Part shown: positions 1-64,000 of the stretch, piece after piece
Position numbering within the stretch: the first letter of the stretch is position 1
How the letters are laid out: each line of letters starts with the position of its first letter
Source of the DNA: Verrucomicrobiota bacterium
Lineage (GTDB): Bacteria; Verrucomicrobiota; Verrucomicrobiia; Chthoniobacterales; SZAS-18
Direction: 5' to 3'
Assembly (NCBI GenBank): GCA_025353105.1
Contig: JANXRG010000035.1
Coordinates: 1 to 64,000 of the forward strand
Length of the DNA: 64,000 bases
The notes under the pieces: generated by a model
Database searches by the model: none
What the model was told of the DNA's origin: nothing
Seen by the model: the letters and a program-made list of their open reading frames with translations, nothing else
Made by a program: the position numbers and the translations under genes

Positions 1-136
1 GCAACGCCTCAACGGATTCCGGGTCAACAAGCCGGTGGAGTTCGGCGGAGACGGCGGTCCGTTGGGCGTCGAGTTCCTTGAGGCGTTTGCGCAGCTCTTC
101 AATCCGCACCGCTGCCGCGGGGTCCTTTGCTTTCAT
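1..136 (-). CDS. Partial coiled-coil protein (N-terminus only)
   Basis: The frame opens with ATG at 136 on the minus strand and stays open to the window edge, so only about 45 residues are visible. They begin MKAKDPAAAVRIEELRKRL and continue as a charged heptad-like helix rich in Glu, Lys, Leu and Arg, ending near a VDPES turn. This looks like an N-terminal coiled coil. The family cannot be named from this fragment. It lies downstream of kelch gene A on the same strand, across about 280 bases of repeat-bearing DNA. Confidence 0.55.
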   Translation of the reverse strand, partial: MKAKDPAAAVRIEELRKRLKELDAQRTAVSAELHRLVDPESVEAL

Positions 137-336
137 TTGAAACGGCTACAGTTGGAGACTGGCTGTCGCAAGCCGAGTTTCGAAATCGTCGCCTTGGACG
201 GGAACTCGGGTTCTCGGCAAGGAAACCCGCGAAGAAATCGCGTTTTGCTGTCCGGCCTGTGGTTATTTGGAGTCGTACGCGAAAGACGTCACGGCTGAAT
301 GAAGGGGGCAGGGCAAGGCGCGAACGCCAGCGGGTC

Positions 337-358
337 AAAGGAACAAGGAGGAGGGGGA
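337..358. repeat. Dispersed purine-rich repeat copy
   Basis: A run of purines of the form aaaggaacaaggaggaggg, the same sequence family as copies at 3161, 4765, 7333, 8290, 10741, 10789, 44800 (inverse) and 47741 (inverse). It lies in the non-coding gap 137-418, which otherwise holds no gene I can support. Confidence 0.5.
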
Positions 359-418
359 TAGGGGACGGCAGCCCCACAGGACGAGTCGAAAGTTGAAAGT
401 CGAAAAACGAGTACTGAA

Positions 419-2068
419 CTACGGACGGACGTAGAGGTAGAGAGTCTTGGGCGGCGTGTAGGAGAATACGTCGGCGTAGTTGCCGCGCTCGGAACTGTAC
501 GGGGCGTTCAGCAGCATTTCGGTCCCGGTCCAGATGGCGCCGGCGAGATCAGTGCGTCCGCCGATGGTGCCGTTCGGCGCAATCGCGCTCCACTTCCCGA
601 CGCCGCCGGCCGCGGCGGGCTCGAAGCGGCCGCCATCGCCGAGACTATTGCCGCCGGGCGTGTTGCGTCCTCCCCAGATGATCATCTCGGTGCCACTCCA
701 GATCGCCGCATGGGTGCCGCGCCGGCCGATCAGCGGCGAGACCGGGATGGCGGTCCATGTGTCGGTGGCGGGGTTGTAGCGGCCGCCATCTGCCACGTAG
801 TCAAAGATGACCGCGGCCACGCCGCCCCACACGATCATTTCGCTTCCCGTCCAGACCAGGCTGAAATCAATGCGCGGCGTGGGTGAGTCGACCGCACCCA
901 TCGCGGTCCAGATGCCGTTGACGGGATCATATCGCGCCCCGACCGCAGCATAAACAAAGCCGGCTCCATAGCCGCCCCACACCAACATTTCGCCGCCGGT
1001 CCAGACGGACTTGTGGCTGGCCCGCGCCGATACGGCTGGATCAACCGGCACGGGCGTCCATGTGTCCGACGCCGGATTGTATCGCCCACCATCGCCAGCG
1101 TAAGTGACATCGTAGCCACCCCACACTATCATCTCGGCCCCGGTCCAAATTGCCGTGTGGGAACTCCGCGCCGTGGGTGCGTTGTTCGTGTCGGTGACAA
1201 GCCACGTGTCCGTAGCGGGGTTGTAGCGTCCGCCGGTATTCGTGTAATTGTAGGTGGTGAAAGGCGTGTAGGTAATGTTGAAACCGCCCCAGATGATCAT
1301 TTGGCTGCCCGACCAAATGGCGGTGTGGCCGAAGCGCGGTGTGATGGCGGGATCGTTGGCGATGCGCCGCCAGGAGTTGGTGGCCAGGTCGAGTCGCAGG
1401 CCGCCCGGATAAACGAGATCGCCATAGCCGCCGCCCCAGATGAGCAACTCGCCACCGGTCCAAACCGTGGTCGAACCGCCGCGCGCTGCGACCAACGATT
1501 TCCACGTGCCACCGCCCACCCCGGGCGTGAAGCGGCCACCATCCTTCAAGGTGGACACCGACGTATTGATGCGCCCGTAACCGCCCCAGACAATCATCTC
1601 GGTCCCCGTCCAAACGCCGGTGTGGGCGTAGCGGCCACTGGGCGCGTCCACGGTGGCGAATGTGGTCCAGATGTTAGCGACGGGATCAAAGCTCGCGCCG
1701 TCGCCAAGCGGAGTGCCCGCCGCGCCCTGACCGCCGAAGACGAGCATGGCCGAGCCGCTCCAAACCGCGGTGGAATAAAAGCGCGGGCTCGGCGCGTTGA
1801 CGTTCGAAAGCGTGGCCCAGGTCTTGGGCCCGGGATTGTAGTTGGCCACGTCGTTGTAGTAAACGCCCCCCAAGCCTCCCCAAATCAGCACCCCCGAACC
1901 CGTCCAGACCATGACGTGCGCATAGCGCGTGGCCAGCGGACTGGCCGACATGGCGGCCCAGGTGTTGGTGGTCGGATTGTAGTGCGCGCCATTGTTGTAA
2001 AAGGAGCTGCCGCTTAGCGCGCCGCCCCAGACGATCATTTCCGTGCCGGTCCAGACGGCGCGGTGCAC
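419..2068 (-). CDS. Kelch-repeat surface protein A, C-terminal part (after in-frame stop)
   Basis: This 549-residue frame begins with the GTG directly after the TAG at 2071-2069 and is in the same frame as the upstream part (2069-3247). It holds kelch motifs 4-14 of the gene, each of the form H-x-A-V-W-T-G-x-E-M-I-V-W-G-G followed by G-G-R-Y-N-P-x-x-x-x-W. It ends in the tail YTPPKTLYLYVRP, shared with paralogs B and C. There is no signal peptide, so if it is translated alone the product would stay in the cytoplasm. I read it as the C-terminal piece of one secreted beta-propeller protein, about 942 residues if read through, disrupted by a nonsense codon. Confidence 0.7.
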   Translation of the reverse strand: MHRAVWTGTEMIVWGGALSGSSFYNNGAHYNPTTNTWAAMSASPLATRYAHVMVWTGSGVLIWGGLGGVYYNDVANYNPGPKTWATLSNVNAPSPRFYSTAVWSGSAMLVFGGQGAAGTPLGDGASFDPVANIWTTFATVDAPSGRYAHTGVWTGTEMIVWGGYGRINTSVSTLKDGGRFTPGVGGGTWKSLVAARGGSTTVWTGGELLIWGGGYGDLVYPGGLRLDLATNSWRRIANDPAITPRFGHTAIWSGSQMIIWGGFNITYTPFTTYNYTNTGGRYNPATDTWLVTDTNNAPTARSSHTAIWTGAEMIVWGGYDVTYAGDGGRYNPASDTWTPVPVDPAVSARASHKSVWTGGEMLVWGGYGAGFVYAAVGARYDPVNGIWTAMGAVDSPTPRIDFSLVWTGSEMIVWGGVAAVIFDYVADGGRYNPATDTWTAIPVSPLIGRRGTHAAIWSGTEMIIWGGRNTPGGNSLGDGGRFEPAAAGGVGKWSAIAPNGTIGGRTDLAGAIWTGTEMLLNAPYSSERGNYADVFSYTPPKTLYLYVRP

Positions 2069-3247
2069 CTAGCGGACCGCCGGGGCGTTGGTGAGCGTGG
2101 TGACGCTTTGAAACTGGGTGAAATTGAAGCGACCGCCCGAATTGAGCGGCGTGCCGCCCGCACCGAGGCCGCCCCAGACGATCATCTCGTTGCTGCCGGT
2201 GACCACAGCGGTGTGGTAGGCGCGCGCGGCCACGTTCCCGTTGGCGGGAATGGTCGTCCACTCGTCGCTGGCCGGATTGTAATAGCCGCCGTCGCTGAAG
2301 GGCGTGGTCGCGTTCGTGCCGCCCCATATCAGCATGATGCCCGCGGCCAGCACGCCGGTGTGTCCCGCGCGCTCGGACGGTGCGTTGATCTTCGAGATGG
2401 GCGTCCAGAGATCGAAGGTCGGATTGTAGCGTGCGCCGTCATTGAGATAGGTGCTGTTGGCATTCACGCCGCCCCAGACGATCATTTCCGTGCCCGTCCA
2501 GACGGCCGTGTGGATGTAGCGATCGCCGGGCGGCGCGTTATGCAACGGGTTGAAGCGCTCGGCCGTCTCGATGCCGGTGAGCCGGACGTAGCCCGCGTTG
2601 AGCAATTCGGTCGCGTTGGGATTGGTCGACATGATGACGCCGCCGCTGGCCACGCCGCTCTGGCCGCTGGCGTTCAGATTGGCGGCGGCCGTGCCGGCGG
2701 CGAGCTGGGCGTTGGTGATCGCGCCGTCGGCGATGTTCGCCGCGCCGACCGCTCCGACCGCGAGCTTGGCGCCGGTGATGGAGCCGTCGGGCACATTGCC
2801 GGCCATGATGGCGTAGCCCACCGCGGCGATGCGTTGATCGGGCGTGAGCAGTTGAAATCCGTGCGAGCCGTCATTGAACCAGACGCGCAGCCGGACGTCG
2901 GGATTGGTGAAGACCGCGACGGGCACAATCGTCATGTTCGGCAGCAGGGCGTTGCCAAGCAGCACGGAGTAGAGGCCGTTGACGACCGGGAGCGAGACTG
3001 AGGCGGTCGGCTGGCTGCCGGCATTGCTGGTGCCGTCGTTGCTCCAGTAGGTCTGGGTGCCGTTGCCGTTGACGAGCGCAAACTTGAACTGGCCGGTGCC
3101 GTTGAAATTGGTGCCGATGACCGCAACGCGGCCCTGGTAGTTGAGGAGCTGGGGGACCTGGGAAAAGGAACAGGGAGCAAAAAGGAAGGAAGAAAGGACG
3201 ACGAGGGCCGCGAGGGCGAGCGTCGCGAAACGTTTGGAGAAGTTCAT
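2069..3247 (-). CDS. Kelch-repeat surface protein A, N-terminal part (ends at in-frame TAG)
   Basis: 392 residues. The signal peptide covers about residues 1-29 (MNFSKRF, hydrophobic core, then CSFS before QVPQ). An N-terminal domain of about 180 residues follows, with the motifs NYQGRV, GLYSVLLGN, LRVWFNDG and LTPDQRIAAVGYA. A short repeat block comes next (DGSITGAKLAVGA, ADGAITNAQLAAG), then kelch motifs 1-3. The frame stops at TAG where intact paralog B has Tyr in the homologous stretch P-A-A-R-Y-V-H-R-A. The frame is unchanged after the stop, so one base substitution explains the break. Part of the signal peptide is encoded by a dispersed purine-rich repeat. It is either a pseudogene or a secreted three-motif truncation. 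Confidence 0.75.
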   Translation of the reverse strand: MNFSKRFATLALAALVVLSSFLFAPCSFSQVPQLLNYQGRVAVIGTNFNGTGQFKFALVNGNGTQTYWSNDGTSNAGSQPTASVSLPVVNGLYSVLLGNALLPNMTIVPVAVFTNPDVRLRVWFNDGSHGFQLLTPDQRIAAVGYAIMAGNVPDGSITGAKLAVGAVGAANIADGAITNAQLAAGTAAANLNASGQSGVASGGVIMSTNPNATELLNAGYVRLTGIETAERFNPLHNAPPGDRYIHTAVWTGTEMIVWGGVNANSTYLNDGARYNPTFDLWTPISKINAPSERAGHTGVLAAGIMLIWGGTNATTPFSDGGYYNPASDEWTTIPANGNVAARAYHTAVVTGSNEMIVWGGLGAGGTPLNSGGRFNFTQFQSVTTLTNAPAVR

Positions 3248-3687
3248 GGGGGCAGGTCGGCGTTAGGCCATTCGCCAGTATGCGGGTTTGCCAGCTCGAC
3301 GCCCAGAATAAACCGTCGCGTCGAGCTCGAGTCGAACGTCGAAAGCCCGCAGGGCGGAGGACAATCTGGAATGCCGAAATGCGAATGCCGAAGTCTGAAC
3401 GTGGAGGCGGGAAATCGGAATCCCGAGGGGTTTCACGCAGCGGCGCGGAAGGGGAAGAGGGAATGCGAGATTGGGGAGTCGACAGTCGACGCCCAGCAGG
3501 GGAGTACAGACGACAGAGGACGGAGAACGCGAAAAGTAGGCAGCGGAATTAACCAACAAGGAATCCAAGAAGAGGAAGTCCTAAGTGGGAGACGGCAGAG
3601 TTAACCGCAAAGAACGCAGAGACCGCAAAGACGCCGGGCAAATGCCGAATGCCGAAGTCCGAACGAGCGGGCAGAATCACTGACTTG
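3248..3687. repeat. Repeat-rich intergenic region
   Basis: 440 bases with no credible gene. It contains several short repeat families seen across the first 11 kb: gtcgaNNgtcgaN motifs (about 3318-3345 and 3478-3490), the 'gaatgccgaagtNNgaacg' family (about 3369-3400 and 3640-3665) and a 'taaccgcaaagaacgcagag' motif at about 3602. Open frames across it have no homology-like features. Confidence 0.5.
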
Positions 3688-4977
3688 CTACTCCGGTACA
3701 TTTGACGGAGTCAAAACCGCCGTGAGGGCTTTGAGAATCGTGGGGGCGGGGTTGGCCTTGCCGACGGGGATGTCGGTGTTCACCATGATGACGACGGCGG
3801 CTTTTTTCTCGGGGAAGTAATAGGCGGCGCAGTTGTAGCCGGGGAGTTCGCCGGTGTGACCGAGCCAGCCGTGATCGGTTCCAATCCCAATGCCATACGC
3901 GCGCGCGGGCGTGTTCGGCGGCATGGTCATCCAGGTCAGACGCTCTTTCTGCATCGCGGGCGAGATGAGCGTGCCAGCGGTGTACGACACGACCCACGTG
4001 TGCCGATCCGCCAGTGTGGAGATGAGCTGGCCGGCGGTGAACGCCCAGCTCGGATTGCGATTGGTCGCGTCGTCGAGTTTGTCGTTGAGGGTTTGCACCG
4101 TGGTGCCGTGTGCAGACGGCGACGGCATGGCCGAGGTTGTGGGCCACGAGGTCTGCATCAACTTCAGCGGCGTGAAGATTTTCTCGGCAAAGAGGTCCTG
4201 GCTTTTCTTGCCGGAAACCTGCTCGAGGATCAGGCCGAGCAGCACGTAGTTGGTGTTGCTATAGTGCCAGCCCTGGCCGGGCGGGAAGTCGGGCGGCTGC
4301 GTCAGGCCCGCGTCGACCAACTCGCGTGGCGTCCACTCGCGCTTGAAGTTTGAAAACGCCTGCGTCACCCACGTGTCGTTCTCGGTGTAGCTGGGCAGCC
4401 CGGCCGTCATGTCGGCGAGCATGCGCAGGGTGATTTTTTCGCCGTTGGGGACCCACGGCGCGTACTTGCTGACGGGATCGTCGAGCCCGAGCTTCTTCTC
4501 GTCGGCAAGGATGAGGAGCGCGGTGGCAGTGAAGGTCTTGGTGATGCTGCCGATGCGGAAGTGATCGTCGACACCCATCGGTCGCTTGGTGGTCACGTCG
4601 GACACGCCGCGCGTCGCGACGTAGCTGCCCTGGCCCGGGATCCAGATGCCCACGATCACGCCGTGCGCCTTGGTGGCCGCGAATGATTTGTCGAGGGCGA
4701 TGTCGATGGCGGCGCGCTGGGCGGGCGGGAAGGGGATGTCCGCCCCCGCAAGAACGGCGGCGGCGAGGAGCAACGAGCAAGGAAGAAGGAGGAAGGGTAT
4801 GTAGCGTCGAGCGTCGAGATTTGAACGAAGCGAAAAGTCCTGAATGGAGACGCGGGGCGCGTCGACATAGCTGGGAGATCGCAGAGGCAGCGATGAGCAA
4901 CGCGGAGGCGGCGTGAAAGCAAATGCGTGGGGTACAATCGAGCGTCGAGAGCCAGCAGGGACAGGGAGGGGACGCAT
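3688..4977 (-). CDS. Serine beta-lactamase-like hydrolase (peptidase S12 family), copy 1
   Basis: 429 residues as drawn. The penicillin-binding/beta-lactamase class C fold is shown by the S-x-x-K box in FRIGSITKTF, the Y-S-N box in GWHYSNTNY and the H-T-G box in WLGHTGELPGY. Family members are exported D-alanyl-peptide or ester hydrolases; the substrate here is unknown. From FPPAQRAAID onward it is nearly identical to copy 2 at 9659-10786. Copy 2 has a clean signal peptide start. Here the stretch before the hydrophobic segment IPFLLLPCSLLLAAAVLAG has been replaced by repeat-derived DNA, and the only ATG is 4977, giving an odd proline- and arginine-rich leader. The start is therefore uncertain. 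Confidence 0.8.
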   Translation of the reverse strand: MRPLPVPAGSRRSIVPHAFAFTPPPRCSSLPLRSPSYVDAPRVSIQDFSLRSNLDARRYIPFLLLPCSLLLAAAVLAGADIPFPPAQRAAIDIALDKSFAATKAHGVIVGIWIPGQGSYVATRGVSDVTTKRPMGVDDHFRIGSITKTFTATALLILADEKKLGLDDPVSKYAPWVPNGEKITLRMLADMTAGLPSYTENDTWVTQAFSNFKREWTPRELVDAGLTQPPDFPPGQGWHYSNTNYVLLGLILEQVSGKKSQDLFAEKIFTPLKLMQTSWPTTSAMPSPSAHGTTVQTLNDKLDDATNRNPSWAFTAGQLISTLADRHTWVVSYTAGTLISPAMQKERLTWMTMPPNTPARAYGIGIGTDHGWLGHTGELPGYNCAAYYFPEKKAAVVIMVNTDIPVGKANPAPTILKALTAVLTPSNVPE

Positions 4978-5540
4978 GGCGGGGAATTTCAGATCTTAGA
5001 TTTTAGATTTGGTAAGGCGAAGGAATTAGCCAAAAAAGGGCGGACATGGAGCAAGATCGGAGCGCTGGAGGCGCGATGGACGGTAGCCGATGATGATAGC
5101 CACCGGATCGAGGGACGAGGCAAATTCAGATTTCGGAATGCGGAAGCGGGAAATCGGAATGCGGATTGGAAAAAGACGATAGTTAACCACAGCCAAGGTC
5201 GATGAATAGACCGAGTCAGCCGTTCAAGCCGCGCACCGGTAGCGGCAACCAAAGCGGGAGCCAAGCGAAGCAAAGGACAGCCAGAGGCACATCACGCGGA
5301 GGGGCGGAGGGAGAAAAGGAACGCCGAATTGCGGAGTCGAACGTCGAAGGCCTGAGAAGGAGGTGATTTAACCGCCAAGAACTCAGAGAATGCAAAGTAC
5401 GGGAGGACGGCGGACAGCAGGAAGAACAGCCAAGGCTCACTCATCGGCGCGAGGCGCCGATCGATGAAGTTTACCGCTTAGGCCTTGCTTGGTGTTCTCC
5501 GTGGTTAACTTCTCCACCTCCAAAATCCGCGATCGGAAAC
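4978..5540. repeat. Repeat-bearing intergenic region left of the integrative element
   Basis: 563 bases without a supportable gene. It carries more copies of the local repeat families: 'ttcggaatgcggaagcgggaa' type at about 5134-5165, 'ttaaccgccaagaactcagag' type at about 5367-5390, gtcgaacgtcgaa at about 5336 and 'ctccgtggttaac' at about 5497. Confidence 0.45.
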
Positions 5541-5568
5541 GAGCGGGTGAAGGGAATCGAACCCTCGT
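5541..5568 (-). other. Attachment site remnant: duplicated 3' end of tRNA-Gly
   Basis: 28 bases identical to 11081-11108, which covers the T-arm and the 3' acceptor strand of the intact tRNA-Gly(CCC). The flanking bases differ on both sides. A 3'-tRNA fragment immediately before a tyrosine integrase gene is the classic footprint left when an integrative element recombines into a tRNA gene. Confidence 0.85.
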
Positions 5569-5666
5569 TACGCTTTCGTCTCTTTGCAAATTCATATTAC
5601 TCTTATTTAGTACTTGTTAGAACGAGCTTGAACGGCGTAGGTTGTTATGCAAAAGTGTTATGCGCC

Positions 5667-6836
5667 ATGGCAAGCATACATCTCCAACCGGGCCGCCCGT
5701 TCTACTTTGCGGCCTACACCCTCCCAAACGGTCAACGGGCTTTCCGGTCCACCAAAACGCGCAATAAGCGCCAAGCGGAGGAAGTGGCGAGGGCATGGGC
5801 AAAGGCGGCTCGGAAGGGCCGCAAAGGCGTCCTCACCCCCGATAGCGCGCGGACCATCATAGCGGAAGGGGTCGCCGATGCCTTTTGCGTGGCGACCGGC
5901 GACCGTATGCCCCAAAACACCGTCCGCGAATGGGCCGCAACATGGCTCAAGATGAAGGCCATCGAAACGGAACCGTCGACGCATGAGCGTTATCAAGGTG
6001 TAGTCGACCGCTTCATCAAGTTTCTTGGCGCCAAAGCCGACAGGGACCTCGTCACCATTCAGCCCGAAGTTATCACCAAACTCCGCGACGAACAGGTTGA
6101 GAAACTGTCGCGAGCGTCGGCCAACCTTGCCGTGAAAGTGCTTCGAGGTCTCTTCGCTACCGCGTTGAAGCGGGGCCTCGTCACGTCGAATCCGGCCCTT
6201 GCCGTGGAGGTCCTCAAACAGCGAGGTGAAAGCAATCGGCGACCATTTACCGTTGCGGAAGTGAAGCGCCTACTGGCCGCGGCGGATATGGAATGGCGCG
6301 GACTAATACTCTTCGGCCTATACACCGGGCAGCGCCTCGGAGACCTGGCTGCGCTCACATGGCAGGCGATAAAGATGGGTGCATCCACACAGGATTCAGA
6401 AATCGCCTTCCAGACACAGAAGACAGGGCGCCGGATGGTGCTTCCCTTGGTCGCGCCTTTGTTCGACTACGTTTCCGAATTACCCGCAAGCGATTCTCCC
6501 GACGCACCTTTGTTCCCTCGCGCGGCATCGGCCGCGTCGACCGCGACATTGAGCAATCAGTTTCGCCAATTGCTGGTCTCCGTAGGAATGGCGGAGAAGC
6601 GGCCTCACAGGTCAACGGGGAAAGGCCGAAATACCACCCGCGAACGTGCAGAGATTTCCTTTCATTGCCTGCGGCACACTGCAACCACATTCTTGAAAGC
6701 GGCAGGTGTGAGCAACTCGATGGCGATGGACATAATCGGCCACGACTCCGAAGCGATTTCGAGAGCTTATACCCACTTCTCTGCCGAGGACGTTCGCCGC
6801 AGCGTAGAAAAACTGCCTGATGTGACTAAGGAATGA
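5667..6836 (+). CDS. Tyrosine recombinase / site-specific integrase
   Basis: 389 residues from ATG 5667. The frame is open further up to 5547, but that extension only translates the tRNA fragment and spacer. An N-terminal arm and SAM-like core-binding region (about 85-180) precede the catalytic domain. The catalytic set appears complete: R223 in TGQRLGDL, K252 in QTQKTGRR, H333-x-x-R336 in FHCLRHTATT, H359 in IIGHD and nucleophile Y368 in AYTHF. It should excise or insert the surrounding element at the tRNA-Gly site. Its stop overlaps the next start in ATGA, so the two genes are translationally coupled. Confidence 0.93.
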   Translation: MASIHLQPGRPFYFAAYTLPNGQRAFRSTKTRNKRQAEEVARAWAKAARKGRKGVLTPDSARTIIAEGVADAFCVATGDRMPQNTVREWAATWLKMKAIETEPSTHERYQGVVDRFIKFLGAKADRDLVTIQPEVITKLRDEQVEKLSRASANLAVKVLRGLFATALKRGLVTSNPALAVEVLKQRGESNRRPFTVAEVKRLLAAADMEWRGLILFGLYTGQRLGDLAALTWQAIKMGASTQDSEIAFQTQKTGRRMVLPLVAPLFDYVSELPASDSPDAPLFPRAASAASTATLSNQFRQLLVSVGMAEKRPHRSTGKGRNTTRERAEISFHCLRHTATTFLKAAGVSNSMAMDIIGHDSEAISRAYTHFSAEDVRRSVEKLPDVTKE

Positions 6837-7228
6837 ATCCGATGAAGAAGAAGTCCCGCGTGAAACGCGCGAAAACGAATCGCGGACGCCCTGCTGGCGG
6901 AGGCTTTTTTCGAAACGCCAAATCAGAAATCGCGCCCGAGACATTCAGGAGAATGGAAATGGGTGAAATCCTGTTCCGCGCGCGATTTGGGCAATTAATC
7001 TCCCAAGAAGCGCTTCATATCTTTGAACTATTTCGTCGTGCCGTGGTGTCTGAAACAGAAGCGACGTTACTCGCCAACCCGTCGGAGATTCGCCGCCGAC
7101 TTGAAGCCATTAACACAAGACCCGCAAATACTAGCGAACGTGAATGGCTGGCGAATGAGAAATTAAGAATCGACACATGCAAAAATCTGAAAAAGACGCT
7201 CGCGGAAGGGAACGGGGTCACACCGTGA
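6833..7228 (+). CDS. Hypothetical protein coupled to integrase
   Basis: 131 residues starting in the ATGA overlap with the integrase stop. The N-terminus is very basic (MNPMKKKSRVKRAKTNRGR). The rest is predicted mostly helical with no recognised domain, and the only cysteine is at about residue 117. A basic tail and coupling to an integrase would fit a DNA-binding accessory or excision-type protein, but no helix-turn-helix is clear, so that role is only a guess. Confidence 0.65.
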   Translation: MNPMKKKSRVKRAKTNRGRPAGGGFFRNAKSEIAPETFRRMEMGEILFRARFGQLISQEALHIFELFRRAVVSETEATLLANPSEIRRRLEAINTRPANTSEREWLANEKLRIDTCKNLKKTLAEGNGVTP

Positions 7229-7296
7229 CATTTGACATTTCTTGAGGCAGACAGAGGTGGAATCGAGCCTTCCGCTTTCGCCGAACAGCGGGCGCG

Positions 7297-7332
7297 CTAC
7301 TCGGGGACGTTCGCGGGGGTGAGGACCGGGCA
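7297..7332 (-). pseudogene. Remnant of S12 hydrolase 3' end (scar 1)
   Basis: On the minus strand the bases ending at the TAG 7299-7297 encode VLTPANVPE followed by stop, identical to the C-terminus of S12 copy 2. The body of the gene is missing: directly upstream (7333-7371) lies the purine-rich repeat that in full copies sits near the signal peptide. This looks like an internal deletion of about 1.1 kb. The rest of the gap 7229-7564 holds only repeats, with no other gene I can support. Confidence 0.6.
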
Positions 7333-7453
7333 GAAAGGAACAGGGAGCAGGGAGCAGGGAGGAAGGAGGAACGATGACGGAGGGCGGTGGGGACTCTGGA
7401 GTGCCGAATGCCGAGGTGCGAACGCCGAAGTGCTAAAGCTGAGTGCGGAATGA
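7333..7453. repeat. Purine-rich repeat plus 'gaatgccgaNgtgcgaa' repeats
   Basis: 7333-7371 is the longest intergenic copy of the gaacagggagcagggaggaa family. About 7398-7440 carries the 'gagtgccgaatgccgagg' and 'gaacgccgaagtgctaaag' variants of the second local repeat family. The region is non-coding. Confidence 0.5.
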
Positions 7454-7564
7454 GGCAGGCTCGAGTGCAACTGGATCAATGTATTTTTCCTTTTATCAGC
7501 CTGTTACAACTGGCATAAGGGCGAAATTGCCACTCCGATTTTTCACCACACAGCGCACGGCGTC

Positions 7565-7765
7565 ATGCGAGTGCGGGAGCGAGGATTGAATTTCGAGGAG
7601 ATGCGCCAAGTTGTGAATTATCACGACAAGAAAACGCAACAGGCCCGCGGAGAACACGGAGGATTCATTTACAAGTACGAGAAATCCGCGGAAGGTGTGA
7701 CTCTCGTGGTCATCGCGGAGTCAAAGAAGAACGAACATTGGCTCATTTCTGGCTGGAGATTCTGA
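7565..7765 (+). CDS. DUF4258-like small protein (possible toxin)
   Basis: 66 residues: RERGLNFEEMRQVV, then beta strands GGFIYKYEKS, GVTLVVIAE and HWLISGWRF. The helix-then-sheet plan and the R-x-R-G-L-x-F-E-E motif resemble DUF4258, a family often seen as the putative toxin beside DUF2283 proteins. The family's conserved His-Ala lies upstream in frame (HHTAHGV), ahead of the first ATG. Either translation begins earlier at a non-ATG codon or the gene is 5'-damaged. The DUF2283-like gene starts 7 bases after its stop, consistent with a two-gene operon. Confidence 0.6.
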   Translation: MRVRERGLNFEEMRQVVNYHDKKTQQARGEHGGFIYKYEKSAEGVTLVVIAESKKNEHWLISGWRF

Positions 7766-7772
7766 ACTAAAC

Positions 7773-8093
7773 GTGGCTACCCAACGCGAAATAATCACCG
7801 TCCGTAGCAAGATGCCTCCAGTCGTGGAAATCGATACGGAAGTGCGGGCGGCGTATGTGCGCTTTAAGCGTACTGCCGTCGTTCGGACGGAGGCGCTTGA
7901 CCGCCCGAATATCGTTGTGACGGTCGATTTCGACCGTGATGACGACGTGGTCGGAATTGAGTTGATCGGAGTGGACGAATTCAGCGTCCACAAACTCCTG
8001 AAGGCCGCGAAAGTAACGGCCGAAAACTCTGACTTGGACCGTGCCAAGTATGTTGGTGCCGGCCGCAGTCACCGAGAGGTTGTCGCCGTATAG
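7773..8093 (+). CDS. DUF2283-like protein (possible antitoxin)
   Basis: 106 residues from GTG 7773. Core features match DUF2283: VRAAYVRFK, then TVDFDRDDDVVGIELIGVDEFS. The usual family member is 60-75 residues, so this one has extensions at both ends. Its position directly after the DUF4258-like gene inside a mobile element supports a toxin-antitoxin-like module. This is inferred from family pairing, not from any functional residue. An ATG at 7812 is an alternative start. Confidence 0.6.
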   Translation: MATQREIITVRSKMPPVVEIDTEVRAAYVRFKRTAVVRTEALDRPNIVVTVDFDRDDDVVGIELIGVDEFSVHKLLKAAKVTAENSDLDRAKYVGAGRSHREVVAV

Positions 8094-8099
8094 GGAGCG

Positions 8100-8440
8100 A
8101 AAGCAGAGGACGGAGAGCGGAATGTCGAAGTGCGAATGCCGAAGTGCGAAGTGCGAAGTGGGAAGTGTGAAGCTGGAAAGCGGAAGTCGGAAATCGGAAA
8201 TCGGATGGGGTCAGGGTCCGTTCCGAGAACAGCGGGAATGCTACTCAGGCACGTTTGACGGAGTCAAAACGGCGGCGAGGGACACGCCGAAAGGAACAAG
8301 GAGCAGGGAGGAAGGAGGAATTGGGAATGCCGAATGCCGAATGCCGAAGTGCGAATGGGGGAGAACAGAGGACGGACAGCGGAATGTCGAAGTGCGAATG
8401 CCGAAGTGCGAACGAGATTTCGAGTGATGGTGAACGAAGA
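8100..8440. repeat. Repeat-filled intergenic region with S12 scar
   Basis: No supportable gene. It holds many copies of the 'gaatgccgaagtgcgaa' family (about 8121-8190 and 8328-8412), a purine-rich repeat (8290-8320) and the second S12 3'-end remnant. The repeats occur on both sides of the scar, which suits recombination between them. Confidence 0.5.
8241..8279 (-). pseudogene. Remnant of S12 hydrolase 3' end (scar 2)
   Basis: On the minus strand the frame ends LAAVLTPSNVPE then TAG at 8243-8241, matching the C-terminus of S12 copy 1 (LTAVLTPSNVPE). Upstream of it on the same strand comes the purine-rich repeat, not the gene body. The arrangement repeats scar 1, and the bases just past the stop also resemble those at scar 1 (gaacagcggg before the stop codon). 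Confidence 0.6.
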
Positions 8441-8446
8441 CCAACG

Positions 8447-8896
8447 TCATTGTTCCATGACTTGAACGGACCCGTCTCGTCTTACAGAGGCGATGAATGG
8501 AGGATCCGTTTTCCGAGCGATTTTCTTCATTTTGGCAAGCGCGCAAACAAAGATTTCGGCCATCTGTGCGCCAGTGAGATCTTTGCTGCTAGAGAGGAAG
8601 AAGGCCTTTGCACCTGCGGCTTGAAACGCCTGAATCTCTGCCGGTCGACGTCGGATCTGCTTGTCCTTCGTCAAGATCAGCCAACCCCGCGCACCCACGT
8701 CAGCCAACCACACTGAATCCGGCGTATCCGCGGGAAAATGATCGTCGTGTCGTTCCACCTTTTCGCCTGCAGCGCGAAGCGTGTCGGGCACAACTTTCCC
8801 GCCCAATGAACGGTCCACGAAAAAGACCGTAGATTCAGGCGGCGTGAGCGAACTCGCAACGGACGGCCTCTTCGATTTCTTCCGGCTTGCAGCCAT
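8447..8896 (-). CDS. PIN-like toxin (VapC45-type)
   Basis: 149 residues from ATG 8896. Motifs include FFVDRSLGGK (first acidic residue), ERHDDHFP, DSVWLADVGARGWLILTKDK (second acidic cluster) and FFLSSS. This order suits the PIN-like ribonuclease fold of the DUF5615/VapC45 group. It follows the DUF433 gene and overlaps it by about 62 bases, as in toxin-antitoxin operons. Family members cleave RNA and are neutralised by the upstream partner; that activity is inferred here. The last 40 residues (ARKTDPPFIASVRRDGSVQ) include a short C-terminal strand. Confidence 0.75.
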   Translation of the reverse strand: MAASRKKSKRPSVASSLTPPESTVFFVDRSLGGKVVPDTLRAAGEKVERHDDHFPADTPDSVWLADVGARGWLILTKDKQIRRRPAEIQAFQAAGAKAFFLSSSKDLTGAQMAEIFVCALAKMKKIARKTDPPFIASVRRDGSVQVMEQ

Positions 8897-9572
8897 AATC
8901 GTCGGCGAGTTCCTTCGTCCCCTCGCCGGCGCGATAGCGCTCCGCCACCACGCTTGTGGCCACCGCTCGCCGTGCAATCACTGGCCGGCCGAATGCGATC
9001 GACGGGTCAACGACAATGATTTTTGGGTCCCGAGATTCATCTCCTCCCGTTCGCGTGAACAAGAACAGACGAACGGCCCGCCCGTCCGTGTCGCGCTCGA
9101 CTCGCTTCAAATATGCTTCCAGAACACTTCTCATTGCGATCTGACCCTGCTGCGAGGCGGAAACGAGTCCACCAAGATGTTGGACGAACAGGTCAATGCC
9201 ATCGGTTTCAAACCGGACGTTCGCCAAAGGATGATCAATCTTCAGCTCACGGCTAACGAAGTCGAGGGCGGTTCGGACCTTCGGCAGAGCGACGTTATGC
9301 TTGCGGCGGAGCGCCGCCAATACATGCGCCTCAACGAAATTAAGAAACGAAAGCAGCGGCACCTTTGGATCGGGCAGTTCGATAACGACCCGAAACTTTC
9401 GCGCATACCCGTGGCTCTTGTACGACTGACCCCGCACCCAGGAGGCAAGCGTCGTAGGAGGCAACCGAAGGTATCGCGCAGCTTCGGTAATCCCGTAAAC
9501 AGGCTGATTGCGTGCGTCCGTGTCGGAGGCGGTGGGATTGGGCTTCACGTTGTCGACTTCCAATCTTCGCAT
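8835..9572 (-). CDS. DUF433 antitoxin (VapB45-type)
   Basis: 245 residues from ATG 9572. The N-terminal part, VYGITEAARYLRLPPTTLASWVRG, is a MerR-like helix-turn-helix. The C-terminal part, DPSIAFGRPVIARRAVATSV then ERYRAGEGTKELADDYGCKPEEIEEAVR, is a textbook DUF433 motif. It probably represses its own operon and binds the PIN toxin encoded just downstream. The frame is open far upstream to 10427, but that extension runs antiparallel-frame through the S12 gene and is not real. Confidence 0.8.
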   Translation of the reverse strand: MRRLEVDNVKPNPTASDTDARNQPVYGITEAARYLRLPPTTLASWVRGQSYKSHGYARKFRVVIELPDPKVPLLSFLNFVEAHVLAALRRKHNVALPKVRTALDFVSRELKIDHPLANVRFETDGIDLFVQHLGGLVSASQQGQIAMRSVLEAYLKRVERDTDGRAVRLFLFTRTGGDESRDPKIIVVDPSIAFGRPVIARRAVATSVVAERYRAGEGTKELADDYGCKPEEIEEAVRCEFAHAA

Positions 9573-9658
9573 ACGCGATACTGAGACGTCCAGACCGATT
9601 CTTCCTCTGATAACTCTAAAGAGAGTCGAGGGTCGAGGCTCGGCGGTAAGAGGATGGG

Positions 9659-10786
9659 CTATTCCGGCACGTTGGCGGGGGTGAGAACTGTGGTCAGTGC
9701 TTTGAAGATGGTGGGGGCGGGGTTGGCTTTGCCGACGGGGATGTCGGTGTTCACCATGATGACGACGGCGGCTTTTTTCTCGGGGAAGTAGTAGGCGGCG
9801 CAGTTGTAGCCGGGGAGCTCGCCCGTGTGGCCGAGCCAGCCGTGATCGGTGCCGACGCCGATTCCATAAGCGCGCACGGGCGTGTTCGGCGGCATGGTCA
9901 TCCACGTCAGCCGCTCCTTTTGCATCGCGGGCGAGATGAGCGTGCCGGTGGTGTACGACACGACCCACGTGCGCAGATCTGCCAGCGTGGAGATGAGCTG
10001 GCCGGCGGTGAACGCCCAGCTCGGGTTGCGATTGGTCGCGTCGTCGAGGCTGTCGTCGAGGGTCTGCACCGTGGTGCCGCGCGCGTACGGCGACGGCATC
10101 GCCGACGTCGTGGGCCACGAGGTCTGCGACAGCTTCAACGGCGTGAAGATTTTCTCGGCGAAGAGGTCCTGGATCTTTTTGCCGGACACCTGCTCGACGA
10201 TCATGCCGAGCAGCACGTAGTTGGTGTTGCTGTAGTGCCAGCCCTGGCCCGGCGGGAAGTCGGGCGGCTGCGCAAGGCCCGCGTCGACCAGCTCGCGCGG
10301 CGTCCACTCGCGCTGGAAGTTTGAAAACGCCAGCTTCACCCACGCGTCGTCCTCGGTGTAGCTGTGCAGACCGGCCGTCATGTCGGCGAGCATGCGCAGG
10401 GTGATTTTTTCGCCGTTGGGCACCCACGGCGCGTATTTGCTCACGGGATCGTCGAGTCCGAGCTTCTTTTCGTCGGCGAGGATCAGCAGCGCGGTGGCGG
10501 TGAAGGTCTTGGTGATGCTGCCGATGCGGAAGTGATCGTCGACGCCCATCGGTCGCTTCGTCGTCACGTCGGCGACTCCGCGAGTCGCGACGTAGCTGCC
10601 CTGGCCCGGGAACCAGATGCCCACGATGACACCGGGCGCCTTGGTGGCCGCGAACGACTGGTCGAGGTCGTTGTCGATGGCGGTGCGCTGGGCGGGCGCG
10701 AAGGGAGCGTCATCGGCCGCGAACGCGGCGAGGGAAAAAACGAACAAGGAAGAGGAAAGAAGGAGGAAGCGGCGGGAGGCGGGCAT
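9659..10786 (-). CDS. Serine beta-lactamase-like hydrolase (peptidase S12 family), copy 2
   Basis: 375 residues from ATG 10786, chosen because MPASRRFLLLSSSLFVFSLAAFA is a good signal peptide. Catalytic boxes: S90-I-T-K93, Y185-S-N187 and H320-T-G322, all intact. The protein should act outside the cytoplasmic membrane on a D-amino acid peptide or ester; the true substrate is unknown. It is nearly identical to copy 1 (3688-4977), but its 5' end differs. An upstream ATG at 11026 is in frame and would add 80 residues translated from the heptanucleotide repeat at 10871-10975. It is the last gene before the right end of the integrative element. Confidence 0.88.
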   Translation of the reverse strand: MPASRRFLLLSSSLFVFSLAAFAADDAPFAPAQRTAIDNDLDQSFAATKAPGVIVGIWFPGQGSYVATRGVADVTTKRPMGVDDHFRIGSITKTFTATALLILADEKKLGLDDPVSKYAPWVPNGEKITLRMLADMTAGLHSYTEDDAWVKLAFSNFQREWTPRELVDAGLAQPPDFPPGQGWHYSNTNYVLLGMIVEQVSGKKIQDLFAEKIFTPLKLSQTSWPTTSAMPSPYARGTTVQTLDDSLDDATNRNPSWAFTAGQLISTLADLRTWVVSYTTGTLISPAMQKERLTWMTMPPNTPVRAYGIGVGTDHGWLGHTGELPGYNCAAYYFPEKKAAVVIMVNTDIPVGKANPAPTIFKALTTVLTPANVPE

Positions 10787-10820
10787 GGACAGGAACAGGG
10801 AAGAGGGAAGAAGGAGGAAT
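10741..10820. repeat. Two purine-rich repeat copies at the 5' end of S12 copy 2
   Basis: One copy (about 10741-10770) lies within the signal-peptide codons and one (about 10789-10820) just upstream of the start codon. Both belong to the same family as the intergenic copies at 7333 and 8290 and the signal-peptide-encoded copies in the kelch genes. Confidence 0.5.
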
Positions 10821-10870
10821 GGAAAGGCGGAATGAAGAGTCGAGGGTCGAGAGTCGACGGAGGCAAATGT

Positions 10871-10975
10871 CAGAGGACAGAGGACAGAGGACGGAGGACA
10901 GAGGACAGAGGACAGAGGACAGAGGACAGAGGACAGAGGACAGAGGACGGAGGACGGAGGACGGGGGACGGGGGA
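10871..10975. repeat. Heptanucleotide tandem repeat, 15 units
   Basis: Fifteen uninterrupted 7-base units, mostly cagagga, with cggagga and cggggga variants, the latter at the right end. Since 7 is not a multiple of 3, gain or loss of one unit shifts frame. On the minus strand it is open and joins the S12 copy 2 frame. The remaining gap up to the tRNA (10976-11081) has nothing else I can identify. Confidence 0.9.
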
Positions 10976-11081
10976 CAACGGAAAGCGAAGGCCCACGGGT
11001 GGACGAGAGGACAGGGAAACGGTCATCCGACAATTCTCAAAATTCCGTCAATTCCATCCAAAACCAAAACCCTCGACGGAG

Positions 11082-11152
11082 AGCGGGTGAAGGGAATCGA
11101 ACCCTCGTATCAAGCTTGGGAAGCTCGTGTTCTACCATTGAACTACACCCGC
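11082..11152 (-). tRNA. tRNA-Gly (anticodon CCC)
   Basis: Cloverleaf read on the minus strand: 7-bp acceptor GCGGGTG/CACCCGC, D-stem GTTC/GAAC, anticodon stem CGAGC/GCTTG with loop TTCCCAA (anticodon CCC), and T-loop TTCGATT on a 5-bp stem. The discriminator base is T and the CCA is not encoded. The T-arm and 3' acceptor strand are duplicated at 5541-5568, marking this gene as the attachment site of the adjacent element. Confidence 0.95.
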
Positions 11153-11221
11153 GAATAACCCCGAAACGCAATCACGCGCGACGGAAGCGCGCAAACGATT
11201 TCGATCGCACGCCGCCGGTCG

Positions 11222-13117
11222 CTAGCGGAGGAACTGTCCCGCGGGCACCTGCACGTTGAGTGTGCGCTCAACCGCGGCCACCAACGCGAGTTGCAGTTCC
11301 GGATTCTTGATCTCGATTTCGCTGGAACCATCGAACGCAAACGAGCGGATGCCCGATTCCCGCAACAGCTCGGCCGGCACTTGCAGCAGCACCCGATAGG
11401 TCGCGAGCTGTCCCAACGTGCCACCGCCGGACTGCCTCGTGATGTAATCGACCACCGCTCCCAACCTGAATCGCGGCGCCGGAGGGGTGGGTGGTGGAGG
11501 CGGTGGCGGCGACGAAACGGGTTCGAGGGCGGGCGTGGGCTCCGGGGCAGGGATGGGCGCGGGGGCGGCGACCGGCGACTCAATCGGGAACGGCGGTGGC
11601 GTGGCCGGCGGCGCCGAAACGGGGTCGGGTGCTGCCGTGGATTCCGGCGCAGAGACGGGGATGGGGCCGGTGGCGGCAACGAGCGGCGCAATCGGGAACA
11701 GCGGCGGCAGTGCGGGCGGCGCCGGAACGGGTTCGGATGTCGACGTGGATACCGGTGCAACGACTGGCATGGGGCCGGAGGCGGGAACCAGCGGCGCAAT
11801 CGGAAACGGCGGCGGCGTCACGGGCGTGATCGGCGTCGTTGGCGTCATCGACACCGGCGGGGGCGACTCCACCCGACGGCCGAGCGGCGGCAGGGTGGTG
11901 AGGCGTTGGATCGGTTCGGCCGGCGGCAGAGCGGACGAATCGGGGTCGGGTACTGTCGCGAATTCTTCCCGCGCGGCGGGGGGCGGAGGCGGAGCCGACG
12001 CAAACGGCGGAATGAGGGGTTCCACCTTGGGCATCGGCGGAATGATCAGCGAGATGGGTCCGGTGCGGGGCAGCGCAATCGGAATGGGCGGGGGCGAGCT
12101 TTGCACCGGCGGGATCACGGGAACCGACGTGGTTCCGGGCAACGGTGAAGCCCCGAAGAGGGGACGCACCGGCGGCGGTGGCAGGACGATCCCTTCCACG
12201 GGAGGCGGCGGCGGGGGCACGGGAACCGCGGCGGTGCGCGTCGGCTCGTACGTGTGCACGAGCGGGACCGGGGAGGAGAATTTCGCAATGCGATGCGGCG
12301 GTTCTGCCATCGGCCGAGGCGGTGGCGGCACCGGCGCGGGCGGAAGGCTGGGTGGTTCCGACGCGGCCACCGGCGGAAACGGGGCCGGTGGCGTGAACAT
12401 TAGCGGCGGGACGATGGGCGCGGGCAGGCGGGGCGAGACCGGTGGAACGAAAACTGGCGGCGCGATCGGCGGCGGTTGCGGACGCCACGGGGCGGCGGGA
12501 GACACAAAAACCGGCACCGGCGCGGGCGGCGGTTCCGGCGGCGCGATGGGCACGAGCGGCTGCATGTCAACGACCACGTCGGAGTACACGGGTGGCGCCT
12601 CCGCGCCCACGCGGGAAATCGGCGGGGGCGGCGCGGGGGCGGCCGGTTCTTCCTCCACCTCTTCGTCGGCGTAAACGTCCGGGTCGGATTCCGATGACAC
12701 GACCGAGACGGAGGCGGGCGGAGCCGGTTCCGAAAAGTTCGCGGTTTGGAGCGCGAGGGGAGCGCGGAAAGGTGAGGTACCACCAATCGTCAGCGTCGGG
12801 GCATCATCCAGCTGTAAATTCGGACTGCGCTGGAGGAAATCGGAGAGCGAGATTTCCTCTTCCTGGATCAAATTGAGGAGCGAGAGCTTCCCGAAGATTT
12901 CGCGCGCCTGGTCCTCATCGAGATGGAGCTGGAGGCAGATTTCGCGCACGGTCCGGTAGCCGTCGATCGCGAATAATACGCGCCACTCGAGCGTGCGCAG
13001 TTTGATATTGTGCGCGAAGTTCTCGAAGTTCGCGTTGATCTGGTAGACGTCGCTTGGCTTGGTCAGCGCGCTGGCGCCGGCCAGCATAAAGGATTGGCTG
13101 GGAGATTCTGGGTTCAT
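11222..13117 (-). CDS. Proline-rich protein with N-terminal winged-helix-like region
   Basis: 631 residues. Residues about 20-100 (YQINANFENFAHNIKLRTLEWRVLF then DGYRTVREICLQLHLDEDQAREIF) look like the C-terminal helical/winged part of PatA- or DUF4388-type regulators. Residues about 125-550 are an extreme Pro/Ala/Val-rich tract, probably extended. A compact C-terminal domain (about 555-631, FRLGAVVDYITRQS to VQVPAGQFLR) is unrecognised. It starts within the ATGA stop of the CheX-like gene, so the two are translationally coupled and probably act together in signalling or gliding/surface behaviour. That role is inference. Confidence 0.75.
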   Translation of the reverse strand: MNPESPSQSFMLAGASALTKPSDVYQINANFENFAHNIKLRTLEWRVLFAIDGYRTVREICLQLHLDEDQAREIFGKLSLLNLIQEEEISLSDFLQRSPNLQLDDAPTLTIGGTSPFRAPLALQTANFSEPAPPASVSVVSSESDPDVYADEEVEEEPAAPAPPPPISRVGAEAPPVYSDVVVDMQPLVPIAPPEPPPAPVPVFVSPAAPWRPQPPPIAPPVFVPPVSPRLPAPIVPPLMFTPPAPFPPVAASEPPSLPPAPVPPPPRPMAEPPHRIAKFSSPVPLVHTYEPTRTAAVPVPPPPPPVEGIVLPPPPVRPLFGASPLPGTTSVPVIPPVQSSPPPIPIALPRTGPISLIIPPMPKVEPLIPPFASAPPPPPAAREEFATVPDPDSSALPPAEPIQRLTTLPPLGRRVESPPPVSMTPTTPITPVTPPPFPIAPLVPASGPMPVVAPVSTSTSEPVPAPPALPPLFPIAPLVAATGPIPVSAPESTAAPDPVSAPPATPPPFPIESPVAAPAPIPAPEPTPALEPVSSPPPPPPPTPPAPRFRLGAVVDYITRQSGGGTLGQLATYRVLLQVPAELLRESGIRSFAFDGSSEIEIKNPELQLALVAAVERTLNVQVPAGQFLR

Positions 13118-13557
13118 GGTCGTTCAAGGGCGACAATCAGGAGTCCCTCGTGCTGGTTCCAGCGCACGGGGGTGCGGTAAACGGGCATGGGGAAGGCGGG
13201 ACCGTAATCCGCGCCCATGATTGGGGTGGGGCTCGAAATCATAATGCGGCCGCCGAGCGACTGGCGGGCATGGTTGGCGACGACACTGGCCACCTCGTAC
13301 ACGGTCTCCGCCAGGGCCACGTCGCCGGCCGGGGTTCCGCCCTGCGCGATCAGAATCGCGGTGAGCATCGCGCGCGACATCGTCAGGCACACGTAGCCGC
13401 TGCTCGGGCCGCCAATTTCGATCAAGCCGGTGAAATCCAGGAGTTTTGGATCGTCAAAACTGATCGTTCCCGGCCCCAACGTGGCCGGCTCCGCGCCGAG
13501 CTTCTCGAAGAAGTTGCGGGTGACGTCGAGGAAAACTTTCAGCTCGATCTCGGTCAT
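13114..13557 (-). CDS. CheX-like chemotaxis phosphatase-family protein
   Basis: 147 residues. The pattern GLIEIGGPSSGYVCLTMSRAML, then ETVYEVASVVANHARQSLGG and ISSPTPIMG follows the CheX/CheC-like fold. In family members the E-x-x-N helix carries the CheY-P phosphatase residues. Here the second position reads S/N-H (EVASVVANHA), so phosphatase activity is doubtful. It is coupled to the proline-rich gene at 11222-13117. No other chemotaxis genes are in the window. Confidence 0.7.
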   Translation of the reverse strand: MTEIELKVFLDVTRNFFEKLGAEPATLGPGTISFDDPKLLDFTGLIEIGGPSSGYVCLTMSRAMLTAILIAQGGTPAGDVALAETVYEVASVVANHARQSLGGRIMISSPTPIMGADYGPAFPMPVYRTPVRWNQHEGLLIVALERP

Positions 13558-13653
13558 CTCGTTAAATCGTGGGACATCGCGTCGTTAGGAAACATCAAGG
13601 CCGCGAAGTGTTTTTGTGAATCGGATCGCCGGTTTTGGCAAGAGGCAAAAGGC

Positions 13654-13934
13654 CCGGCGGCTGAGGCCGCCGGGGAAATTCGAAACTCGAAGTTCGAAAC
13701 TCGAAGGAAGTTCCAAGGGCTGAGAGAGGCAAAGCCCCGAGGCGGAAAGCCTCGGGTAAGCCCGAATTTCGAAATTCGAAACTCGAAGGAAGTTCCAAGG
13801 GCTGAAAGGGGCGGAGCCCCGAGGCGCGGGGCTGCCGGGGAAACTCGAAACTCGAAATTCGAAACTCGAAGGTAGTTCGAAGGGCGGAAAATGGCGGAAA
13901 GGGGCAGGACCGAGGACCGGGGCCTCGGGGAAGT
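13654..13934. repeat. Three tandem ~82-base repeat units
   Basis: Each unit combines an AT-poor 'tcgaaactcgaa' simple repeat, a 'ggaagttccaagggctga'-like core (13706, 13788, and a diverged copy at 13871) and a GC-rich hairpin (for example 13654-13675, arms cccggcggc/ggccgccggg). Core spacing is 82 then 83 bases. The surrounding gap 13558-14077 holds no gene. Confidence 0.8.
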
Positions 13935-14029
13935 TCGAAGTACGGTTCAATGGTCCAAACGAGCGGAAATTTGCAAACGCAGTCATCCGTTTTCGGCCTT
14001 TTTCGAATTTTGATTTTGGCGGCGTTTTC

Positions 14030-14093
14030 TTCGAGTTTCGAGTTTCGAGTTTCGAATTTCGAGTTTCCCGGGCGGCGTCAGCCGCCCGGGTTC
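14030..14093. repeat. Inverted copy of the 'tcgaaactcgaa' repeat with hairpin
   Basis: The simple repeat appears here in opposite orientation (cgagtttcgagtttcga), followed by a perfect GC-rich palindrome at about 14068-14090 (cccgggcggc/gccgcccggg). The palindrome overlaps the last codons and stop of the DUF2851 gene, so it could also act as that gene's terminator structure. Confidence 0.7.
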
Positions 14094-15472
14094 CAGGCGC
14101 GCACGCGCTCGGGAAACGTGCATCGCGCGCAGTCCGAGGCGTCGCGCAGGCAGAAATCCTCGTAGACCTGCAGCAGCCCCTGTTGCACCGCGACGGTGGC
14201 CGGGACGGCCCGGCGGAAAACCGCGTTGCCGCCAAATAACCGAGCCGCGGCGGTCTCGACGCGCCGGTTGGTCAGCTCGGCCGGAAGTTGGACGTATTGG
14301 CGCCAGGCGGCCGGCCGGCGCGAGAAGACGGCGGGATAAATCACGTTCGCGAGAATCTCCGCGATGCGGCTCGATCCCAACAGCGCGATCGGCCGGGTCT
14401 GGCGGGCGGAGGTCAGCGTGAAGTGGTGCTCCCAAAATGGATCGCTGACGCCGCCGAGGACTGTCTGTGCCGCGGTCGTCGGATCCTTCGCCGTGAGAAT
14501 CGCCCGCACCCTGGGCCACCCGCGCACGATCGCGGCGAGCGCTGCAAGCCGGCGTTGCGGATGATTCGTCGGGCGGCTGCCGCCGAGACGCCACGCGTGG
14601 CGCGGCAGGATCAGCCGCGCCCACTCACCCCGCTTCGGCCACCAGGCCTCCCACGTGGCGCGCAGATAGCGGCGCGTCAGCTTCGCGTCGGGACCGAATT
14701 CGCGACCATGCAGAAACCCGCCGAGTCCAAGCAACCACGCCGCCGTACTCTCGGCGTTCGCCCGCAACAATCGGAGCGGCAGGCGTTGCGCGATGAGTTG
14801 GAAGGGCAGCTGGTTCTCGCGATAGCCGAGCGCCATCGCGAGCATTTGGTGGAGCGCTTCATCGGTCCCGTGTGCCGCCGCGAGGCGAACCCAGCGCTGG
14901 GATTTTCGCTGCAGGCGATGGCGCGCCGCGGCGAGCAGGAGCGATTCCGCGCGCCCGGGGCCGAATTCACGCAACGGCGCCGCACACCGGCCCGGCCGCG
15001 CCAGCACCGGATAAGTAGCGAGGCCATCGTCCAGCCGCGCGGTGTCGAGTCGCACGCGCGGGACGAGGCGGTGCGCCGCCGTGCGGGTGAACGATTCACG
15101 GGTGGTGCTTACGGTCGCGAACAAATGCAGCACGACATTCTCAAAGTCGGGATTGTTGCCGTGGCCGTGGCGCTCCCAGTCGTCGGCCTCGAGATCGAGT
15201 TCGATCGCACCCTGCTGCGGGGGTCCGTCATCAAAACGCACCGCGGTGTCGAGGAAGTCCGGACCCGCGCCTCGGTTCCACACGCCGAATTGGACGATCT
15301 CGACCGCGCGACCATCGGTGGTGGTGAAGCGGGTGCCGAAGCCGCCGGCAAACCAGCGTGCCTGCCATTCAATTTCCGGCATGGCGGCGAGCGGCGGCAT
15401 CTCGCGCAGCATCCGCCCGGCGCAGAGCGCGGCGTAGCCTGGGGCGGGATCGGCGGTCGCAACGGAAGTCAT
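14078..15472 (-). CDS. DUF2851 family protein
   Basis: 464 residues. The hallmark block is near residues 85-115: GAIELDLEADDWERHGHGNNPDFENVVLHL is the family's E-x-H-x-x-S-D-W ... H-G-H ... Y-D-N-V-x-L-H-V signature. Such proteins occur mainly in Bacteroidetes and Verrucomicrobia and have no assigned biochemical function. A late block, DFCLRDASDCARCTFPERVRAW, carries a Cys pair near the C-terminus. The stop codon lies inside a palindromic repeat. It is the first of a same-strand run with the TIGR03790 and MBL genes, but gaps of about 145 bases make co-transcription uncertain. Confidence 0.85.
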   Translation of the reverse strand: MTSVATADPAPGYAALCAGRMLREMPPLAAMPEIEWQARWFAGGFGTRFTTTDGRAVEIVQFGVWNRGAGPDFLDTAVRFDDGPPQQGAIELDLEADDWERHGHGNNPDFENVVLHLFATVSTTRESFTRTAAHRLVPRVRLDTARLDDGLATYPVLARPGRCAAPLREFGPGRAESLLLAAARHRLQRKSQRWVRLAAAHGTDEALHQMLAMALGYRENQLPFQLIAQRLPLRLLRANAESTAAWLLGLGGFLHGREFGPDAKLTRRYLRATWEAWWPKRGEWARLILPRHAWRLGGSRPTNHPQRRLAALAAIVRGWPRVRAILTAKDPTTAAQTVLGGVSDPFWEHHFTLTSARQTRPIALLGSSRIAEILANVIYPAVFSRRPAAWRQYVQLPAELTNRRVETAAARLFGGNAVFRRAVPATVAVQQGLLQVYEDFCLRDASDCARCTFPERVRAWNPGG

Positions 15473-15617
15473 ACGCGTCAGACCGTTTGTAGCGTATTCG
15501 GTTTAAGAGCCCACGTGAAATCGTGGAGCAGCCGGCCCGCCACCCCACGGGCAAGAAGCCTGTGCCACGGCGAGGGGTCGCTCGGCGTCGCTCGGGATGA
15601 CAAGAAAAGGGGGCGCG

Positions 15618-17300
15618 CTACTTCGCGGGGGTCGGCGTGCCCGTGGTTGGCGCGGGATCGATTTCGCGTTGCAAGGCACGCAAACTTTCCGCGGCGGGCG
15701 ACGCCGCGTGCTTGGTGACGGTGGCCGCGAGGAGCGCGATCGCCTGGGGTCCGCGCCCGCTCTTTGCCAACGCTCGCGCCTCATGGAGCGTCACGCGCAA
15801 TGCATCCTCGGGGTTCGGGTAAAGCTCGCGGGCGGTGGCAAAGGTGCGTGCCGCCGCGTGGGCGTCGCCGTTCGCGAATTGGAAGAGACCGAGCCCCTCG
15901 TAGATCCGGCCACTCCGATACTTTCGACCGTACTTGATCAATTCCGCCTCGGTCACGTTGGGCGGCTTGCTGCGCCGCTGGTGCATGATGGTGGCGAACG
16001 CGCGCATTTCCCCCGCGCCCGGGAGTACCGACTTGAAATCCACCTCGGGATCGATCATTCCGAGATCCGCCGTCATGGCGAGTTCCTGCGCGACCTTGAA
16101 GGGCCGGTAAAGCGGATCCCCCACGACCGTCGCCATCCACGAGAGACCCGGCAGCGCCATGTAAGCGGACTCCCCGAGCGTGAAACCCGCCTGCAACCGG
16201 TCGAGAAAAATGTCGAGGTGGACGGTGAGATGCAGGTAGGGCTCGTACACGTTGCCGCAGGTGGCGGCTGCGCCCTTCGCGAGCAGCGGACCCGCCCAAC
16301 CTTGATCCGGGTCGCGGATACTGGACGCGCTGAACGAGTGGATGTGGACCGCCACCGCGCCCGGCTCAAAACGAAAATCCGGCCGCGTGAACGGTCCGGC
16401 TACGCCCGCACCGTACCAGCCGAAATAAAGCGCGACTTCGCGCATCGGAAAGCCGGTCTCAAACAACTCGGGGCGCCGATCGATCACGACCGGCAGATCG
16501 CATTCCTTCGCGGCCTTTTCCAACCACGCCTCCCCTTCGTAGAGCGCCCCCGAATCGGGGCCAAGCCCGCGCGCATCAATGTAGCAGCGGCCCCACAAGC
16601 CGGTCTGCTCCGCGGCGAGCGAGTCCTCGATCATCCGCCGGACGATTGCGTCGCTCGGCCCATCGAGGCGCCCGACCAGCATCATCGCGGGAAAACTCGT
16701 TTCCAGAATCCGGCTGTAGCCGCGAAAATACGGGTTCGGCACGAAGCCCGAAATCGTGCGCGTGAAGACGCCGAGCGCCGCCAACTCCGAATCGACGGCC
16801 GCGCCGTTCGCGGCCTGGATCGCCGCAGGCTGCCTGGGCGCTTCATCTCCCGGGTAGGGCGTTGTCAGCTGCTGGATTTTGAGCGGAATGCCGCGCATCA
16901 ACACCAGATAGCGAATGCGGTTTAACGTGACCGTGCTCGTGGGATTTCTCCCGGGCTGGTCCTTTGAGCGGTCCCACCATTTGTGGTCGTCGAACGCGCG
17001 CCGGAGCGGCTCCGCGATTTCTCGATCGTACTGCTCGCGGCTGATTTCCTCGGTCAGCGGACACTTCAGCGCGACCATCCGCCCGGGCGGGATGCCACGT
17101 TTTTCCGCGTAGAATTTCGCGAGGGGCTCGGCGAGCGGATCGTTCGCGTTGTAGACGACGACCGCGAAATTCGCGGGGTTGCCGGGGTCCGGCAGACCCG
17201 GGGCTGCGCGTCCACCGGGGATGCTCTGCGCGACCGCGCGATCCCCCGCCGGCAGACCGAACGCAAAGAGCAGCAGCGCGAGATAACGACGGTTCATCAT
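15618..17300 (-). CDS. TIGR03790 family exported protein
   Basis: 560 residues with a signal peptide (MMNRRYLALLLFAFGLPAG..AVAQ). The start of the mature part, FAVVVYNANDPLAEPLAKFYAEKRGIPPGRMVAL, then REQYDREIAEPLRRAF and IRYLVLMRGIPLKI, is characteristic of TIGR03790, a family of unknown function. Further blocks include GDPLYRPF and a C-terminal tetratricopeptide-like helical part (about 430-545). The neighbouring downstream gene (DUF2851) and upstream MBL gene (11 bases away) are on the same strand, so MBL and this gene may be one operon. Confidence 0.85.
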   Translation of the reverse strand: MMNRRYLALLLFAFGLPAGDRAVAQSIPGGRAAPGLPDPGNPANFAVVVYNANDPLAEPLAKFYAEKRGIPPGRMVALKCPLTEEISREQYDREIAEPLRRAFDDHKWWDRSKDQPGRNPTSTVTLNRIRYLVLMRGIPLKIQQLTTPYPGDEAPRQPAAIQAANGAAVDSELAALGVFTRTISGFVPNPYFRGYSRILETSFPAMMLVGRLDGPSDAIVRRMIEDSLAAEQTGLWGRCYIDARGLGPDSGALYEGEAWLEKAAKECDLPVVIDRRPELFETGFPMREVALYFGWYGAGVAGPFTRPDFRFEPGAVAVHIHSFSASSIRDPDQGWAGPLLAKGAAATCGNVYEPYLHLTVHLDIFLDRLQAGFTLGESAYMALPGLSWMATVVGDPLYRPFKVAQELAMTADLGMIDPEVDFKSVLPGAGEMRAFATIMHQRRSKPPNVTEAELIKYGRKYRSGRIYEGLGLFQFANGDAHAAARTFATARELYPNPEDALRVTLHEARALAKSGRGPQAIALLAATVTKHAASPAAESLRALQREIDPAPTTGTPTPAK

Positions 17301-17311
17301 CCCGCGAAAGG

Positions 17312-18097
17312 CTAGAGGGAAAGCTTCAGGCCGTCGTACGCGATGCGCACCCCGCGCGGCAAACTGGCCTCGGTCTCGGCGTGCCCGAGATCGTGCGAAA
17401 GGTGCGTCAGCAGCGTGTCGCGCGGGGCGAGATCAGCCGAGATATCGAGTGCCTCCGCGACGTTCAAATGCGTCGGATGCGGCGCGTGGCGCAGCGCGTC
17501 GATCACGAGCGTGTCCACGCCGCGAATCAACTCGCGCACCGCTCCTGGCACGCCGTTGCAATCGCTGAGGTAGGCGAAAAGCGGCCGGTCGTCGCGCGAG
17601 AGCAGGTAGCCGGTTACCGTCATCTTCCCGTGCGGCACCGGCAAAGGCGTGAGCGTGGTTCCACCGAGCTGGAAGGGAGATTCCACGACGTGCGGTTCCG
17701 GGATGAGGTAGCCCGCAAAGCGGTGCATGCCGTCAAACGCGAAGCGAAACACGCGCTCAAAGTCCCGCATCGTTTCCGGCGGCGCGTAGATCGGCACGGT
17801 GCCGCTGGGGTGCAGGAAGCAGAAGGGCCGCAGGTCATCGAAGCCCATGATGTGATCGGTGTGCGAGTGCGTGTACACCACCGCGTCCACCTCGGAAATA
17901 TCCTCGCGCAGGCATTGCGTGCGGAAGTCCGGCCCGGTGTCGATGACGAACGCGCATTCCAGCGTCCGGACGTACACCGACGCGCGGCTGCGGCGGTCGC
18001 GTGGGTCGGACGACGTGCAGACCGAGCAACGGCAGCCGATGACGGGAATGCCGAGGGAGGTGCCCGTGCCGAGGAACGTGAGGTCGAGACCGGGCAT
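17312..18097 (-). CDS. MBL-fold metallo-hydrolase (PhnP-like)
   Basis: 261 residues. It opens DLTFLGTGTSLGIPVIGCRCSVC, typical of the PhnP/RNase Z-like branch in which the paired Cys binds a structural metal. The metal site is H-S-H-T-D-H (VVYTHSHTDHIMGF), with later H residues in THLNVAEAL and LTHLSHDLGH. Family members are cytoplasmic phosphodiesterases or related hydrolases; the substrate is unknown. It is divergent from recN, with about 90 bases between the starts that must hold both promoters. Confidence 0.88.
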   Translation of the reverse strand: MPGLDLTFLGTGTSLGIPVIGCRCSVCTSSDPRDRRSRASVYVRTLECAFVIDTGPDFRTQCLREDISEVDAVVYTHSHTDHIMGFDDLRPFCFLHPSGTVPIYAPPETMRDFERVFRFAFDGMHRFAGYLIPEPHVVESPFQLGGTTLTPLPVPHGKMTVTGYLLSRDDRPLFAYLSDCNGVPGAVRELIRGVDTLVIDALRHAPHPTHLNVAEALDISADLAPRDTLLTHLSHDLGHAETEASLPRGVRIAYDGLKLSL

Positions 18098-18187
18098 TGC
18101 GACGGGAGGAAAAGCAGGCGATCGATGGGTCGCCGGTTCCCGTTGCGCAGGATTGCGGACGATGGATCGAGTTTACATAGTAGACCC

Positions 18188-19903
18188 ATGCTCGCAACGC
18201 TCGCGTCCCTGCGCATCAAGAATCTCGCGCTGGTGGACGACCTCACGTGGGAGCTGCAGGGGGGCTTTGTCGCGGTGACCGGCGAGACCGGCGCCGGCAA
18301 ATCTGTGATTCTCGGCGCGTTGAAGCTGCTGCTGGGCGAGCGCGCGGACAAGACGCTCATCCGCACCGGGGCCGATGCGTGCACGGTCGAAGCGGTTTTT
18401 CGCGTCGACAATCCCAAGGGTCTCGACGCACAGCTGGTCGACCTTGGTCTGGAGCCGTGCGAAGACGGTGGCCTGCTGCTGAAGCGTAGTTTCGCGCAGG
18501 GCGGCGCAAACCGGCAGTTCGTCAATGGCTCGGCCACGACGCTCACCGTGCTCAAGCAAATCGGCTCAGAGCTCGTCGATCTGCACGGGCCGCACGATCA
18601 TCAGTCGCTGCTTTCCGCCGACAAGCAGCTCGATTTGCTGGATGCATTTGCGCACGCGGGGGCCACCCGCGCGGCGTACGAGACGGTGTTCCGACGACTG
18701 CACGCGCTACGGGCCGACGCCGATGAACTCGGCTCGACGGAGAATTCCGTGGAGCGCGAACTGGAATTGCTGCGTCACCAGGTGCGCGAGATTCGCGACG
18801 CGGATCCCAAGCCCGACGAAGACGTGGAGATTTCCGGACGCTATCGGCTCGCTGCGAACAGCAAGCGGTTGATCGAACTTTCCACGGGGGCCGCCGCGGA
18901 ATTGAACGAGAGCGAGCCGTCCGTTCTCTCGCGCCTGGCGGAGACGGGTCGCATGCTCCGCGAAGTGGCGCGGCTCGACGCCGCGGGTGCCGCCGGGTTT
19001 CTTGCGGCCCACCAATCGGCGGTCGTCGAGCTGGAGGAACTGGCGCGCTCGCTCGCCCGTTATGCCGAGGGGATGGATCTGGATCCAAAGCAGCTCGCAG
19101 CCCTGGAGGATCGGGTGACCCTGCTCGAATCGCTGAAGCGTAAATACGGTGGCGAGCTGACGGCGGTGGTCGCGCACGCGGACGACGCGGAGAAGAGGCT
19201 GAACCGGATCGAGAATCGCGGCGACGAACTCGCGCGGCTCAGGAAATTGGTCGCGGAGGCGGACACGGAGTTGCGAAAAACCGGTGGCCAGCTCACTGCC
19301 CTGCGCGCGAAGGCCGCGCCGGAGTTGTCCACCGACGTCCGGGCGCAGCTGCGGGAACTGGGTTTCAAGAAATCAGAATTTGAAATCCGGCTGGCGAAGC
19401 TTGCCCAGCCCGGCGCGAAGGGCCTGGAGTCGGCGGAGTTTGTCTTTGCCCCGCGTTCGAGCGGGCTGGAGGCGGTGGAATTTTTGTTCGCGCCGAATCC
19501 CGGCGAGCCGGCCAAGCCGTTGCGCTCGATTGCGTCGAGCGGCGAGATCTCGCGCGTGATGCTTGCGGTGAAGAGCGTACTGGCGAAGCACGACGCCGTG
19601 CCGCTGCTGGTCTTCGATGAGATCGACGCCAACGTCGGTGGGGAAATCGCGGTGAAGGTTGGGGCGCGCATGCGCGAGCTGGGGCGCAGTCACCAGGTGC
19701 TTTGCATCACGCATCTGCCGCAGGTGGCGGCGCAGGCCGCGTCGCATTTCGTGGTGGAGAAACAATTCGAGGGCGAGCGCACGCATTCGCGGCTGTTCGA
19801 GGTCAGCGGCCCGGCGCGCGTGAAGGAAATTGCGCGCATGCTTGGCGGCGCGAATGAATCCTCCCTCGCGCTGGCGAAGACCCTGCTGGAGGGGAAAGCC
19901 TGA
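18188..19903 (+). CDS. recN: DNA repair protein RecN
   Basis: 571 residues from ATG 18188, which gives the normal family N-terminus MLATLASLRIKNLALVD. It is an SMC-like ATPase of recombinational double-strand break repair: Walker A GETGAGKS (about 33-40), a coiled-coil middle, and near the C-terminus the ABC signature region SSGEISRVMLAVKSVLA and Walker B LLVFDEIDANVGGEIA. The length matches the usual 550-570. The frame is open upstream to 17381, but that would overlap the divergent MBL gene and lacks family similarity. Confidence 0.96.
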   Translation: MLATLASLRIKNLALVDDLTWELQGGFVAVTGETGAGKSVILGALKLLLGERADKTLIRTGADACTVEAVFRVDNPKGLDAQLVDLGLEPCEDGGLLLKRSFAQGGANRQFVNGSATTLTVLKQIGSELVDLHGPHDHQSLLSADKQLDLLDAFAHAGATRAAYETVFRRLHALRADADELGSTENSVERELELLRHQVREIRDADPKPDEDVEISGRYRLAANSKRLIELSTGAAAELNESEPSVLSRLAETGRMLREVARLDAAGAAGFLAAHQSAVVELEELARSLARYAEGMDLDPKQLAALEDRVTLLESLKRKYGGELTAVVAHADDAEKRLNRIENRGDELARLRKLVAEADTELRKTGGQLTALRAKAAPELSTDVRAQLRELGFKKSEFEIRLAKLAQPGAKGLESAEFVFAPRSSGLEAVEFLFAPNPGEPAKPLRSIASSGEISRVMLAVKSVLAKHDAVPLLVFDEIDANVGGEIAVKVGARMRELGRSHQVLCITHLPQVAAQAASHFVVEKQFEGERTHSRLFEVSGPARVKEIARMLGGANESSLALAKTLLEGKA

Positions 19904-19946
19904 GCGGGACGGCCTGGGCGGGAATGTCTTGCGCGTTCGATCCAAC

Positions 19947-20687
19947 ATGAACCCTTTCAACCACCGGCTCCGCCAGGCCGCCCTCCTCGGAGGCTACGTC
20001 CTGACTTTTGTGCTCTGTGTGGGAGGCAGCGTGCCCGCCCTCGCGTTGCTGGCTTGGCCTTGGAGCCGGACGCGGGAACGCTGCGGCCGGTGGATCGTCT
20101 TCGCCGTGTCGCGCATCCAAACCCGATATTTGAGTGGTTGCGGCGTGGTGCGGGCCGACCTCCGGCCGCTGGCGCCGCTGCGCTCGGCGCGGGGCGTCAT
20201 CATCGTCGCGAATCATCCGACCCTGCTCGACGCCATCCTGCTTTTCTCCGAGCTGCCGCAAACGTTTTGCCTCGTGAAGGGCGAGGTGTGGCGCAATCCG
20301 CTGCTGGCGCTGCTGGCCCGGGCGGCGGGTTTCGTGAGCAACGAACAGCCGGCCGGAATCGTGGAGGAGTGCCTGACGCGGCTCCGGCGGGGTGAGACCC
20401 TGATCATTTTTCCGGAGGGAACGCGCACGGTTGAGGATCCGATCAATTCCCTTCAGCCGGGTTTTGCGCTGCTGGCCCGGCGGACCGGCGCCCCCGTACA
20501 GACGGTGCTGATCCGATCGCGGCGCGAATTTCTCGGCAAGCGAGTGCCGTTCTTCAATCTCGATCTCTCCTTTCCCGTTGGCTACGAATTCGAAATGGGT
20601 GAACGATTCGAACCAGGCTCATTTCGCAAAGCCCGGGAAATGAGCGCGGTGGTCGACACCTATTTCCGCACCGCCCTCACGCGCTGA
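19947..20687 (+). CDS. Lysophospholipid/1-acylglycerol-3-phosphate acyltransferase-like (LPLAT)
   Basis: 246 residues from ATG 19947. The N-terminal hydrophobic segment (about 12-37) anchors it in the inner membrane. The PlsC motifs are H90-P-T-L-L-D95 in VIIVANHPTLLD and a FPEGTRT block near residue 150. It transfers an acyl group to a lipid or sugar acceptor. As the first gene of the lipid cluster, with the GT2 start abutting its stop, it more likely modifies the cluster product than bulk phospholipid. That is inference from context. Confidence 0.88.
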   Translation: MNPFNHRLRQAALLGGYVLTFVLCVGGSVPALALLAWPWSRTRERCGRWIVFAVSRIQTRYLSGCGVVRADLRPLAPLRSARGVIIVANHPTLLDAILLFSELPQTFCLVKGEVWRNPLLALLARAAGFVSNEQPAGIVEECLTRLRRGETLIIFPEGTRTVEDPINSLQPGFALLARRTGAPVQTVLIRSRREFLGKRVPFFNLDLSFPVGYEFEMGERFEPGSFRKAREMSAVVDTYFRTALTR

Positions 20688-21473
20688 ATGCCATCCGTTC
20701 CGCCTCCTCCGGTCCCGGTCCCTTTTGGCGTCGTGGTGCTGCCTTCGTTTAACAGCGGAGCCAAACTTCTTGAGACGGTGAAGGCGGCCGCGAGCGTGTG
20801 GCAACCCGTCTGGGTGGTGATCGATGGCAGCACCGACGGTAGCGCGCGGGCGGTGGAGGAACTCGCGCAGGTGGATACGGGCATCGAGGTGATGCACCGC
20901 GAAACCAACGGCGGCAAGGGCGCGGCGGTGCTGGATGCGCTCCGGCGCGCCCGCGAGGCCGGCATTGCCCGCGCGCTGGTGATGGACGCGGATGGCCAGC
21001 ATCCGGCGGATGCGATCGACAATTTTTTTCGGCTCGCGCGCGAGAATCCGGATGCGCTGATCCTGGGCCGACCCGTTTTCGGGGCCGATGCGCCGGCCCT
21101 GCGGGTGCACGGCCGACGTGCCGGAAATTTCTTCACGCGCGTCAACACGGGCTGGGCCGACATCGCGGATTCGCTCTTTGGTTTTCGGGTTTATCCGGTC
21201 GCCGAGACGGTCGCAATCATGGAGAACCTCCGCACCGCGCGGCGTTTTGATTTCGACACCGAAATCGTCGTTCGATTGTGTTGGGCGGGATTTCGACCGA
21301 TCAATGTGCCGGTGCCGGTGCGATATTTCAGTTCGTCGGATGGCGGCTCGACCTATTTTCACTACGTTCGCGACAACGCGCTTTTGATTCGAACGCATGC
21401 GCGCCTATTTTTCGGCATGATCGCACGTTTACCGCGAATCCTCTCACGCCGGCGAAAGGCGGCGACGACGTGA
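20688..21473 (+). CDS. Glycosyltransferase family 2
   Basis: 261 residues. GT-A motifs: VVLPSFNSGAKLLETV, VVIDGSTDGSARAVEEL, NGGKGAAVLDAL and the metal-binding ALVMDADGQHP (D-A-D). The conserved IADSLFGFRVYP and DFDTEIVVRL blocks match dolichyl-phosphate-mannose-synthase-like or cluster-associated GT2 enzymes. There is no membrane segment apart from a hydrophobic, basic C-terminal tail. The start codon directly follows the LPLAT stop and its own stop overlaps the next start (GTGA). It probably glycosylates the lipid product. Confidence 0.9.
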   Translation: MPSVPPPPVPVPFGVVVLPSFNSGAKLLETVKAAASVWQPVWVVIDGSTDGSARAVEELAQVDTGIEVMHRETNGGKGAAVLDALRRAREAGIARALVMDADGQHPADAIDNFFRLARENPDALILGRPVFGADAPALRVHGRRAGNFFTRVNTGWADIADSLFGFRVYPVAETVAIMENLRTARRFDFDTEIVVRLCWAGFRPINVPVPVRYFSSSDGGSTYFHYVRDNALLIRTHARLFFGMIARLPRILSRRRKAATT

Positions 21474-22318
21474 ACCGCGACCAGCCCCTCGCACCGCGCG
21501 GTTACCTGCCGTGGTGGGTGCTTCCCGGCATGGCGGCGTCGGCTCCGGTGGCCGCACTTGCCGGCGCGCCGGCGGTGGCGCAGGCCCTTTTTCATCCGGC
21601 ATGCGCGGCATTCGTCATTTCCGCCACGCTGGCGAACTGCGCGTGGTTCGGCCCGGTGGTGACAAATTTTGCGACGCCGCGTCGCGAAGTCTGGCTGACG
21701 ATTGACGACGGACCGGACCCGGAGGACACGCCGCGCTTGCTCGAACTCCTCGACGCGGCGGGAGCGCGTGCGACGTTTTTCGTCATCGGCGAAAAGGCGC
21801 GCCGCCACCCCGCGTTGCTCGACGAAATCGTGCGCCGCGGGCATGGACTCGGCAATCACACGCAAACGCATCCGGTGGCGAGATTCTGGGCGAGCGGACC
21901 GTGGGCGGCGCGACGCGAAATTGAACGCGCTCAGGTGGACATCCGGCACTCGACCGAGCTCGTTCGCGCGCCGGCCGGCATGGCCAACGTCTTCGTCCAC
22001 CGGGCCGCGCGCCAGCTTGGCCTGGTGGTCGTGGGATGGTCGATCCGGAGCTTCGACACGCGCGCGACGTCCGGCGCGGAGGTCGCGGGCCGCCTGGCCG
22101 CGCGGCTCGCGCCCGGGCGCATCGTCATGTTGCACGAGGGTCACCGCGACAAGCACGGTCGCTCGCATCACGCCGCGGTCATTTCTGCCGTGCTTGAGCA
22201 AATGCGCGAGGGCGGCTGGAGCGCGGTGATCCCGCCGCGGTCCTCCTGGCTTTCGCACGGACGTCCGCTCGCCCCAACCGTCAACGCCTCCGGACAAAGG
22301 CAAAGCGGTGGCTGTTGA
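21470..22318 (+). CDS. Polysaccharide deacetylase family protein
   Basis: 282 residues from GTG 21470, in the GTGA overlap with the GT2 stop. Two N-terminal hydrophobic segments (about 14-60) anchor it in the membrane, followed by a NodB domain. Motifs: WLTIDDGPDPEDTPRLL (catalytic and metal Asp pair), GHGLGNHTQTHP (metal His pair), LVRAPAGMANVFV and IVMLHEGH. The canonical R-P-P is replaced by R-A-P. It removes acetyl groups from sugars or lipids. The last 38 bases overlap, tail to tail, the methyltransferase gene. Confidence 0.88.
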   Translation: MNRDQPLAPRGYLPWWVLPGMAASAPVAALAGAPAVAQALFHPACAAFVISATLANCAWFGPVVTNFATPRREVWLTIDDGPDPEDTPRLLELLDAAGARATFFVIGEKARRHPALLDEIVRRGHGLGNHTQTHPVARFWASGPWAARREIERAQVDIRHSTELVRAPAGMANVFVHRAARQLGLVVVGWSIRSFDTRATSGAEVAGRLAARLAPGRIVMLHEGHRDKHGRSHHAAVISAVLEQMREGGWSAVIPPRSSWLSHGRPLAPTVNASGQRQSGGC

Positions 22319-22985
22319 AGGGCGTGTGGCCCCACAACGGACGCGTGTCGGGTTCGAACGCGTCCGGCGGGAAATGGCGCGTGATTTCCGCCGCGTCTGG
22401 AAGTCGGAACTTGCGCGTGGGAATCCAGCCGGAATGGCGGACGAACCATTCCTCCATCCGCGTGAAACGATGGCGCCAGCCCCGGTCGCGCAATCCATTC
22501 CGGATGTAGATGATCGCACCCGGCGGCGCCGCCGCCGCGGCCCGTTCGAGGACTCGATCACGATCTGCGAGCGGAAGGTAATGCAGCACATCCAGCAGGA
22601 AGACGCTTCCAGAAAAGGTGGCGATGGCGTCACGCGCGTCGGTCGTTTCAAAACTCACCCCGCGAAGCCCTCCCCGTCCCGCCGCGGCGCGGGCGGCGGT
22701 GATTTTTTTGGGGTCGGGATCAATGCCCCGCACCGGGAGGTCGACATCATGGGCGCGCAGCCAAAGGGCGAGCAAGCCGAGGCCGCAGCCCGCATCCAGC
22801 AGACCGCCTTCCGCGAGCCCGGCACGGCGCGCCCATTCCACCGCGTCGTCGAACACGGGATCGTGCCTTAATTTTCCCCGCGCATATCCCTGATGCCAGC
22901 GCGAGTCGAAGCACGCGGCGATCCGTTCGATGCGGGCGGACCGCTCCGAGGGCGCGGTTGTGATTGGCATTGTCCGCCATTGCAT
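22281..22985 (-). CDS. Class I SAM-dependent methyltransferase
   Basis: 234 residues; ATG 22970 (MPITTAPSE) is an equally good start. The SAM-binding motif I is GGLLDAGCGLGLLALWL, motif II is VRGIDPDPKKI and the post-II block is VFLLDVLHYLPLADR. The substrate is unknown, but its position inside the lipid cluster suggests methylation of the product head group or chain. It is the only gene on the minus strand within the cluster before the AMP ligase. Its 3' end overlaps the deacetylase, and its 5' end is only about 14-30 bases from the next plus-strand gene. Confidence 0.85.
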   Translation of the reverse strand: MQWRTMPITTAPSERSARIERIAACFDSRWHQGYARGKLRHDPVFDDAVEWARRAGLAEGGLLDAGCGLGLLALWLRAHDVDLPVRGIDPDPKKITAARAAAGRGGLRGVSFETTDARDAIATFSGSVFLLDVLHYLPLADRDRVLERAAAAAPPGAIIYIRNGLRDRGWRHRFTRMEEWFVRHSGWIPTRKFRLPDAAEITRHFPPDAFEPDTRPLWGHTPFNSHRFAFVRRR

Positions 22986-22999
22986 CCGATAGTGCCGCG

Positions 23000-23368
23000 A
23001 TGTCCAGCCCTGTGACTGCGTCGGCCAAGTGGCGCAACCTTATCGTCACCTTTGTCATTTGGACCCTCGTGATGTTCGGGGTTGGAATGATCCTCGACCG
23101 CACGGCGCGCACCGGTTTTAACGGTAGCGATCCGGCGGGCTTTGGACTTGGGATGGTCCACGGAGCGCTCATGCCGCTGGCACTCCCCCGCCTCGCCACC
23201 GGCGGCGACGTCGCGATCTATGCGCTGCACAACACGGGTCGAACGTACCATCTCGGCTATACGCTTGGCGTGAACCTCTGCGGCGCCGTGTTCTTTGGCT
23301 TCTCGTTCTGGTGGTACAGCCGGGCCTGGCGGCAGGGGAAGGAGATGATTAGCCGTTCCTCCGCATGA
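23000..23368 (+). CDS. Small inner-membrane protein of the lipid cluster
   Basis: 122 residues from ATG 23000. Hydrophobic segments are visible at WRNLIVTFVIWTLVMFGVGM, in the GFGLGMVHGALMPLALP region and in LGVNLCGAVFFGFSFWWYSR, giving two or three membrane spans. No family was recognised. Its stop overlaps the ketosynthase start (ATGA), so it belongs to that operon. A role as a membrane partner of the exporter or synthase complex is possible but unsupported. Confidence 0.7.
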   Translation: MSSPVTASAKWRNLIVTFVIWTLVMFGVGMILDRTARTGFNGSDPAGFGLGMVHGALMPLALPRLATGGDVAIYALHNTGRTYHLGYTLGVNLCGAVFFGFSFWWYSRAWRQGKEMISRSSA

Positions 23369-24600
23369 CGCCGGCCCATTCCGTCGATGCGAACGCGGTG
23401 GTTATCACGGGACTGGGTGCCGTCTGCGCGCTGGGAGGAAGCGTGGAAGAGATTTGGAAGGGTTTGATTGCCGGGCAAAACGGCGCCGGGCCCGTGACCG
23501 TATTTGGCGTATCCGCGTGCCGTTGCCAGCAGGCGGCCGAGGTGAAGCCCGAGTGGCTGGCGGCGAAACCTGGCTCCGCGCAACGGCTCTCGCGAGCGTC
23601 GCGGTTGATGCTTCCGGCGGCACGCGAGGCCCTCTCCCAGGCCGGCGTGTTGGGAACGCCCGCGTTGGATGGGATCGCGCTGAGCGTCTCGACCACGGCG
23701 GGCGCGATGGAATGGGGCGAGGAATTTCTGCGCGGGCTGGTCGCGTGTCGTCCGGGCGGACTGCTTGGGCCGATCGCGAGGCAACAGCCCCAGCAACAAC
23801 TACTCGATCTACAGGATGACCTTGGTTTCCGCGCGGGAATCACCACCATCATCGGCAACGCCTGTGCGAGCGGGGCCAACGCGGTGGGCCACGCCGCCGA
23901 CTTGTTGCTCACGGGCCAGGCGGAGATCGTTCTCTCCGGCGGCTACGAGGCGCTTTCCGAACTACTCTTCCTCGGCTTCGATTGCCTGCAGGCCACGAGT
24001 GTCACGACCTGCCGCCCTTTCGATCGCACACGCGATGGCTTGATGCTGGGCGAGGGGGCCGCTTTTCTGGTCCTGGAGACGGCGGCGCATGCGGCCCGGC
24101 GGGGCGCGCCGGTGCTGGCGCGATTCGCCGGCTACGGTCACGCCACCGATTTGAATCATCTCACCCAGCCATCCCCGGACGGACACGTGCTCGCGTCCGC
24201 GCTGCGCATGGCGGCGCGGCGGGCGGGGGTCGATCCCGCGGCGATTGGCTATGTCAATGCGCACGGGACCGCGACTCCGTTGAACGACACGGCCGAGGTC
24301 GCGGCGTATGCGGCGTTTTTTGGTTCGGGGTCGCTCGATCGCGTGCGCGTGAGCTCAACGAAGGCGGCCATCGGTCACACGCTCGGCGCCGCCGGGGCGC
24401 TCGAGGCAGTGTTTACCGTGCAGGCGCTTCGCCGCGGGCGCCTCCCGCCGCAGATTGCCACGCGGGACCCGATGCCCGAAATCGCGTCGTCGCTCGTGAC
24501 CGTCGCAGATTGTGCCGCACCCGATCTGCGCTACGCCGCGAGCGTCAATCTCGGTTTCGGCGGATCGAACGCCGCGTTGATCTTTGCCTCCTGCCTGTGA
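23365..24600 (+). CDS. Beta-ketoacyl-ACP synthase (FabF-like, active)
   Basis: 411 residues. A complete thiolase-fold condensing enzyme with the Cys-His-His triad: C167 in IIGNACASGANA, H300 in YVNAHGTATPLND and H338 in STKAAIGHTLGAAG. It should extend an ACP-bound chain with malonyl-ACP. Both ends overlap neighbours (ATGA before, GTGA after), tying it to the membrane protein and the degenerate partner. Similar ketosynthase pairs occur in aryl-polyene and flexirubin-type pigment clusters. Confidence 0.93.
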   Translation: MTPAHSVDANAVVITGLGAVCALGGSVEEIWKGLIAGQNGAGPVTVFGVSACRCQQAAEVKPEWLAAKPGSAQRLSRASRLMLPAAREALSQAGVLGTPALDGIALSVSTTAGAMEWGEEFLRGLVACRPGGLLGPIARQQPQQQLLDLQDDLGFRAGITTIIGNACASGANAVGHAADLLLTGQAEIVLSGGYEALSELLFLGFDCLQATSVTTCRPFDRTRDGLMLGEGAAFLVLETAAHAARRGAPVLARFAGYGHATDLNHLTQPSPDGHVLASALRMAARRAGVDPAAIGYVNAHGTATPLNDTAEVAAYAAFFGSGSLDRVRVSSTKAAIGHTLGAAGALEAVFTVQALRRGRLPPQIATRDPMPEIASSLVTVADCAAPDLRYAASVNLGFGGSNAALIFASCL

Positions 24601-25640
24601 GCACGCCCGCATCACGCCGTCCGATTTTTCCCGTCGCCGTGGCGGGTCGCGGCGCGATCAGTCCCGCGGGTGCGGGGGTCGAGGCTCTGCTCAAACGCGA
24701 ACCGATTCTCGCGTCTGAGCTGGTGTCGTTGCGCGCGCCCGAGACCAGGTGCTATCCGGTGCTTCGCGTGGATCCCAAGCAGCCGGCGCTGGATCGATGG
24801 GCGCGGGAGCCGCGGCTCCGGCGCGCCAGTCCGGTGGCGGTGTATCTGGTCGAGGCCGCCGCGCAGGCACTGGAAGGATGGACGCGACCGGCGGATGCCC
24901 GACTGGGAATCGTGGGCGCATTTTTCTGCGGTTGCCCCGCCTACTCGCGTCGTTTTTTTGAACAAACAATCCGGCACGGTCAGTCGGCGGCGAGCCCCGC
25001 GCTTTTTCCGGAGACCGTTTACAATTCGCCGCTCTCGCACGCTGCCTCCATTCTCGGAATTGGCGGTGCGGCCTATGCCGTCGTGGGCGACGACACCGCC
25101 TGGCTGGATGCCCTGCGAGTGGGCGCGACCTGGCTCGCGCTCGAGGAGGTGGATGCCGTGTTGGTCGTCGCCGCCGAGGAGCTGGACATCATTGCGGTCG
25201 AGGCGTACGTGGCGGCGCGGTGGTTGCGGCCCGGAGCCGCGTTTCGACCCTCCGAGGGCGCGGCCGCGGTCCTTCTGCGCCGGCCGGCGGGGGACGAGAA
25301 AGTTGACCGCATCGACGCGATCTCGCCCGGCCGGTCGTACCGCAATCCCGCGGGTGCCCGGGTCGCCGCCCGCGATGTCCTGGCCGCATTTTTTCCCGAG
25401 CTCCCCGTTTTCCCGACGGCGGGTCATTCGTGGCTGGAGGGTATTGCCCGCGATGCGACGGTCGCGCGTCTGGGCATCATTGGCGCGGGCTACCTCGGTG
25501 AGGCCTTTGGTGCGACGGCGGGCTGGAACACCCTGCGAGCCCTGAGCCGCGATGCGCATCCTCCCGTGGGGAATGACTGGATCGTGCCGATCTGGGGCCA
25601 AAACCACCAGATATCGGCCTTGAAAGTTTCCCGGGCGTAA
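24597..25640 (+). CDS. Degenerate ketosynthase / chain-length-factor-like partner
   Basis: 347 residues from GTG 24597 in the GTGA overlap with the active ketosynthase. It keeps the thiolase-like outline (VAVAGRGAISPAG, NSPLSHAASILGIGG, FRPSEGAAAVLLRR, FPTAGHSWLEGIA). My alignment puts Thr, in VVGDDTAWL, where the nucleophilic Cys should be, and there is no N-A-H-G-T block. It is therefore probably a non-catalytic partner that forms a heterodimer with the upstream enzyme, as chain length factors do in aryl-polyene and type II polyketide systems. Confidence 0.8.
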   Translation: MSTPASRRPIFPVAVAGRGAISPAGAGVEALLKREPILASELVSLRAPETRCYPVLRVDPKQPALDRWAREPRLRRASPVAVYLVEAAAQALEGWTRPADARLGIVGAFFCGCPAYSRRFFEQTIRHGQSAASPALFPETVYNSPLSHAASILGIGGAAYAVVGDDTAWLDALRVGATWLALEEVDAVLVVAAEELDIIAVEAYVAARWLRPGAAFRPSEGAAAVLLRRPAGDEKVDRIDAISPGRSYRNPAGARVAARDVLAAFFPELPVFPTAGHSWLEGIARDATVARLGIIGAGYLGEAFGATAGWNTLRALSRDAHPPVGNDWIVPIWGQNHQISALKVSRA

Positions 25641-25725
25641 GGAACCGTCGCGGGCGCCGTGATGCGTCCGACCCGGGAGGATTTCTTCCGGCGGTCAGGC
25701 CAACGTCGCATTAACGCATCATCGC

Positions 25726-25977
25726 ATGGATATCAGACTCGACGATCTTAGAAAATTGCTGGTCGAGAACTGCATGCTCAAGGTCGAACCCGCGGAGATC
25801 GCGGAAGACATGCCGCTGTTTGGCCCGGGGGGTCTGGGGCTCGACTCGATCGATGCAATGCAGATGACCCTCGCGGTGGAGCAGTTCTACAAAGTGCCAA
25901 TCAAGGACCCCGCCACAGCGCGCGAAGCGTTGCAAAGCCTGGGGACACTGCGGGACTGGTTGAGACGAAACGCGTGA
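25726..25977 (+). CDS. Acyl carrier protein
   Basis: 83 residues. Ser41 in GGLGLDSIDAMQM is the phosphopantetheine attachment site, and the four-helix pattern and acidic first half match the family. It carries the growing chain for the two ketosynthase subunits upstream and the dehydratase downstream. It is separated from the preceding gene by 85 bases, so it may have its own promoter. Its stop overlaps a GTG at 25974, an alternative start for the flavoprotein. Confidence 0.93.
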   Translation: MDIRLDDLRKLLVENCMLKVEPAEIAEDMPLFGPGGLGLDSIDAMQMTLAVEQFYKVPIKDPATAREALQSLGTLRDWLRRNA

Positions 25978-26042
25978 TTTACCGGCGCGACCGCCGGGCC
26001 GGATTGGCTTTCCATTTCCTCCCATCCGTGGACAATTCCGCC

Positions 26043-27392
26043 ATGATTGAGCCGTCCGCCGCTGAGACCTTCGATACCGTGATCATCGGTGGCGGTCCGG
26101 GCGGCAGCACCGCGGGCGCCTACCTCGCGAAGGCCGGGCGCAAAGTTCTCATTCTCGAGCGCGAGAAATTTCCGCGTTTCCACATCGGCGAGTCGATGCT
26201 GCCGTTCAGCAATGACGTGTTCAAGGAAACGGGCGTTTGGCCGAAACTGGTCGACGGCGGCTTCATGGAGAAAAAGGGCGCTGAGTTTTGCACGGCGAAT
26301 GGCACGCGCTTCCAGCGATTCTGGTTCGCCCGGGGAATTAGCCCGGAATACGGACAGACATTCCAAGTCGAACGCGCGCGCTTTGATCAAGTTCTCCTCG
26401 ATCACGCCGCGAGCCTCGGCGCCACGGTGCGCGAGGAGGCGCGGGCGAGCGGCTTGGTCCTTGGTGATTCCGAGCATGCGGTGACCTACGAATGGCAGGG
26501 AATGACGCACACGGTGCGCTGCCGCTGGCTGCTCGACGCGACGGGTCGCGACACGTTTGTCGGCAAGAGCCTTGGTCTTTCACGCGTGCCGACCCAGGAG
26601 GATCGGCGGATTGCGACCTACGCACATTTTCGCGGCGTGTTTCGCAACGAGGGCGATGCGGCGGGACACATCACGATCGTCCGGCTGCCCGGCGGATGGT
26701 TCTGGTTTATCCCGCTCGATGCGGAAAAGACGTCGGTCGGCTACGTGCAGCGCGTCGACGATTTGCGCGAGAGCGGCCGCCGACCCGAGGAAAGTTTTGA
26801 TTTCGTCACGCAGAACTACAAGGAGTTGCACGACCGGCTGCGCGAGGCCGAGCGCCTGGGGGGAATCCACACCACGGCGGATTACAGCTACCGGTTCGAG
26901 ACGTTTGCGCCGCATCCCCGCGTGTTTTTTGTCGGCGACGCGGCAGGCTTCACCGATCCGATTTTTTCCTCCGGGGTGATGATGGCGATGAAATCCGCGC
27001 GCGTGGCGGCGCGGCTGATGGGCGAAGCGGACGCCGCGGGTGCGGCCGGCCTCAGCCCGGCGCAAAGGAGATTATACACCCGAGACGTGAACCGGATGAT
27101 GACCGTGTACGTCAAGATGATCACGGCGTTCTACGACAACCCGTCTTTTGAACTCTTCATGCATCCCGCTCCGGTGTTGAACATCCCGAGTGCGATTGTG
27201 GCCATCGTGGGCGGCGCAACGGAGCTGCCGTTCCGGCTGTGGTGGCGGATGAAGGCGTTCTATTTTTTCTGCTGGCTGCAACGGCGGTTTGCGATTGCGC
27301 CCCGGATCGATTTTCACGCCGAGGAAACGCCCCGCCCGCTCGCCCGAAAGCCCATGCAGGATGCGGCGCCAGCCACGGCGCCGGGCGTGTGA
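26043..27392 (+). CDS. FAD-dependent oxidoreductase, flavin-halogenase-like
   Basis: 449 residues from ATG 26043; GTG 25974, in a GTGA overlap with the ACP stop, is the alternative. The FAD dinucleotide-binding motif is VIIGGGPGGSTAGAYLAKAG (about residues 13-32), with a second flavin motif VFFVGDAAGFTDPIFSSG. The element W219-F-W-F-I-P224 matches the WxWxIP signature of flavin-dependent halogenases. The region after it and the FPRFHIGESMLP block are also typical of that superfamily, which includes chain-modifying oxidases in pigment clusters. Whether it halogenates or only oxidises cannot be told from sequence. The stop overlaps the exporter start. Confidence 0.87.
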   Translation: MIEPSAAETFDTVIIGGGPGGSTAGAYLAKAGRKVLILEREKFPRFHIGESMLPFSNDVFKETGVWPKLVDGGFMEKKGAEFCTANGTRFQRFWFARGISPEYGQTFQVERARFDQVLLDHAASLGATVREEARASGLVLGDSEHAVTYEWQGMTHTVRCRWLLDATGRDTFVGKSLGLSRVPTQEDRRIATYAHFRGVFRNEGDAAGHITIVRLPGGWFWFIPLDAEKTSVGYVQRVDDLRESGRRPEESFDFVTQNYKELHDRLREAERLGGIHTTADYSYRFETFAPHPRVFFVGDAAGFTDPIFSSGVMMAMKSARVAARLMGEADAAGAAGLSPAQRRLYTRDVNRMMTVYVKMITAFYDNPSFELFMHPAPVLNIPSAIVAIVGGATELPFRLWWRMKAFYFFCWLQRRFAIAPRIDFHAEETPRPLARKPMQDAAPATAPGV

Positions 27393-30300
27393 ACACGCCG
27401 TCGGCCAGTTCGCGCTGGCCTGATCTTGTCGCGCTCGCGGTCCTGTTGCTGGGAATTTGGAGCGCCGTCACGACGCGGTTCCAAACCGAACTCATTCCGC
27501 TTTTTCCGCCGGGACTTGCGTCGGTGCGCGCTTTGCAGGCTTTGGAATCCAACGTGGCGGAGAACGCGGTCTTCATCGTGCCTGCGACCGGGGGGGCACC
27601 GTCGGCCACCGTGCTGGAGAGCGTGGCGGCGAGCCTGCGCCGCCAGCCCGGCATTTCCCGGGTGGAAATATCGGCCGCGCCACCCGTCGACGCGTCGCGG
27701 CTCGTCGCGGCCCGGCTGGCCGCCTTGCCGTCGGATCGATTCGCGACGTTGAATAACCTGCTGGGCGATCCAAACGCGCTCGTGGCGCGACTGGAAGAGA
27801 CCCAGACCGATTTTCTCGGCGCACCGGATCCGGCGGTGCTGGCCGCCCGCCGGATCGATCCGCTACGCCTGCTCGAGCTGCTCCCCGGTTCGTCCGTGAT
27901 GGGGAACCTGGATGCGGGTGGGTTTCCGCTTCTGCTGCGCGCGGCGACGGACGGGTCGTTGGAAGATTTCGCGCAGTGTGAAGCCTTTGTCGCGGCGGTG
28001 CAGCGGGCGATCGCCGAGACGGCGCCGGGCGCGTTTCTCGTGACGGGACGGCCCGCCTTTGCGGCGCAGATTGCCGGGCAGATGCGCCGGGATCTCACGC
28101 TGATGACGATTGTTGCGGTCGCGCTGATCGCCGCGGCGTTCTGGCTTTTTTACCGGTCGGTCGTGCCGCTGCTTTGGATCTTGATGCTGCAAGGATTGTC
28201 GGTGCTGGCGGCGTTGATTGCGGCGCGCGTCCTCTTCGCGGAATTAAATGTCATCGGGCTCGCCTTTGCTGCGATTCTCCTCGGGGTGGGCATGGATTAC
28301 TGCATTCTGGTCTATCACCATTTTGCGCGCGGCGAGCGCCTCGCTTCGGCGCACTGGCCGCTCCTGCGGCGGGGGATCTGGTTGAGTGCCTGGACGACGG
28401 CGTCGGCGTTCGGCGTTCTGTATTTCGCGAGTTTTCCCGCTTTGCGGCAGCTCGCGGTTCTGGTCGCGGTGGGCTTGCTGGCCACGGCGTTTTTTGCCAC
28501 GACCCTGCTCGCGCGCTGGCTGGATCGGCGACCGCCGTCGCTGCCTGCGTGGCTGGCGCGGGGCGCGGCGGTGGCCGCAGGTGGACTTGATCGCTGGCGA
28601 CGCGTGATCTGCGCGTGCGGCGCGATCTTGATCATGGCGATCTTATGCGTCGGTCCGTGGCTTTTGAGCGCCACTCCCTTTTTCCAGACTGATCTCCGCT
28701 CGTTGCGGCCGTTGCAGCTCGAGGCCTTTCGCGGGCAGGAGCAACTCACCAAGATCTACTCGCGCGGATTCAGTTCGCCCGCGCACGAGAATACCGACCC
28801 GGAACGTACCGCGGCAAATTTGCGCGTCTGGAGTTCGGATCGCGGACCGGTCGTCGCGCGGGCCTTCGATTCCGCGGGATTTGATCGTGAATGGGCGGTC
28901 CCCACGCTGGCCGTGCTGGCAGAACTCGATCGCGCCAAGGCTGCGCCGGATGGGCTGGTGGCCCTGGCGGGTGGGGAAGGCGTATGGGTGCGACTTTCGG
29001 AGGAATTGGCGGCGGTCGCGGGCCGCGACTTTCGCCGGCTCTCCGGGATCATGCTCGCGTGCATCGTCGGACTCTGCTTTTTCGCGCAGCGCTCACTCCG
29101 GCTGGTGCTGATGAACCTCGGCGCGCTGGCCGCGGCGTTTGCGCTGTTGTTCGCTGGCTTGGCGGTGACGGAAACTCCGCTCACGCTTGTTTCGTTGCTC
29201 TGCCTGCCGCTGCTCATCGGTCTGGTGATCGATTATTCGCTCCACCTGCTTCTCGCGCTGGAGGAGTTCGACGGCGACCTGCGCTCGGTGTGCGATCACC
29301 TCGCGGCCCCCGTCACCCTGACCGCGCTGACTGCGATGGTGGGATTCAGTGCGCCCATGCTCAGCGGGTTGCCGATCCTCTCGAACTTCGGTTTCGTGAT
29401 GGACCTCGGAACGCTTTCCGCCGTCACCGCGGCGCTGATCCTTTTGCCGGCGTGCTATCCGCTTCTGCGCCGGAAGACATCGGCGCGATTCGAGGCGCTT
29501 GCCTCCGGCGCCACGCCCGAGAGCTATCCTTTTTTTCATCGGCGTTGGACGTACGAACTGGCTTCACGCTGCGCCCGGGTCGTCCCGCGCTGGTTCATCC
29601 AGGGATTCGCGCGCGCGATCGCGTGGCTGTATATGCGGGGCCAGCCTCAGTTCAACGAAATCCTCGCGGCGAATCAGGCGCTGATCCTTGGACGAACGCC
29701 CGCGTTGGCGGAGATCGCGAAGACCTACACCAGCTTTGCCATCTCGCTGGCGGATTACTACCACCTTGGGTCGCGAGCGAAGGAGGAGGCCATTGCGCTG
29801 GTCGCCGAGCGCCTCGGTTTTGAGCACATGAAAGCCGCGCACGATCAGGGCCGGGGCGCGCTGTTGCTGACTGCGCATTTCGGTTTGTTCGAACTGGGCG
29901 GCGTCGTGATGAGGGATATCGGTTTTCCCATTGTCGCGTTGACGCTGCCCGAAGGTAGCCGCGGACTCAGCGAGTGGCGCGCCGCCTACCGCCGTCGTTG
30001 GGGAGTGGAGACCCTTGAAGTGGGTGGAAACGATCAATTTTCGTTTCTCGAAATTCAGCGTCACCTCGCGGCGGGCAAGTTTGTCGCGGCGCTGGTCGAC
30101 CGCCCGCACGGCGGTCACACCTCGCTGGTGCGCCTGCCCCACGGGGAGGCACACTTTGCGAGCAGCATTCTGCTCATCGCGCTCGCCCAACGCTGCCCCA
30201 TCGTGCCGGTGACCGTGACCCGCCGGGCGGATCTATTGTATCGCGTGGAAGCCTTCGAGCCGTTCTACATTGAGCGTCGCGGCTCCACCGAAGAGACGCT

Positions 30301-30457
30301 GGCCCATTACGCCCAGCGTCTCGCCGATGTTTTTGTGCCGGTCATCACCCGCCATCCTGAACAATGGTACCAATTCGTCCCACTTTCGCCCGACGCTTCC
30401 GCGCCCTCACCTTCGCCGTCGGTCTCGCCACCACTTGCGCCATTGGAAGCCGCCTAG
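27389..30457 (+). CDS. MMPL/RND-family exporter fused to LpxL-type acyltransferase
   Basis: 1022 residues from GTG 27389 in the GTGA overlap. Residues 10-30 form the first membrane span, about 30-230 a periplasmic loop, and 237-440 a bundle of spans with the MMPL motif GVGMDYCILVYHHF. A second loop and a second bundle (about 550-695, with LVIDYSLHLLLALEEF) follow, completing a two-repeat RND exporter. From about 711 a cytoplasmic LpxL/HtrB-type acyltransferase domain begins, with H830-F-G-L-F-E835 in LLTAHFGLFELGG and the later LVDRPHGGHTSL block. It probably acylates and exports the cluster lipid. The fusion is unusual, since the two are normally separate genes. Confidence 0.88.
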   Translation: MNTPSASSRWPDLVALAVLLLGIWSAVTTRFQTELIPLFPPGLASVRALQALESNVAENAVFIVPATGGAPSATVLESVAASLRRQPGISRVEISAAPPVDASRLVAARLAALPSDRFATLNNLLGDPNALVARLEETQTDFLGAPDPAVLAARRIDPLRLLELLPGSSVMGNLDAGGFPLLLRAATDGSLEDFAQCEAFVAAVQRAIAETAPGAFLVTGRPAFAAQIAGQMRRDLTLMTIVAVALIAAAFWLFYRSVVPLLWILMLQGLSVLAALIAARVLFAELNVIGLAFAAILLGVGMDYCILVYHHFARGERLASAHWPLLRRGIWLSAWTTASAFGVLYFASFPALRQLAVLVAVGLLATAFFATTLLARWLDRRPPSLPAWLARGAAVAAGGLDRWRRVICACGAILIMAILCVGPWLLSATPFFQTDLRSLRPLQLEAFRGQEQLTKIYSRGFSSPAHENTDPERTAANLRVWSSDRGPVVARAFDSAGFDREWAVPTLAVLAELDRAKAAPDGLVALAGGEGVWVRLSEELAAVAGRDFRRLSGIMLACIVGLCFFAQRSLRLVLMNLGALAAAFALLFAGLAVTETPLTLVSLLCLPLLIGLVIDYSLHLLLALEEFDGDLRSVCDHLAAPVTLTALTAMVGFSAPMLSGLPILSNFGFVMDLGTLSAVTAALILLPACYPLLRRKTSARFEALASGATPESYPFFHRRWTYELASRCARVVPRWFIQGFARAIAWLYMRGQPQFNEILAANQALILGRTPALAEIAKTYTSFAISLADYYHLGSRAKEEAIALVAERLGFEHMKAAHDQGRGALLLTAHFGLFELGGVVMRDIGFPIVALTLPEGSRGLSEWRAAYRRRWGVETLEVGGNDQFSFLEIQRHLAAGKFVAALVDRPHGGHTSLVRLPHGEAHFASSILLIALAQRCPIVPVTVTRRADLLYRVEAFEPFYIERRGSTEETLAHYAQRLADVFVPVITRHPEQWYQFVPLSPDASAPSPSPSVSPPLAPLEAA

Positions 30458-31071
30458 CGTGGGCGGACGACTCGAGTCTTTCCGCCTCCGAGACGCGCGC
30501 GCTGCAGGAACGCTTCGAAAAGCGCCAGGCCTCGTTGCGCTCGGCGACGGTTGAATTCTCGCAGACGCTCTCGCTCGCCGGGCTTCGAAATCCTGCGGTG
30601 AGTCGTGGGCGAATCCTCTACGCGAACCCGGGGCGTCTGCGGATTGACTATGAGCGACCGGCCGGCGAGCTCGTACTTCTGCCGGGCGATGGCACGCTCG
30701 TGACCCGCAAACCCGGACGCGCGAGTGCCGTGCGCGCACTCGACCGCCTCGACGAACGCACGAGGCGCAGTCTCACCCTGCTGCTCTCGCTGTTCGAGGG
30801 AAAGCTGCCCGCCGGCTTCGCCTCGGCGCGAGTCGAAGCCCACCGCGAGGGAGCCAACCGGGTCGTGGTGACAATGACACGGAATCCGGGATCCGAATCG
30901 GCGGTCTCCGAGGGCGCGGCGCGGATTGACACCACGTTCGCCTGGCCAGTTCTGGACCCGTTGGCGGTCAACATCCGGCTGGCGGGCGGTGCGGAGATGC
31001 GCTACGAATTTGGTCGCACGGAACGAAACGCGACGCTTGGCGCTGACGCGTTTAACCCGCCGCCGCCATGA
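30364..31071 (+). CDS. LolA-like outer-membrane lipoprotein carrier protein
   Basis: 235 residues. The leader RRFRALTFAVGLATTCAIGSRLAWA is a signal peptide, so it acts in the periplasm. The domain starts LQERFEKRQASLRSATVEFSQ and continues RGRILYANPGRLRIDYERPAGELVLLPGDGTLV, the antiparallel sheet of LolA-type lipid carriers. Such proteins are standard in aryl-polyene clusters and should shuttle the lipid product across the periplasm. The start lies 94 bases inside the exporter gene, and the stop overlaps the dehydratase start (ATGA). Confidence 0.85.
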   Translation: MVPIRPTFARRFRALTFAVGLATTCAIGSRLAWADDSSLSASETRALQERFEKRQASLRSATVEFSQTLSLAGLRNPAVSRGRILYANPGRLRIDYERPAGELVLLPGDGTLVTRKPGRASAVRALDRLDERTRRSLTLLLSLFEGKLPAGFASARVEAHREGANRVVVTMTRNPGSESAVSEGAARIDTTFAWPVLDPLAVNIRLAGGAEMRYEFGRTERNATLGADAFNPPPP

Positions 31072-31493
31072 GCCTCACGCCGCACGGCCCCGGATTCTCG
31101 TTCATCGATGCCATCGACCTGCTCGCCGGCGATCCGCCGCGGCTGCGCGCCACCAAGTGGTTGGATCCGGCGATGGGCTTTTTTGCCGATCACTTCCCGC
31201 ATCGTCCCGTGATGCCTGGCGTGCTCATCATCGAGATGGCGGCGCAAGCGTCCGGAGCGTTGTGGGGGCGGCTGTCCGGTTCTGAATCCTCGAATCCGAT
31301 CGCATTCTCGCTCGCCCAGGTCCTGGATTTTCGACTGCGTCATCCGGCCTTACCCGGTGACACCCTTGTCTGCGAGGTCGAGATGGAACATGATTTTGGG
31401 GCGCTGGCGCAATTTGTTGTCGTGGTCACCCTGGCCGGGCGCGACGACGTGGTCGCCCGGGGAAAAATTACCCTCGCCCGTCCCGCGCCTTGA
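31068..31493 (+). CDS. 3-hydroxyacyl-ACP dehydratase (FabZ/ApeI-like)
   Basis: 141 residues with a hot-dog fold. The active site block DHFPHRPVMPGVLIIEMAAQ carries H42 and E56, the catalytic pair of FabZ. It removes water from 3-hydroxyacyl-ACP to make the trans-2-enoyl chain, and repeated cycles without enoyl reduction would yield a conjugated polyene. Coupled to the LolA-like gene by ATGA. Its last 26 bases overlap the AMP ligase gene, which runs the other way. Confidence 0.9.
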   Translation: MSLTPHGPGFSFIDAIDLLAGDPPRLRATKWLDPAMGFFADHFPHRPVMPGVLIIEMAAQASGALWGRLSGSESSNPIAFSLAQVLDFRLRHPALPGDTLVCEVEMEHDFGALAQFVVVVTLAGRDDVVARGKITLARPAP

Positions 31494-32844
31494 GATTCCC
31501 GGCTTCGAGCCGCGCGCGCAGCGCAGGCGCGTCCAGCTTGCCCCGTTCCGTGCGGGGCAACCGGGGAAGCACCAGCCAAAATCGCGGTCGCTGCCAGGGC
31601 GCGACGAGCTGGTTGAAGTCGGAGACGATTTCTTCCCGCGGCCGCGACGTCTCCACCGCGGCGACGAGGTAGTCGCGTCCTGCTCTTGCGAGCACGTGCA
31701 CCCATGCGTCGGACACGCCGGGCAACCTCGCGAGCCGGGATTCGATCTCGCGCGGATGGATATTGCGGCCCCCGATGTTCGCGACCCGCCCGGCGCGTCC
31801 AATGATTTCAATCTCGCCGCGGGCGTTGAATTTTCCTAAATCCGGCAGCGTGAACTCGCCCCCCCGACCCGCCGCGACCGCCTCGCTAGTTACGTGGATG
31901 CGGCCACGTGGCGTCAACGCAACCGTCACACCCCTCAGTGCGGTGCCGACGGATTCCCGGTCGATGGACGCCGTGCCTCGGCGATCGTAGCAGATGCCGC
32001 CCGTTTCAGAGGAGCCATAAAAATTGTGCACGCGCAGGCCGAAGCGGGCGGTGAAATCGCAGGCGGTTTCAGCAGGTAGCCGTGCGCCGGCGGAAATCAC
32101 GAGCTTCAGGAGTCCGAGCCGCGCGCGCCCGGGTAAGGCGGCCAGAAGTGACAACACCGCCGGAACCGTGGGCAGCACCGTGGCGCGATGTTTTTTGATC
32201 CACCCCGGAATCTGGCGAGGCACGAAGGCGCGGGCGCAGATCAGGGACGTGCCCTGCAAGAGAAGTGGGGCCACCAGATTCCCGAGGCCGTACGAGTGCC
32301 CGAGCGGGATGAGGGCGAGATTCCGATCCGACGGCCGGATTCGCATGGTGCGCATGATGTTGGTGCCGTCCGCGAGGAGATGCGCAGCGGAACACCGAAT
32401 GAGGCGGGGTTCGCCGGTGCTGCCGGAGGTGAGCTTGCCGACTTGCATCGATTGCGACGCGCGCCCTGCGGCGCAGGCCGCACGCAGTGCGCCGTCGCGC
32501 CAGACGAAGCGCAGCCGCAGCGCTTCGGCGAGGGCATCCTGTTGATTCGCGGTGAGAGAAGGATCCAATGGAATTGCCGCCGCGCCGACGCGCTGCAAGG
32601 CGAGGAACACGGCGATCCATTCGGCGCTATTTGACAGCGAAAAGCCCACGCATTCGCCCGCGGAGCATGCGAGTGGCCCCGCGGCCAGCGCTTCCGCCCA
32701 GGCGCTGATTTCCGCGCGGTTCCAGGCCCGGCCTGTCTCCGCTTCGACGATCGCGACGGCGCGGCGGTTCTTTCGGACGACGACGTCCCACTTTGTCCAA
32801 AGCAGGCTGGACTTTTTCGCCAGGCGGGCGCGGGGCGCGTTCAT
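31468..32844 (-). CDS. AMP-dependent acyl-CoA/ACP synthetase (acyl ligase)
   Basis: 458 residues from ATG 32844; the frame is open to 32985, but that extension has no family similarity. Adenylation motifs: VGKLTSGSTGEPRLI (A3), NFYGSSETGG (A5), RAGRVANIGGRNIHPREIE (A8) and LPRTERGKLD with the final catalytic Lys. It would activate a starter acid (aryl or fatty) for loading onto the ACP. It is convergent with the dehydratase gene (26-base tail overlap), closing the cluster. Confidence 0.9.
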   Translation of the reverse strand: MNAPRARLAKKSSLLWTKWDVVVRKNRRAVAIVEAETGRAWNRAEISAWAEALAAGPLACSAGECVGFSLSNSAEWIAVFLALQRVGAAAIPLDPSLTANQQDALAEALRLRFVWRDGALRAACAAGRASQSMQVGKLTSGSTGEPRLIRCSAAHLLADGTNIMRTMRIRPSDRNLALIPLGHSYGLGNLVAPLLLQGTSLICARAFVPRQIPGWIKKHRATVLPTVPAVLSLLAALPGRARLGLLKLVISAGARLPAETACDFTARFGLRVHNFYGSSETGGICYDRRGTASIDRESVGTALRGVTVALTPRGRIHVTSEAVAAGRGGEFTLPDLGKFNARGEIEIIGRAGRVANIGGRNIHPREIESRLARLPGVSDAWVHVLARAGRDYLVAAVETSRPREEIVSDFNQLVAPWQRPRFWLVLPRLPRTERGKLDAPALRARLEAGNLKARDGRG

Positions 32845-32861
32845 GCGCGGGCAGACCAAAT

Positions 32862-33881
32862 CTACTCGCGCGCGATGAGAGGCCGGGCGGCCGGGCGGCA
32901 CCCGGCCGCGTCGATGGCGTCGAGCACGCGCTGTTCGTCCATGATGAACCGCTCGCGCGTATAAAGCAGGTAATCCTCGCGCCATTCGGCCGGGGTGAGA
33001 TTGATCGTCGCGAGATTCGCCCCGGCCCGAATTGCCTGAGCGTACGTGCCCTTGCCCACGAGATTCATCGCGCTGACGGCGGGAATGATTCGCTCGGGAT
33101 TACGCAGCCGCATCAGCGCGACGCAGTTCAACGTCAGCTCAGGCGCGGCCGCCGCTTCGTGCGAGAGCGGTATCTCCGTGCCCGGAATGAAGGGACTCAC
33201 GCTGTTGCCCGCGAGGGGAAGTTCGGCGAGCAGATCGAGCGTGGCCGCCAGCATGGAGTCAGTCTGGCCCGGCAGTCCGGCGATGAGTCCGGAAGATACG
33301 GCCCAGCCGGTGGCGGCGAGATTGCGAATCGCTTGGAGGCGCTTGGCAAGATCGCGGCCTGGGGAGTTCATCGCCCGATAGTGGGCCGCGTCGCCGGTTT
33401 CCAGTTTGATGATGTAAAAGGATGCACCCGCGTCATGAAGCTCTGCGTATTCGCGGGGCGACAGGGTGCCCAGGCAGACGCTCACGCCGAGGGGCGTGTG
33501 TTCGCGAATCGCGCGCACGAGCGGCAGCACGATTTCGCGCACCGCCACCGGATCCTCCCCGGCCTGGATGTTGATGTCGGTGATCGACGCCGGGCGATGG
33601 TGCACCAACATCTCGATCAGTTTGTCGGCCTCGATGCGGTATCGGGCGAGCGTGCGGTTGTCGCGGCGCATGCCGCAGTAGGAGCAATTTTGCCGGCAGA
33701 AATTGGAAACCTCCACGACGCCGCGGACGAAAACCTCGTCGCCAAAGACGCGCACGCGCTCGGCGTGCGCGAGCGCAAACAACTCCTCCTGCCGCGATCC
33801 TTCCGCGCGCAGCCAAGGTTCGGCGGCAACGTTGGGCGCGACCGAAGCGGACGAGAACGAAGCCATAAGTCTGGGAATCAC
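32862..33881 (-). CDS. Radical SAM enzyme of the HydE/PylB/BioB group
   Basis: 339 residues. The 4Fe-4S motif is VSNFCRQNCSYCGMRRDN (C-x3-C-x2-C). The stretch CSYCGMRRDN, the downstream RYRIEADKLIEML, QAGEDP, LETGDAAHYRAMN, SGLIAGLPGQT and NSVSPFIPGTEIPL blocks agree much better with HydE than with biotin synthase, whose motif is CPEDCKYCPQ. HydE matures [FeFe]-hydrogenase, but no hydrogenase gene is in the window, so the substrate is open. Its start overlaps the Trm112-like stop (ATGA). BioD lies about 1.2 kb upstream on the same strand. Confidence 0.85.
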   Translation of the reverse strand: MIPRLMASFSSASVAPNVAAEPWLRAEGSRQEELFALAHAERVRVFGDEVFVRGVVEVSNFCRQNCSYCGMRRDNRTLARYRIEADKLIEMLVHHRPASITDINIQAGEDPVAVREIVLPLVRAIREHTPLGVSVCLGTLSPREYAELHDAGASFYIIKLETGDAAHYRAMNSPGRDLAKRLQAIRNLAATGWAVSSGLIAGLPGQTDSMLAATLDLLAELPLAGNSVSPFIPGTEIPLSHEAAAAPELTLNCVALMRLRNPERIIPAVSAMNLVGKGTYAQAIRAGANLATINLTPAEWREDYLLYTRERFIMDEQRVLDAIDAAGCRPAARPLIARE

Positions 33882-34129
33882 ACGCCGGGCGCGGGCACGG
33901 CCTCCTCGGGAAGCAGAATCGGGATTCCGTCGCGCACAAGATAGGCGCAGGAGCGGTCAGCAACAATCAGGAGGGCTTCCGCCGGTTCGGTGACCACGCG
34001 ACCGCCGGAGTTACAAACGCCGCCTGCGACAATGGCGGAGTTCAATTTCTCCAACTCCGCGGGCGTTCCGACGGCGAGGCGTTGCCGCGAGCTCGGGCAG
34101 CGGAGGAGGGGAAGAAGGGATGCGATCAT
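33878..34129 (-). CDS. Trm112-like small protein
   Basis: 83 residues from ATG 34129; ATG 34147 adds six. MIASLLPLLRCPSSRQRLAVG then GRVVTEPAEALLIVADRSCAYLVRDGIPILLPEEA follows the Trm112/YcaR plan (D/C-G-I-P-V-L at the end). The zinc Cys pairs of canonical members are reduced to single Cys here. Trm112-type proteins often support a partner methyltransferase, and a UbiE-like methyltransferase gene starts just upstream. It is coupled to the radical SAM gene. Confidence 0.7.
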   Translation of the reverse strand: MIASLLPLLRCPSSRQRLAVGTPAELEKLNSAIVAGGVCNSGGRVVTEPAEALLIVADRSCAYLVRDGIPILLPEEAVPAPGV

Positions 34130-34171
34130 CGGAATGGCCGGGAGCAACCAGCGCGCGGGCGAATCAACGCG

Positions 34172-34927
34172 TTACGGCTTGACCGCCTCATATTCGCTGA
34201 AGCAGCCCAGGACCAGTCTGCGGGTGACGTCTTTGAAGCCCGCACCCTCAAGCGAGGCGATAACGTCGCCCGGCGGAATCATTTGCTCCATCGTGTCCCA
34301 GTAATAGCTCATCAGGTAGGACGCGTCCGTGCTGCGGGTAAACAGCTTTGTCACTTTCGGCATCACGTCGCGGAAATAGAATCTCCACATCGCGATGCCA
34401 AAGGCGTTTTCTGGTTTCGTGACGTCGAGCACGAGCACTTTGCCGCCGGGCTTCAGGACGCGGTGATACTCGCGAAACGTGCCATCGAGGGAATTCACAT
34501 GGCGCAACGCGAAGCCCATGGTGAGAAAATCGAACGTCGCGTCCGCCAGCGGTAAATCGTCGGCCCCGGCCTGCAAATAGGCCGCCTCGGGCAGGAGTTT
34601 TCGCGATTCCAGGAGCATTCCTCGGCTCGGTTCCACGCAAACGAGATCCGCCGGCGCCTTCGTCACATCGGCGATGGCGCGCGCGGTCGGGCCCGTGCCC
34701 GTGGCAACATCAAGCACCCTCATGCCGGGTTTCAATCCCGCGCGGCGCAGCGCGCCCCGCCGGTACCATCCTCCCGTCCCGAAGAATCCCCAGCTGGCGA
34801 TGCCCTCGTAGAACGGGGCCGACTTATCAAACACGTCGCGCAGGAAGCGCTGCTTTTCGTCCAGCGTTTCGTAATGCGGACGCAACGGCGGATGCGGCTG
34901 GTGCTGGGAAGGAGAGGTCTCGGTCAT
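34172..34927 (-). CDS. UbiE/MenG-like quinone methyltransferase
   Basis: 251 residues from ATG 34927. The N-terminal block FLRDVFDKSAPFYEGIASWGFFGTGGWYRR, SAM motif RVLDVATGTGPTARAIA, and VLKPGGKVLVLDVTKPENAF and YYWDTMEQMIPPGDV blocks match the UbiE/COQ5 C-methyltransferase family. It could methylate demethylmenaquinone, but no men or mqn gene is nearby, so a different substrate is possible. It is followed after 24 bases by the Trm112-like gene on the same strand. The gap upstream (34928-35081) shows no gene. Confidence 0.82.
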   Translation of the reverse strand: MTETSPSQHQPHPPLRPHYETLDEKQRFLRDVFDKSAPFYEGIASWGFFGTGGWYRRGALRRAGLKPGMRVLDVATGTGPTARAIADVTKAPADLVCVEPSRGMLLESRKLLPEAAYLQAGADDLPLADATFDFLTMGFALRHVNSLDGTFREYHRVLKPGGKVLVLDVTKPENAFGIAMWRFYFRDVMPKVTKLFTRSTDASYLMSYYWDTMEQMIPPGDVIASLEGAGFKDVTRRLVLGCFSEYEAVKP

Positions 34928-35081
34928 GCCGCGTAGACTGGCAGAGTCGCGGGGGTCGACGAATCCCGCAAGTTCTAGTTCATCGTCAGCCCAACGGATT
35001 CCGCCCTCAGAACCGCATTTCTCCCATCGCGACCAACGATTCGCCGGACGATCTCCCCGTCGGGGTTTGGTGTAGCGGTTC

Positions 35082-35753
35082 TCAACGGGAAAGGATTTCG
35101 AGGAGACTCGCCGGCAGATCGCCCTCGGCATCAAGTTCGCAGAGGATGGGCAGACCGCTGACGTCTTCGAGCACCGCACGGTTGGTGGTGGTAGCGACGG
35201 CCTGCATTGCGGCGGCCACCGGATCGCGGGTGGGCGCGCTCAGTCCGTGGTTCAGCACAAAACCCGCGCAGGGCAGCCCCCTCGCGCGAATCGATTCCGC
35301 GGTGAGTAGCGAGTGATTCAGACAACCCAGCCGGTTTTGGACGACCACGACGACCGACAGGGCAAATTCCGTCGCGAGATCCGCCACCGAAAAGTCGCGG
35401 TGAATCGGCACGAGCCAGCCGCCGGCGCCCTCGACGATCACGCACGCGTGCCGCTCGCGGAGTTTCGCGAACGCGTCGCGAATGCGTGCGAGATCGATCG
35501 GGCGCTCCTCGATGATGGAAGCGCTGTACGGCGCCGCGGGCGGATGCAGCCAGACGGGATTCACTTCGTCGATCTTAACCGCGTCACCGGACGCTGCACA
35601 AATGGCCTCCGAATCTTCTCGCGTGCCGCAGCAAATCGGTTTGAATCCCACCGCATCAGTCCCTTGCGCGCGCAGGTGGCGCAGCAGCGCGGTGGTGAAG
35701 TACGTCTTTCCGACGCCGGTGTCGGTTCCCGTGATGAACCAGCCGTTTTTCAC
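35082..35753 (-). CDS. bioD: Dethiobiotin synthase BioD
   Basis: 223 residues from GTG 35753, which sits in the GTGA stop of the cupin gene. The P-loop is GWFITGTDTGVGKTYFTTALL and the later blocks GFKPICCGTREDSE, VIVEGAGGWLVPI and VQNRLGCLNHSLLT match BioD. The enzyme closes the ureido ring of biotin using ATP and CO2 on 7,8-diaminononanoate. No bioA, bioF or true bioB is visible nearby, so either the other steps are elsewhere or the HydE-like gene has taken an unusual role. Confidence 0.92.
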   Translation of the reverse strand: MKNGWFITGTDTGVGKTYFTTALLRHLRAQGTDAVGFKPICCGTREDSEAICAASGDAVKIDEVNPVWLHPPAAPYSASIIEERPIDLARIRDAFAKLRERHACVIVEGAGGWLVPIHRDFSVADLATEFALSVVVVVQNRLGCLNHSLLTAESIRARGLPCAGFVLNHGLSAPTRDPVAAAMQAVATTTNRAVLEDVSGLPILCELDAEGDLPASLLEILSR

Positions 35754-36103
35754 GTGAGGTAAGTGTCCTCGTGGGAGTAGGCGGGTGAGCAGCAGCAAAG
35801 CAGTCGCAGATCGGTGCGCGCCGCGATGAAATGCCACGCCCCCGGCGGAATGACGATGGCATCACCCGGCCCGACGACCTGCACTTCGTCGCCGAGGTGC
35901 ATCTCGCCCTCGCCCTGCAGGATAAAATAGAATTCCTCGCTCACGCGGTGGTAATGGCGCTCAGCCGAGACGCCGGCTTTCAGGGTCGCCTCCGCCAGGC
36001 TCTGGTTTTGCGCGGAGGCGTTGGCGCGATCGAGGATGACCCGGATGGTCGATCCGTCCTTGGTCGTGAACGCCTTCTGCTCCTCGAGGGGGCACACATG
36101 CAT
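35750..36103 (-). CDS. Cupin-domain protein
   Basis: 117 residues, a single cupin barrel. Motif 1 is RHYHRVSEEFYFILQGEGEMHLGDE (two His and Glu as metal ligands) and motif 2 is PGDAIVIPPGAWHFI. It may be a metal-dependent isomerase, dioxygenase or sugar-binding protein; the substrate is unknown. It overlaps bioD by GTGA, forming a two-gene unit. It is divergent from the SDR gene, with 111 bases for promoters. Confidence 0.85.
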   Translation of the reverse strand: MHVCPLEEQKAFTTKDGSTIRVILDRANASAQNQSLAEATLKAGVSAERHYHRVSEEFYFILQGEGEMHLGDEVQVVGPGDAIVIPPGAWHFIAARTDLRLLCCCSPAYSHEDTYLT

Positions 36104-36214
36104 CGCGGCGGACGATAACGGTTGCCCTCGCCGGGCGGCAATCTAGTATTTCGGGAACCACTCTTCGGGCGACCTGCGATTCACTGGGGATCCATCTCAC
36201 CGCCTCCTTTGGAC

Positions 36215-37075
36215 ATGAAAGACTTGCTTGCCTGCACCGCCCTCATCACGGGAGCCTCGTCGGGAATCGGCGCGGAATTTGCCCGCCAACTCGCGCCGCT
36301 CGCCGCGCAGCTGATCCTGGTCGCCCGCCGGGAGGATCGTCTCGAGGAACTCGCCGAGGAATTGCGCCACGCCAACCCGACCTTGCGCGTCACGGTCCGG
36401 CCCACCGATCTGACCAACATGTCCGATACCCAGCTCCTGTGCGACTGGATGGAGACGGAGGGTTTTGAACTCGATTTGCTGATCAATAATGCCGGGCTCG
36501 GCGACCACGGACCGTTTGAGACGGCGGATTGGTCGCGGGTCGACGAGATGCTCCAGGTGAACGTCGTTTCCCTGACCTACCTTTGCCATCGCCTCCTCCC
36601 GACTCTGCGGCACCATCGCCCCGGCGCAATCCTGAACGTTAGCTCGATGGCGTGCCTGCTACCGATTCCGGGCCTCGGAGTTTATGCGGCGACGAAGTCC
36701 TACGTGAGCAGTTTTTCCGAGGCGTTGCGCGCGGAGCTGGCCGGCACCGGCGTCGGCGTCACGCATCTCTGCCCGGGTCCGGTCGAGACGGAATTTGCGC
36801 AGTCAGCCAGGCGCAACGGCCATCGCGTCGGCGGAAACGCCACGCCCGACGCGCTCGAGGTTTCCGTTCAGCAGGTGGTGCGCGAGGGCTTGCAGGCGAT
36901 CGCGAACAACCGCCCGCGCGTTTTCCCGGGCGCGCTCGTCAAGCTCGCCGCGGTCGCCATCGCGCTCGCGCCGCTTTTCATCCTTCGGTTTTTCCTCAAT
37001 CGTCGCGTGCAGGCGATGCGGCCGCACGCGGAGTCGCCGTCGTGCGATTTTGATCCGGAATACGATCTGCCCTGA
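36215..37075 (+). CDS. Short-chain dehydrogenase/reductase
   Basis: 286 residues from ATG 36215. The cofactor motif is ALITGASSGIGAEFARQLA, with LDLLINNAGLGDHG, the catalytic Ser in ILNVSSMA and Y-A-A-T-K in GVYAATKSYVSSF. This is a classical SDR of the DltE/YdfG kind with a C-terminal hydrophobic segment (about 250-268). It is a candidate for the ketoreduction step missing from the lipid cluster, but its distance (5 kb) and type make this speculative. Confidence 0.9.
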   Translation: MKDLLACTALITGASSGIGAEFARQLAPLAAQLILVARREDRLEELAEELRHANPTLRVTVRPTDLTNMSDTQLLCDWMETEGFELDLLINNAGLGDHGPFETADWSRVDEMLQVNVVSLTYLCHRLLPTLRHHRPGAILNVSSMACLLPIPGLGVYAATKSYVSSFSEALRAELAGTGVGVTHLCPGPVETEFAQSARRNGHRVGGNATPDALEVSVQQVVREGLQAIANNRPRVFPGALVKLAAVAIALAPLFILRFFLNRRVQAMRPHAESPSCDFDPEYDLP

Positions 37076-37101
37076 ATCTCCAGCGCGCTTCCCACGAAAC
37101 C

Positions 37102-37428
37102 ATGATGGCCATCGCCAAAGTTTATTTCATCGTCTTCGGGCTCCTGACGTTGGCCGGAGGCATCATCGGCTACGTGAAGGCCGGCAGCATGCCGTCCCTG
37201 GTCGCCGGGGGAATTTCGGGAATCCTGCTCCTCGTCGGCGCGCTGATGATGGCGTCCTACGCGCGCCCCGTGCTCGCGGGTCTGGCGCTCATTTCCCTGG
37301 TGCTGGCCATCCGGTTTGTGCCCGCTTTCGCCAGCACCGGTAAGATTATGCCCGCCGGAATCATGGCGGTCCTGTCGGTGGTCGGCCTCGCGCTCGCGGG
37401 CTTCGCGCTTTTCGGGCCGGCCAAGTAA
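37102..37428 (+). CDS. TMEM14 family membrane protein
   Basis: 108 residues with four hydrophobic helices (KVYFIVFGLLTLAGGIIGYV, MPSLVAGGISGILLLVGALM, PVLAGLALISLVLAIRFV and IMAVLSVVGLALAGFALF). The Gly-rich pattern, I-G-Y-x-K-A-G-S-x-x-S-L and FxxTxKxMPAG block are typical of TMEM14-like proteins of unknown function. It lies 26 bases after the SDR gene on the same strand and is probably co-transcribed. Confidence 0.88.
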   Translation: MMAIAKVYFIVFGLLTLAGGIIGYVKAGSMPSLVAGGISGILLLVGALMMASYARPVLAGLALISLVLAIRFVPAFASTGKIMPAGIMAVLSVVGLALAGFALFGPAK

Positions 37429-37464
37429 TTCCCCGGCGCTCCGCCCCGCATTCTTTTTCCGGAA

Positions 37465-38916
37465 ATGCGCCGCGCTCTGATTGCCTTTGCTGCGGGCTTG
37501 GTCTGCGTTGCCCTCGGACTCCTCGTCGGGTTCTATCTCGGCCGCGTCGGGGTGCGCCGCGCCTTGTTACCGGCCCGGCTGATGCCGACCCCGATGCCGA
37601 CCCGCACGCCCTCGCCGAGTCCGACTCCGCGGCCGACTGCCACGCCCACGCCGACTCCGACGCCAACGGTCACGCCGACGCCCACACCCACGCCGGTGCC
37701 GCTGCCGGAGAATTTCATCCCCCGCAAGACGGTCGACACCGGGAAACTCTTCAACGGCCTGCAGGTCGAGACGCGGTTCGAGACCAAGCCGGGCGGCATT
37801 GCGTCGGTCGAGCGCGAGACGCCGAACGCGTTCGAAGCCGACATAACACTCACGGTGAAAGTGCCCGCGCCCGCCCGGAAGCCGGAGGAGGTAGCGGCGG
37901 ATAACCCGGACATGCTCAAGGTGTTGCCGAAGCTCTCGACGCTGCTCTCGACGGCGAAAGTCTCGGGGTTCTATCACGGGCTCTACGCGCGCAAGACCCA
38001 GCAAATGCAGCAGCATCTCAAGCGGCTGGATCAGATCATGACGCGTGGAAATTTTTTCGACTGCCAGACCGTACTTGAATTGCAGGACCCGCAGACCGGC
38101 CGCAAGGCACTGCTCGTACAGGCCAACATGGACACGGATACGGATGGCTCCGATCCGGATCGCTGGAACGACGTCGACACGGGCGGATCCGCATCATTCC
38201 AGCCCTTTACGAGCTACAAGTGGCCGCGCCAGACGAACAAGACGAGCCCGTACGTCGCGGCGCGCGAGGAGCGCATCCGCAAGCTGCAGTCGGAGCTGGG
38301 TACGCGGGCGGCCGCCGGGCGCCTGGGAGAGATCCGCCAGTCGATCGCCGCGCTGCGCGATGAAATCCAGACCCTCAAGGCGTTTAGCTTCCTGATCGGC
38401 AAGGCGGATCCGTACGTCGTGCTACCGTCGTTCTTCACGAAACAGGGCGGGGGCGGTTACCAGCCAAAGATCGGCGATTACGTCGTCGTGATCGCGGGGA
38501 AGAATCTTTATCCCGCAATCGTTGGTGACTTCGGACCGAACGCGAAAATCGGCGAGGCCTCGTGGCGGATCGCCCGTGAGGTGAATGCCGTGGCCAGCGG
38601 CACAACCGCCGCGGCGGAGGACCTGCGCATCACGTATCTTGTGTTTCCGAACACGGCGGAACAGCCGTTTGGGCCGCCCGATTACGCGAAATTGCAGGAG
38701 CGGGTGACCAAGCTGCTCGGCGAGATCGGCGGCACCGACGGCACCGCGGTCCAACTCTGGGCGAACATCATCCCGACGCCGACCCCGACTCCCACACCGA
38801 CGCCGACCCCGACACCAAAGCCGACCATCACGCCGACGCCGGTGCCCGTGACGAATCCCTCGACTGCGCCCGTGATGACGCCCACGCCCACGCCCACGCC
38901 GACCCCGAAGGCGTGA
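37465..38916 (+). CDS. Exported GH75 chitosanase-like protein with Pro-Thr linkers
   Basis: 483 residues. The N-terminus has a signal-anchor (about 4-27), then a Pro-Thr-rich linker (40-80). The core carries GH75 features: NMDTDTDGSDPDRW ... SASFQPFTSYKW, DPYVVLPSFF, KIGDYVVVIAGKNLYPAIVGDFGP and KIGEASWRIA, in which D355 and E364 match the acid pair of fungal GH75 chitosanases. A charged helical stretch (about 265-305) is inserted within the fold, an unusual feature. A second Pro-Thr tail (about 438-483) follows. The likely role is cleavage of a glucosamine-rich polymer outside the cell, or a lectin-like derivative. The simple repeats may be prone to slippage. Confidence 0.75.
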   Translation: MRRALIAFAAGLVCVALGLLVGFYLGRVGVRRALLPARLMPTPMPTRTPSPSPTPRPTATPTPTPTPTVTPTPTPTPVPLPENFIPRKTVDTGKLFNGLQVETRFETKPGGIASVERETPNAFEADITLTVKVPAPARKPEEVAADNPDMLKVLPKLSTLLSTAKVSGFYHGLYARKTQQMQQHLKRLDQIMTRGNFFDCQTVLELQDPQTGRKALLVQANMDTDTDGSDPDRWNDVDTGGSASFQPFTSYKWPRQTNKTSPYVAAREERIRKLQSELGTRAAAGRLGEIRQSIAALRDEIQTLKAFSFLIGKADPYVVLPSFFTKQGGGGYQPKIGDYVVVIAGKNLYPAIVGDFGPNAKIGEASWRIAREVNAVASGTTAAAEDLRITYLVFPNTAEQPFGPPDYAKLQERVTKLLGEIGGTDGTAVQLWANIIPTPTPTPTPTPTPTPKPTITPTPVPVTNPSTAPVMTPTPTPTPTPKA

Positions 38917-38920
38917 CGAA

Positions 38921-39016
38921 GGTGGAACGCGATCTCCGAGCGCGTTGACGAAAACAAATGCCGCCCGCGCCCGCGCGCGGCCAAGCCCTTTGGCAACGCG
39001 CCCGGACCGTTCCACG
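38921..39016. repeat. REP-type palindromic element 1
   Basis: A left arm (38921-38946, gtggaacgcgatctccgag-like) and an inverted right arm (38993-39015) flank a GC-rich spacer. They belong to the same 26-base family found at 42188 and 50600. The sequence follows the GH75 gene stop and forms part of the 300-base gap 38917-39216, which holds no gene. Confidence 0.7.
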
Positions 39017-39051
39017 TGGACGCGTTCCATGCAGTTTTCGGCTGGGACGAG

Positions 39052-39162
39052 TTGTAGCCGGCCTCGCTAAGGCCGGGGCAGATGTGACGTCCTGCCTGGG
39101 TCAGAGAGTCTAATACAAACGGATCTTTCCATTCGCCCCGGCCTCAGCGAGGCCGGCTACAA
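39052..39162. repeat. Inverted repeat pair, 27-base arms
   Basis: Arms 39052-39078 and 39136-39162 are reverse complements at 26 of 27 positions (core tagccggcctcgctaaggcc). The spacer is 57 bases. Each arm also contains an internal palindrome (ggcctcgcNaaggcc-like). It is distinct in sequence from the neighbouring REP element. Confidence 0.85.
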
Positions 39163-39216
39163 GGGACGCTATCCGCGCGCAATCCCGTTCGTCATTAGGA
39201 GCGAAGCGACGCCCCC

Positions 39217-39693
39217 TTACCGCGAAATATCGGCCTGGCTCAGCAATCTGAACCGCTCACCGAGCAGGACCGCCGTCGCGCATTCGTCGTCGTCCACGTG
39301 CAGCGCCAGCGCGGAGCGGCCGTGCGGGCGCGTCAGCAACGGGTAGCTGAAGAAAATATTCACCTCGGCCTGCAGCAACGCCGTCAGCACGCGCGCGAGA
39401 TCGCGGCCGACCTCCGTCATTTCCACCACGACCATGTCGGTGGTGCTGAACGCGATGTCGTTCTTGCGGAAGAGTTCATCCACGTGCTCCGGATCGCTCA
39501 CGAGCATTCGCACCACCGCGGAATCGGTCGCATCAAGCACGCTGAGTGCGACCACCTCAATGTTCCCCTGTTGTAACAGGCGCACGATGTTCATCAGCGC
39601 GCCCGCCCGGTTCTTCACGAACACGGAAAATTGCGTGACCTTGGGCCCATCGAACCTTTTGTCCGTGAGCGGTTCGACGACTTCGGATGCCAT
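39217..39693 (-). CDS. ACT-domain regulatory protein
   Basis: 158 residues. Two ACT-like halves are seen: TQFSVFVKNRAGALMNIVRLLQQGNIEVVALSVLDA then VVRMLVSDPEHVDELFRKND, and TDMVVVEMTEVGRDLARVLTALLQAEVNIFFSY then SALALHVDDDE. Such stand-alone ACT proteins bind amino acids and sense them; the ligand and the target are unknown. The gene is last in a minus-strand run with two exported proteins upstream, but the 26-base gap does not prove an operon. Confidence 0.85.
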   Translation of the reverse strand: MASEVVEPLTDKRFDGPKVTQFSVFVKNRAGALMNIVRLLQQGNIEVVALSVLDATDSAVVRMLVSDPEHVDELFRKNDIAFSTTDMVVVEMTEVGRDLARVLTALLQAEVNIFFSYPLLTRPHGRSALALHVDDDECATAVLLGERFRLLSQADISR

Positions 39694-39719
39694 GGTTTCC
39701 TTCGAGCTTCGACAGCCCG

Positions 39720-40163
39720 TTACTTGTAAGTGTAAAGCAGGCAGAACGTGGCCGGCTCACCGTCCGCCAGGCGGACGCTGATATAGTGCGGCCCGCTCGC
39801 GGCCGGCGCCACGGAGGTGGCAAATTTGTTGCCGTCCGACCAGGTGTCCGTGCTCACTTTCTTCCCGGTTTCGTCATAAACGGCGAGCACGATGTGGGCG
39901 TCCTGCTCCGTGCCGAGCACAAAATAATACTGGTTTCCCGCGTAGAGATTCACGGTCATCAACTGCGCTTTCTCCTTCGGTTTGAGCGGACCAGCCCAGT
40001 GGCCGTCGCGGATCTTGAAGCCTTCGTTCGAAAACGCACCGGCGACGTCGAGCGCGCTGATGCGGGCGTTCGTCTCCGCGTCGGAATCGTCGATCCCGGA
40101 AACGCGCGGGGCGGCGAGCGCAAGGGCTGACACGCAGAGCAGGGCAACGGAAAAAATCTTCAT
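39720..40163 (-). CDS. Exported protein, hypothetical
   Basis: 147 residues with a signal peptide (MKIFSVALLCVSALALAAPRVSG). The mature part reads as a small beta-sandwich (WAGPLKPKEKAQLMTVNLYAGNQYYFVLGTEQ, HIVLAVYDETGKKV, HYISVRLADGEPATFCLLYTYK), with no recognised enzyme motif. It resembles pre-peptidase-like sandwich domains. It starts four bases after the stop of the upstream secreted gene, so the two are probably co-translated and may interact. Confidence 0.75.
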   Translation of the reverse strand: MKIFSVALLCVSALALAAPRVSGIDDSDAETNARISALDVAGAFSNEGFKIRDGHWAGPLKPKEKAQLMTVNLYAGNQYYFVLGTEQDAHIVLAVYDETGKKVSTDTWSDGNKFATSVAPAASGPHYISVRLADGEPATFCLLYTYK

Positions 40164-40167
40164 GGGG

Positions 40168-41058
40168 TCAGTTCTTGGTGGTCATTTCCTTGACCATGGC
40201 GGTCACGGCATCCTTCAATTTCTGCACCTCCTCGCGGCTGGCGGTGGCGTCGAGTGGAAACGAAACGAGTTTCTCCACGTCCACGAGCTGCCGATCGAGC
40301 GAGACGATCAGAGGATCCTCGCGCAGCTTCGGGGAAAGGTGGGCGATTTTTCCGCGCAGGTAGGAGGCCAGTTGGGGCTGGCGAACCAGGCTGGCGGTCG
40401 CGTCGGAAAAATTTCGCAGGATGATGTCGGTGACGATTTCCATCCCGCGAATCCAGCCACCGAGGCTGATCATGATGACCAGATCCTCGTCGCGAATTTT
40501 CTCCATCGCGTTCTTCACCTCGTTCTGGGTGGCCTCGAGTTCCTCTTTCAGGGCGTTCCATTCATTGTTCTCGGCGAACTGCGCGATGCTGCTGCCGCGG
40601 GCGATGACTTCGTTTCCGATCCCCAGCGCCTTGCCGAGCGCGAGAATGTCGCGCCCGATGTTTTTCACCTGCTGGCTGTCCTGCGCCTCGACCGCGACAT
40701 AGCCGTCCGCGATTAGCGCGCCGAGATTGAGCGCGATTTGCGCGCGGCTGGTGAGCGCGGTGTTCACAGGCCCGCGAAATTCGGCGGACCAGTTTGGTTT
40801 GCATTGCTTGCTGAGCGCCGCGAGCAACTCGCCCGGCAGCGGAACGGTCATCGAATCACTCGTGAGCGCGGCGGCAATGTCGGCCTTGGAAATGCCCGGC
40901 ACGTCGGGCGCGACCGGTGGGGCGGGCGTGGTGGGAGCGGCCGGCGCGCCCGGAGCGGGCGGCAGCGGCGTGGTCGCGGCGGGGGGGCCGGCGGCAATCA
41001 AGGGGGTGCACGCCCAGCAAAGGGCGGCGAGAGCGAATACGCGCCGGTCGAAACTCAT
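40168..41058 (-). CDS. Exported protein, hypothetical, helical
   Basis: 296 residues from ATG 41058 (MSFDRRV..., a signal peptide to about residue 23; ATG 41067 is alternative). A Pro-Ala-rich linker (about 24-50) follows, then a largely helical domain (DIAAALTSDSMTVPLPGELLAALS, QIALNLGALIADGYVAVEAQDSQQVKNIGRDILALGKALG, EEVQKLKDAVTAMVKEM). No family was recognised. It is divergent from purS and closely linked to the downstream exported gene. Confidence 0.75.
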   Translation of the reverse strand: MSFDRRVFALAALCWACTPLIAAGPPAATTPLPPAPGAPAAPTTPAPPVAPDVPGISKADIAAALTSDSMTVPLPGELLAALSKQCKPNWSAEFRGPVNTALTSRAQIALNLGALIADGYVAVEAQDSQQVKNIGRDILALGKALGIGNEVIARGSSIAQFAENNEWNALKEELEATQNEVKNAMEKIRDEDLVIMISLGGWIRGMEIVTDIILRNFSDATASLVRQPQLASYLRGKIAHLSPKLREDPLIVSLDRQLVDVEKLVSFPLDATASREEVQKLKDAVTAMVKEMTTKN

Positions 41059-41139
41059 TGGACCCAAAATAACGGCATCGGGGGGATGTCACCAACAAGA
41101 ATTTGCGTGTCGGTCCGGGGACGGGATAATGCGGCTCCC

Positions 41140-41388
41140 ATGAAAGTACGCGTCACCGTCATGCCCAAAGCCGCCGTTCTCGATCCGCAGGGCGTCGCGA
41201 TCCGCAATACCCTGCACCATCTCGGGCTCCCGGGCGCCCATGCGGTCCGGGCCGGAAAGGTCATGGAAATCGAGCTTGATCCGACCTCGGAGGACCGCCC
41301 CGCCTTGGAGGCCAAGCTGCGCGAGCTTTGCCGCGATTTCCTGTCCAACCCCGTGATTGAGGACTTTCAGCTCGAAATCGTGGACTGA
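41140..41388 (+). CDS. purS: Phosphoribosylformylglycinamidine synthase subunit PurS
   Basis: 82 residues from ATG 41140. MKVRVTVMPKAAVLDPQGVAIRNTLHHLG and VRAGKVMEIELD, with the FLSNPVIEDFQLEI end, match PurS, the small subunit that bridges PurQ and PurL in the de novo purine pathway. It is followed 13 bases later by purQ and then purL, so the three subunits of FGAM synthase are encoded together. Confidence 0.95.
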   Translation: MKVRVTVMPKAAVLDPQGVAIRNTLHHLGLPGAHAVRAGKVMEIELDPTSEDRPALEAKLRELCRDFLSNPVIEDFQLEIVD

Positions 41389-41401
41389 CCCAACCTCCGC
41401 C

Positions 41402-42178
41402 GTGAGCCCCCCTGATTCCCCCACGCAGCTCGAATTGTCGCTCCCCAAGCTGGCCGGTCGCCGGCTGCCGCGCTTTGCCGTGATTCAGTTTCCGGGGTCG
41501 AATTGCGACCAGGATTGTGTCCGCGCGTTGCGGGACGACTGCGGTTACGCCGCGGAATACGTGTGGCACCAGGAGTCTTCGCTGGCTGGATTTGACGCGA
41601 TGGTCGTGCCCGGCGGATTTTCCTACGGCGACTATTTGCGCTGCGGCGCGATGGCCCGCCATTCGCCCGTGATGCGGGCCGTGAGTGAGGCCGCCGCGTC
41701 CGGCGTGCCGGTCATCGGAATCTGCAATGGCTTCCAGATTTTGTGCGAGGCCGGCCTCCTGCCCGGCGCGTTGATCCGCAATCGATCGCTCCATTTTGTT
41801 TGCGCGCCCGTCACGCTGCGCGTCGAGTCGGTCGAGTCCCTCTTCACTTCGCAATGTTACGCGGGACAGCTGCTGACGTTACCCGTCGCGCACGGCGAGG
41901 GCTGCTTTCATGCGGATCCGGACACGCTGCGCACGCTGGAAGAAAATCACCAGGTGCTCCTGCGCTATGTGGATCCGCTCACCGGCGAGTCGACCGAGGC
42001 GTCGAATCCGAATGGATCAGTTTCGAATATCGCTGGCATCTGCAACGCGGAGCGAAACGTGTTCGGCCTGATGCCGCATCCGGATCGCGCCACGCACGCG
42101 CGGCTGGGCAGTGAGGATGGGAAGATGATTTTCGCGGCGATGGCTGAACATGTGGCCGGCGTGGCGGCGAAGCGGTGA
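41402..42178 (+). CDS. purQ: Phosphoribosylformylglycinamidine synthase, glutaminase subunit PurQ
   Basis: 258 residues from GTG 41402. Class I glutamine amidotransferase: AVIQFPGSNCDQDC, VPGGFSYGDYLRCGAMAR (oxyanion), nucleophile Cys in VIGICNGFQIL, HGEG and the terminal His-Glu region LMPHPDRA. It supplies ammonia to PurL in the fourth step of purine synthesis. The N-terminal 20 residues are a short extension relative to many PurQ proteins. Confidence 0.96.
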   Translation: MSPPDSPTQLELSLPKLAGRRLPRFAVIQFPGSNCDQDCVRALRDDCGYAAEYVWHQESSLAGFDAMVVPGGFSYGDYLRCGAMARHSPVMRAVSEAAASGVPVIGICNGFQILCEAGLLPGALIRNRSLHFVCAPVTLRVESVESLFTSQCYAGQLLTLPVAHGEGCFHADPDTLRTLEENHQVLLRYVDPLTGESTEASNPNGSVSNIAGICNAERNVFGLMPHPDRATHARLGSEDGKMIFAAMAEHVAGVAAKR

Positions 42179-42187
42179 GGGCGCCCG

Positions 42188-42248
42188 GTGGAACGCGACC
42201 TCCGGGCGCGTTGGCAAAAGGGGTGGGGACGTTTCGCCGAAACGTCCC
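42188..42248. repeat. REP element 2 plus perfect hairpin between purQ and purL
   Basis: 42188-42213 is a single 26-base arm of the REP family, identical to the reverse complement of 50672-50697. 42226-42248 is a separate perfect palindrome with 11-base arms (gggacgtttcg/cgaaacgtccc) and one central base. They lie in the 215-base gap between purQ and purL. The hairpin could attenuate or stabilise the transcript. Confidence 0.8.
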
Positions 42249-42393
42249 AAGCTGATGCACGTGGCGCGTCGGCGGACGCGACGATCGAATGCGCGAAAGA
42301 TTTCCGGCGGGAAGTTCGGGACGACCGGGGACGGTCATCCCTACCTCAGGGACCCCACTTTCGCGCTGGTCTGAGTCGCGCTAAGGGTAATCG

Positions 42394-44643
42394 GTGCCGA
42401 CGTTTATTTCCCCCACGCCCATCACCGCCGAACTTATCGCCCGCCACGGCGTGACGCCAGACGAGTACGAGCGCATCCAGAAGATTCTCGGCCGCGACCC
42501 GAATGTCACCGAGTTGGGCGTGTTCTCGGTGATGTGGAGCGAGCACTGCTCATACAAGAGTTCGCGCGCGGAGCTGCGGAAGTTTCCGACGACGGGCCCG
42601 ACGGTGCTGGTCAAGGCAGGTGAGGAAAACGCCGGCGTCATCGACATCGGCGACGGCTGGGGCGTCGCTTTCAAAATGGAGAGTCACAACCACCCGAGCG
42701 CAGTCGAGCCATTTCAGGGCGCGGCCACGGGCGTGGGGGGCATCATTCGCGACATCTTCACGATGGGCGCACGGCCCGTTTTCCTGCTTAACTCGCTCCG
42801 CTTCGGTCCGATCACGGGCGACACCGTCGACGTGAAGCTCAATCGCCGCTTGTTTGGTGGCGTGGTGAGCGGGATCGCGCACTACGGCAATTGCATTGGC
42901 GTGCCGACGATCGGCGGCGAGATTTATTTCGATGAATCCTACAGCGGCAATCCGCTGGTGAATGTGTTTTGCGCCGGCGTGCTCAAGCACGAGGAAATCG
43001 CGCGCGGTGCGGCCAAAGGCCCCGGAAACCCGGTCTTCTACGTCGGCGCGGAGACGGGGCGCGACGGCCTCGCGGGGGCGGCTTTCGCCTCGCGTGAACT
43101 GACTGAGGAATCGAAGGAGGATCGTCCCGCCGTGCAGGTAGGCGATCCCTTCAAGGAGAAACTTTTGCTCGAAGCATGTCTCGAATTGCTGGCGCTCGAA
43201 GGCGCGGTGGCCGGCATTCAGGACATGGGTGCGGCGGGCCTGACCTGCTCCACGTGCGAGACCGCGAGTCGCGGCGGCACGGGAGTGGAGATTGATCTCG
43301 CGCTTGTCCCGCAACGCGAGACCGGCATGAGCGCGTACGAAATTCTGCTCAGCGAAAGCCAGGAGCGCATGCTCATCATCGCGAACAAGGGCCGCGAGGC
43401 CGACGTGCGGCGCATCTTCGAGAAATGGGAGCTGCCGTACGCGGAGATTGGCCGCGTGACGGATGATGGCATGATGCGCGTGAAACACGGCGACCTCGGC
43501 GTGGTCGTGGAAATTCCCGCGCGTCAGCTGGCAGAGGAGGCTCCGCTTTATCACCCGGAGGCCAAAGAGCCGCCCGCCGTGCCGCGGCTGGATCTCGCGA
43601 AGCTTGATTTCATCAGCCCGCAGGAGGCGTTGCCGCGATTGCTCGCGCATCCAAATCTCGCGTCGCGTCGCTGGGTCTACCGGCAGTATGACTACAGCGT
43701 GCGCGGCGGCTGCGTCGTGTCGCCGGGGTCGGACGCCGCCGTCTTTCATGTCCGTGAGGCGGACAAATTCCTCGCCGCCACGAGCGACTGTAACGCCACC
43801 TTCTGCCGCATTCAGCCGCGGCAGGGCGCGATGATGGCGGTGGCCGAGGCCGCGCGGAATCTTGTGTGCAGTGGCGCGCGTCCGCTGGCCGTCACCGACA
43901 ATTTGAACTTCGGCAATCCAAACAAACCCGAGAACTTCTGGCAGTTGCGCGAGAGCGTGGAGGGCCTCGCCGAGGCATGCCGCGCCTTCAACACGCCCGT
44001 CACCGGCGGCAACGTCAGTCTCTACAATGAAAGCCCCGCCGGCGTGGTCGATCCCACGCCGACCGTCGGCATGGTGGGTCTCATCGAGAAAGAGGAACAC
44101 ATCACGCGGCAGTATTTCCGGGACGCGGGCGACGTGATCCTGCTGCTCGGCTCGATCGGCGGCGGGCTCGGTGGCAGCCAGTACCTGCTGCAACTGCACG
44201 GCAAGAACGAAGGGCCGTTGCCGCGCTTTGATCTTCCTTCGGAAATCGCCGTGCAGGAATCGCTGCTCTCCTTGATCCGGGCGGGCTTGGTAAAGAGTGC
44301 GCACGATTGCAGCGAAGGCGGTCTCGCCGCCACGCTGGCAGAGTGCTGCATCACGGGCGCGGCGCCGATTGGTGCGTCGGTGGCGCTTGGCACGCGCAAC
44401 CTCGATCGCCGCGATGACGATCTGCTCTTCAGTGAATCACCCTCGCGCATCGTGCTGACGGTGGCCGCCGAAAACGCGGCCGCGGCTCTGTTGTTGTTGC
44501 AGCGCGGCGGCGTCGAAGCGCGCAAGCTCGGCACGGTGGGCGGCGACGAACTCGTGATTCTGACCGATGCAGCGCGATATGCATGGAAGACGAGCGATTT
44601 GCACGCCGAGTGGAGCGAGACAATCCCGGCGTTGATGAGTTAG
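42394..44643 (+). CDS. purL: Phosphoribosylformylglycinamidine synthase subunit PurL
   Basis: 749 residues from GTG 42394. The small-type PurL start [38 protein letters not shown] is seen, then [29 protein letters not shown] (catalytic His and ATP site) and, in the second half, [32 protein letters not shown] and [14 protein letters not shown]. It amidates FGAR to FGAM with ATP and the ammonia from PurQ. The length matches the PurSQL system. Confidence 0.97.
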
Positions 44644-44738
44644 GTGGCACGCTTGAATTAAGTCCGGAAGTACTGCTTCCTTGCCGTGGCTGAACCGTGA
44701 TAGAGTCACTGTCAGCAGTTCTCCCCGGGTCACAATTC

Positions 44739-47594
44739 ATGATGCAAATGCATGGCGGCGGTCGCCTGCGTCGGTTCGCCGCCGCCTGCTTCGCATTTTC
44801 TTCCGTCCTCCCTGTTCCCTCTTCCTTTTCCCAAGTCCCGCAGCTGATCAATTACCAGGGCCGCGTGGCGGTCAGCGGTACGAATTTCAACGGCACGGGT
44901 AATTTCAAGTTCGCCCTGGTGAATGGCGATGGCACGCAGACGTACTGGAGTAATGACGGCACGAGCCTGGCGGGCAGCCAGCCGGCGGTGGGTGTGACGC
45001 GCACCGTAACGAACGGACTTTATTCCGTACTGCTGGGCGACACCTCGCTCGGGGCGGCCATGACGACCATCCCGCTGGCGGTGTTCAACAACTCCGACGT
45101 GCGCCTGCGAGTCTGGTTCAACGACGGACCGCACGGCTACCAGTCGCTCACACCGGACCAGCGTATCGCCGCGGTGGGCTACGCAGTCATGGCCGCAAAC
45201 GTGCCGGACGGCGCGATCACCACCGCGAAAATCGCTGCGGGTGCGGTTACCAGCGCGCAACTGGCGAATGGCGCGATTGGCGCGGCGCAACTCGGCGCGG
45301 GTGCGGCGGCCGCGAATTTGGCCGCTGGCGGCCAGAGCGCGGTCGGCAGCGGCGGCGCGATCGTTTCGACCAACCCGAACGCGACCGAGCTGATCGCGGC
45401 GGGTTACGTGAGGCTGACCGCGATCGAGTCGGCGGAGCGCTATCGCTCGATCCGCAACACGCCGCCCAGCGGCCGGAGCCAGCACACCGCGGTCTGGACC
45501 GGCGCGGAGATGATCGTCTTCGGAGGGAGCAGCAATCGCGTAAGTGCCATCTTCGACGACGGCGCGCGCTATTATCCCGCGATGGATCACTGGGTGCCGC
45601 TGCCCAAGGAAAATGCACCGAGCGCGCGCTTCGCCCACATTGCGGTGTGGACGCCAACCTACGGTCGAATGATCGTATGGGGCGGCGCGAACGCGAGCGC
45701 CACCCTCGCGGACGGTGGGAGCTATGACCCCGTGCAGAACGTTTGGACACCGATTCCAGTTTCGCCCGTGATGTCGGCGCGCAGCTACCATGCAGCCGTG
45801 GTCCTCGGCAACACGGTGGTGGTTTGGGGCGGCACCTCGATTCCCACCGGAGGGGGAGCGCTAAACACCGGGGGGAGGCTCGATGCTCTCACGCTGCAAT
45901 GGACCGCCACGTCCACTGGCGCCAACTCGCCGGCAGCCCGCTACGTGCATCGCGCCATCGCCACGGACACCGAGATGATCGTCTGGGGCGGCGCGGCGAG
46001 CGGCGCCACATATTTCAACAACGGCGCTCGTTACAATCCGGTAACCGACGCCTGGGCGGCGATGGCGACGCCCGCGCTGGCGACGCGCTACGCGCACACA
46101 CTCGTCTGGACCGGTGCGCGCATGATCGCCTGGGGTGGAGTGGGCCTATCCACGTACAGCGACGGAGCGATGTACAATCCGACGAACAATACTTGGACGG
46201 CGATGGCGGCGGCCACCGGGGTGGCGGGACGGTATTACTTTTCCAGCGTCTGGACGGGCGGTGAGATGATTGTCTTTGGTGGCAGCAATTCCGCCGGCGC
46301 GCAGATCGGCGATGGCGGTCGCTTCAACCCGACCACGAATCTTTGGACGGCGCTGCCGGCGCCCGATCTGTCCGCGCGCCGCTGGCTGCACACCGCGATC
46401 TGGACGGGTGGGGAAATGATCGTCTGGGGCGGAGACTTTAGTGACGGATTGGACACCGGCCGGCGCTTCAATCCCTTCAGCAACACGTGGCTCACGATGC
46501 AGACGCCGCGGCGCGACGAAATTGCGGTCTGGACGGGCACCGAGCTGATCTTCTGGGGCGGCCAGATCAGTCTGGGTTTCAATACCGTCGACTACAGCGA
46601 CGATGGGCTGCGCTGGGACGCGGCGACAAACGTCTGGCGGCGCATCCCGCCGGACCCCGTGATGCCGATCCGCATCGGTCATACCGCTGTGTGGAGTGGC
46701 AGCGAGATGATCGTCTGGGGAGGATTCCAACCGGGCGGCGGCCGCTACAATCCGGCGGGCGCGGGCAGTTGGACCGCGATTGCGTCGAAGCCGGAACTCG
46801 ATCTCCGATTTTCTCACACGGCTCTCTGGACCGGAACTGAAATGATCGTCTGGGGCGGATCCTTCTTCACCGGCGGCATCAACACTTACCCCGCAGTGGG
46901 CGGGCGCTACAATCCCGTGACGGATGCCTGGACACTGATGGCGACCCCGCCCGCCGCAATCCCCGCGCGCGCGGGGCACACGGCGCTTTGGACCGGCACC
47001 GAAATGCTCATTTGGGGGGGTTATTCCTCCGATGCCGGAAATGTCTACACCTATACCAACACCGGAGGTCGCTATCGTCCGGTGTCGGACCAGTGGACGG
47101 CGACTAGCGGGGCGGGCGCGCCTGCGGGTCGCTATGCGCACACGGCAGTCTGGACCGGAAGGGAAATGATCGTTTGGGGTGGGAGCAGCAACAACGCCCC
47201 TTTCCTTTTTTCGGATGGCGGCCGGTACGATCCGGCGGCTGACGCTTGGACTTCCATCGCCGTTCCGGCCGCGATCCTCGGCGCCCGCTACCAGCACATG
47301 GCCGTCTGGACCGGCACGGAGATGCTGATCTGGGGTGGCGATGGCTTCGGTCCCAGCGGCGTCTACAGCAACTGGCAAAGTGGCGGCGCGCGTTACGATC
47401 CCACCGGCACCGGCACCTGGTCGCCGATCACGCCAAATCGCGAGATTGGGGGCCGCGATGCGGCGACCGCCATCTGGACGGGCACCGAGATGATTGTCAC
47501 GAACCACTCCTCAGCCGATTACCTGGCCGGCAACTATTCCGAGGTCTTCGGCTACACGCCGCCCAGGACGCTGTATCTCTACCTGCGGCCGTGA
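44739..47594 (+). CDS. Kelch-repeat surface protein B (intact)
   Basis: 951 residues from ATG 44739 (GTG 44697 would add 14). A signal peptide, RLRRFAAACFAFSSVLPVPSSFS, ends before QVPQLINYQGRV. The N-terminal domain with GLYSVLLGD, LRVWFNDG and LTPDQRIAAVGYA is followed by DGAITTAKIAAGAVTSAQLANG repeats and then 14 kelch-type motifs (W-T-G-x-E-M-I-V-W-G-G ... R-Y-N-P-x-x-x-x-W), which would make two seven-bladed propellers. It ends YTPPRTLYLYLRP. It is presumably secreted or displayed on the surface; the ligand is unknown. This copy is the reference for broken paralogs A and C. Confidence 0.88.
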   Translation: MMQMHGGGRLRRFAAACFAFSSVLPVPSSFSQVPQLINYQGRVAVSGTNFNGTGNFKFALVNGDGTQTYWSNDGTSLAGSQPAVGVTRTVTNGLYSVLLGDTSLGAAMTTIPLAVFNNSDVRLRVWFNDGPHGYQSLTPDQRIAAVGYAVMAANVPDGAITTAKIAAGAVTSAQLANGAIGAAQLGAGAAAANLAAGGQSAVGSGGAIVSTNPNATELIAAGYVRLTAIESAERYRSIRNTPPSGRSQHTAVWTGAEMIVFGGSSNRVSAIFDDGARYYPAMDHWVPLPKENAPSARFAHIAVWTPTYGRMIVWGGANASATLADGGSYDPVQNVWTPIPVSPVMSARSYHAAVVLGNTVVVWGGTSIPTGGGALNTGGRLDALTLQWTATSTGANSPAARYVHRAIATDTEMIVWGGAASGATYFNNGARYNPVTDAWAAMATPALATRYAHTLVWTGARMIAWGGVGLSTYSDGAMYNPTNNTWTAMAAATGVAGRYYFSSVWTGGEMIVFGGSNSAGAQIGDGGRFNPTTNLWTALPAPDLSARRWLHTAIWTGGEMIVWGGDFSDGLDTGRRFNPFSNTWLTMQTPRRDEIAVWTGTELIFWGGQISLGFNTVDYSDDGLRWDAATNVWRRIPPDPVMPIRIGHTAVWSGSEMIVWGGFQPGGGRYNPAGAGSWTAIASKPELDLRFSHTALWTGTEMIVWGGSFFTGGINTYPAVGGRYNPVTDAWTLMATPPAAIPARAGHTALWTGTEMLIWGGYSSDAGNVYTYTNTGGRYRPVSDQWTATSGAGAPAGRYAHTAVWTGREMIVWGGSSNNAPFLFSDGGRYDPAADAWTSIAVPAAILGARYQHMAVWTGTEMLIWGGDGFGPSGVYSNWQSGGARYDPTGTGTWSPITPNREIGGRDAATAIWTGTEMIVTNHSSADYLAGNYSEVFGYTPPRTLYLYLRP

Positions 47595-47689
47595 GCTTCC
47601 TGCGACGATCGTGCTTTTTTCTGGAATAAGCGGCTCGTTGGCGGCGTAAATACTCTTAGACGCAGCGGATATTCCCGCGGGCTAAAAAA

Positions 47690-49621
47690 ATGATGACCAG
47701 GCTTAGCGGACCATTCTTTGGCTGGCTGGCGCTCGCCGCGCTTTCCTCCCTCCTCCTTGTTCCCTGTTCCTTTTCCCAAGTCCCCCAACTAATTAATTAC
47801 CAGGGTCGCGTCGTGGTGAACGGCGCGAATTTTGCCGGCACCGGCCAGTTCCGTTTCGCTCTGGTCGATGGCGCCGGCAATCCCTACTGGAGCAACGACG
47901 GCACCAGCATGGGCGGGCCGCCGATTAACGCGGTTTCAATTACCGTGACCAACGGCCTTTATTCGGTGCTGCTGGGCGACAGCACGTTGCCGAACATGAC
48001 GGCCATCCCGCCGTCCGTCTTCAATAATCCCGATGTCCGCCTGCGTGTCTGGTTCAACGACGGCACCAATGGTGTGCAGCAACTCACGCCCGACCAGCGT
48101 ATCGCCGCGGTCGGCTATGCGGTCATCGCCGGCAATGTCCCTGACGGCGCCATTACGGGCGCGAAGATCGCCGCGGGCACCATTACCAGCGCGAACATCG
48201 CCACCGGCACGATCACGGGCGCGAACATCGCGGCCGGCGCGATCGGCAATCCCCAGCTTGCCGCGGGCGCGGCGGCCGCGAATCTCGCCGGCAATTCCCA
48301 AAGCGCGGTGGGCAGCGGCGGCATCATTCTCGCCGCCACGCAGGATCCGGCACTGGTCGCGGCCGGCTACGTGAACATCGGCTCCACCACGATTGCCGAT
48401 GGCTGGCAGCAGCGCGTCACCACCATCCCGCCGGCCTCGGGCCGCTTTTCCGTGACGGGCGTTTGGACCGGCGCCGAGCTGATCGTGTGGGGCGGCTGGA
48501 CAATCAGCCCGCTGGCGTTTTTTGGCGACGGCGCGCGTTACAACCCGGTTTCGAACTCGTGGACCGCCCTGCCCGCGGCGGGCGCACCGACGCCGCGGCG
48601 CAGCCACACCGCGATTTGGACCGGGAGCGAGATGATTGTCTGGGGAGGCATAAACAGCGGCGGCGCGCAGGGCGACGGAGGACGCTACCATCCGACCACC
48701 AACGCATGGTCGGTCGTCACTCCGACGGGCGCGCCGTCCGCGCGTTTGTCGCATACCGCGGTCTGGACCGGGAGCGAGATGATCGTCTGGGGAGGAGCCG
48801 ACGCGAGTTTGAACCCGTTCGCTGACGGCGCCCGCTTTAACCCGAGCGCGAACGGTAACGCCGGTCAGTGGTCGCCGCTCAACGCGGCCATGACCACGCC
48901 CCCCTCGGCGCGCTTCTCCCACACGGCGGTGTGGACCGGCACGGTGATGATCGTCTGGGGCGGCAGCAGCGCGTCGATTCAACTCGGGGACGGCGCGCGC
49001 TACAATCCGATTGCCGCCATGTGGACCGCGCTGCCGGCGCTGAATGCGCCGAGCGCGCGTTATTCGCACACCGCGGTCTGGACGGGCAGCCTGATGGTGA
49101 TCTGGGGCGGGACCAATAACTCGTTGTCCGAATTCGGTGACGGCGCGCGCTACAACCCTGCGGCCGACGCGTGGTCCCCTGTCGGCACGGACATGAACAC
49201 GCCGGGACCGCGCCATCTGCAGCTCGCGGTTTGGACGGGCGGCAGCATGATCATCTGGGGCGGATTGAACAACTCGACGTACCTTGGCACCGGGGGCCGG
49301 TACGATCCGGTATCCAATGGCTGGAGCGGCATCAGCGCCGTCAACGCACCCTCCGCACGCTACGGCAGCGCCGCGATTTGGAGCGGCAAAGAAATGATTC
49401 TGTGGAGCGGGATCGCCGGCACTACGAACTACCCGAATGACGGGCGCCGCTACGACCCCGCTGCAGACACGTGGACGCAGCTCGCTTCGACCTCCCCTTC
49501 AGCGCGCGGCGGCTACTCGGTGGTATGGACCGGCAGCGAGATGATCGTCTGGGGCGGCCGGATCAGCAGCTTGGTTTTCTACAACGACGGCGCGCGTTTT
49601 AATCCGGCCCTAAATACGTGA
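47690..49621 (+). CDS. Kelch-repeat surface protein C, N-terminal part (ends at in-frame TGA)
   Basis: 643 residues. The signal peptide (FGWLALAALSSLLLVPCSFS) precedes QVPQLINYQGRV, the common N-terminal domain and a DGAITGAKIAAGTITSANIATG repeat block. Eight kelch motifs follow. The frame ends RFNPALNT then TGA, where the motif N-x-W in every other unit demands Trp (TGG). The same frame continues beyond, so one base change accounts for the break. It sits 95 bases after paralog B and probably arose by tandem duplication. Confidence 0.75.
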   Translation: MMTRLSGPFFGWLALAALSSLLLVPCSFSQVPQLINYQGRVVVNGANFAGTGQFRFALVDGAGNPYWSNDGTSMGGPPINAVSITVTNGLYSVLLGDSTLPNMTAIPPSVFNNPDVRLRVWFNDGTNGVQQLTPDQRIAAVGYAVIAGNVPDGAITGAKIAAGTITSANIATGTITGANIAAGAIGNPQLAAGAAAANLAGNSQSAVGSGGIILAATQDPALVAAGYVNIGSTTIADGWQQRVTTIPPASGRFSVTGVWTGAELIVWGGWTISPLAFFGDGARYNPVSNSWTALPAAGAPTPRRSHTAIWTGSEMIVWGGINSGGAQGDGGRYHPTTNAWSVVTPTGAPSARLSHTAVWTGSEMIVWGGADASLNPFADGARFNPSANGNAGQWSPLNAAMTTPPSARFSHTAVWTGTVMIVWGGSSASIQLGDGARYNPIAAMWTALPALNAPSARYSHTAVWTGSLMVIWGGTNNSLSEFGDGARYNPAADAWSPVGTDMNTPGPRHLQLAVWTGGSMIIWGGLNNSTYLGTGGRYDPVSNGWSGISAVNAPSARYGSAAIWSGKEMILWSGIAGTTNYPNDGRRYDPAADTWTQLASTSPSARGGYSVVWTGSEMIVWGGRISSLVFYNDGARFNPALNT

Positions 49622-49627
49622 GCGGGG

Positions 49628-50557
49628 GTGCAGGTGAATGGCGCGCCGGGGGCGCGCGCCAATCATTCGGCGGTGTGGACGGGCACCGAAATGATCATCT
49701 TTGGCGGCTTTGCAAGCGGCGCGACCTTTTTGAATGATCTCGGCCGCTACAATCCCACAACCAACGCCTGGAGCATCGCGGCGCCGACCGGGACGCCGCC
49801 GTCGGTGCGATCCAGTCATACTGCCGTCTGGACCGGCGCGGTCATGATAGTCTACGGCGGCACGGCGTCGGGATCTACGCTGAACAATGGGGGTCAATTT
49901 AATCCGTCCACGGATGTCTGGACGGCGTTGCCCACCGTCGGCGCCCCCGCGACAGGTCGGATTCAGCACACGGCCGTCTGGTCGGGCACGGAGATGTTGG
50001 TTTGGGGCGGGTATTCGGGCAGCGTGACACTCGCCGACGGCGGCCGATACAACCCGAGTGGAGCTGGCTCCTGGACCGCGATGTCGCTCACGGGCGCGCC
50101 GCCGAGCGCGCGGAGCATGCACACGGCGGTCTGGACGGGCACAGCCATGTTGGTGTGGGGAGGGACCAGCAGCGGAGGCTTGGGATTAGGATCATTGGGC
50201 GACGGTTATGCCTTCACGCCGGGCGCGGGCACTGCCTGGACAACGCTTGCGAGCGCGGGCGCACCGAGCGCGCGTGCTGAACATGCGGCCGTTTGGACCG
50301 GAGCGGAGATGATCATCTGGGCTGGTTATGGCGGGCCCGCGGCGGGATCGAACCTCAATGACGGAGGCCGCTACAATGCGGCGAACAATTCATGGAGTCC
50401 GCTCACCCTGAGCAACGCCCCGCCGGCGCGCTATTTTTCCTCCGCCGTTTGGACGGGCGCGGAAATGCTGATCTATGGCGGATTTACACCGTTGTCGCTC
50501 AACGACACCTGGAGCTACACGCCGCCAAAAACGTTGATCATGTATCAGCGGCCGTGA
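49628..50557 (+). CDS. Kelch-repeat surface protein C, C-terminal part (after in-frame stop)
   Basis: 309 residues from GTG 49628, in frame with the upstream part across the TGA at 49619-49621. It holds kelch motifs 9-14 and ends YTPPKTLIMYQRP, the tail also seen in A and B. There is no signal peptide. Together with 47690-49621 it would give a 955-residue protein with 14 motifs. It is most simply a nonsense-interrupted gene, though readthrough cannot be excluded from sequence. Confidence 0.7.
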   Translation: MQVNGAPGARANHSAVWTGTEMIIFGGFASGATFLNDLGRYNPTTNAWSIAAPTGTPPSVRSSHTAVWTGAVMIVYGGTASGSTLNNGGQFNPSTDVWTALPTVGAPATGRIQHTAVWSGTEMLVWGGYSGSVTLADGGRYNPSGAGSWTAMSLTGAPPSARSMHTAVWTGTAMLVWGGTSSGGLGLGSLGDGYAFTPGAGTAWTTLASAGAPSARAEHAAVWTGAEMIIWAGYGGPAAGSNLNDGGRYNAANNSWSPLTLSNAPPARYFSSAVWTGAEMLIYGGFTPLSLNDTWSYTPPKTLIMYQRP

Positions 50558-50599
50558 CGGAATGCCGAATTTAGAATGCCGAATGCGGAATTGAGGAAG

Positions 50600-50697
50600 G
50601 TGGAACGCCACCTCCGGGCGCGTTGAGTCAGGGTTTGGCAGCCCGCGGGCGCGGGCGCCATTTATCTTTGGCAACGCGCCCGGAGGTCGCGTTCCAC
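50600..50697. repeat. REP-type palindromic element 3 (complete)
   Basis: Arms 50600-50625 and 50672-50697 are reverse complements at 25 of 26 positions. The right arm is identical in reverse to the single arm at 42188-42213. The 46-base spacer is GC-rich with its own cccgcgggcgcgggc-like symmetry. It lies between kelch C and the RES toxin gene and overlaps neither. Confidence 0.9.
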
Positions 50698-50698
50698 G

Positions 50699-51187
50699 TT
50701 ATCTCGCCCCGCGCTTGGGCGCCGTGGCGAGTCGCGCGTCGAAATCGAAGCGCTGCATTTTGCCGATTTTCAGCTTCGCAAAATCCGAATGGACGGGATT
50801 CGCGAGCAGATTGTGCTGCTGCGGAATGATTGCGCTCGGCACGCGCAGCAGGCAGGACTTGCCGGCTTCCAGCCATTGGTCGCCGACTTTCTGCGCCGCG
50901 CCGAGTTCCATCGCGTCATTCCACTTCGCCGGCAGGCGCGGTGGCTCGGCGATCCAGCGTGGGTCGAACTCGACCTCGAAAAAAACGTACGGCACCCGCG
51001 CCAGGTCTTCGCGCTCGGTCGTGTGCACGAGAATTTCCAGCGCCGCAAGCGCGATGCTGTCGCTCAAATAAATCACGCGGCGGCCCCGGGAATTCCAGCG
51101 ACCGCCGTATTTCGCGGCACCGTCGCCCGAGAACGCGCCGCGCGCCACGCGCTGCTGGCAGATGCGATAGGCCCGCGCGAGGCTCAC
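50699..51187 (-). CDS. RES-domain toxin
   Basis: 162 residues from GTG 51187. The RES signature is visible: YRICQQRVARGAFSGDGAAKYGGRWNSRGRRVIYLSDSIALAALEILVHT (R near residue 30, E near 51) and LLRVPSAIIPQQHNLLANPVHSDF. RES toxins degrade NAD or modify PRPP synthetase in other bacteria. The start lies inside the antitoxin stop (GTGA), the usual order for Xre/MbcA-RES operons. Confidence 0.9.
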   Translation of the reverse strand: MSLARAYRICQQRVARGAFSGDGAAKYGGRWNSRGRRVIYLSDSIALAALEILVHTTEREDLARVPYVFFEVEFDPRWIAEPPRLPAKWNDAMELGAAQKVGDQWLEAGKSCLLRVPSAIIPQQHNLLANPVHSDFAKLKIGKMQRFDFDARLATAPKRGAR

Positions 51188-51591
51188 GCAATCACCCCGT
51201 GTTCGAGGCGGCCGAGCAGATCCTCCACCGCCCGCGCGCCCGGTTCGGTCTCGGCAAAATCGAGTGGCGTCTTGCCGCCGAGCCCGCGCGGACGTTCCAT
51301 CATCCAGCGCCGGGCGCGATCGAATCCGCCGAGCACCTCGGTGGCGCGCGCCACGATGCGGCCGAGCCGCGCGACCCGCTCCGATTCATCGGGCGGCAGG
51401 GGTGTGCGTTGCTTGAGCCGCCGCGCGAGGGTGCGCAGCGGAATGTTCACCGCCTGGGAGAGCCGCTCGTGCGGCAGGCCGAGCTGCTCCGCCATCCGCT
51501 GGATCGTCCCGGCGGGAAGCCCGTGCGCCACGGCCGCGGCCATCCGGACGTTGTCAAAGGCCACGCGGGGATCAAGAATGTCGAGTGCCAT
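51184..51591 (-). CDS. MbcA/ParS/Xre-type antitoxin
   Basis: 135 residues from ATG 51591. A helix-turn-helix-like start (TIQRMAEQLGLPHERLSQAVNIPLRTLARRLKQ) is followed by the MbcA/ParS C-terminal toxin-binding domain (ESERVARLGRIVARATEVLGGFDRARRWMMERPRGLGGKTPLDFAETEPGARAVEDLLGRLEHG). It neutralises the RES toxin and probably represses the operon. A promoter-like element ends right at the start codon, so the mRNA may be leaderless. The upstream 300 bases (51592-51900) hold no other gene. Confidence 0.9.
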   Translation of the reverse strand: MALDILDPRVAFDNVRMAAAVAHGLPAGTIQRMAEQLGLPHERLSQAVNIPLRTLARRLKQRTPLPPDESERVARLGRIVARATEVLGGFDRARRWMMERPRGLGGKTPLDFAETEPGARAVEDLLGRLEHGVIA

Positions 51592-51598
51592 ATTGCAT

Positions 51599-51628
51599 AA
51601 TATAACACGCCGTTTGGCATGATGGCAA
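51599..51628 (-). promoter_or_regulatory. Sigma70-like promoter and operator of the RES/Xre operon
   Basis: On the minus strand TTGCCA (51628-51623) and TATATT (51604-51599) are spaced by 18 bases. The predicted transcription start falls about 51592, next to the ATG at 51591. The AT-rich arms ATATT/AATAT around the four-base centre ATGC (about 51590-51603) form an inverted repeat over the -10 and start codon, a plausible autorepressor site. Confidence 0.45.
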
Positions 51629-51674
51629 GAGCGACACGATTCGCGGTGGTTGGGGAGCCCACGCCCCTCGCATG

Positions 51675-51701
51675 CGGTTTCCGGCGTTCCGCCGGAAACC
51701 G
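51675..51701. other. Strong hairpin in the HtrA-antitoxin gap
   Basis: Perfect 11-base arms (cggtttccggc/gccggaaaccg) with a 5-base loop. It lies downstream of the HtrA stop on the minus strand. There is no T-run after it, so it is not a standard intrinsic terminator, but it may still end or protect the HtrA message. Confidence 0.6.
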
Positions 51702-51900
51702 TCGCAATGAAGAGCTTGGGCCCACCGGCAGCGTTGGCGCTGAATATTGCGCCGTCCGGATCGGGTCCGCTGCCGACGATTGTCTCGTCTGCCGAAGGCC
51801 CGTCGGCCGGATTCAACTTCAAACCATGCTCACGTGGAACCTCGGGTGCAGGCACGCGAGAGGCGTGCGCCCACCCATCCGCGGGATTCACCGCGCGCGG

Positions 51901-53460
51901 CTACCGGGCGGCCGGGACGACGACGAAGGATCGCGCGCGATCACGCACGATGGAAAGCATCACGTCGCGGTTGGCCGGGAGGCTGGCGACGACGCGCGCG
52001 AAATCCTGCGTCGTGGCGACCGGAACCTGGTTGACTTCCTCGATCATGTCGCCATCACGCAGGACGTCCGCGGCGGGGGAGGCGGGATTGATTTGGTTGA
52101 CGACCACACCCTTGGTCTCGGGCGGGAGCGCGAGCCGCGAGGCCAGACGCGGGTTGAGATCAATGACGTCCACGCCGGCGAGGGCGCCCGTCGGCGGGAG
52201 GGGAGGGGGCGGGGGCGTAGCGCCGGGAGCGCGCGGAGAGGATCGCGGCGCGGGCGTGCCCGGATTCACTGGCGCGGAGCCCGGGTTCGTGCGGGCGGTG
52301 GCGAAGTTCTCGGGCATCTCCTTGATTTGTACGGTCAGCGGCAGGCTTTTGCCGCCGCGCACAACTTCAAGCGGAATCTTGGTGTCGACGTCAGCTTCGG
52401 CCACCCGATTGCGCAGGTCGGGGATGTCGCGGACGGGCCGGTCATTGAACTTCACGATCACGTCCTTCTGCTTGAGGCCCGCCGTGTCCGCCGGCGAGCC
52501 GGGGGTGACGTCCGTGACGATGGCGCCGCGTTCCTCCTTTACGCCGAGCGACTGGGCCACCGCCGGGCTGAGCGCCTCGAGCGTGACGCCGAGATAACCG
52601 CGGATGACGCGACCGTTTTTGAGCACGCTGTCGAGGATGCGCCGGACGGTGGCGGACGGGATGGCGAAGCCGATGCCCTGCGAGCCGCCGGACTGCGAAA
52701 AGATGGCCGTGTTGATGCCAACGAGTTCGCCGCGGACATTGACGAGCGCGCCGCCGGAATTGCCGGGATTAATCGCCGCGTCGGTCTGAAAAAATTCCCC
52801 ATCGGATTCGACGCCGCGGCGGCCCTTGGCGCTGATGATGCCGCGCGTGAGGGTTTCCTCGAGGCCGAACGGATTGCCGAGGGCAAAAACGATTTCGCCG
52901 ACCTCCACCTTCTCGGAATCTCCAAACACGATCGGCTGCAGTTCGTTGCTGTCGACCTTGAGAATGGCGAGGTCATTGAGCGGGGCCACGCCGATGACCT
53001 TGGCGGCGAGCTTGCGCCCGTCGTGCAGCTGGATCTCGATTTCGTCCATCTGGTCGATGACATGGTTGTTCGTCACGATGTGGCCCTCCTTCGACACGAT
53101 GACCCCGGAGCCGAGTGCCTGTTGCACTCGGCTCTGGCCGTCGCGCGACATGAAGCGCTCAAACATTTCCGTCCACGGGTCTCGGATCCCCTGGCGCGGC
53201 CGCACATTTTTCTGCGTGCGGATGCTGACGACGGAAGGGATGATGGCGCCGGCGAGCTTGATTTGCTGGCGGCTCACGGCGGCGAGAACGTCGACCTCCC
53301 GAAGATCGATCGCGGGGGTGTCGGATCCGGTGAATTTCTCCGGCGTGCGCTTTGCGGGGGTTGCGAGGGAGTTGTCCCGTCGCACCTTCCAGACGTAGAA
53401 CGCGGAAACGGCCGCCGACAGGATGAAGACGAAAAGGATGAATTGCAGGAAGCGCTTCAT
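51901..53460 (-). CDS. HtrA/DegP-like serine protease with two PDZ domains
   Basis: 519 residues from ATG 53460. An N-terminal membrane segment (FLQFILFVFILSAAVSAFYVW) anchors it toward the periplasm. The trypsin-like domain has the triad His in IVTNNHVI, Asp in LNDLAILK and Ser in INPGNSGGALV. PDZ1 (about 285-375, ending near VQIKEM) and a second, degenerate PDZ (about 425-519) are joined by a Pro-rich linker (about 385-420). It handles misfolded envelope proteins. The gene is separate from recG upstream (86-base gap). Confidence 0.93.
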   Translation of the reverse strand: MKRFLQFILFVFILSAAVSAFYVWKVRRDNSLATPAKRTPEKFTGSDTPAIDLREVDVLAAVSRQQIKLAGAIIPSVVSIRTQKNVRPRQGIRDPWTEMFERFMSRDGQSRVQQALGSGVIVSKEGHIVTNNHVIDQMDEIEIQLHDGRKLAAKVIGVAPLNDLAILKVDSNELQPIVFGDSEKVEVGEIVFALGNPFGLEETLTRGIISAKGRRGVESDGEFFQTDAAINPGNSGGALVNVRGELVGINTAIFSQSGGSQGIGFAIPSATVRRILDSVLKNGRVIRGYLGVTLEALSPAVAQSLGVKEERGAIVTDVTPGSPADTAGLKQKDVIVKFNDRPVRDIPDLRNRVAEADVDTKIPLEVVRGGKSLPLTVQIKEMPENFATARTNPGSAPVNPGTPAPRSSPRAPGATPPPPPLPPTGALAGVDVIDLNPRLASRLALPPETKGVVVNQINPASPAADVLRDGDMIEEVNQVPVATTQDFARVVASLPANRDVMLSIVRDRARSFVVVPAAR

Positions 53461-53546
53461 GATGCCGCAAGATGGACGGGAGCGCCGGGTTGTCCATTCG
53501 TTACGAATTTCCGGATTCCGTGCGCCCGGGTTCGAGCGAGCGCCGG

Positions 53547-55625
53547 TTAACCCGCGAGTCCCGCCCATTTCTGGCGCGCGTCCATCAGCGAAGCGAGGTC
53601 GCGGTTCTCCGGCCGGTTAAGGCCGGGATCGCGCTCGAACACTTCCGCGGCGGCGCGTCGGGCGAGTATCATCAACTCCGCGTCCTCGACGAGGTCCCCG
53701 ATGCGCAGCGGCGGCAGTCCGCTCTGATCGGTGCCAAGCATGTCCCCTGGGCCGCGCAGTCGCAGGTCCGCCTCCGCGATGGTGAATCCGTCGATCGTTT
53801 CCTCGAGAATGTGCAGCCGGGCCAGCGCGCCGTCGGCCTTGGGGTCGACGAGCAGCACGCAATACGACTTGTGTGTCCCGCGCCCGATGCGCCCGCGCAA
53901 CTGGTGAAGCTGCGCGAGCCCGAAGCGCTCGGCGTTCTCGACGAGCATGAGATTCGCGTTCGGCACGTCCACGCCGACCTCGATCACCGTTGTTGTAATC
54001 AACGCGCGCACGTCCCCATCGCGGAAGCGCGCCATCACGGACTCCTTCTCGTCGGCCCCGAGCCGGCCGTGCAGGAGCGCGCACGCATGCGGCGCAAGCG
54101 CTTTCGACCAATGTTCGAACTGCGCGGCGGCGGCCTTCGCGTCGAGTTTGTCGGACTCATCGATCAACGGATGCACGAGGTACGCCTGGCCGCCCTCCTC
54201 AAGTTGCTTGCGCACGAAATCGACCGCCTCGGCGCGCTTGGCGATGGGGCGCACGGCCGTCACGACGCGGCCGCGGCCGGCCGGGATTTCGTCGAGCGTG
54301 GAAACATCGAGGTCGCCGTAGATCGTGATCGCGAGCGTGCGCGGGATGGGCGTGGCGCTCATCACCAGCACGTCGGGCCGCGCCCCGTCCGCGCCGCGGG
54401 CGAGCTGCGCGCGCTGGAGCACGCCGAACTTGTGCTGCTCGTCCACGACGACGAAGCCGAGCCTCGGCAGTTCTGCGCGCGCCTTTTCGAAGAGCAGCGC
54501 GTGCGTGCCAATGATGATTTGCGCGTCCTCGCCGCCGCCGAAAAGCGGGGTGAAGTCGTCGGTCGTGCGCGCGCCGGTGCGCAGGCTGATCCGCAATCCG
54601 AGCGGCCCAAGCCAGCGTCGGAACGTCAGAAAATGTTGCTCCGCAAGAATCTGCGTGGGCGCCATCAGCGCGGCCTGATACCCGGCCTCGACGCAGAGCA
54701 GCATGCCGGCAAGCGCGACCAGCGTCTTGCCCGAACCGACGTCGCCCTGCAGCAACCGGTTCATCGGGCGCGGCGCGGCGAGGTCCGCGCGGACCTCTGC
54801 GATCGCGCGCCGCTGAGCCGCGGTCGGCTGGAACGGAAGCGACGCGAGGAACACCTCGAGGAGCTGGCCGGACGTCGCGCGGCTCGACCCCGGTTGATCG
54901 AGGATGGAATGGCGGCGTGCCGCCACTACGAGCTGCAACCCGAAGAATTCCTCCAGCACCAGGTGCCGTCGCGCCGCCAGGCGGGCCGGTTCGCTGGACG
55001 GAAAATGAATCTCGCGCATCGCTTCGGCGCGCGGCGTCGGATCCAGCCCCGCGGGCAGACGCGTTGACACCCCGGACAAGTCGACGGACTCCAGCAGCTG
55101 GAACACGAGGGCGCGGAACACGCGCTGTGAGAGGCCCTCGGTCGCGGGATAGATGGGCGTGATGCGTCGCACGTGGATCGTGGTTTCCGCGTCGTCTTCG
55201 ATGATTTCGAAATCTGGATGGTCGAGGACGAGCTTCTTGCCGCGCAGCTTGGGCTTGCCGTAGAACACCACGCGCTGGTCCTGCGCGAAGGCCTTGTGCA
55301 GGTACGGCATGCCGAACCAGCGGCAAATCATGCGCGCGGAAAGCGCCGTCGCCTCCGGCTCCTCGATCGTCACCTCGAGCATGCTCCGCCGGCCGTAAAG
55401 CCGCTTGTTGTCGACCTTCAGGACGAGGCCGCAGACGCACACCGGGGTGTCGCTGGCGCCGGTGGGAAAACGTGGAAACTGCCGCCGATCCTCGTAACGC
55501 CTCGGATAGTGCTCGAGCGCGTCGCCGACCGTGTGCAGTCCCAGCCGCGCGAGTTGCTTCACCCGCGTCGCACCGATTCCCGCGACTTCGGCCAAAGGCG
55601 TTTGGAGAGTCAGGCGCGGGGACAT
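53547..55625 (-). CDS. recG: ATP-dependent DNA helicase RecG
   Basis: 692 residues. The wedge domain occupies the N-terminal third. Helicase motifs follow: LLQGDVGSGKTLVALAGM (Walker A, about 283-290), VVDEQHKFGV (DEQH), LVMSATPIPRTLA, and the later TTTVIEVGVDVPNANLMLVENAERFGLAQLHQLRGRIGRG. It remodels stalled replication forks and Holliday junctions. It is preceded by recJ on the same strand with 115 bases between. Confidence 0.96.
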   Translation of the reverse strand: MSPRLTLQTPLAEVAGIGATRVKQLARLGLHTVGDALEHYPRRYEDRRQFPRFPTGASDTPVCVCGLVLKVDNKRLYGRRSMLEVTIEEPEATALSARMICRWFGMPYLHKAFAQDQRVVFYGKPKLRGKKLVLDHPDFEIIEDDAETTIHVRRITPIYPATEGLSQRVFRALVFQLLESVDLSGVSTRLPAGLDPTPRAEAMREIHFPSSEPARLAARRHLVLEEFFGLQLVVAARRHSILDQPGSSRATSGQLLEVFLASLPFQPTAAQRRAIAEVRADLAAPRPMNRLLQGDVGSGKTLVALAGMLLCVEAGYQAALMAPTQILAEQHFLTFRRWLGPLGLRISLRTGARTTDDFTPLFGGGEDAQIIIGTHALLFEKARAELPRLGFVVVDEQHKFGVLQRAQLARGADGARPDVLVMSATPIPRTLAITIYGDLDVSTLDEIPAGRGRVVTAVRPIAKRAEAVDFVRKQLEEGGQAYLVHPLIDESDKLDAKAAAAQFEHWSKALAPHACALLHGRLGADEKESVMARFRDGDVRALITTTVIEVGVDVPNANLMLVENAERFGLAQLHQLRGRIGRGTHKSYCVLLVDPKADGALARLHILEETIDGFTIAEADLRLRGPGDMLGTDQSGLPPLRIGDLVEDAELMILARRAAAEVFERDPGLNRPENRDLASLMDARQKWAGLAG

Positions 55626-55665
55626 GAAGAGTTAAACGGAATTAACAGAATTAATGGAATTTTTC

Positions 55666-55687
55666 GGTCTGAGCACGGACTCAGACC
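55666..55687. other. Hairpin between recJ and recG
   Basis: Perfect 8-base arms (ggtctgag/ctcagacc) with a 6-base loop. No T-run follows on the minus strand. The flanking 'aattccgt/gaattccgt' repeats resemble the bases at about 11038-11055. Confidence 0.55.
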
Positions 55688-55740
55688 AAATTCAGATAGC
55701 CTTTAATTCTTTAAATTCCGTGAATTCCGTCTCATCTCTT

Positions 55741-57471
55741 TCATTCGCTCGTGCGCAAGGCTTCGATCCGCAATTGGCGCCGGATTTCCCCCTGCCATTC
55801 GTTTTCGTCGAGGTGAAACGCGACGTCCCACGGTGGCGGCGGCGGGGCGGGGCTCGCGCCGTTGAAAAAAATTCCGGCCATTGGCCGGTGCGCCGGACGG
55901 TCCGGCTGCCACAACGACAGGCGCAGATGCTTTTCCTTCAACGTGCGCGTGGGCGCCGCCGGCATCACCCCGCGGGCGAGGAAGAGTGGTTCGCGATTCG
56001 CGATGCCGAACGGTTGAAAGCGTTCGAGCTGCTCGCAAAACGCTTCGTCAAGTTCGTCGAGCGTGACCTCGGCGTCAAAACTCAGGCGCGGTTGCAGCTG
56101 GTCCGGCGTCAGCCGTTCCTTTGCGAGGCGTTGAAACGTGATCTGAAAATCCGCAAACATCGCTTCGCGAATGCTCAGTCCCGCGGCCATCTCGTGACCG
56201 CCGAAACGCTCGAGCAACGCGGCGCAATCGCGCAACGCCTCGACGAGTGGCAGGCCGTCGATGCTGCGTCCGCTGCCCTTGCCAGCCCCGGTCTCGTCGA
56301 ACCCGATTACGATCGTCGGCCGGTGATGCGCACGGAGCAGCCGCGAGGCGACGATGCCGAGCACGCCGGGATGCCAGCCGCGTCCGCCGACGACGATGGC
56401 CGCTAGCTCGGGTACCGCAACGGCGCCATTGCGCAGAGCCCGCTCGGCCTCGGCAAGGGTGCGCCGCTCGACATCCTGCCGCTCGGCATTTTGCTGATGC
56501 AGGACCGCGGCGAGCTCGCGTCCCCGCGGCGGATCAACGGTCTGCAATAATTCCAGTGCGGCCTGCGCGGTGCCCAAGCGTCCGGCGGCGTTGAGCCGGG
56601 GCCCGAGACGGAAGCCCACGTCGGTCGGACGCATCGTCCCGCGGCCCACGCCGGCGACGTCCATCAGCGCGCGAAGTCCGGGACGAGGCGTGCGCGCGAG
56701 TTCCAGCAGGCCGCGTCGCACCAGCGCGCGATTTTCCGCCACGAGTGGCACGAGATCAGCCACGGTTCCGAGCGCCACGAGGTCGAGCGCGGATTTCAAA
56801 TCGAAGCCCGGCTGCGGCCGGGTTTTCAGCAGCGCATGGCACGTCTTGAAGGCAATGCCCGCGCTGCAAAGATATTTGAAGGCGCCGGACGGATCACACT
56901 TCGGATTCACGAGCGCCAGGCAAGCGGGCCGCTCGGCTCCCGGCTCATGGTGATCAAGGACAATGACATCCACGCCCGAGTTCTTGAGCGACGCGATTTC
57001 CGCCACCGAGACCGTGCCGCAATCGACGGCGACGAGCAGCGCCGGGTGGTACTCGGCGAGGCAGCGCGCGATCCCATCGGCGCTCAGGCCATAGCCCTCA
57101 TCCATGCGGGAAGGCAGGAAACAGGCCGGTTCCGCGCCGTAGCCGCGCAGCACTTCCGCCAGCAGCGCGAGCGACGTGACGCCGTCTACGTCGTAGTCCC
57201 CATACAGCGTGATGCGCTCGTGCCGATCGATCGCCTGAAGAATCCGCGCGACGGCTGCGGCCATGTCCGGCAGGGCAAACGGATCAGCCAGCCGCTGCAA
57301 TCGCGGATCGAGAAAATCGCGCGCGCGATCGGTCTCCGTGAACCCGCGGCGAACAAGCAGGCTGGCCAGCACCCGCGGAATCGCGAGCTCGACGCCGAGC
57401 CGCTTCACCGTCTCCTCGTCCGCGGGATCCTCGACGGGAGGTACCCAAAGCACATTCGCGGACGGCGGCAT
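55741..57471 (-). CDS. recJ: Single-stranded-DNA exonuclease RecJ
   Basis: 576 residues. DHH family: ITLYGDYDVDGVTSLALL (motif I), VDCGTVS, VIVLDHHEPG (motif III) and, in the DHHA1 part, FGGHEMAAGLSI. It is a Mn/Mg-dependent 5'-3' exonuclease in recombination and mismatch repair. Length is usual for the family. It is encoded just upstream of recG on the same strand. Confidence 0.96.
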   Translation of the reverse strand: MPPSANVLWVPPVEDPADEETVKRLGVELAIPRVLASLLVRRGFTETDRARDFLDPRLQRLADPFALPDMAAAVARILQAIDRHERITLYGDYDVDGVTSLALLAEVLRGYGAEPACFLPSRMDEGYGLSADGIARCLAEYHPALLVAVDCGTVSVAEIASLKNSGVDVIVLDHHEPGAERPACLALVNPKCDPSGAFKYLCSAGIAFKTCHALLKTRPQPGFDLKSALDLVALGTVADLVPLVAENRALVRRGLLELARTPRPGLRALMDVAGVGRGTMRPTDVGFRLGPRLNAAGRLGTAQAALELLQTVDPPRGRELAAVLHQQNAERQDVERRTLAEAERALRNGAVAVPELAAIVVGGRGWHPGVLGIVASRLLRAHHRPTIVIGFDETGAGKGSGRSIDGLPLVEALRDCAALLERFGGHEMAAGLSIREAMFADFQITFQRLAKERLTPDQLQPRLSFDAEVTLDELDEAFCEQLERFQPFGIANREPLFLARGVMPAAPTRTLKEKHLRLSLWQPDRPAHRPMAGIFFNGASPAPPPPPWDVAFHLDENEWQGEIRRQLRIEALRTSE

Positions 57472-57540
57472 GCCGCAGCCTAATCGGGATCCGTCCGCGG
57501 TGGCAATTTTGTCGCGTGACCGTGCCGCGCGACGGGTCCG

Positions 57541-59013
57541 CTATCGCCCGCCGCCGGACCAGCGTCCGCCGCCATTCGCGACCGCATTGGTGATCGAGGT
57601 CTTTTGTTCCGGGGTGAGATTCGAGACCTGGAGAGCCTGCGCCGCTTGCGCTGCGTCGATGTTAAACCATTGCAGATAGACGCCGCGCGCGGCGAAGTTG
57701 CGCACGTTGTCGTCGACGATCGCGTTCACCCACGGAAGCGCCGCGGATGGGTTGTTGCGCGCGAGCTCGCGGGCCATGGCGCCCATCGCCTGATCTTTAC
57801 CGAGCGAATCGGGCAGCGAATTCACGAAACTGGCGGCCGCGCCCTGGTCGGTGTTGGCCAGCGCCCAAGTGGTTTGACGCCAGACGAGGTTGCGCGCGGG
57901 CGTGTCGGCCAGCATCGCAGCGTACGCCGAGGCGGCTCGCGGATCGAGCCGGTTCCAGGCGCCCATCGCGGCCCGGATCGATTCCTCGTAATTCTGCCCG
58001 GTGAGCTGCGTCCGGACGAAATCGGCGGCCGCGGCGGGGTCGGTCGCGGCCCACCCCGCAATGATGCCGCGCCAGGCCGCCGGATTTTGTTCGGCGGTGG
58101 GAAGCTGGTTCAGCAAGGCCACGGCCGCGCCCGGATCATCCTGGGCGAGTCGATTCAACGCGCCGGCGATCAACTCCCCGCGAAAATTTGTGTCCGTGAT
58201 CTGCAGCAGCGTGTTGAGGACTGCCGCCGCGTCACCGCGCACGATCTCGTCATTCACGACGCTCTTCACCGCCGCCTGGCGCTCGTCGCGGCTGCCAAGC
58301 GAAAGCGCCCATTGGAAGCCGACGCCGAAACCCTTCGCGCGCGCGAGACTGGTCGCAATGGATTCCGCGAGGGTCGATCGGTTGCCGATGGCGGGAATCT
58401 CACCCAGCAGCGCCGCGGCCACTTCGGGCTGATCCGCGCTGAGCGTGTTCACCACCGTGCGAATGAACTCGGCGCGGTCGCGGCCGGCCGGAAGGGCGCG
58501 CGCATAATTGATTGCGCCGTTGCCGTCGGTTTTCGCCCAGGCACACAGAATACAATCGACCGCGTCGCGTTTCAGCAGGCCCGGGGGCAGGGCGCGCGCA
58601 TAGTCCAGCGCGGCCTTGGGATCGCGCGTAGTCCAGGAGGTGAGCGTCTCGGAAAGATGCCGTTTCTGGTCGCCGAGCGGCAGCATGCGCAGCCATTGGA
58701 GCGCGGCAGCCGGATCCGCCTTGATCCACGCCGCCAGCAGCGACGTGACGGCAGCGTCCCGCGCCGAACCGGCGGGGAGCGCATCGATCCGCCAGGCCTC
58801 CCGCGGAAAATCCAGATCGTTTGGACCGGCCGCGGCCCCGGCTCGGACCGGCGGTGACCCGAAAACGCGGCCCACCGGCACGGGATCCGCGGCTTTTGGG
58901 GCGACGTCGATCGGAGGTGATTCGATGCGGAACTGTCGGCCGGCGGTGAAACCCAAGGCTGCGCCGGCGGCGAGGCCCAAGGCGAGAACGACGAGAACGC
59001 GCGGGGGTGACAT
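57541..59013 (-). CDS. Membrane-anchored alpha-repeat protein, hypothetical
   Basis: 490 residues from ATG 59013. A signal-anchor (VLVVLALGLAAGAALGFTAG) is followed by about nine degenerate 35-40-residue helical repeats of the type W-x-x-x-D-P-x-A-A-L-x-W-x-x-x-L-P (for example AAWIKADPAAALQWLRMLP and WTTRDPKAALDYARALP). This is like tetratricopeptide or HEAT-type scaffolds that recur in Verrucomicrobiota. It ends with a Gly-Arg tail. A scaffold role in the periplasm is inferred; no catalytic motif was seen. It is divergent from leuA. Confidence 0.75.
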   Translation of the reverse strand: MSPPRVLVVLALGLAAGAALGFTAGRQFRIESPPIDVAPKAADPVPVGRVFGSPPVRAGAAAGPNDLDFPREAWRIDALPAGSARDAAVTSLLAAWIKADPAAALQWLRMLPLGDQKRHLSETLTSWTTRDPKAALDYARALPPGLLKRDAVDCILCAWAKTDGNGAINYARALPAGRDRAEFIRTVVNTLSADQPEVAAALLGEIPAIGNRSTLAESIATSLARAKGFGVGFQWALSLGSRDERQAAVKSVVNDEIVRGDAAAVLNTLLQITDTNFRGELIAGALNRLAQDDPGAAVALLNQLPTAEQNPAAWRGIIAGWAATDPAAAADFVRTQLTGQNYEESIRAAMGAWNRLDPRAASAYAAMLADTPARNLVWRQTTWALANTDQGAAASFVNSLPDSLGKDQAMGAMARELARNNPSAALPWVNAIVDDNVRNFAARGVYLQWFNIDAAQAAQALQVSNLTPEQKTSITNAVANGGGRWSGGGR

Positions 59014-59145
59014 TGAACGATAACTCGGGGCGTAGAATAATCGTAATTGCCCGACCTGGACAGAATTATTGAGACGCGCCGGGGCGCCATTCCGGGGTCT
59101 AATTCGGCCCTTGCATTTGCCGCGGGCTCTCGCATCATTTCCACC

Positions 59146-59238
59146 GTGCAGAGTTTTCGCCATCACCTCGGACTGTGGAGCGTGGGCCTTTCCGGCCAGG
59201 GCGCGCTGCTGCTTTCGCTAGGGCTGGCCTCCCACTAA
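59146..59238 (+). CDS. Leucine-rich leader peptide upstream of leuA/cimA (candidate)
   Basis: A 30-residue frame from GTG 59146, MQSFRHHLGLWSVGLSGQGALLLSLGLASH, with a Leu-Leu-Leu run and eight Leu in all. It ends 107 bases before leuA. Between them is a hairpin at 59270-59288 (gccgtc/gacggc) without a T-run. This is the layout of a transcription or translation attenuator sensing leucine, but no Shine-Dalgarno is obvious and alternative RNA structures were not computed. The remaining gap 59014-59345 holds no other gene. Confidence 0.35.
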   Translation: MQSFRHHLGLWSVGLSGQGALLLSLGLASH

Positions 59239-59345
59239 GCGCACCCCGTCCCGGATTTCGTTTTCCTGTGCCGTCCCTTCGCGACGGCCCGCGCGTTCCC
59301 ATCGATCGCCGCGTCCCAACTTCAAAATTCCCATCCCTGTCCGTC

Positions 59346-60923
59346 ATGTCTGACCGCATCATCCTTTTCGACACCACTCTCCGCGACGGCGAGCAATGCC
59401 CCGGCGCATCCATGAACCTCCGCGAGAAAATGGAGGTCGCCCGGCAACTCGCGCGCATCGGCATGGACGTGATCGAGGCCGGCTTCCCGTGCATCAGCGA
59501 CGGCGATTTTGAATCCGTCCATCGCATCGCGACCGAGATCCGCGGACCGATCATCGCCGGGCTCGCGCGCTGCGTCGCGTCTGACATCGATGCCGCAGCG
59601 CGCGCGATCGCGCCCGCCGGGGATCGCGGACGCATTCACGTCTTTCTGGCCACGTCCGCCATCCATCGTGAGTTCAAGTTGAAGAAGGCGCGGGAGGAAA
59701 TCATCCGGCTCGCGGTCGAGGGCGTGAAGCATGCGAAATCGTATGTGCAGGACGTTGAATTTTCGCCGGAGGACGGTTCGCGCACGGAACCGGAGTTCCT
59801 CGCGCAGGTCACCGAGGCGGTCATCGCCGCCGGCGCAACGACCGTGAACATTCCCGACACCGTGGGGTACGCCGTACCGGATCAATTTGGCGAACTCATT
59901 CGTTACCTGATCGAAAACGTTCCCAATGTCGAGGAAGCGATCATCTCCGTGCATTGCCATGATGATCTGGGCATGGCCGTCGCCAATTCGCTCGCCGCGC
60001 TGAAGGCCGGTGCGCGGCAGGTCGAGGGCACAATTAATGGCATCGGCGAGCGCGCCGGCAACGCGGCGCTCGAGGAGATCATCATGGCGCTGCGCACGCG
60101 TCCGGAGGCGTTTGGCAACCTCACCACGGCGGCCAACCCGCGGGAAATTGTCCGCTCCTCGCGCCTGGTCAGCCGCATGAGCAGTCTGCTCGTGCCGCGC
60201 AACAAGGCCATCGTCGGCGAGAACGCCTTCGCCCACAGCGCCGGCATTCACCAGGACGGCATCATCAAGAATCGATCGACCTACGAGATCATGGATCCGC
60301 GCGAAGTGGGCTGGGGCGACACGGAACTCCCGCTCACCAAGCACAGCGGCCGCGCCGCGATGATCCTGCGGTTGACGCATCTCGGCTTCACGCTTTCCCC
60401 CGAGGAGCAGGACGCGCTCTTCACGCGCTTCAAGCAGATCGGGGATCGGAAAAAATTTGTCTACGACGACGATCTCGCCGCGTTGATGGAGGACGGTCCG
60501 CTCGGCGCTTCGGCGCTCTACACGCTCGAGTATTTCCACGTGACCAGCGGCACCACCACCGTGCCGACCGCGACGGTGCGTCTCGGGCGCGTGCCGTCCG
60601 CGGGCGGTCCCATCGGAAACGGGACGGAGCCGGAAATTCTGCAGGACTCCGCGGCGGGAAACGGCGCGGTGGACGCGGCGATGAAGGCGATCGACCGCAT
60701 CCTCGGCAAGCGGGGGGAGCTCGTGGAATACCATGTCACGGGCGTGACCGCCGGCGAGGACGCGCTGGGCGAGGTTGTCTTGAAGGTGGACTTCGGCGAC
60801 GGGCGCATCGTGTCGGGCAAGGGAGCAAGCACGGATGTCGTGGAGGCCAGCGCGCGCGCGTATTTGAACGCGGTCGGCCGCGTTCACCGCCCCGCCGCCC
60901 CGCAGGGAAACGCCGCGCCATGA
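59346..60923 (+). CDS. 2-isopropylmalate synthase / citramalate synthase family (LeuA/CimA)
   Basis: 525 residues from ATG 59346. HMGL-like barrel: LFDTTLRDGEQCPGASM (metal Asp, catalytic Arg), IISVHCHDDLGMAVANSLAALKAGARQVEGTINGIGERAGNAALEE (HxH metal site and GIGERxGN), HSAGIHQDG. The C-terminal regulatory domain (about 400-505, with VTAGEDALGEVVLKVDFGDGRIVSGKGASTDVVEASARAYLNA) binds leucine in LeuA. The signature best fits LeuA. CimA is the alternative, so I leave the symbol blank. Confidence 0.88.
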   Translation: MSDRIILFDTTLRDGEQCPGASMNLREKMEVARQLARIGMDVIEAGFPCISDGDFESVHRIATEIRGPIIAGLARCVASDIDAAARAIAPAGDRGRIHVFLATSAIHREFKLKKAREEIIRLAVEGVKHAKSYVQDVEFSPEDGSRTEPEFLAQVTEAVIAAGATTVNIPDTVGYAVPDQFGELIRYLIENVPNVEEAIISVHCHDDLGMAVANSLAALKAGARQVEGTINGIGERAGNAALEEIIMALRTRPEAFGNLTTAANPREIVRSSRLVSRMSSLLVPRNKAIVGENAFAHSAGIHQDGIIKNRSTYEIMDPREVGWGDTELPLTKHSGRAAMILRLTHLGFTLSPEEQDALFTRFKQIGDRKKFVYDDDLAALMEDGPLGASALYTLEYFHVTSGTTTVPTATVRLGRVPSAGGPIGNGTEPEILQDSAAGNGAVDAAMKAIDRILGKRGELVEYHVTGVTAGEDALGEVVLKVDFGDGRIVSGKGASTDVVEASARAYLNAVGRVHRPAAPQGNAAP

Positions 60924-61000
60924 GCGCGCGGGTTGAAGCCCGCGCCGGACAACCGCCCTTTGGCTTGCCCAAAGGCGGCGGAGCCGGTACTAATCCGGCC

Positions 61001-64000
61001 ATGGAAGCTGCGTCATCGCCCTTGATCGCGCCGATTCCAACTGGCCCGGCGCTGCGCGAATCCCCGGTCCCTTCGACCGCGCTGCGGGTTCTTCCGGATG
61101 CGGGTTGCGATCGGTTCACCCGCGTGGCGGCGACCATGTTCCGCGTGCCGTGGGCGTTGCTGGCGACGGTCGAGCCCGACGGATTTGTTGTCCGCTCGCT
61201 CGCGGGCCCCGCGGGCGTGGAGGTTCCGTGGGACGAGGAATTGGCCGTCGCGCCGATGGCGTGCGGTCCGGGCGAAATTGCCTGGACGGAAGACGCGTCA
61301 ACCGATCCGCGGTTTGCGCGGCACGCGGCGGTGACAGGTGCGTTCAGCCTGCGATTTTATGCGGCGGTCCCGATTCGCAGCGTCTCCGGCCAGATGCTGG
61401 GATTACTCGGCGTGTTCGACGCGCGGACGCGGCAGATGAGTGTCGATGAGCAGCAGGCGTTGCACGATCTTGCGCTGTCGGCGGCGGAGTTCTTGAGGTT
61501 TCGCTTCCGGTCGCAGTCCGATGAGGAAAGCGGCGCCCCCCGATCGTTTGGCCAGCGCTTTATCGAGGCGTTGGTGCACCATTCGTCGGACGTCTTCACC
61601 GTGCTTTCCGCCGACGGGAAGATCAGCTTTGCCAGTGGCGCGCACGCCAAGACGATCGGATTCCAACCGGAGCAGATGGTCGGCGAAAACGTCTTTTCGT
61701 ACGTGCACGAAGATGATCGCGAACGGGTGGCGACCGCGTTCAAACGCATCGTGGACAATCCGGCCGTCACCGAAACCGTTGAGTTCCGATTCCGCCATGC
61801 CGACGGGCACTGGGTGGAATTGGAGTCGACGGGCCAGAATTCGCTCGGGGACCCCGACGTGCAGGGCATCATGGTGCGCTCGCGCGACGCGTCGGAGCGC
61901 AAACGCTACCTGAACAAACTGCGCGATTCGGAATCGCGGTACCGCCAGCTTTTCGAGGTCAATCCGCAGCCGATGTGGGCGTTTGAGTGGGAGAACCACA
62001 CGATGCTCGCGGTGAACGACGCGGCGCTGCGTCACTACGGCTACTCCCGCGAGGAATTCATGGCGTTGCGCGTCGAGGATTTGTGGACCGCCGACGATGT
62101 GCCGGCTTTTCGGGCGCACATTTCGCGACGCGAGAAGCTGCCCGTGCGAACCGTCTGGCGCCACCGCAAGCGCAGCGGCGACATCATCGTCGTGGAGGTG
62201 AGCACCTCGACGGTCGACTTCTTCGGCAGCAAGGCGCACCTCGTCGCGGTGCAGGACATCACGGAGCGCGCGAACGCAGTGGAGAGCCTGCGGTTGCGCA
62301 ATCGCTACATGGCGGCGCAGGTCGAGATGCAGCTGGAATTGTTGAAGCCGCGGCCGCTCGAAGAGTGCGTCCAGGCGTTGCTCGCCGCGCTGGGCAAGGC
62401 CATCGGCGCGAGCCGCGCGTATTACTACGTCAACGGCTCCGACGCGCGCTCGGGCCGGCTTTACGCGGCCCCTTCGCAAGAATGGTGCGCCCCCGGAATT
62501 TTTGCGGAGATGGAGGTCTTCCCCCAGGAGCGGATTTCGTACGACGCGTACGACCCGACATGGCTGAAAGCGTTGAAATCCGGCCAGAAGCTCGCGCTCG
62601 TGATCGAGCAGCTCGCGGAGCCGGAGCGCTCGCTGTTTTCCGCTGGCGGCGTCCGGTCCGCGCTCCTCGCGCCCGTGCTGGTGCGGGGTGGCTTCATCGG
62701 TTTCCTCGGGCTCGATGACTGCGTGGCCACGCGAGTGTGGGATCGATCCGAGGCGGATCTGCTCCAGGCCGCGGCGGCGGCGCTCGCGCTGGCGCTGGAG
62801 GCCGAGGCGGTGTCGCAATCGCTCGACGAGGAAAAGGACCGGTTCGCCGTCACGCTCGCATCGATCGCGGACGGGGTGATTACGACGGACGCGGGCGGCC
62901 GCGTCATCTTCGCGAACCGCGTCGCGGAAAATCTGCTCGGCCGCAGCCAGCAGGAACTGGCCGGCTGCGAGTTGTCCGGATTTTTCCAGATGGGCAGCAG
63001 CAACTCGAATCGTAGCGACGCATTGTGGCGGGTGCTCGAGAGCGGCGAGGTCGTCATCCAGCCCAGCGGAGCGTTCGCCGCGCACAAGAACGGGATGCGC
63101 ATCCCGGTCGCGAAGAGCACCGCACCGATTCGCAACCGCGCGGGGAAAATCATTGGCGCGGTGCGCGTATTCCGCGACATCACGCAGGACCAGCGCATGG
63201 CGGCCGAGATGGCCAAGGCGTCGAAACTGGAGTCCGTCGGCCTGCTTGCCGGCGGCATCGCGCACGACTTTAACAATATCCTCACGGCGGTGGTCGGCAA
63301 CATTTCGCTCGCCAAGATGTTTCTGCACGATCCGGCGCGCGCTGCGGCGAAGCTCGACGAGGCGGAGCGCGCCAGTTTCCGCGCGCGCGACCTGACGACG
63401 CAATTATTGACCTTTTCGAAGGGTGGCGCGCCGATCAAGAAGCTCGCCCGGTTGCAGGACATCATTCGTGAATCGATTGGATTTGCTCTCCACGGTTCGA
63501 AGGTGGTGTGCCGGTTCAGCCTGCCGGACACGCTCCCGCCGGTGGAGGCGGATGCCGGCCAGCTCTCGCAGGTGATCAATAATCTCGCCATCAACGCGGT
63601 GCAGGCGATGCCGAACGGCGGCACGCTCGACGTCTGGGCGCAGGAACGGGACCTCGAGGACGGGCATCCGACCGGCCTGCCGCCCGGGCCCTACGTGAAG
63701 ATTTGCGTGGAGGATTCCGGCGCCGGCATTCCACCCGAGGATCAGGTGAAGATTTTCGACCCGTTCTTCACGACCAAGGATCACGGCAGCGGCCTCGGCC
63801 TTGCGACGTCGTATTCGATCATCAAGAACCACGGTGGGCTCATCAACTTCGACTCCATCGTCGACGTCGGATCCATTTTCCGGGTTTATCTGCCGGTGTC
63901 GGACCGTCCGCTTGATCGAACGGAGGTGGTGGTGGGCACGTTTGTCGCCGGCGGCGAAGCCCAGCGCGGAGATGGCCGCGTTCTGGTGATGGACGACGAG
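61001..64000 (+). CDS. Hybrid sensor histidine kinase, partial (runs off right edge)
   Basis: From ATG 61001 the frame stays open for 1000 codons to the window end. A GAF-like domain is at about 30-165, PAS domains at about 190-300 (DVFTVLSADGKISFAS) and 310-425 (QPMWAFEWEN), a second GAF at about 445-600 and a third PAS at about 620-725. The HisKA H-box is LLAGGIAHDFNNILTAV with H755 as phosphoacceptor. The HATPase has its N-box QVINNLAINAVQAM (about 857), G1 VEDSGAGIP and G2 GSGLGLATS. The last visible residues, VLVMDDE, begin a receiver domain. There is no membrane segment, so it is cytoplasmic. The signal is unknown. Confidence 0.93.
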   Translation, partial: MEAASSPLIAPIPTGPALRESPVPSTALRVLPDAGCDRFTRVAATMFRVPWALLATVEPDGFVVRSLAGPAGVEVPWDEELAVAPMACGPGEIAWTEDASTDPRFARHAAVTGAFSLRFYAAVPIRSVSGQMLGLLGVFDARTRQMSVDEQQALHDLALSAAEFLRFRFRSQSDEESGAPRSFGQRFIEALVHHSSDVFTVLSADGKISFASGAHAKTIGFQPEQMVGENVFSYVHEDDRERVATAFKRIVDNPAVTETVEFRFRHADGHWVELESTGQNSLGDPDVQGIMVRSRDASERKRYLNKLRDSESRYRQLFEVNPQPMWAFEWENHTMLAVNDAALRHYGYSREEFMALRVEDLWTADDVPAFRAHISRREKLPVRTVWRHRKRSGDIIVVEVSTSTVDFFGSKAHLVAVQDITERANAVESLRLRNRYMAAQVEMQLELLKPRPLEECVQALLAALGKAIGASRAYYYVNGSDARSGRLYAAPSQEWCAPGIFAEMEVFPQERISYDAYDPTWLKALKSGQKLALVIEQLAEPERSLFSAGGVRSALLAPVLVRGGFIGFLGLDDCVATRVWDRSEADLLQAAAAALALALEAEAVSQSLDEEKDRFAVTLASIADGVITTDAGGRVIFANRVAENLLGRSQQELAGCELSGFFQMGSSNSNRSDALWRVLESGEVVIQPSGAFAAHKNGMRIPVAKSTAPIRNRAGKIIGAVRVFRDITQDQRMAAEMAKASKLESVGLLAGGIAHDFNNILTAVVGNISLAKMFLHDPARAAAKLDEAERASFRARDLTTQLLTFSKGGAPIKKLARLQDIIRESIGFALHGSKVVCRFSLPDTLPPVEADAGQLSQVINNLAINAVQAMPNGGTLDVWAQERDLEDGHPTGLPPGPYVKICVEDSGAGIPPEDQVKIFDPFFTTKDHGSGLGLATSYSIIKNHGGLINFDSIVDVGSIFRVYLPVSDRPLDRTEVVVGTFVAGGEAQRGDGRVLVMDDE

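Follow-up and report, generated by a model that had tools for sequence, protein, structure and literature searches.

A large kelch-repeat gene of a Verrucomicrobiota bacterium interrupted by a single in-frame TAG: a probable young null allele

Introduction

One described setting in which a stop codon stands inside a gene is a genome whose stop codons have been reassigned (NCBI codes 4, 15, 16 and 25). The assembly analysed here resembles such genomes in that in-frame TAG and TGA occur inside its genes. It differs from them in that both codons also terminate genes, both RF1 and RF2 are present and no tRNA for either codon was found.

Kelch domains are best compared with those of KLHL17, KLHL20 and KEAP1 (PF24681, PF01344). 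Gene A, the subject of this report, is like them in that Pfam kelch matches are found in both of its halves, as they are in its paralog B. Unlike those proteins, A has ~14 repeats, which probably make up two propellers, behind an N-terminal region of a bacterial exported type.

Young bacterial pseudogenes form a third described class. According to Belinky et al. (2021; PMC7918605), in-frame stops are widespread in bacteria and mostly short-lived, and a substantial share of those in raw database sequences is expected to be artefacts. A screen of genetic codes (PMC8629427) attributes some spurious stop reassignments in yeasts to in-frame stops in pseudogenes, often derived from TGG, and describes TGG to TGA as a typical pseudogene change. 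Gene A shares with the young pseudogenes of Belinky et al. a lone in-frame stop, a coding sequence that is otherwise preserved and an apparently recent origin, but the searches turned up no ortholog of A that carries this stop. A fits the known nonsense-interrupted bacterial genes, as a fresh instance of a known phenomenon. The window referred to below is the whole stretch of 64,000 nucleotides that was analysed.

Results

Kelch gene A lies on the minus strand at 419..3247 and comprises 942 codons with a terminal TAG. Translation of that strand bore out a sequence-only reading made earlier, according to which a single in-frame TAG at 2069..2071 splits an otherwise intact gene and the frame is the same before and after it; that reading also gave the position of the gene and its 942 codons correctly. 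The TAG is codon 393 and immediately follows kelch repeat 3. It is the sole interruption in the gene, and no frameshift accompanies it. Normal termination would be expected to give a truncated product of 392 aa (2072..3247, minus strand), which consists of an N-terminal stretch that looks exported-type in translation, a conserved region starting QVPQLLNYQGRV, and 3 of the ~14 kelch repeats. The portion of A that lies 3' of the stop (419..2068, minus strand) accounts for 549 of the 942 codons and 11 of the 14 repeat matches, and it closes with the family C-terminus ending YVRP. PF24681 and PF01344 score above the curated Pfam cut-off in each half, and the Pfam search of A and B returned no domain other than kelch. 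Since a scan with a kelch profile shows that the repeats run on across the TAG, A is one gene rather than two neighbours.

The repeat scores and the GC3 gave no sign of decay after the stop, so that A is either not decaying or too young to show it. The mean repeat score there is 55.5 bits, compared to 55.1 in intact B, and GC3 is still high at 0.805. Hexamer coding scores are likewise high on both flanks of the TAG (25.6 before, 32.2 after). About 2.8% of the single substitutions in A would create a stop; the lack of a second one therefore indicates that the interruption is young. By the rule of three, neutral change since inactivation is bounded at ~108 substitutions, or 3.8% of sites.

Kelch gene B (44697..47594, plus strand; 965 codons) is intact and is the closest relative of A. 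The two are sisters in the family tree with a support of 100/100. They share only 52% amino acid identity 3' of the stop, so that synonymous sites are too diverged (saturated) for a test of relaxed selection, and a dN/dS comparison of the two sides of the TAG would miss a recent event. The AlphaFold model of B (mean pLDDT 75.6, pTM 0.63) matches solved kelch propellers, for example KLHL17 (6hrl), with a TM-score by target of 0.76.

None of 12 aligned homologs has a stop at the column of the TAG, although no true ortholog of A is known. Intact kelch homologs are present in the same genome, namely B and the C24 and C117 genes. Since the homologs are intact and free of a stop at that column, the stop in A is derived. 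The equivalent residue of B is a Tyr, encoded by TAC, within AARYVHRA, just as the sequence-only reading had quoted. However, the "conserved tyrosine" of that reading is an overstatement. Only three of the 12 homologs (B, E117 and H1) have Y in this column, where the rest have F, N, S, L or V. Among 990 kelch repeats, 175 have Y and 140 have S at the equivalent place. The same reading derived the TAG from TAC by one change. As several sense codons are one substitution away from TAG, such an ancestor is likely, though unproven.

A had also been presented as a singular case, which does not hold. Paralog C (47690..50557, plus strand; 955 codons) is interrupted once, by an in-frame TGA at 49619..49621, which is codon 644 and falls in repeat 8. 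The corresponding column has Trp in 9 of the 12 other rows of the alignment (A, B, D24, F2, F3, F4, H1, H2 and J1). Neither translation nor the kelch profile scan revealed any damage to C besides the TGA. Further genes in the assembly carry in-frame stops, as described below.

To see how often the family is interrupted, a kelch profile derived from 128 repeats was run over the window and 90 loci (L056 to L145); a cluster was defined as four or more repeats. The counts exclude the ends of kelch genes on contigs C40 and C111 as well as the C26 matches, none of which formed a four-repeat cluster. Of the 102 clusters, six are interrupted: in-frame stops account for A and C, and frame changes for the other four. 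One of the frame changes is in a genome of the same genus (G001), and three are in other species, once each at L100, L105 and L140. The G001 gene (L063 ~6870, minus strand; G001:C84) shifts frame at a run of seven G, for which sequencing error, decay and a variable tract cannot be told apart. A single in-frame stop is thus found in 2 of the 5 kelch clusters of this genome versus 0 of 97 elsewhere, where 80 of the loci (L066-L145) had been gathered with the second half of A as query, which may favour intact genes. By chance alone, both of the clusters with a stop would come from the 5 of this genome, out of 102, with a probability of about 0.002, a contrast inflated by the choice of the window for A. 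With A left out (1 of 4 versus 0 of 97) the probability is about 0.04, too weak a basis for a conclusion. The surplus of kelch genes with stops in this genome is therefore suggestive only. In a further relative, G063, one match contains two TGA.

The kelch family is patchy among relatives and dispensable. A kelch match was found in 16 of the 97 genomes searched in the same order and in 3 of 7 genomes of the same family, this genome being included in both counts. In this genome purL adjoins B, and in two genomes of the same genus the stretches fetched around purL contain no kelch gene. A literature search that paired kelch with Chthoniobacter found nothing, and the matches listed for kelch with Verrucomicrobia were gut and medical papers.

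Other in-frame stops were sought in 857 kb of this genome (G000), from which 632 reading frames of 100 residues or more were picked. A hexamer model replaced a codon-usage scan, which was too weak (428 candidates, many of them in shadow frames). True interruptions were picked by eye from same-frame neighbour pairs, most of which are ordinary adjacent genes. Such pairs numbered 48 in the first 457 kb and 90 over all 857 kb; a sample of 364 kb from G001 gave 21. Beyond the first 457 kb inspection was confined to pairs above the score threshold (11 more in G000 and 8 in G001; 19 re-listed), and a few pairs, such as C111:1902, were ambiguous by eye. Frame changes were surveyed in the kelch genes only.

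Three further interrupted genes were accepted, and each of them is on contig C117. The gene for an ABC transporter ATPase has an in-frame TAA (L154:18163-18165) and that for a capsule-synthesis-type protein an in-frame TGA (L156:6899-6901); in each the Pfam domain spans the stop. A subtilase has both a TGA and a TAA (L155:6125-6127 and 5351-5353); its Pfam domain crosses a stop, and the second stop is just beyond that domain. A search of the whole genome for ABC_tran gave 63 matches, of which the C117 ATPase is the one with an internal stop. No in-frame stop was seen in the 364 kb of G001 by the same procedure. The accepted stops are on two of the 12 sampled contigs (C10 and C117; 277 of the 857 kb), and the other 580 kb has none. 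In-frame stops in this assembly are therefore not special to kelch genes, though they are uneven along it.

Discussion

The most probable explanation, at roughly 60%, is an incipient pseudogene: A would be a nonsense (null) allele, very young, of a dispensable exported-type propeller protein. A single nonsense substitution, which is presumably real in the cell, would very recently have made A a null allele. Translation would end at the TAG and give an exported-type protein of 392 residues with the N-terminal region and three of the ~14 kelch blades. Three blades would not be able to close a beta-propeller, and the truncated product is thus expected to lack activity or to be broken down. The cell should tolerate the loss of A, which is probably near neutral, since A is redundant within a family of patchy distribution. 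Paralog C would have been hit independently by an event of the same kind. Interruptions of the same type in C and three further genes of this assembly support a young null allele.

An error in the assembly must be weighed against this explanation. The TAG of A and the TGA of C could be consensus errors, or minority alleles picked by the assembler, and the gene would then be intact in the cell. This is unlikely, though the chance is large enough to be taken seriously. An error would look identical to a null allele. The draft is in 121 contigs, A sits 419 bases from a contig end, and the other in-frame stops of the assembly are likewise seen without further damage; a stop is also found inside one of the ABC_tran matches. 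Contigs C111 (L059) and C40 (L060) start inside two more kelch genes, one with an N-terminal part and one with a C-terminal part, which indicates that the assembly breaks in the kelch family and struggles with it. However, errors would have to be confined to two of the 12 sampled contigs, and all five genes that are hit are of accessory kinds. Paralog cross-assembly was considered as a source of the TAG and is unlikely, as the five kelch genes, compared pair by pair, share identical DNA tracts of at most 30 bp and the assembly contains no second copy of A.

The remaining explanations take the stop to be real. None of 46 tRNA matches, all of them typed, has a stop-reading anticodon (the assembly is 97.57% complete). 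The gene with the PAT motif, which we take to mark RF1, is intact, and the gene with the SPF motif, which we take to mark RF2, is there too but is truncated by contig ends. It is extremely unlikely that TAG or TGA is a sense codon in this organism. The in-frame stops themselves, and nothing else, speak for such a code, whereas A ends with TAG, C with TGA and the intact C24 paralog with TAG, each at the conserved C-terminus of the family. Both codons therefore act as terminators here, and 62 of the 63 ABC_tran matches are free of stops. Recoding as a whole is very unlikely. A stop in A that is read through at a useful level, as dosage control or as a reversible off-state with full-length protein made, is improbable. 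The sequence 3' of the stop is well preserved, and the concentration of single in-frame stops in the kelch clusters of this genome points the same way. Belinky et al. (2021; PMC7918605) argue that bacterial in-frame stops, short-lived as they are, are often under purifying selection. But readthrough, which the sequence-only reading had implied, finds no support in a genome with release factor genes and no suppressor tRNA, in a gene that itself ends with TAG. A stimulatory RNA structure at the stop was not supported, because the RNA around it folds no better than its shuffles (z -0.28), and the position of the stop is unmatched in the other family members examined. Low-level readthrough, as far as can be judged from sequence, may give some full-length A product. 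Finally, both halves of A could be made if translation restarted at the GTG that abuts the TAG on its 3' side, and the second product would then have 549 residues; in the output of a gene caller 419-2068 would appear as a reading frame. This is highly improbable. No sequence like a ribosome-binding site was found ahead of the GTG, and in translation the second half shows no export signal at its start. The break also comes after 3 of ~14 blades, and the family has no other example of a split at this place.

An in-frame stop in a draft genome is usually either a young null allele or an error, and A alone means little beyond the practical point that gene callers will list it as two proteins. The observation would gain importance only if the surplus of kelch genes with stops reflected real and reversible silencing of surface proteins. 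Large exported kelch-propeller proteins of this lineage would in that case be toggled by short-lived, revertible stops, with part of a redundant surface repertoire silent at any one time. The basis for this idea is that 2 of the 5 kelch genes of this genome are interrupted by stops without other decay, and that kelch loci elsewhere have single frame changes, one of them at seven G. It is very improbable that the stops in A and C are switches of this kind, and a recent loss of function remains the preferred explanation for A.

Two other features of the window were noticed. A protein with a RES domain is encoded directly next to kelch gene C (50699-51187, minus strand); the RES domain is known from toxin-antitoxin pairs. 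An exact direct repeat of 28 bp is found at 5541-5568 and 11081-11108, the second copy being the 3' end of a tRNA-Gly (ccc) gene. The two copies bracket ~5.5 kb that starts with a tyrosine integrase gene (5547-6836), and this stretch is probably an integrated element with its attachment repeats.

Follow-up and report, generated by a model that had tools for sequence, protein, structure and literature searches.

The window analysed here, a 64,000-nucleotide stretch of DNA from a Verrucomicrobiota bacterium, carries three members of a kelch gene family (Table 1). Gene A lies on the reverse strand, 44 kb from gene C, while genes B and C stand in tandem on the forward strand; gene B is intact, and genes A and C are each interrupted by an in-frame stop codon. 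The genes of this family encode secreted proteins with an N-terminal beta domain, 14 kelch units that make two 7-bladed propellers, and a C-terminal tail, and the paralogs are about 50% identical in protein.

The neighbours in the window include purL, a RES/Xre pair, an HtrA-like protease and recG, and no gene context tied to the gene C stop was found among them. The pair, a RES toxin with an Xre-MbcA-ParS antitoxin (50699-51591, minus strand), lies directly downstream of gene C. Elsewhere in the window, a 28-nt direct repeat occurs at 5541-5568 and 11081-11108, the second copy being at one end of a tRNA-Gly(CCC), and the approximately 5.5 kb between the repeats hold a tyrosine integrase (5547-6836) and a PIN-like gene; the region 5541-11152 is probably an integrated element with att sites. 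A closely related pair of PF00144 serine hydrolases of the beta-lactamase fold (3688-4977 and 9659-11026, minus strand), whose 3' ends are 88% identical over 300 nt, has one member inside this putative element and one outside it.

Table 1. Kelch genes of the window and the parts of gene C (positions in the window)
Feature	Position	Strand	Remark
Kelch gene A, TAG-interrupted	419..3247	-	943 codons
In-frame TAG, codon 393 of gene A	2069-2071	-	between units 3 and 4
Kelch gene B, intact	44697..47594	+	tandem neighbour of gene C; about 950-965 aa by start codon
Kelch gene C	47690-50557	+	956-codon frame
Gene C segment 5' of the premature stop	47690..49621	+	643 aa
Gene C N-terminal beta-rich domain	47792..48100	+	residues 35-137
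Gene C kelch array	48464..50539	+	14 units (unit HMM)
Premature TGA, codon 644 of gene C	49619-49621	+	last strand of kelch unit 8
Gene C same-frame continuation	49622..50557	+	end of unit 8, units 9-14, C-terminal tail TLIMYQRP

Results

Gene C is split at a conserved tryptophan

A sequence-only reading of this DNA had proposed that gene C is divided by a TGA at a conserved tryptophan and that six more motifs follow in the same frame to the common C-terminal tail, and each of these points was confirmed. The stop lies within ARFNPALNT*AGVQ (asterisk, TGA), and an alignment of paralogs of this genome with members from two other genomes of the genus places tryptophan at this position in seven of the eight other full-length 14-unit relatives; gene C thus carries an in-frame stop where its homologs keep a sense codon, as a pseudogene does. 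The segment before the stop starts with a signal-peptide-like N-terminus and the beta-rich domain and continues with kelch units 1-7 and three strands of unit 8. The segment after it has no signal peptide of its own and runs through units 9-14 into the family tail, TPPKTLIMYQRP.

No second interrupting stop was found in the gene C frame besides the TGA at codon 644, and the downstream part scores as coding by codon usage. Kelch units are detected on both sides of the stop by a unit HMM built without genes A and C, and PF24681, PF13415 and PF01344 exceed their Pfam cut-offs before and after it. For the Pfam kelch propeller, PF24681 reaches E 6.5e-61 before the stop, and E=8e-51 is obtained in the 311 residues after it; thus, the downstream frame is not a chance open reading frame. 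Tandem kelch motifs over the Pfam cut-offs make gene C a kelch protein, and its 14 units with a galactose-oxidase-like fold agree with the six to eight blades that close a propeller. Translation might also restart internally at GTG codons beyond the stop, but this was set aside, as a product starting there would have no signal peptide and is unlikely to be exported.

Family members in the genome and in other Verrucomicrobiota

The genome (3.72 Mb in 121 contigs, about 97.6% complete) contains three intact kelch paralogs of genes A and C, namely gene B and one member each on contigs C24 and C117, the last with seven units. At the N-terminus, all members in this genome have a segment resembling a signal peptide and then a beta-rich domain in which "VPxLINYQGR" occurs, and 14-unit members terminate in "LYxRP". 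That two of three paralogs are broken, by different stop codons, therefore stands inside the window (TGA in gene C, TAG in gene A), but genome-wide the proportion falls to two of five complete kelch arrays because the C24 and C117 members are also intact. At the gene A TAG, the corresponding residue varies across the family.

The sequence of a further kelch copy is divided between two contig ends, those of C111 and C40. The overlapping pieces of this cut paralog (L023 and L024) differ at several residues, and the difference is due to a variant copy or to a strain mixture in the assembly. Another member, on contig C101, is intact and shares the N-terminal domain without having kelch units. In their place it has a long region of repeated 'NTASG..AL.SNT' units, and inspection by eye suggests an S74-like chaperone tail (L026:1616-4654).

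The unit HMM was also run over 77 loci of Verrucomicrobiota genomes together with the own paralogs, and array sizes are mostly 7, 14 or 21 units, corresponding to single, double or triple propellers of seven blades; the counts of 8, 13 and 15 probably reflect noise in unit detection. Two loci of other Verrucomicrobiota, L070 and L079, have 21-unit arrays of three 7-bladed propellers. Outside the own genome, a hand count with duplicate loci removed gave frameshifts in 4 arrays and in-frame stops in none of the 49. With the three intact own arrays included, broken arrays amount to 6/54, about one in nine.

Predicted effect of the truncation

When the TGA is read as Trp, the gene C model has a mean pLDDT of 80.9; residue 644 falls in the final strand of unit 8, and galactose oxidase is the structure that matches the model best (Z 32.9, 341 residues, rmsd 3.0). 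This 7-blade match covers model residues 234-951, suggesting a pairing of strands close to the N-terminal end of the array with the C-terminal propeller. The full-length model forms strands at 212-215, 228-235 and 238-242, whereas the model of the truncated 643-aa protein (mean pLDDT 75.0) lacks the strands at 212-242, a stretch where the pLDDT is mostly about 35-45; here, the best matches, tied at Z about 25-26, include 8-bladed WD40 propellers and galactose oxidase. As far as AlphaFold models of truncated repeat proteins go, which are weak evidence, the comparison suggests that truncation would unpair the strands tying the N- and C-termini together and points towards a product that is damaged and not neatly shortened.

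The 643-aa product might nevertheless work as a shorter protein, in the manner of members with a single 7-unit propeller, as the stop directly follows seven complete units and 7-unit members occur both in this genome (C117) and in many relatives. Against this, the modelled termini seem tied, their strands are lost on truncation, 8-bladed propellers are among the best matches of the truncated model, and the stop in gene A leaves just three units. We consider such a working short form quite improbable.

Readthrough and cassette exchange

Regulated readthrough and a silenced-cassette or diversity-generating system had also been offered as explanations, and neither was supported. In the former, programmed or regulated readthrough, or UGA recoding, would yield the full-length protein, consistent with a downstream frame that is intact and coding-like. 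However, the 46 tRNAs include none whose anticodon would read a stop codon, no SelB exceeds the cut-off in the genome at its completeness of about 97.6%, and the lone match to the tRNA-Sec model is a tRNA-Ser(UGA), so that the SelB and tRNA-Sec of a selenoprotein system are both missing from these searches. The hairpin downstream of the gene C stop is unremarkable (z -1.3), the broken genes of this genome use all three stop codons, and kelch-family genes normally terminate in TGA and TAG. We give readthrough or recoding very little credence.

In the latter, gene C would be a silent cassette, with gene conversion swapping blades among the paralogs, several of which exist and two of which are in tandem. 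Such a system would show long near-identical tracts, but no exact tract of more than about 30 bp is common to A, B, C and the intact paralogs, whose proteins are only about half identical. The absence of longer shared tracts disfavours blade exchange, the probability of which we regard as practically negligible.

Age of the stop and selection on the downstream half

The pN/pS of the downstream part of gene C is 0.62 against gene B and 0.52 against C24, that of the upstream units is 0.60 and 0.58, and the control pair B-C24 gives 0.60-0.62. Because paralog dS is near saturation (1.2-1.7), dN/dS against gene B is unable to time the stop, and from these sequences the pN/pS comparison says only that decay appears undetectable. 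The mean unit score after the stop is 50.6, compared with 46-61 for the last six units of the intact paralogs. About 3.5% of random substitutions downstream of the stop would create another stop; as no second stop arose, neutral divergence since the gene C stop would be at most about 0.09 per site. Since the downstream half resembles the upstream half in unit scores and pN/pS, the stop appears, at the sequence level, to be young or an error.

Broken genes elsewhere and the possibility of an error

A codon-usage survey of 761 kb of the own genome, in which true interruptions were picked by eye, gave seven stops in six genes, A and C included, with TAA, TAG and TGA all used. On contig C117, an ABC transporter ATPase has a TAA between the Walker A and signature motifs (L154:18163-18165, minus strand), which PF00005 spans. 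A subtilase-family gene on the same contig (L155:5351-6127, minus strand) has two in-frame stops, TGA and TAA, and PF00082 spans the TGA; with two stops, this gene looks like real decay. Two more nonsense-broken candidates have no Pfam match. The same survey over 400 kb of a sister genome, for which seeded training was used at 68% GC as antisense frames contaminate the unseeded set, showed only apparent normal gene ends. At the rate given by the five other stops (about 178,000 codons), the roughly 6,000 kelch-family codons should contain approximately 0.2 stops, and two are seen; by this rough, post hoc estimate, the kelch-family stops are a mild excess, as expected for dispensable genes.

Alternatively, the organism may have an intact gene C, with the TGA reflecting either an incorrect base in the metagenome bin or the allele of a minority strain. 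The source assembly consists of 121 contigs, the differing pieces at C111 and C40 indicate that variant copies exist, and the otherwise undamaged frame of gene C, without decay, suits an error as well as a recent mutation. Moreover, the nearest same-genus relatives are just about 57-63% identical within the kelch family, and a syntenic kelch gene, looked for on the same-genus purL contig (purL 83% identity), is absent. A search for a near-identical strain in the species-level collection, which may omit the window's own genome, gave none. On the other hand, stop-making substitution errors are rare in read consensus, which counts against an artefact at this TGA, and the broken genes include the subtilase with its two stops and appearance of true decay. 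An artefact is therefore rather unlikely, although we retain it as a real alternative.

Discussion

We consider it likely that gene C belongs to a multi-copy, lineage-specific family of secreted proteins with double kelch propellers and was inactivated recently, a case of ordinary pseudogenisation. We propose the following course. A real point mutation in the genome would have produced the TGA at the unit-8 Trp position, so that the product would stop after seven units and three strands, lacking both the second propeller and the closing strand at the C-terminus; because these are missing, the truncated protein, as modelled, would probably be misfolded or non-functional. The copy would then persist because it can be dispensed with, owing either to the intact paralogs (B, C24 and C117) or to changed conditions. 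This accessory family of surface proteins may well be under loose selection, as gene A has its own stop and relatives elsewhere are frameshifted. Indeed, among the explanations raised from the window, relaxed selection after duplication fits best, with other accessory genes of this genome also apparently nonsense-broken.

A different view takes both stops, in A and in C, as on/off alleles that segregate within a repertoire of surface propellers. Fluctuating selection, such as phage or predator pressure, would maintain them, and the cells of a population would then display different propellers. We regard this as highly improbable. Under the favoured reading of recent inactivation, gene C alone means little, being one more broken copy of a dispensable gene family. 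The clean 7/14/21-unit arithmetic of the family, together with its broken arrays, makes a convenient data set on the birth and death of tandem propellers.

Three known systems can be compared. First, like the mosaic adhesive trimer (MAT) fibre proteins of Bdellovibrio (PMC10769870), the gene C family has a signal peptide and a conserved N-terminal beta-rich domain, followed by variable C-terminal parts (kelch, or the S74-like tail seen by eye in the C101 member). The layout of the C101 paralog also resembles that of MAT fibre proteins. However, the N-terminal domain of gene C matches NF053851 (Bdello_MAT_N) at E 2.5e-4 and 20.9 bits, far under the curated cut-off of 60, which leaves the family outside the MAT fibre proteins, and no trimeric fibre region was identified in A, B or C; the sequence resemblance would thus be a weak lead only. 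Second, gene C has the motif and predicted fold of the 7-bladed kelch/galactose-oxidase propellers (PF24681, PF01344 and PF13415), but differs in having two tandem propellers behind a separate N-terminal beta domain.

Third, Pereira and Lupas (2022) described how frameshifts and in-frame stops disrupt propellers in many genomes, and they regarded the disrupted forms as decaying while allowing for sequencing error (PMC9218822). Their examples include a kelch-like propeller of Verrucomicrobia, PYL67592.1, broken by a frameshift and a stop (PMC9218822). Gene C is likewise a kelch-like gene of Verrucomicrobiota in which the remaining blades are still present past the stop. In contrast to those propellers, which have near-identical blades, gene C has diverged blades, with 14 units rather than 7, and its damage consists of one stop codon only, without an indel. 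Most likely, the gene C stop is of the broken-copy kind already described, in a propeller with older and more diverged blades.
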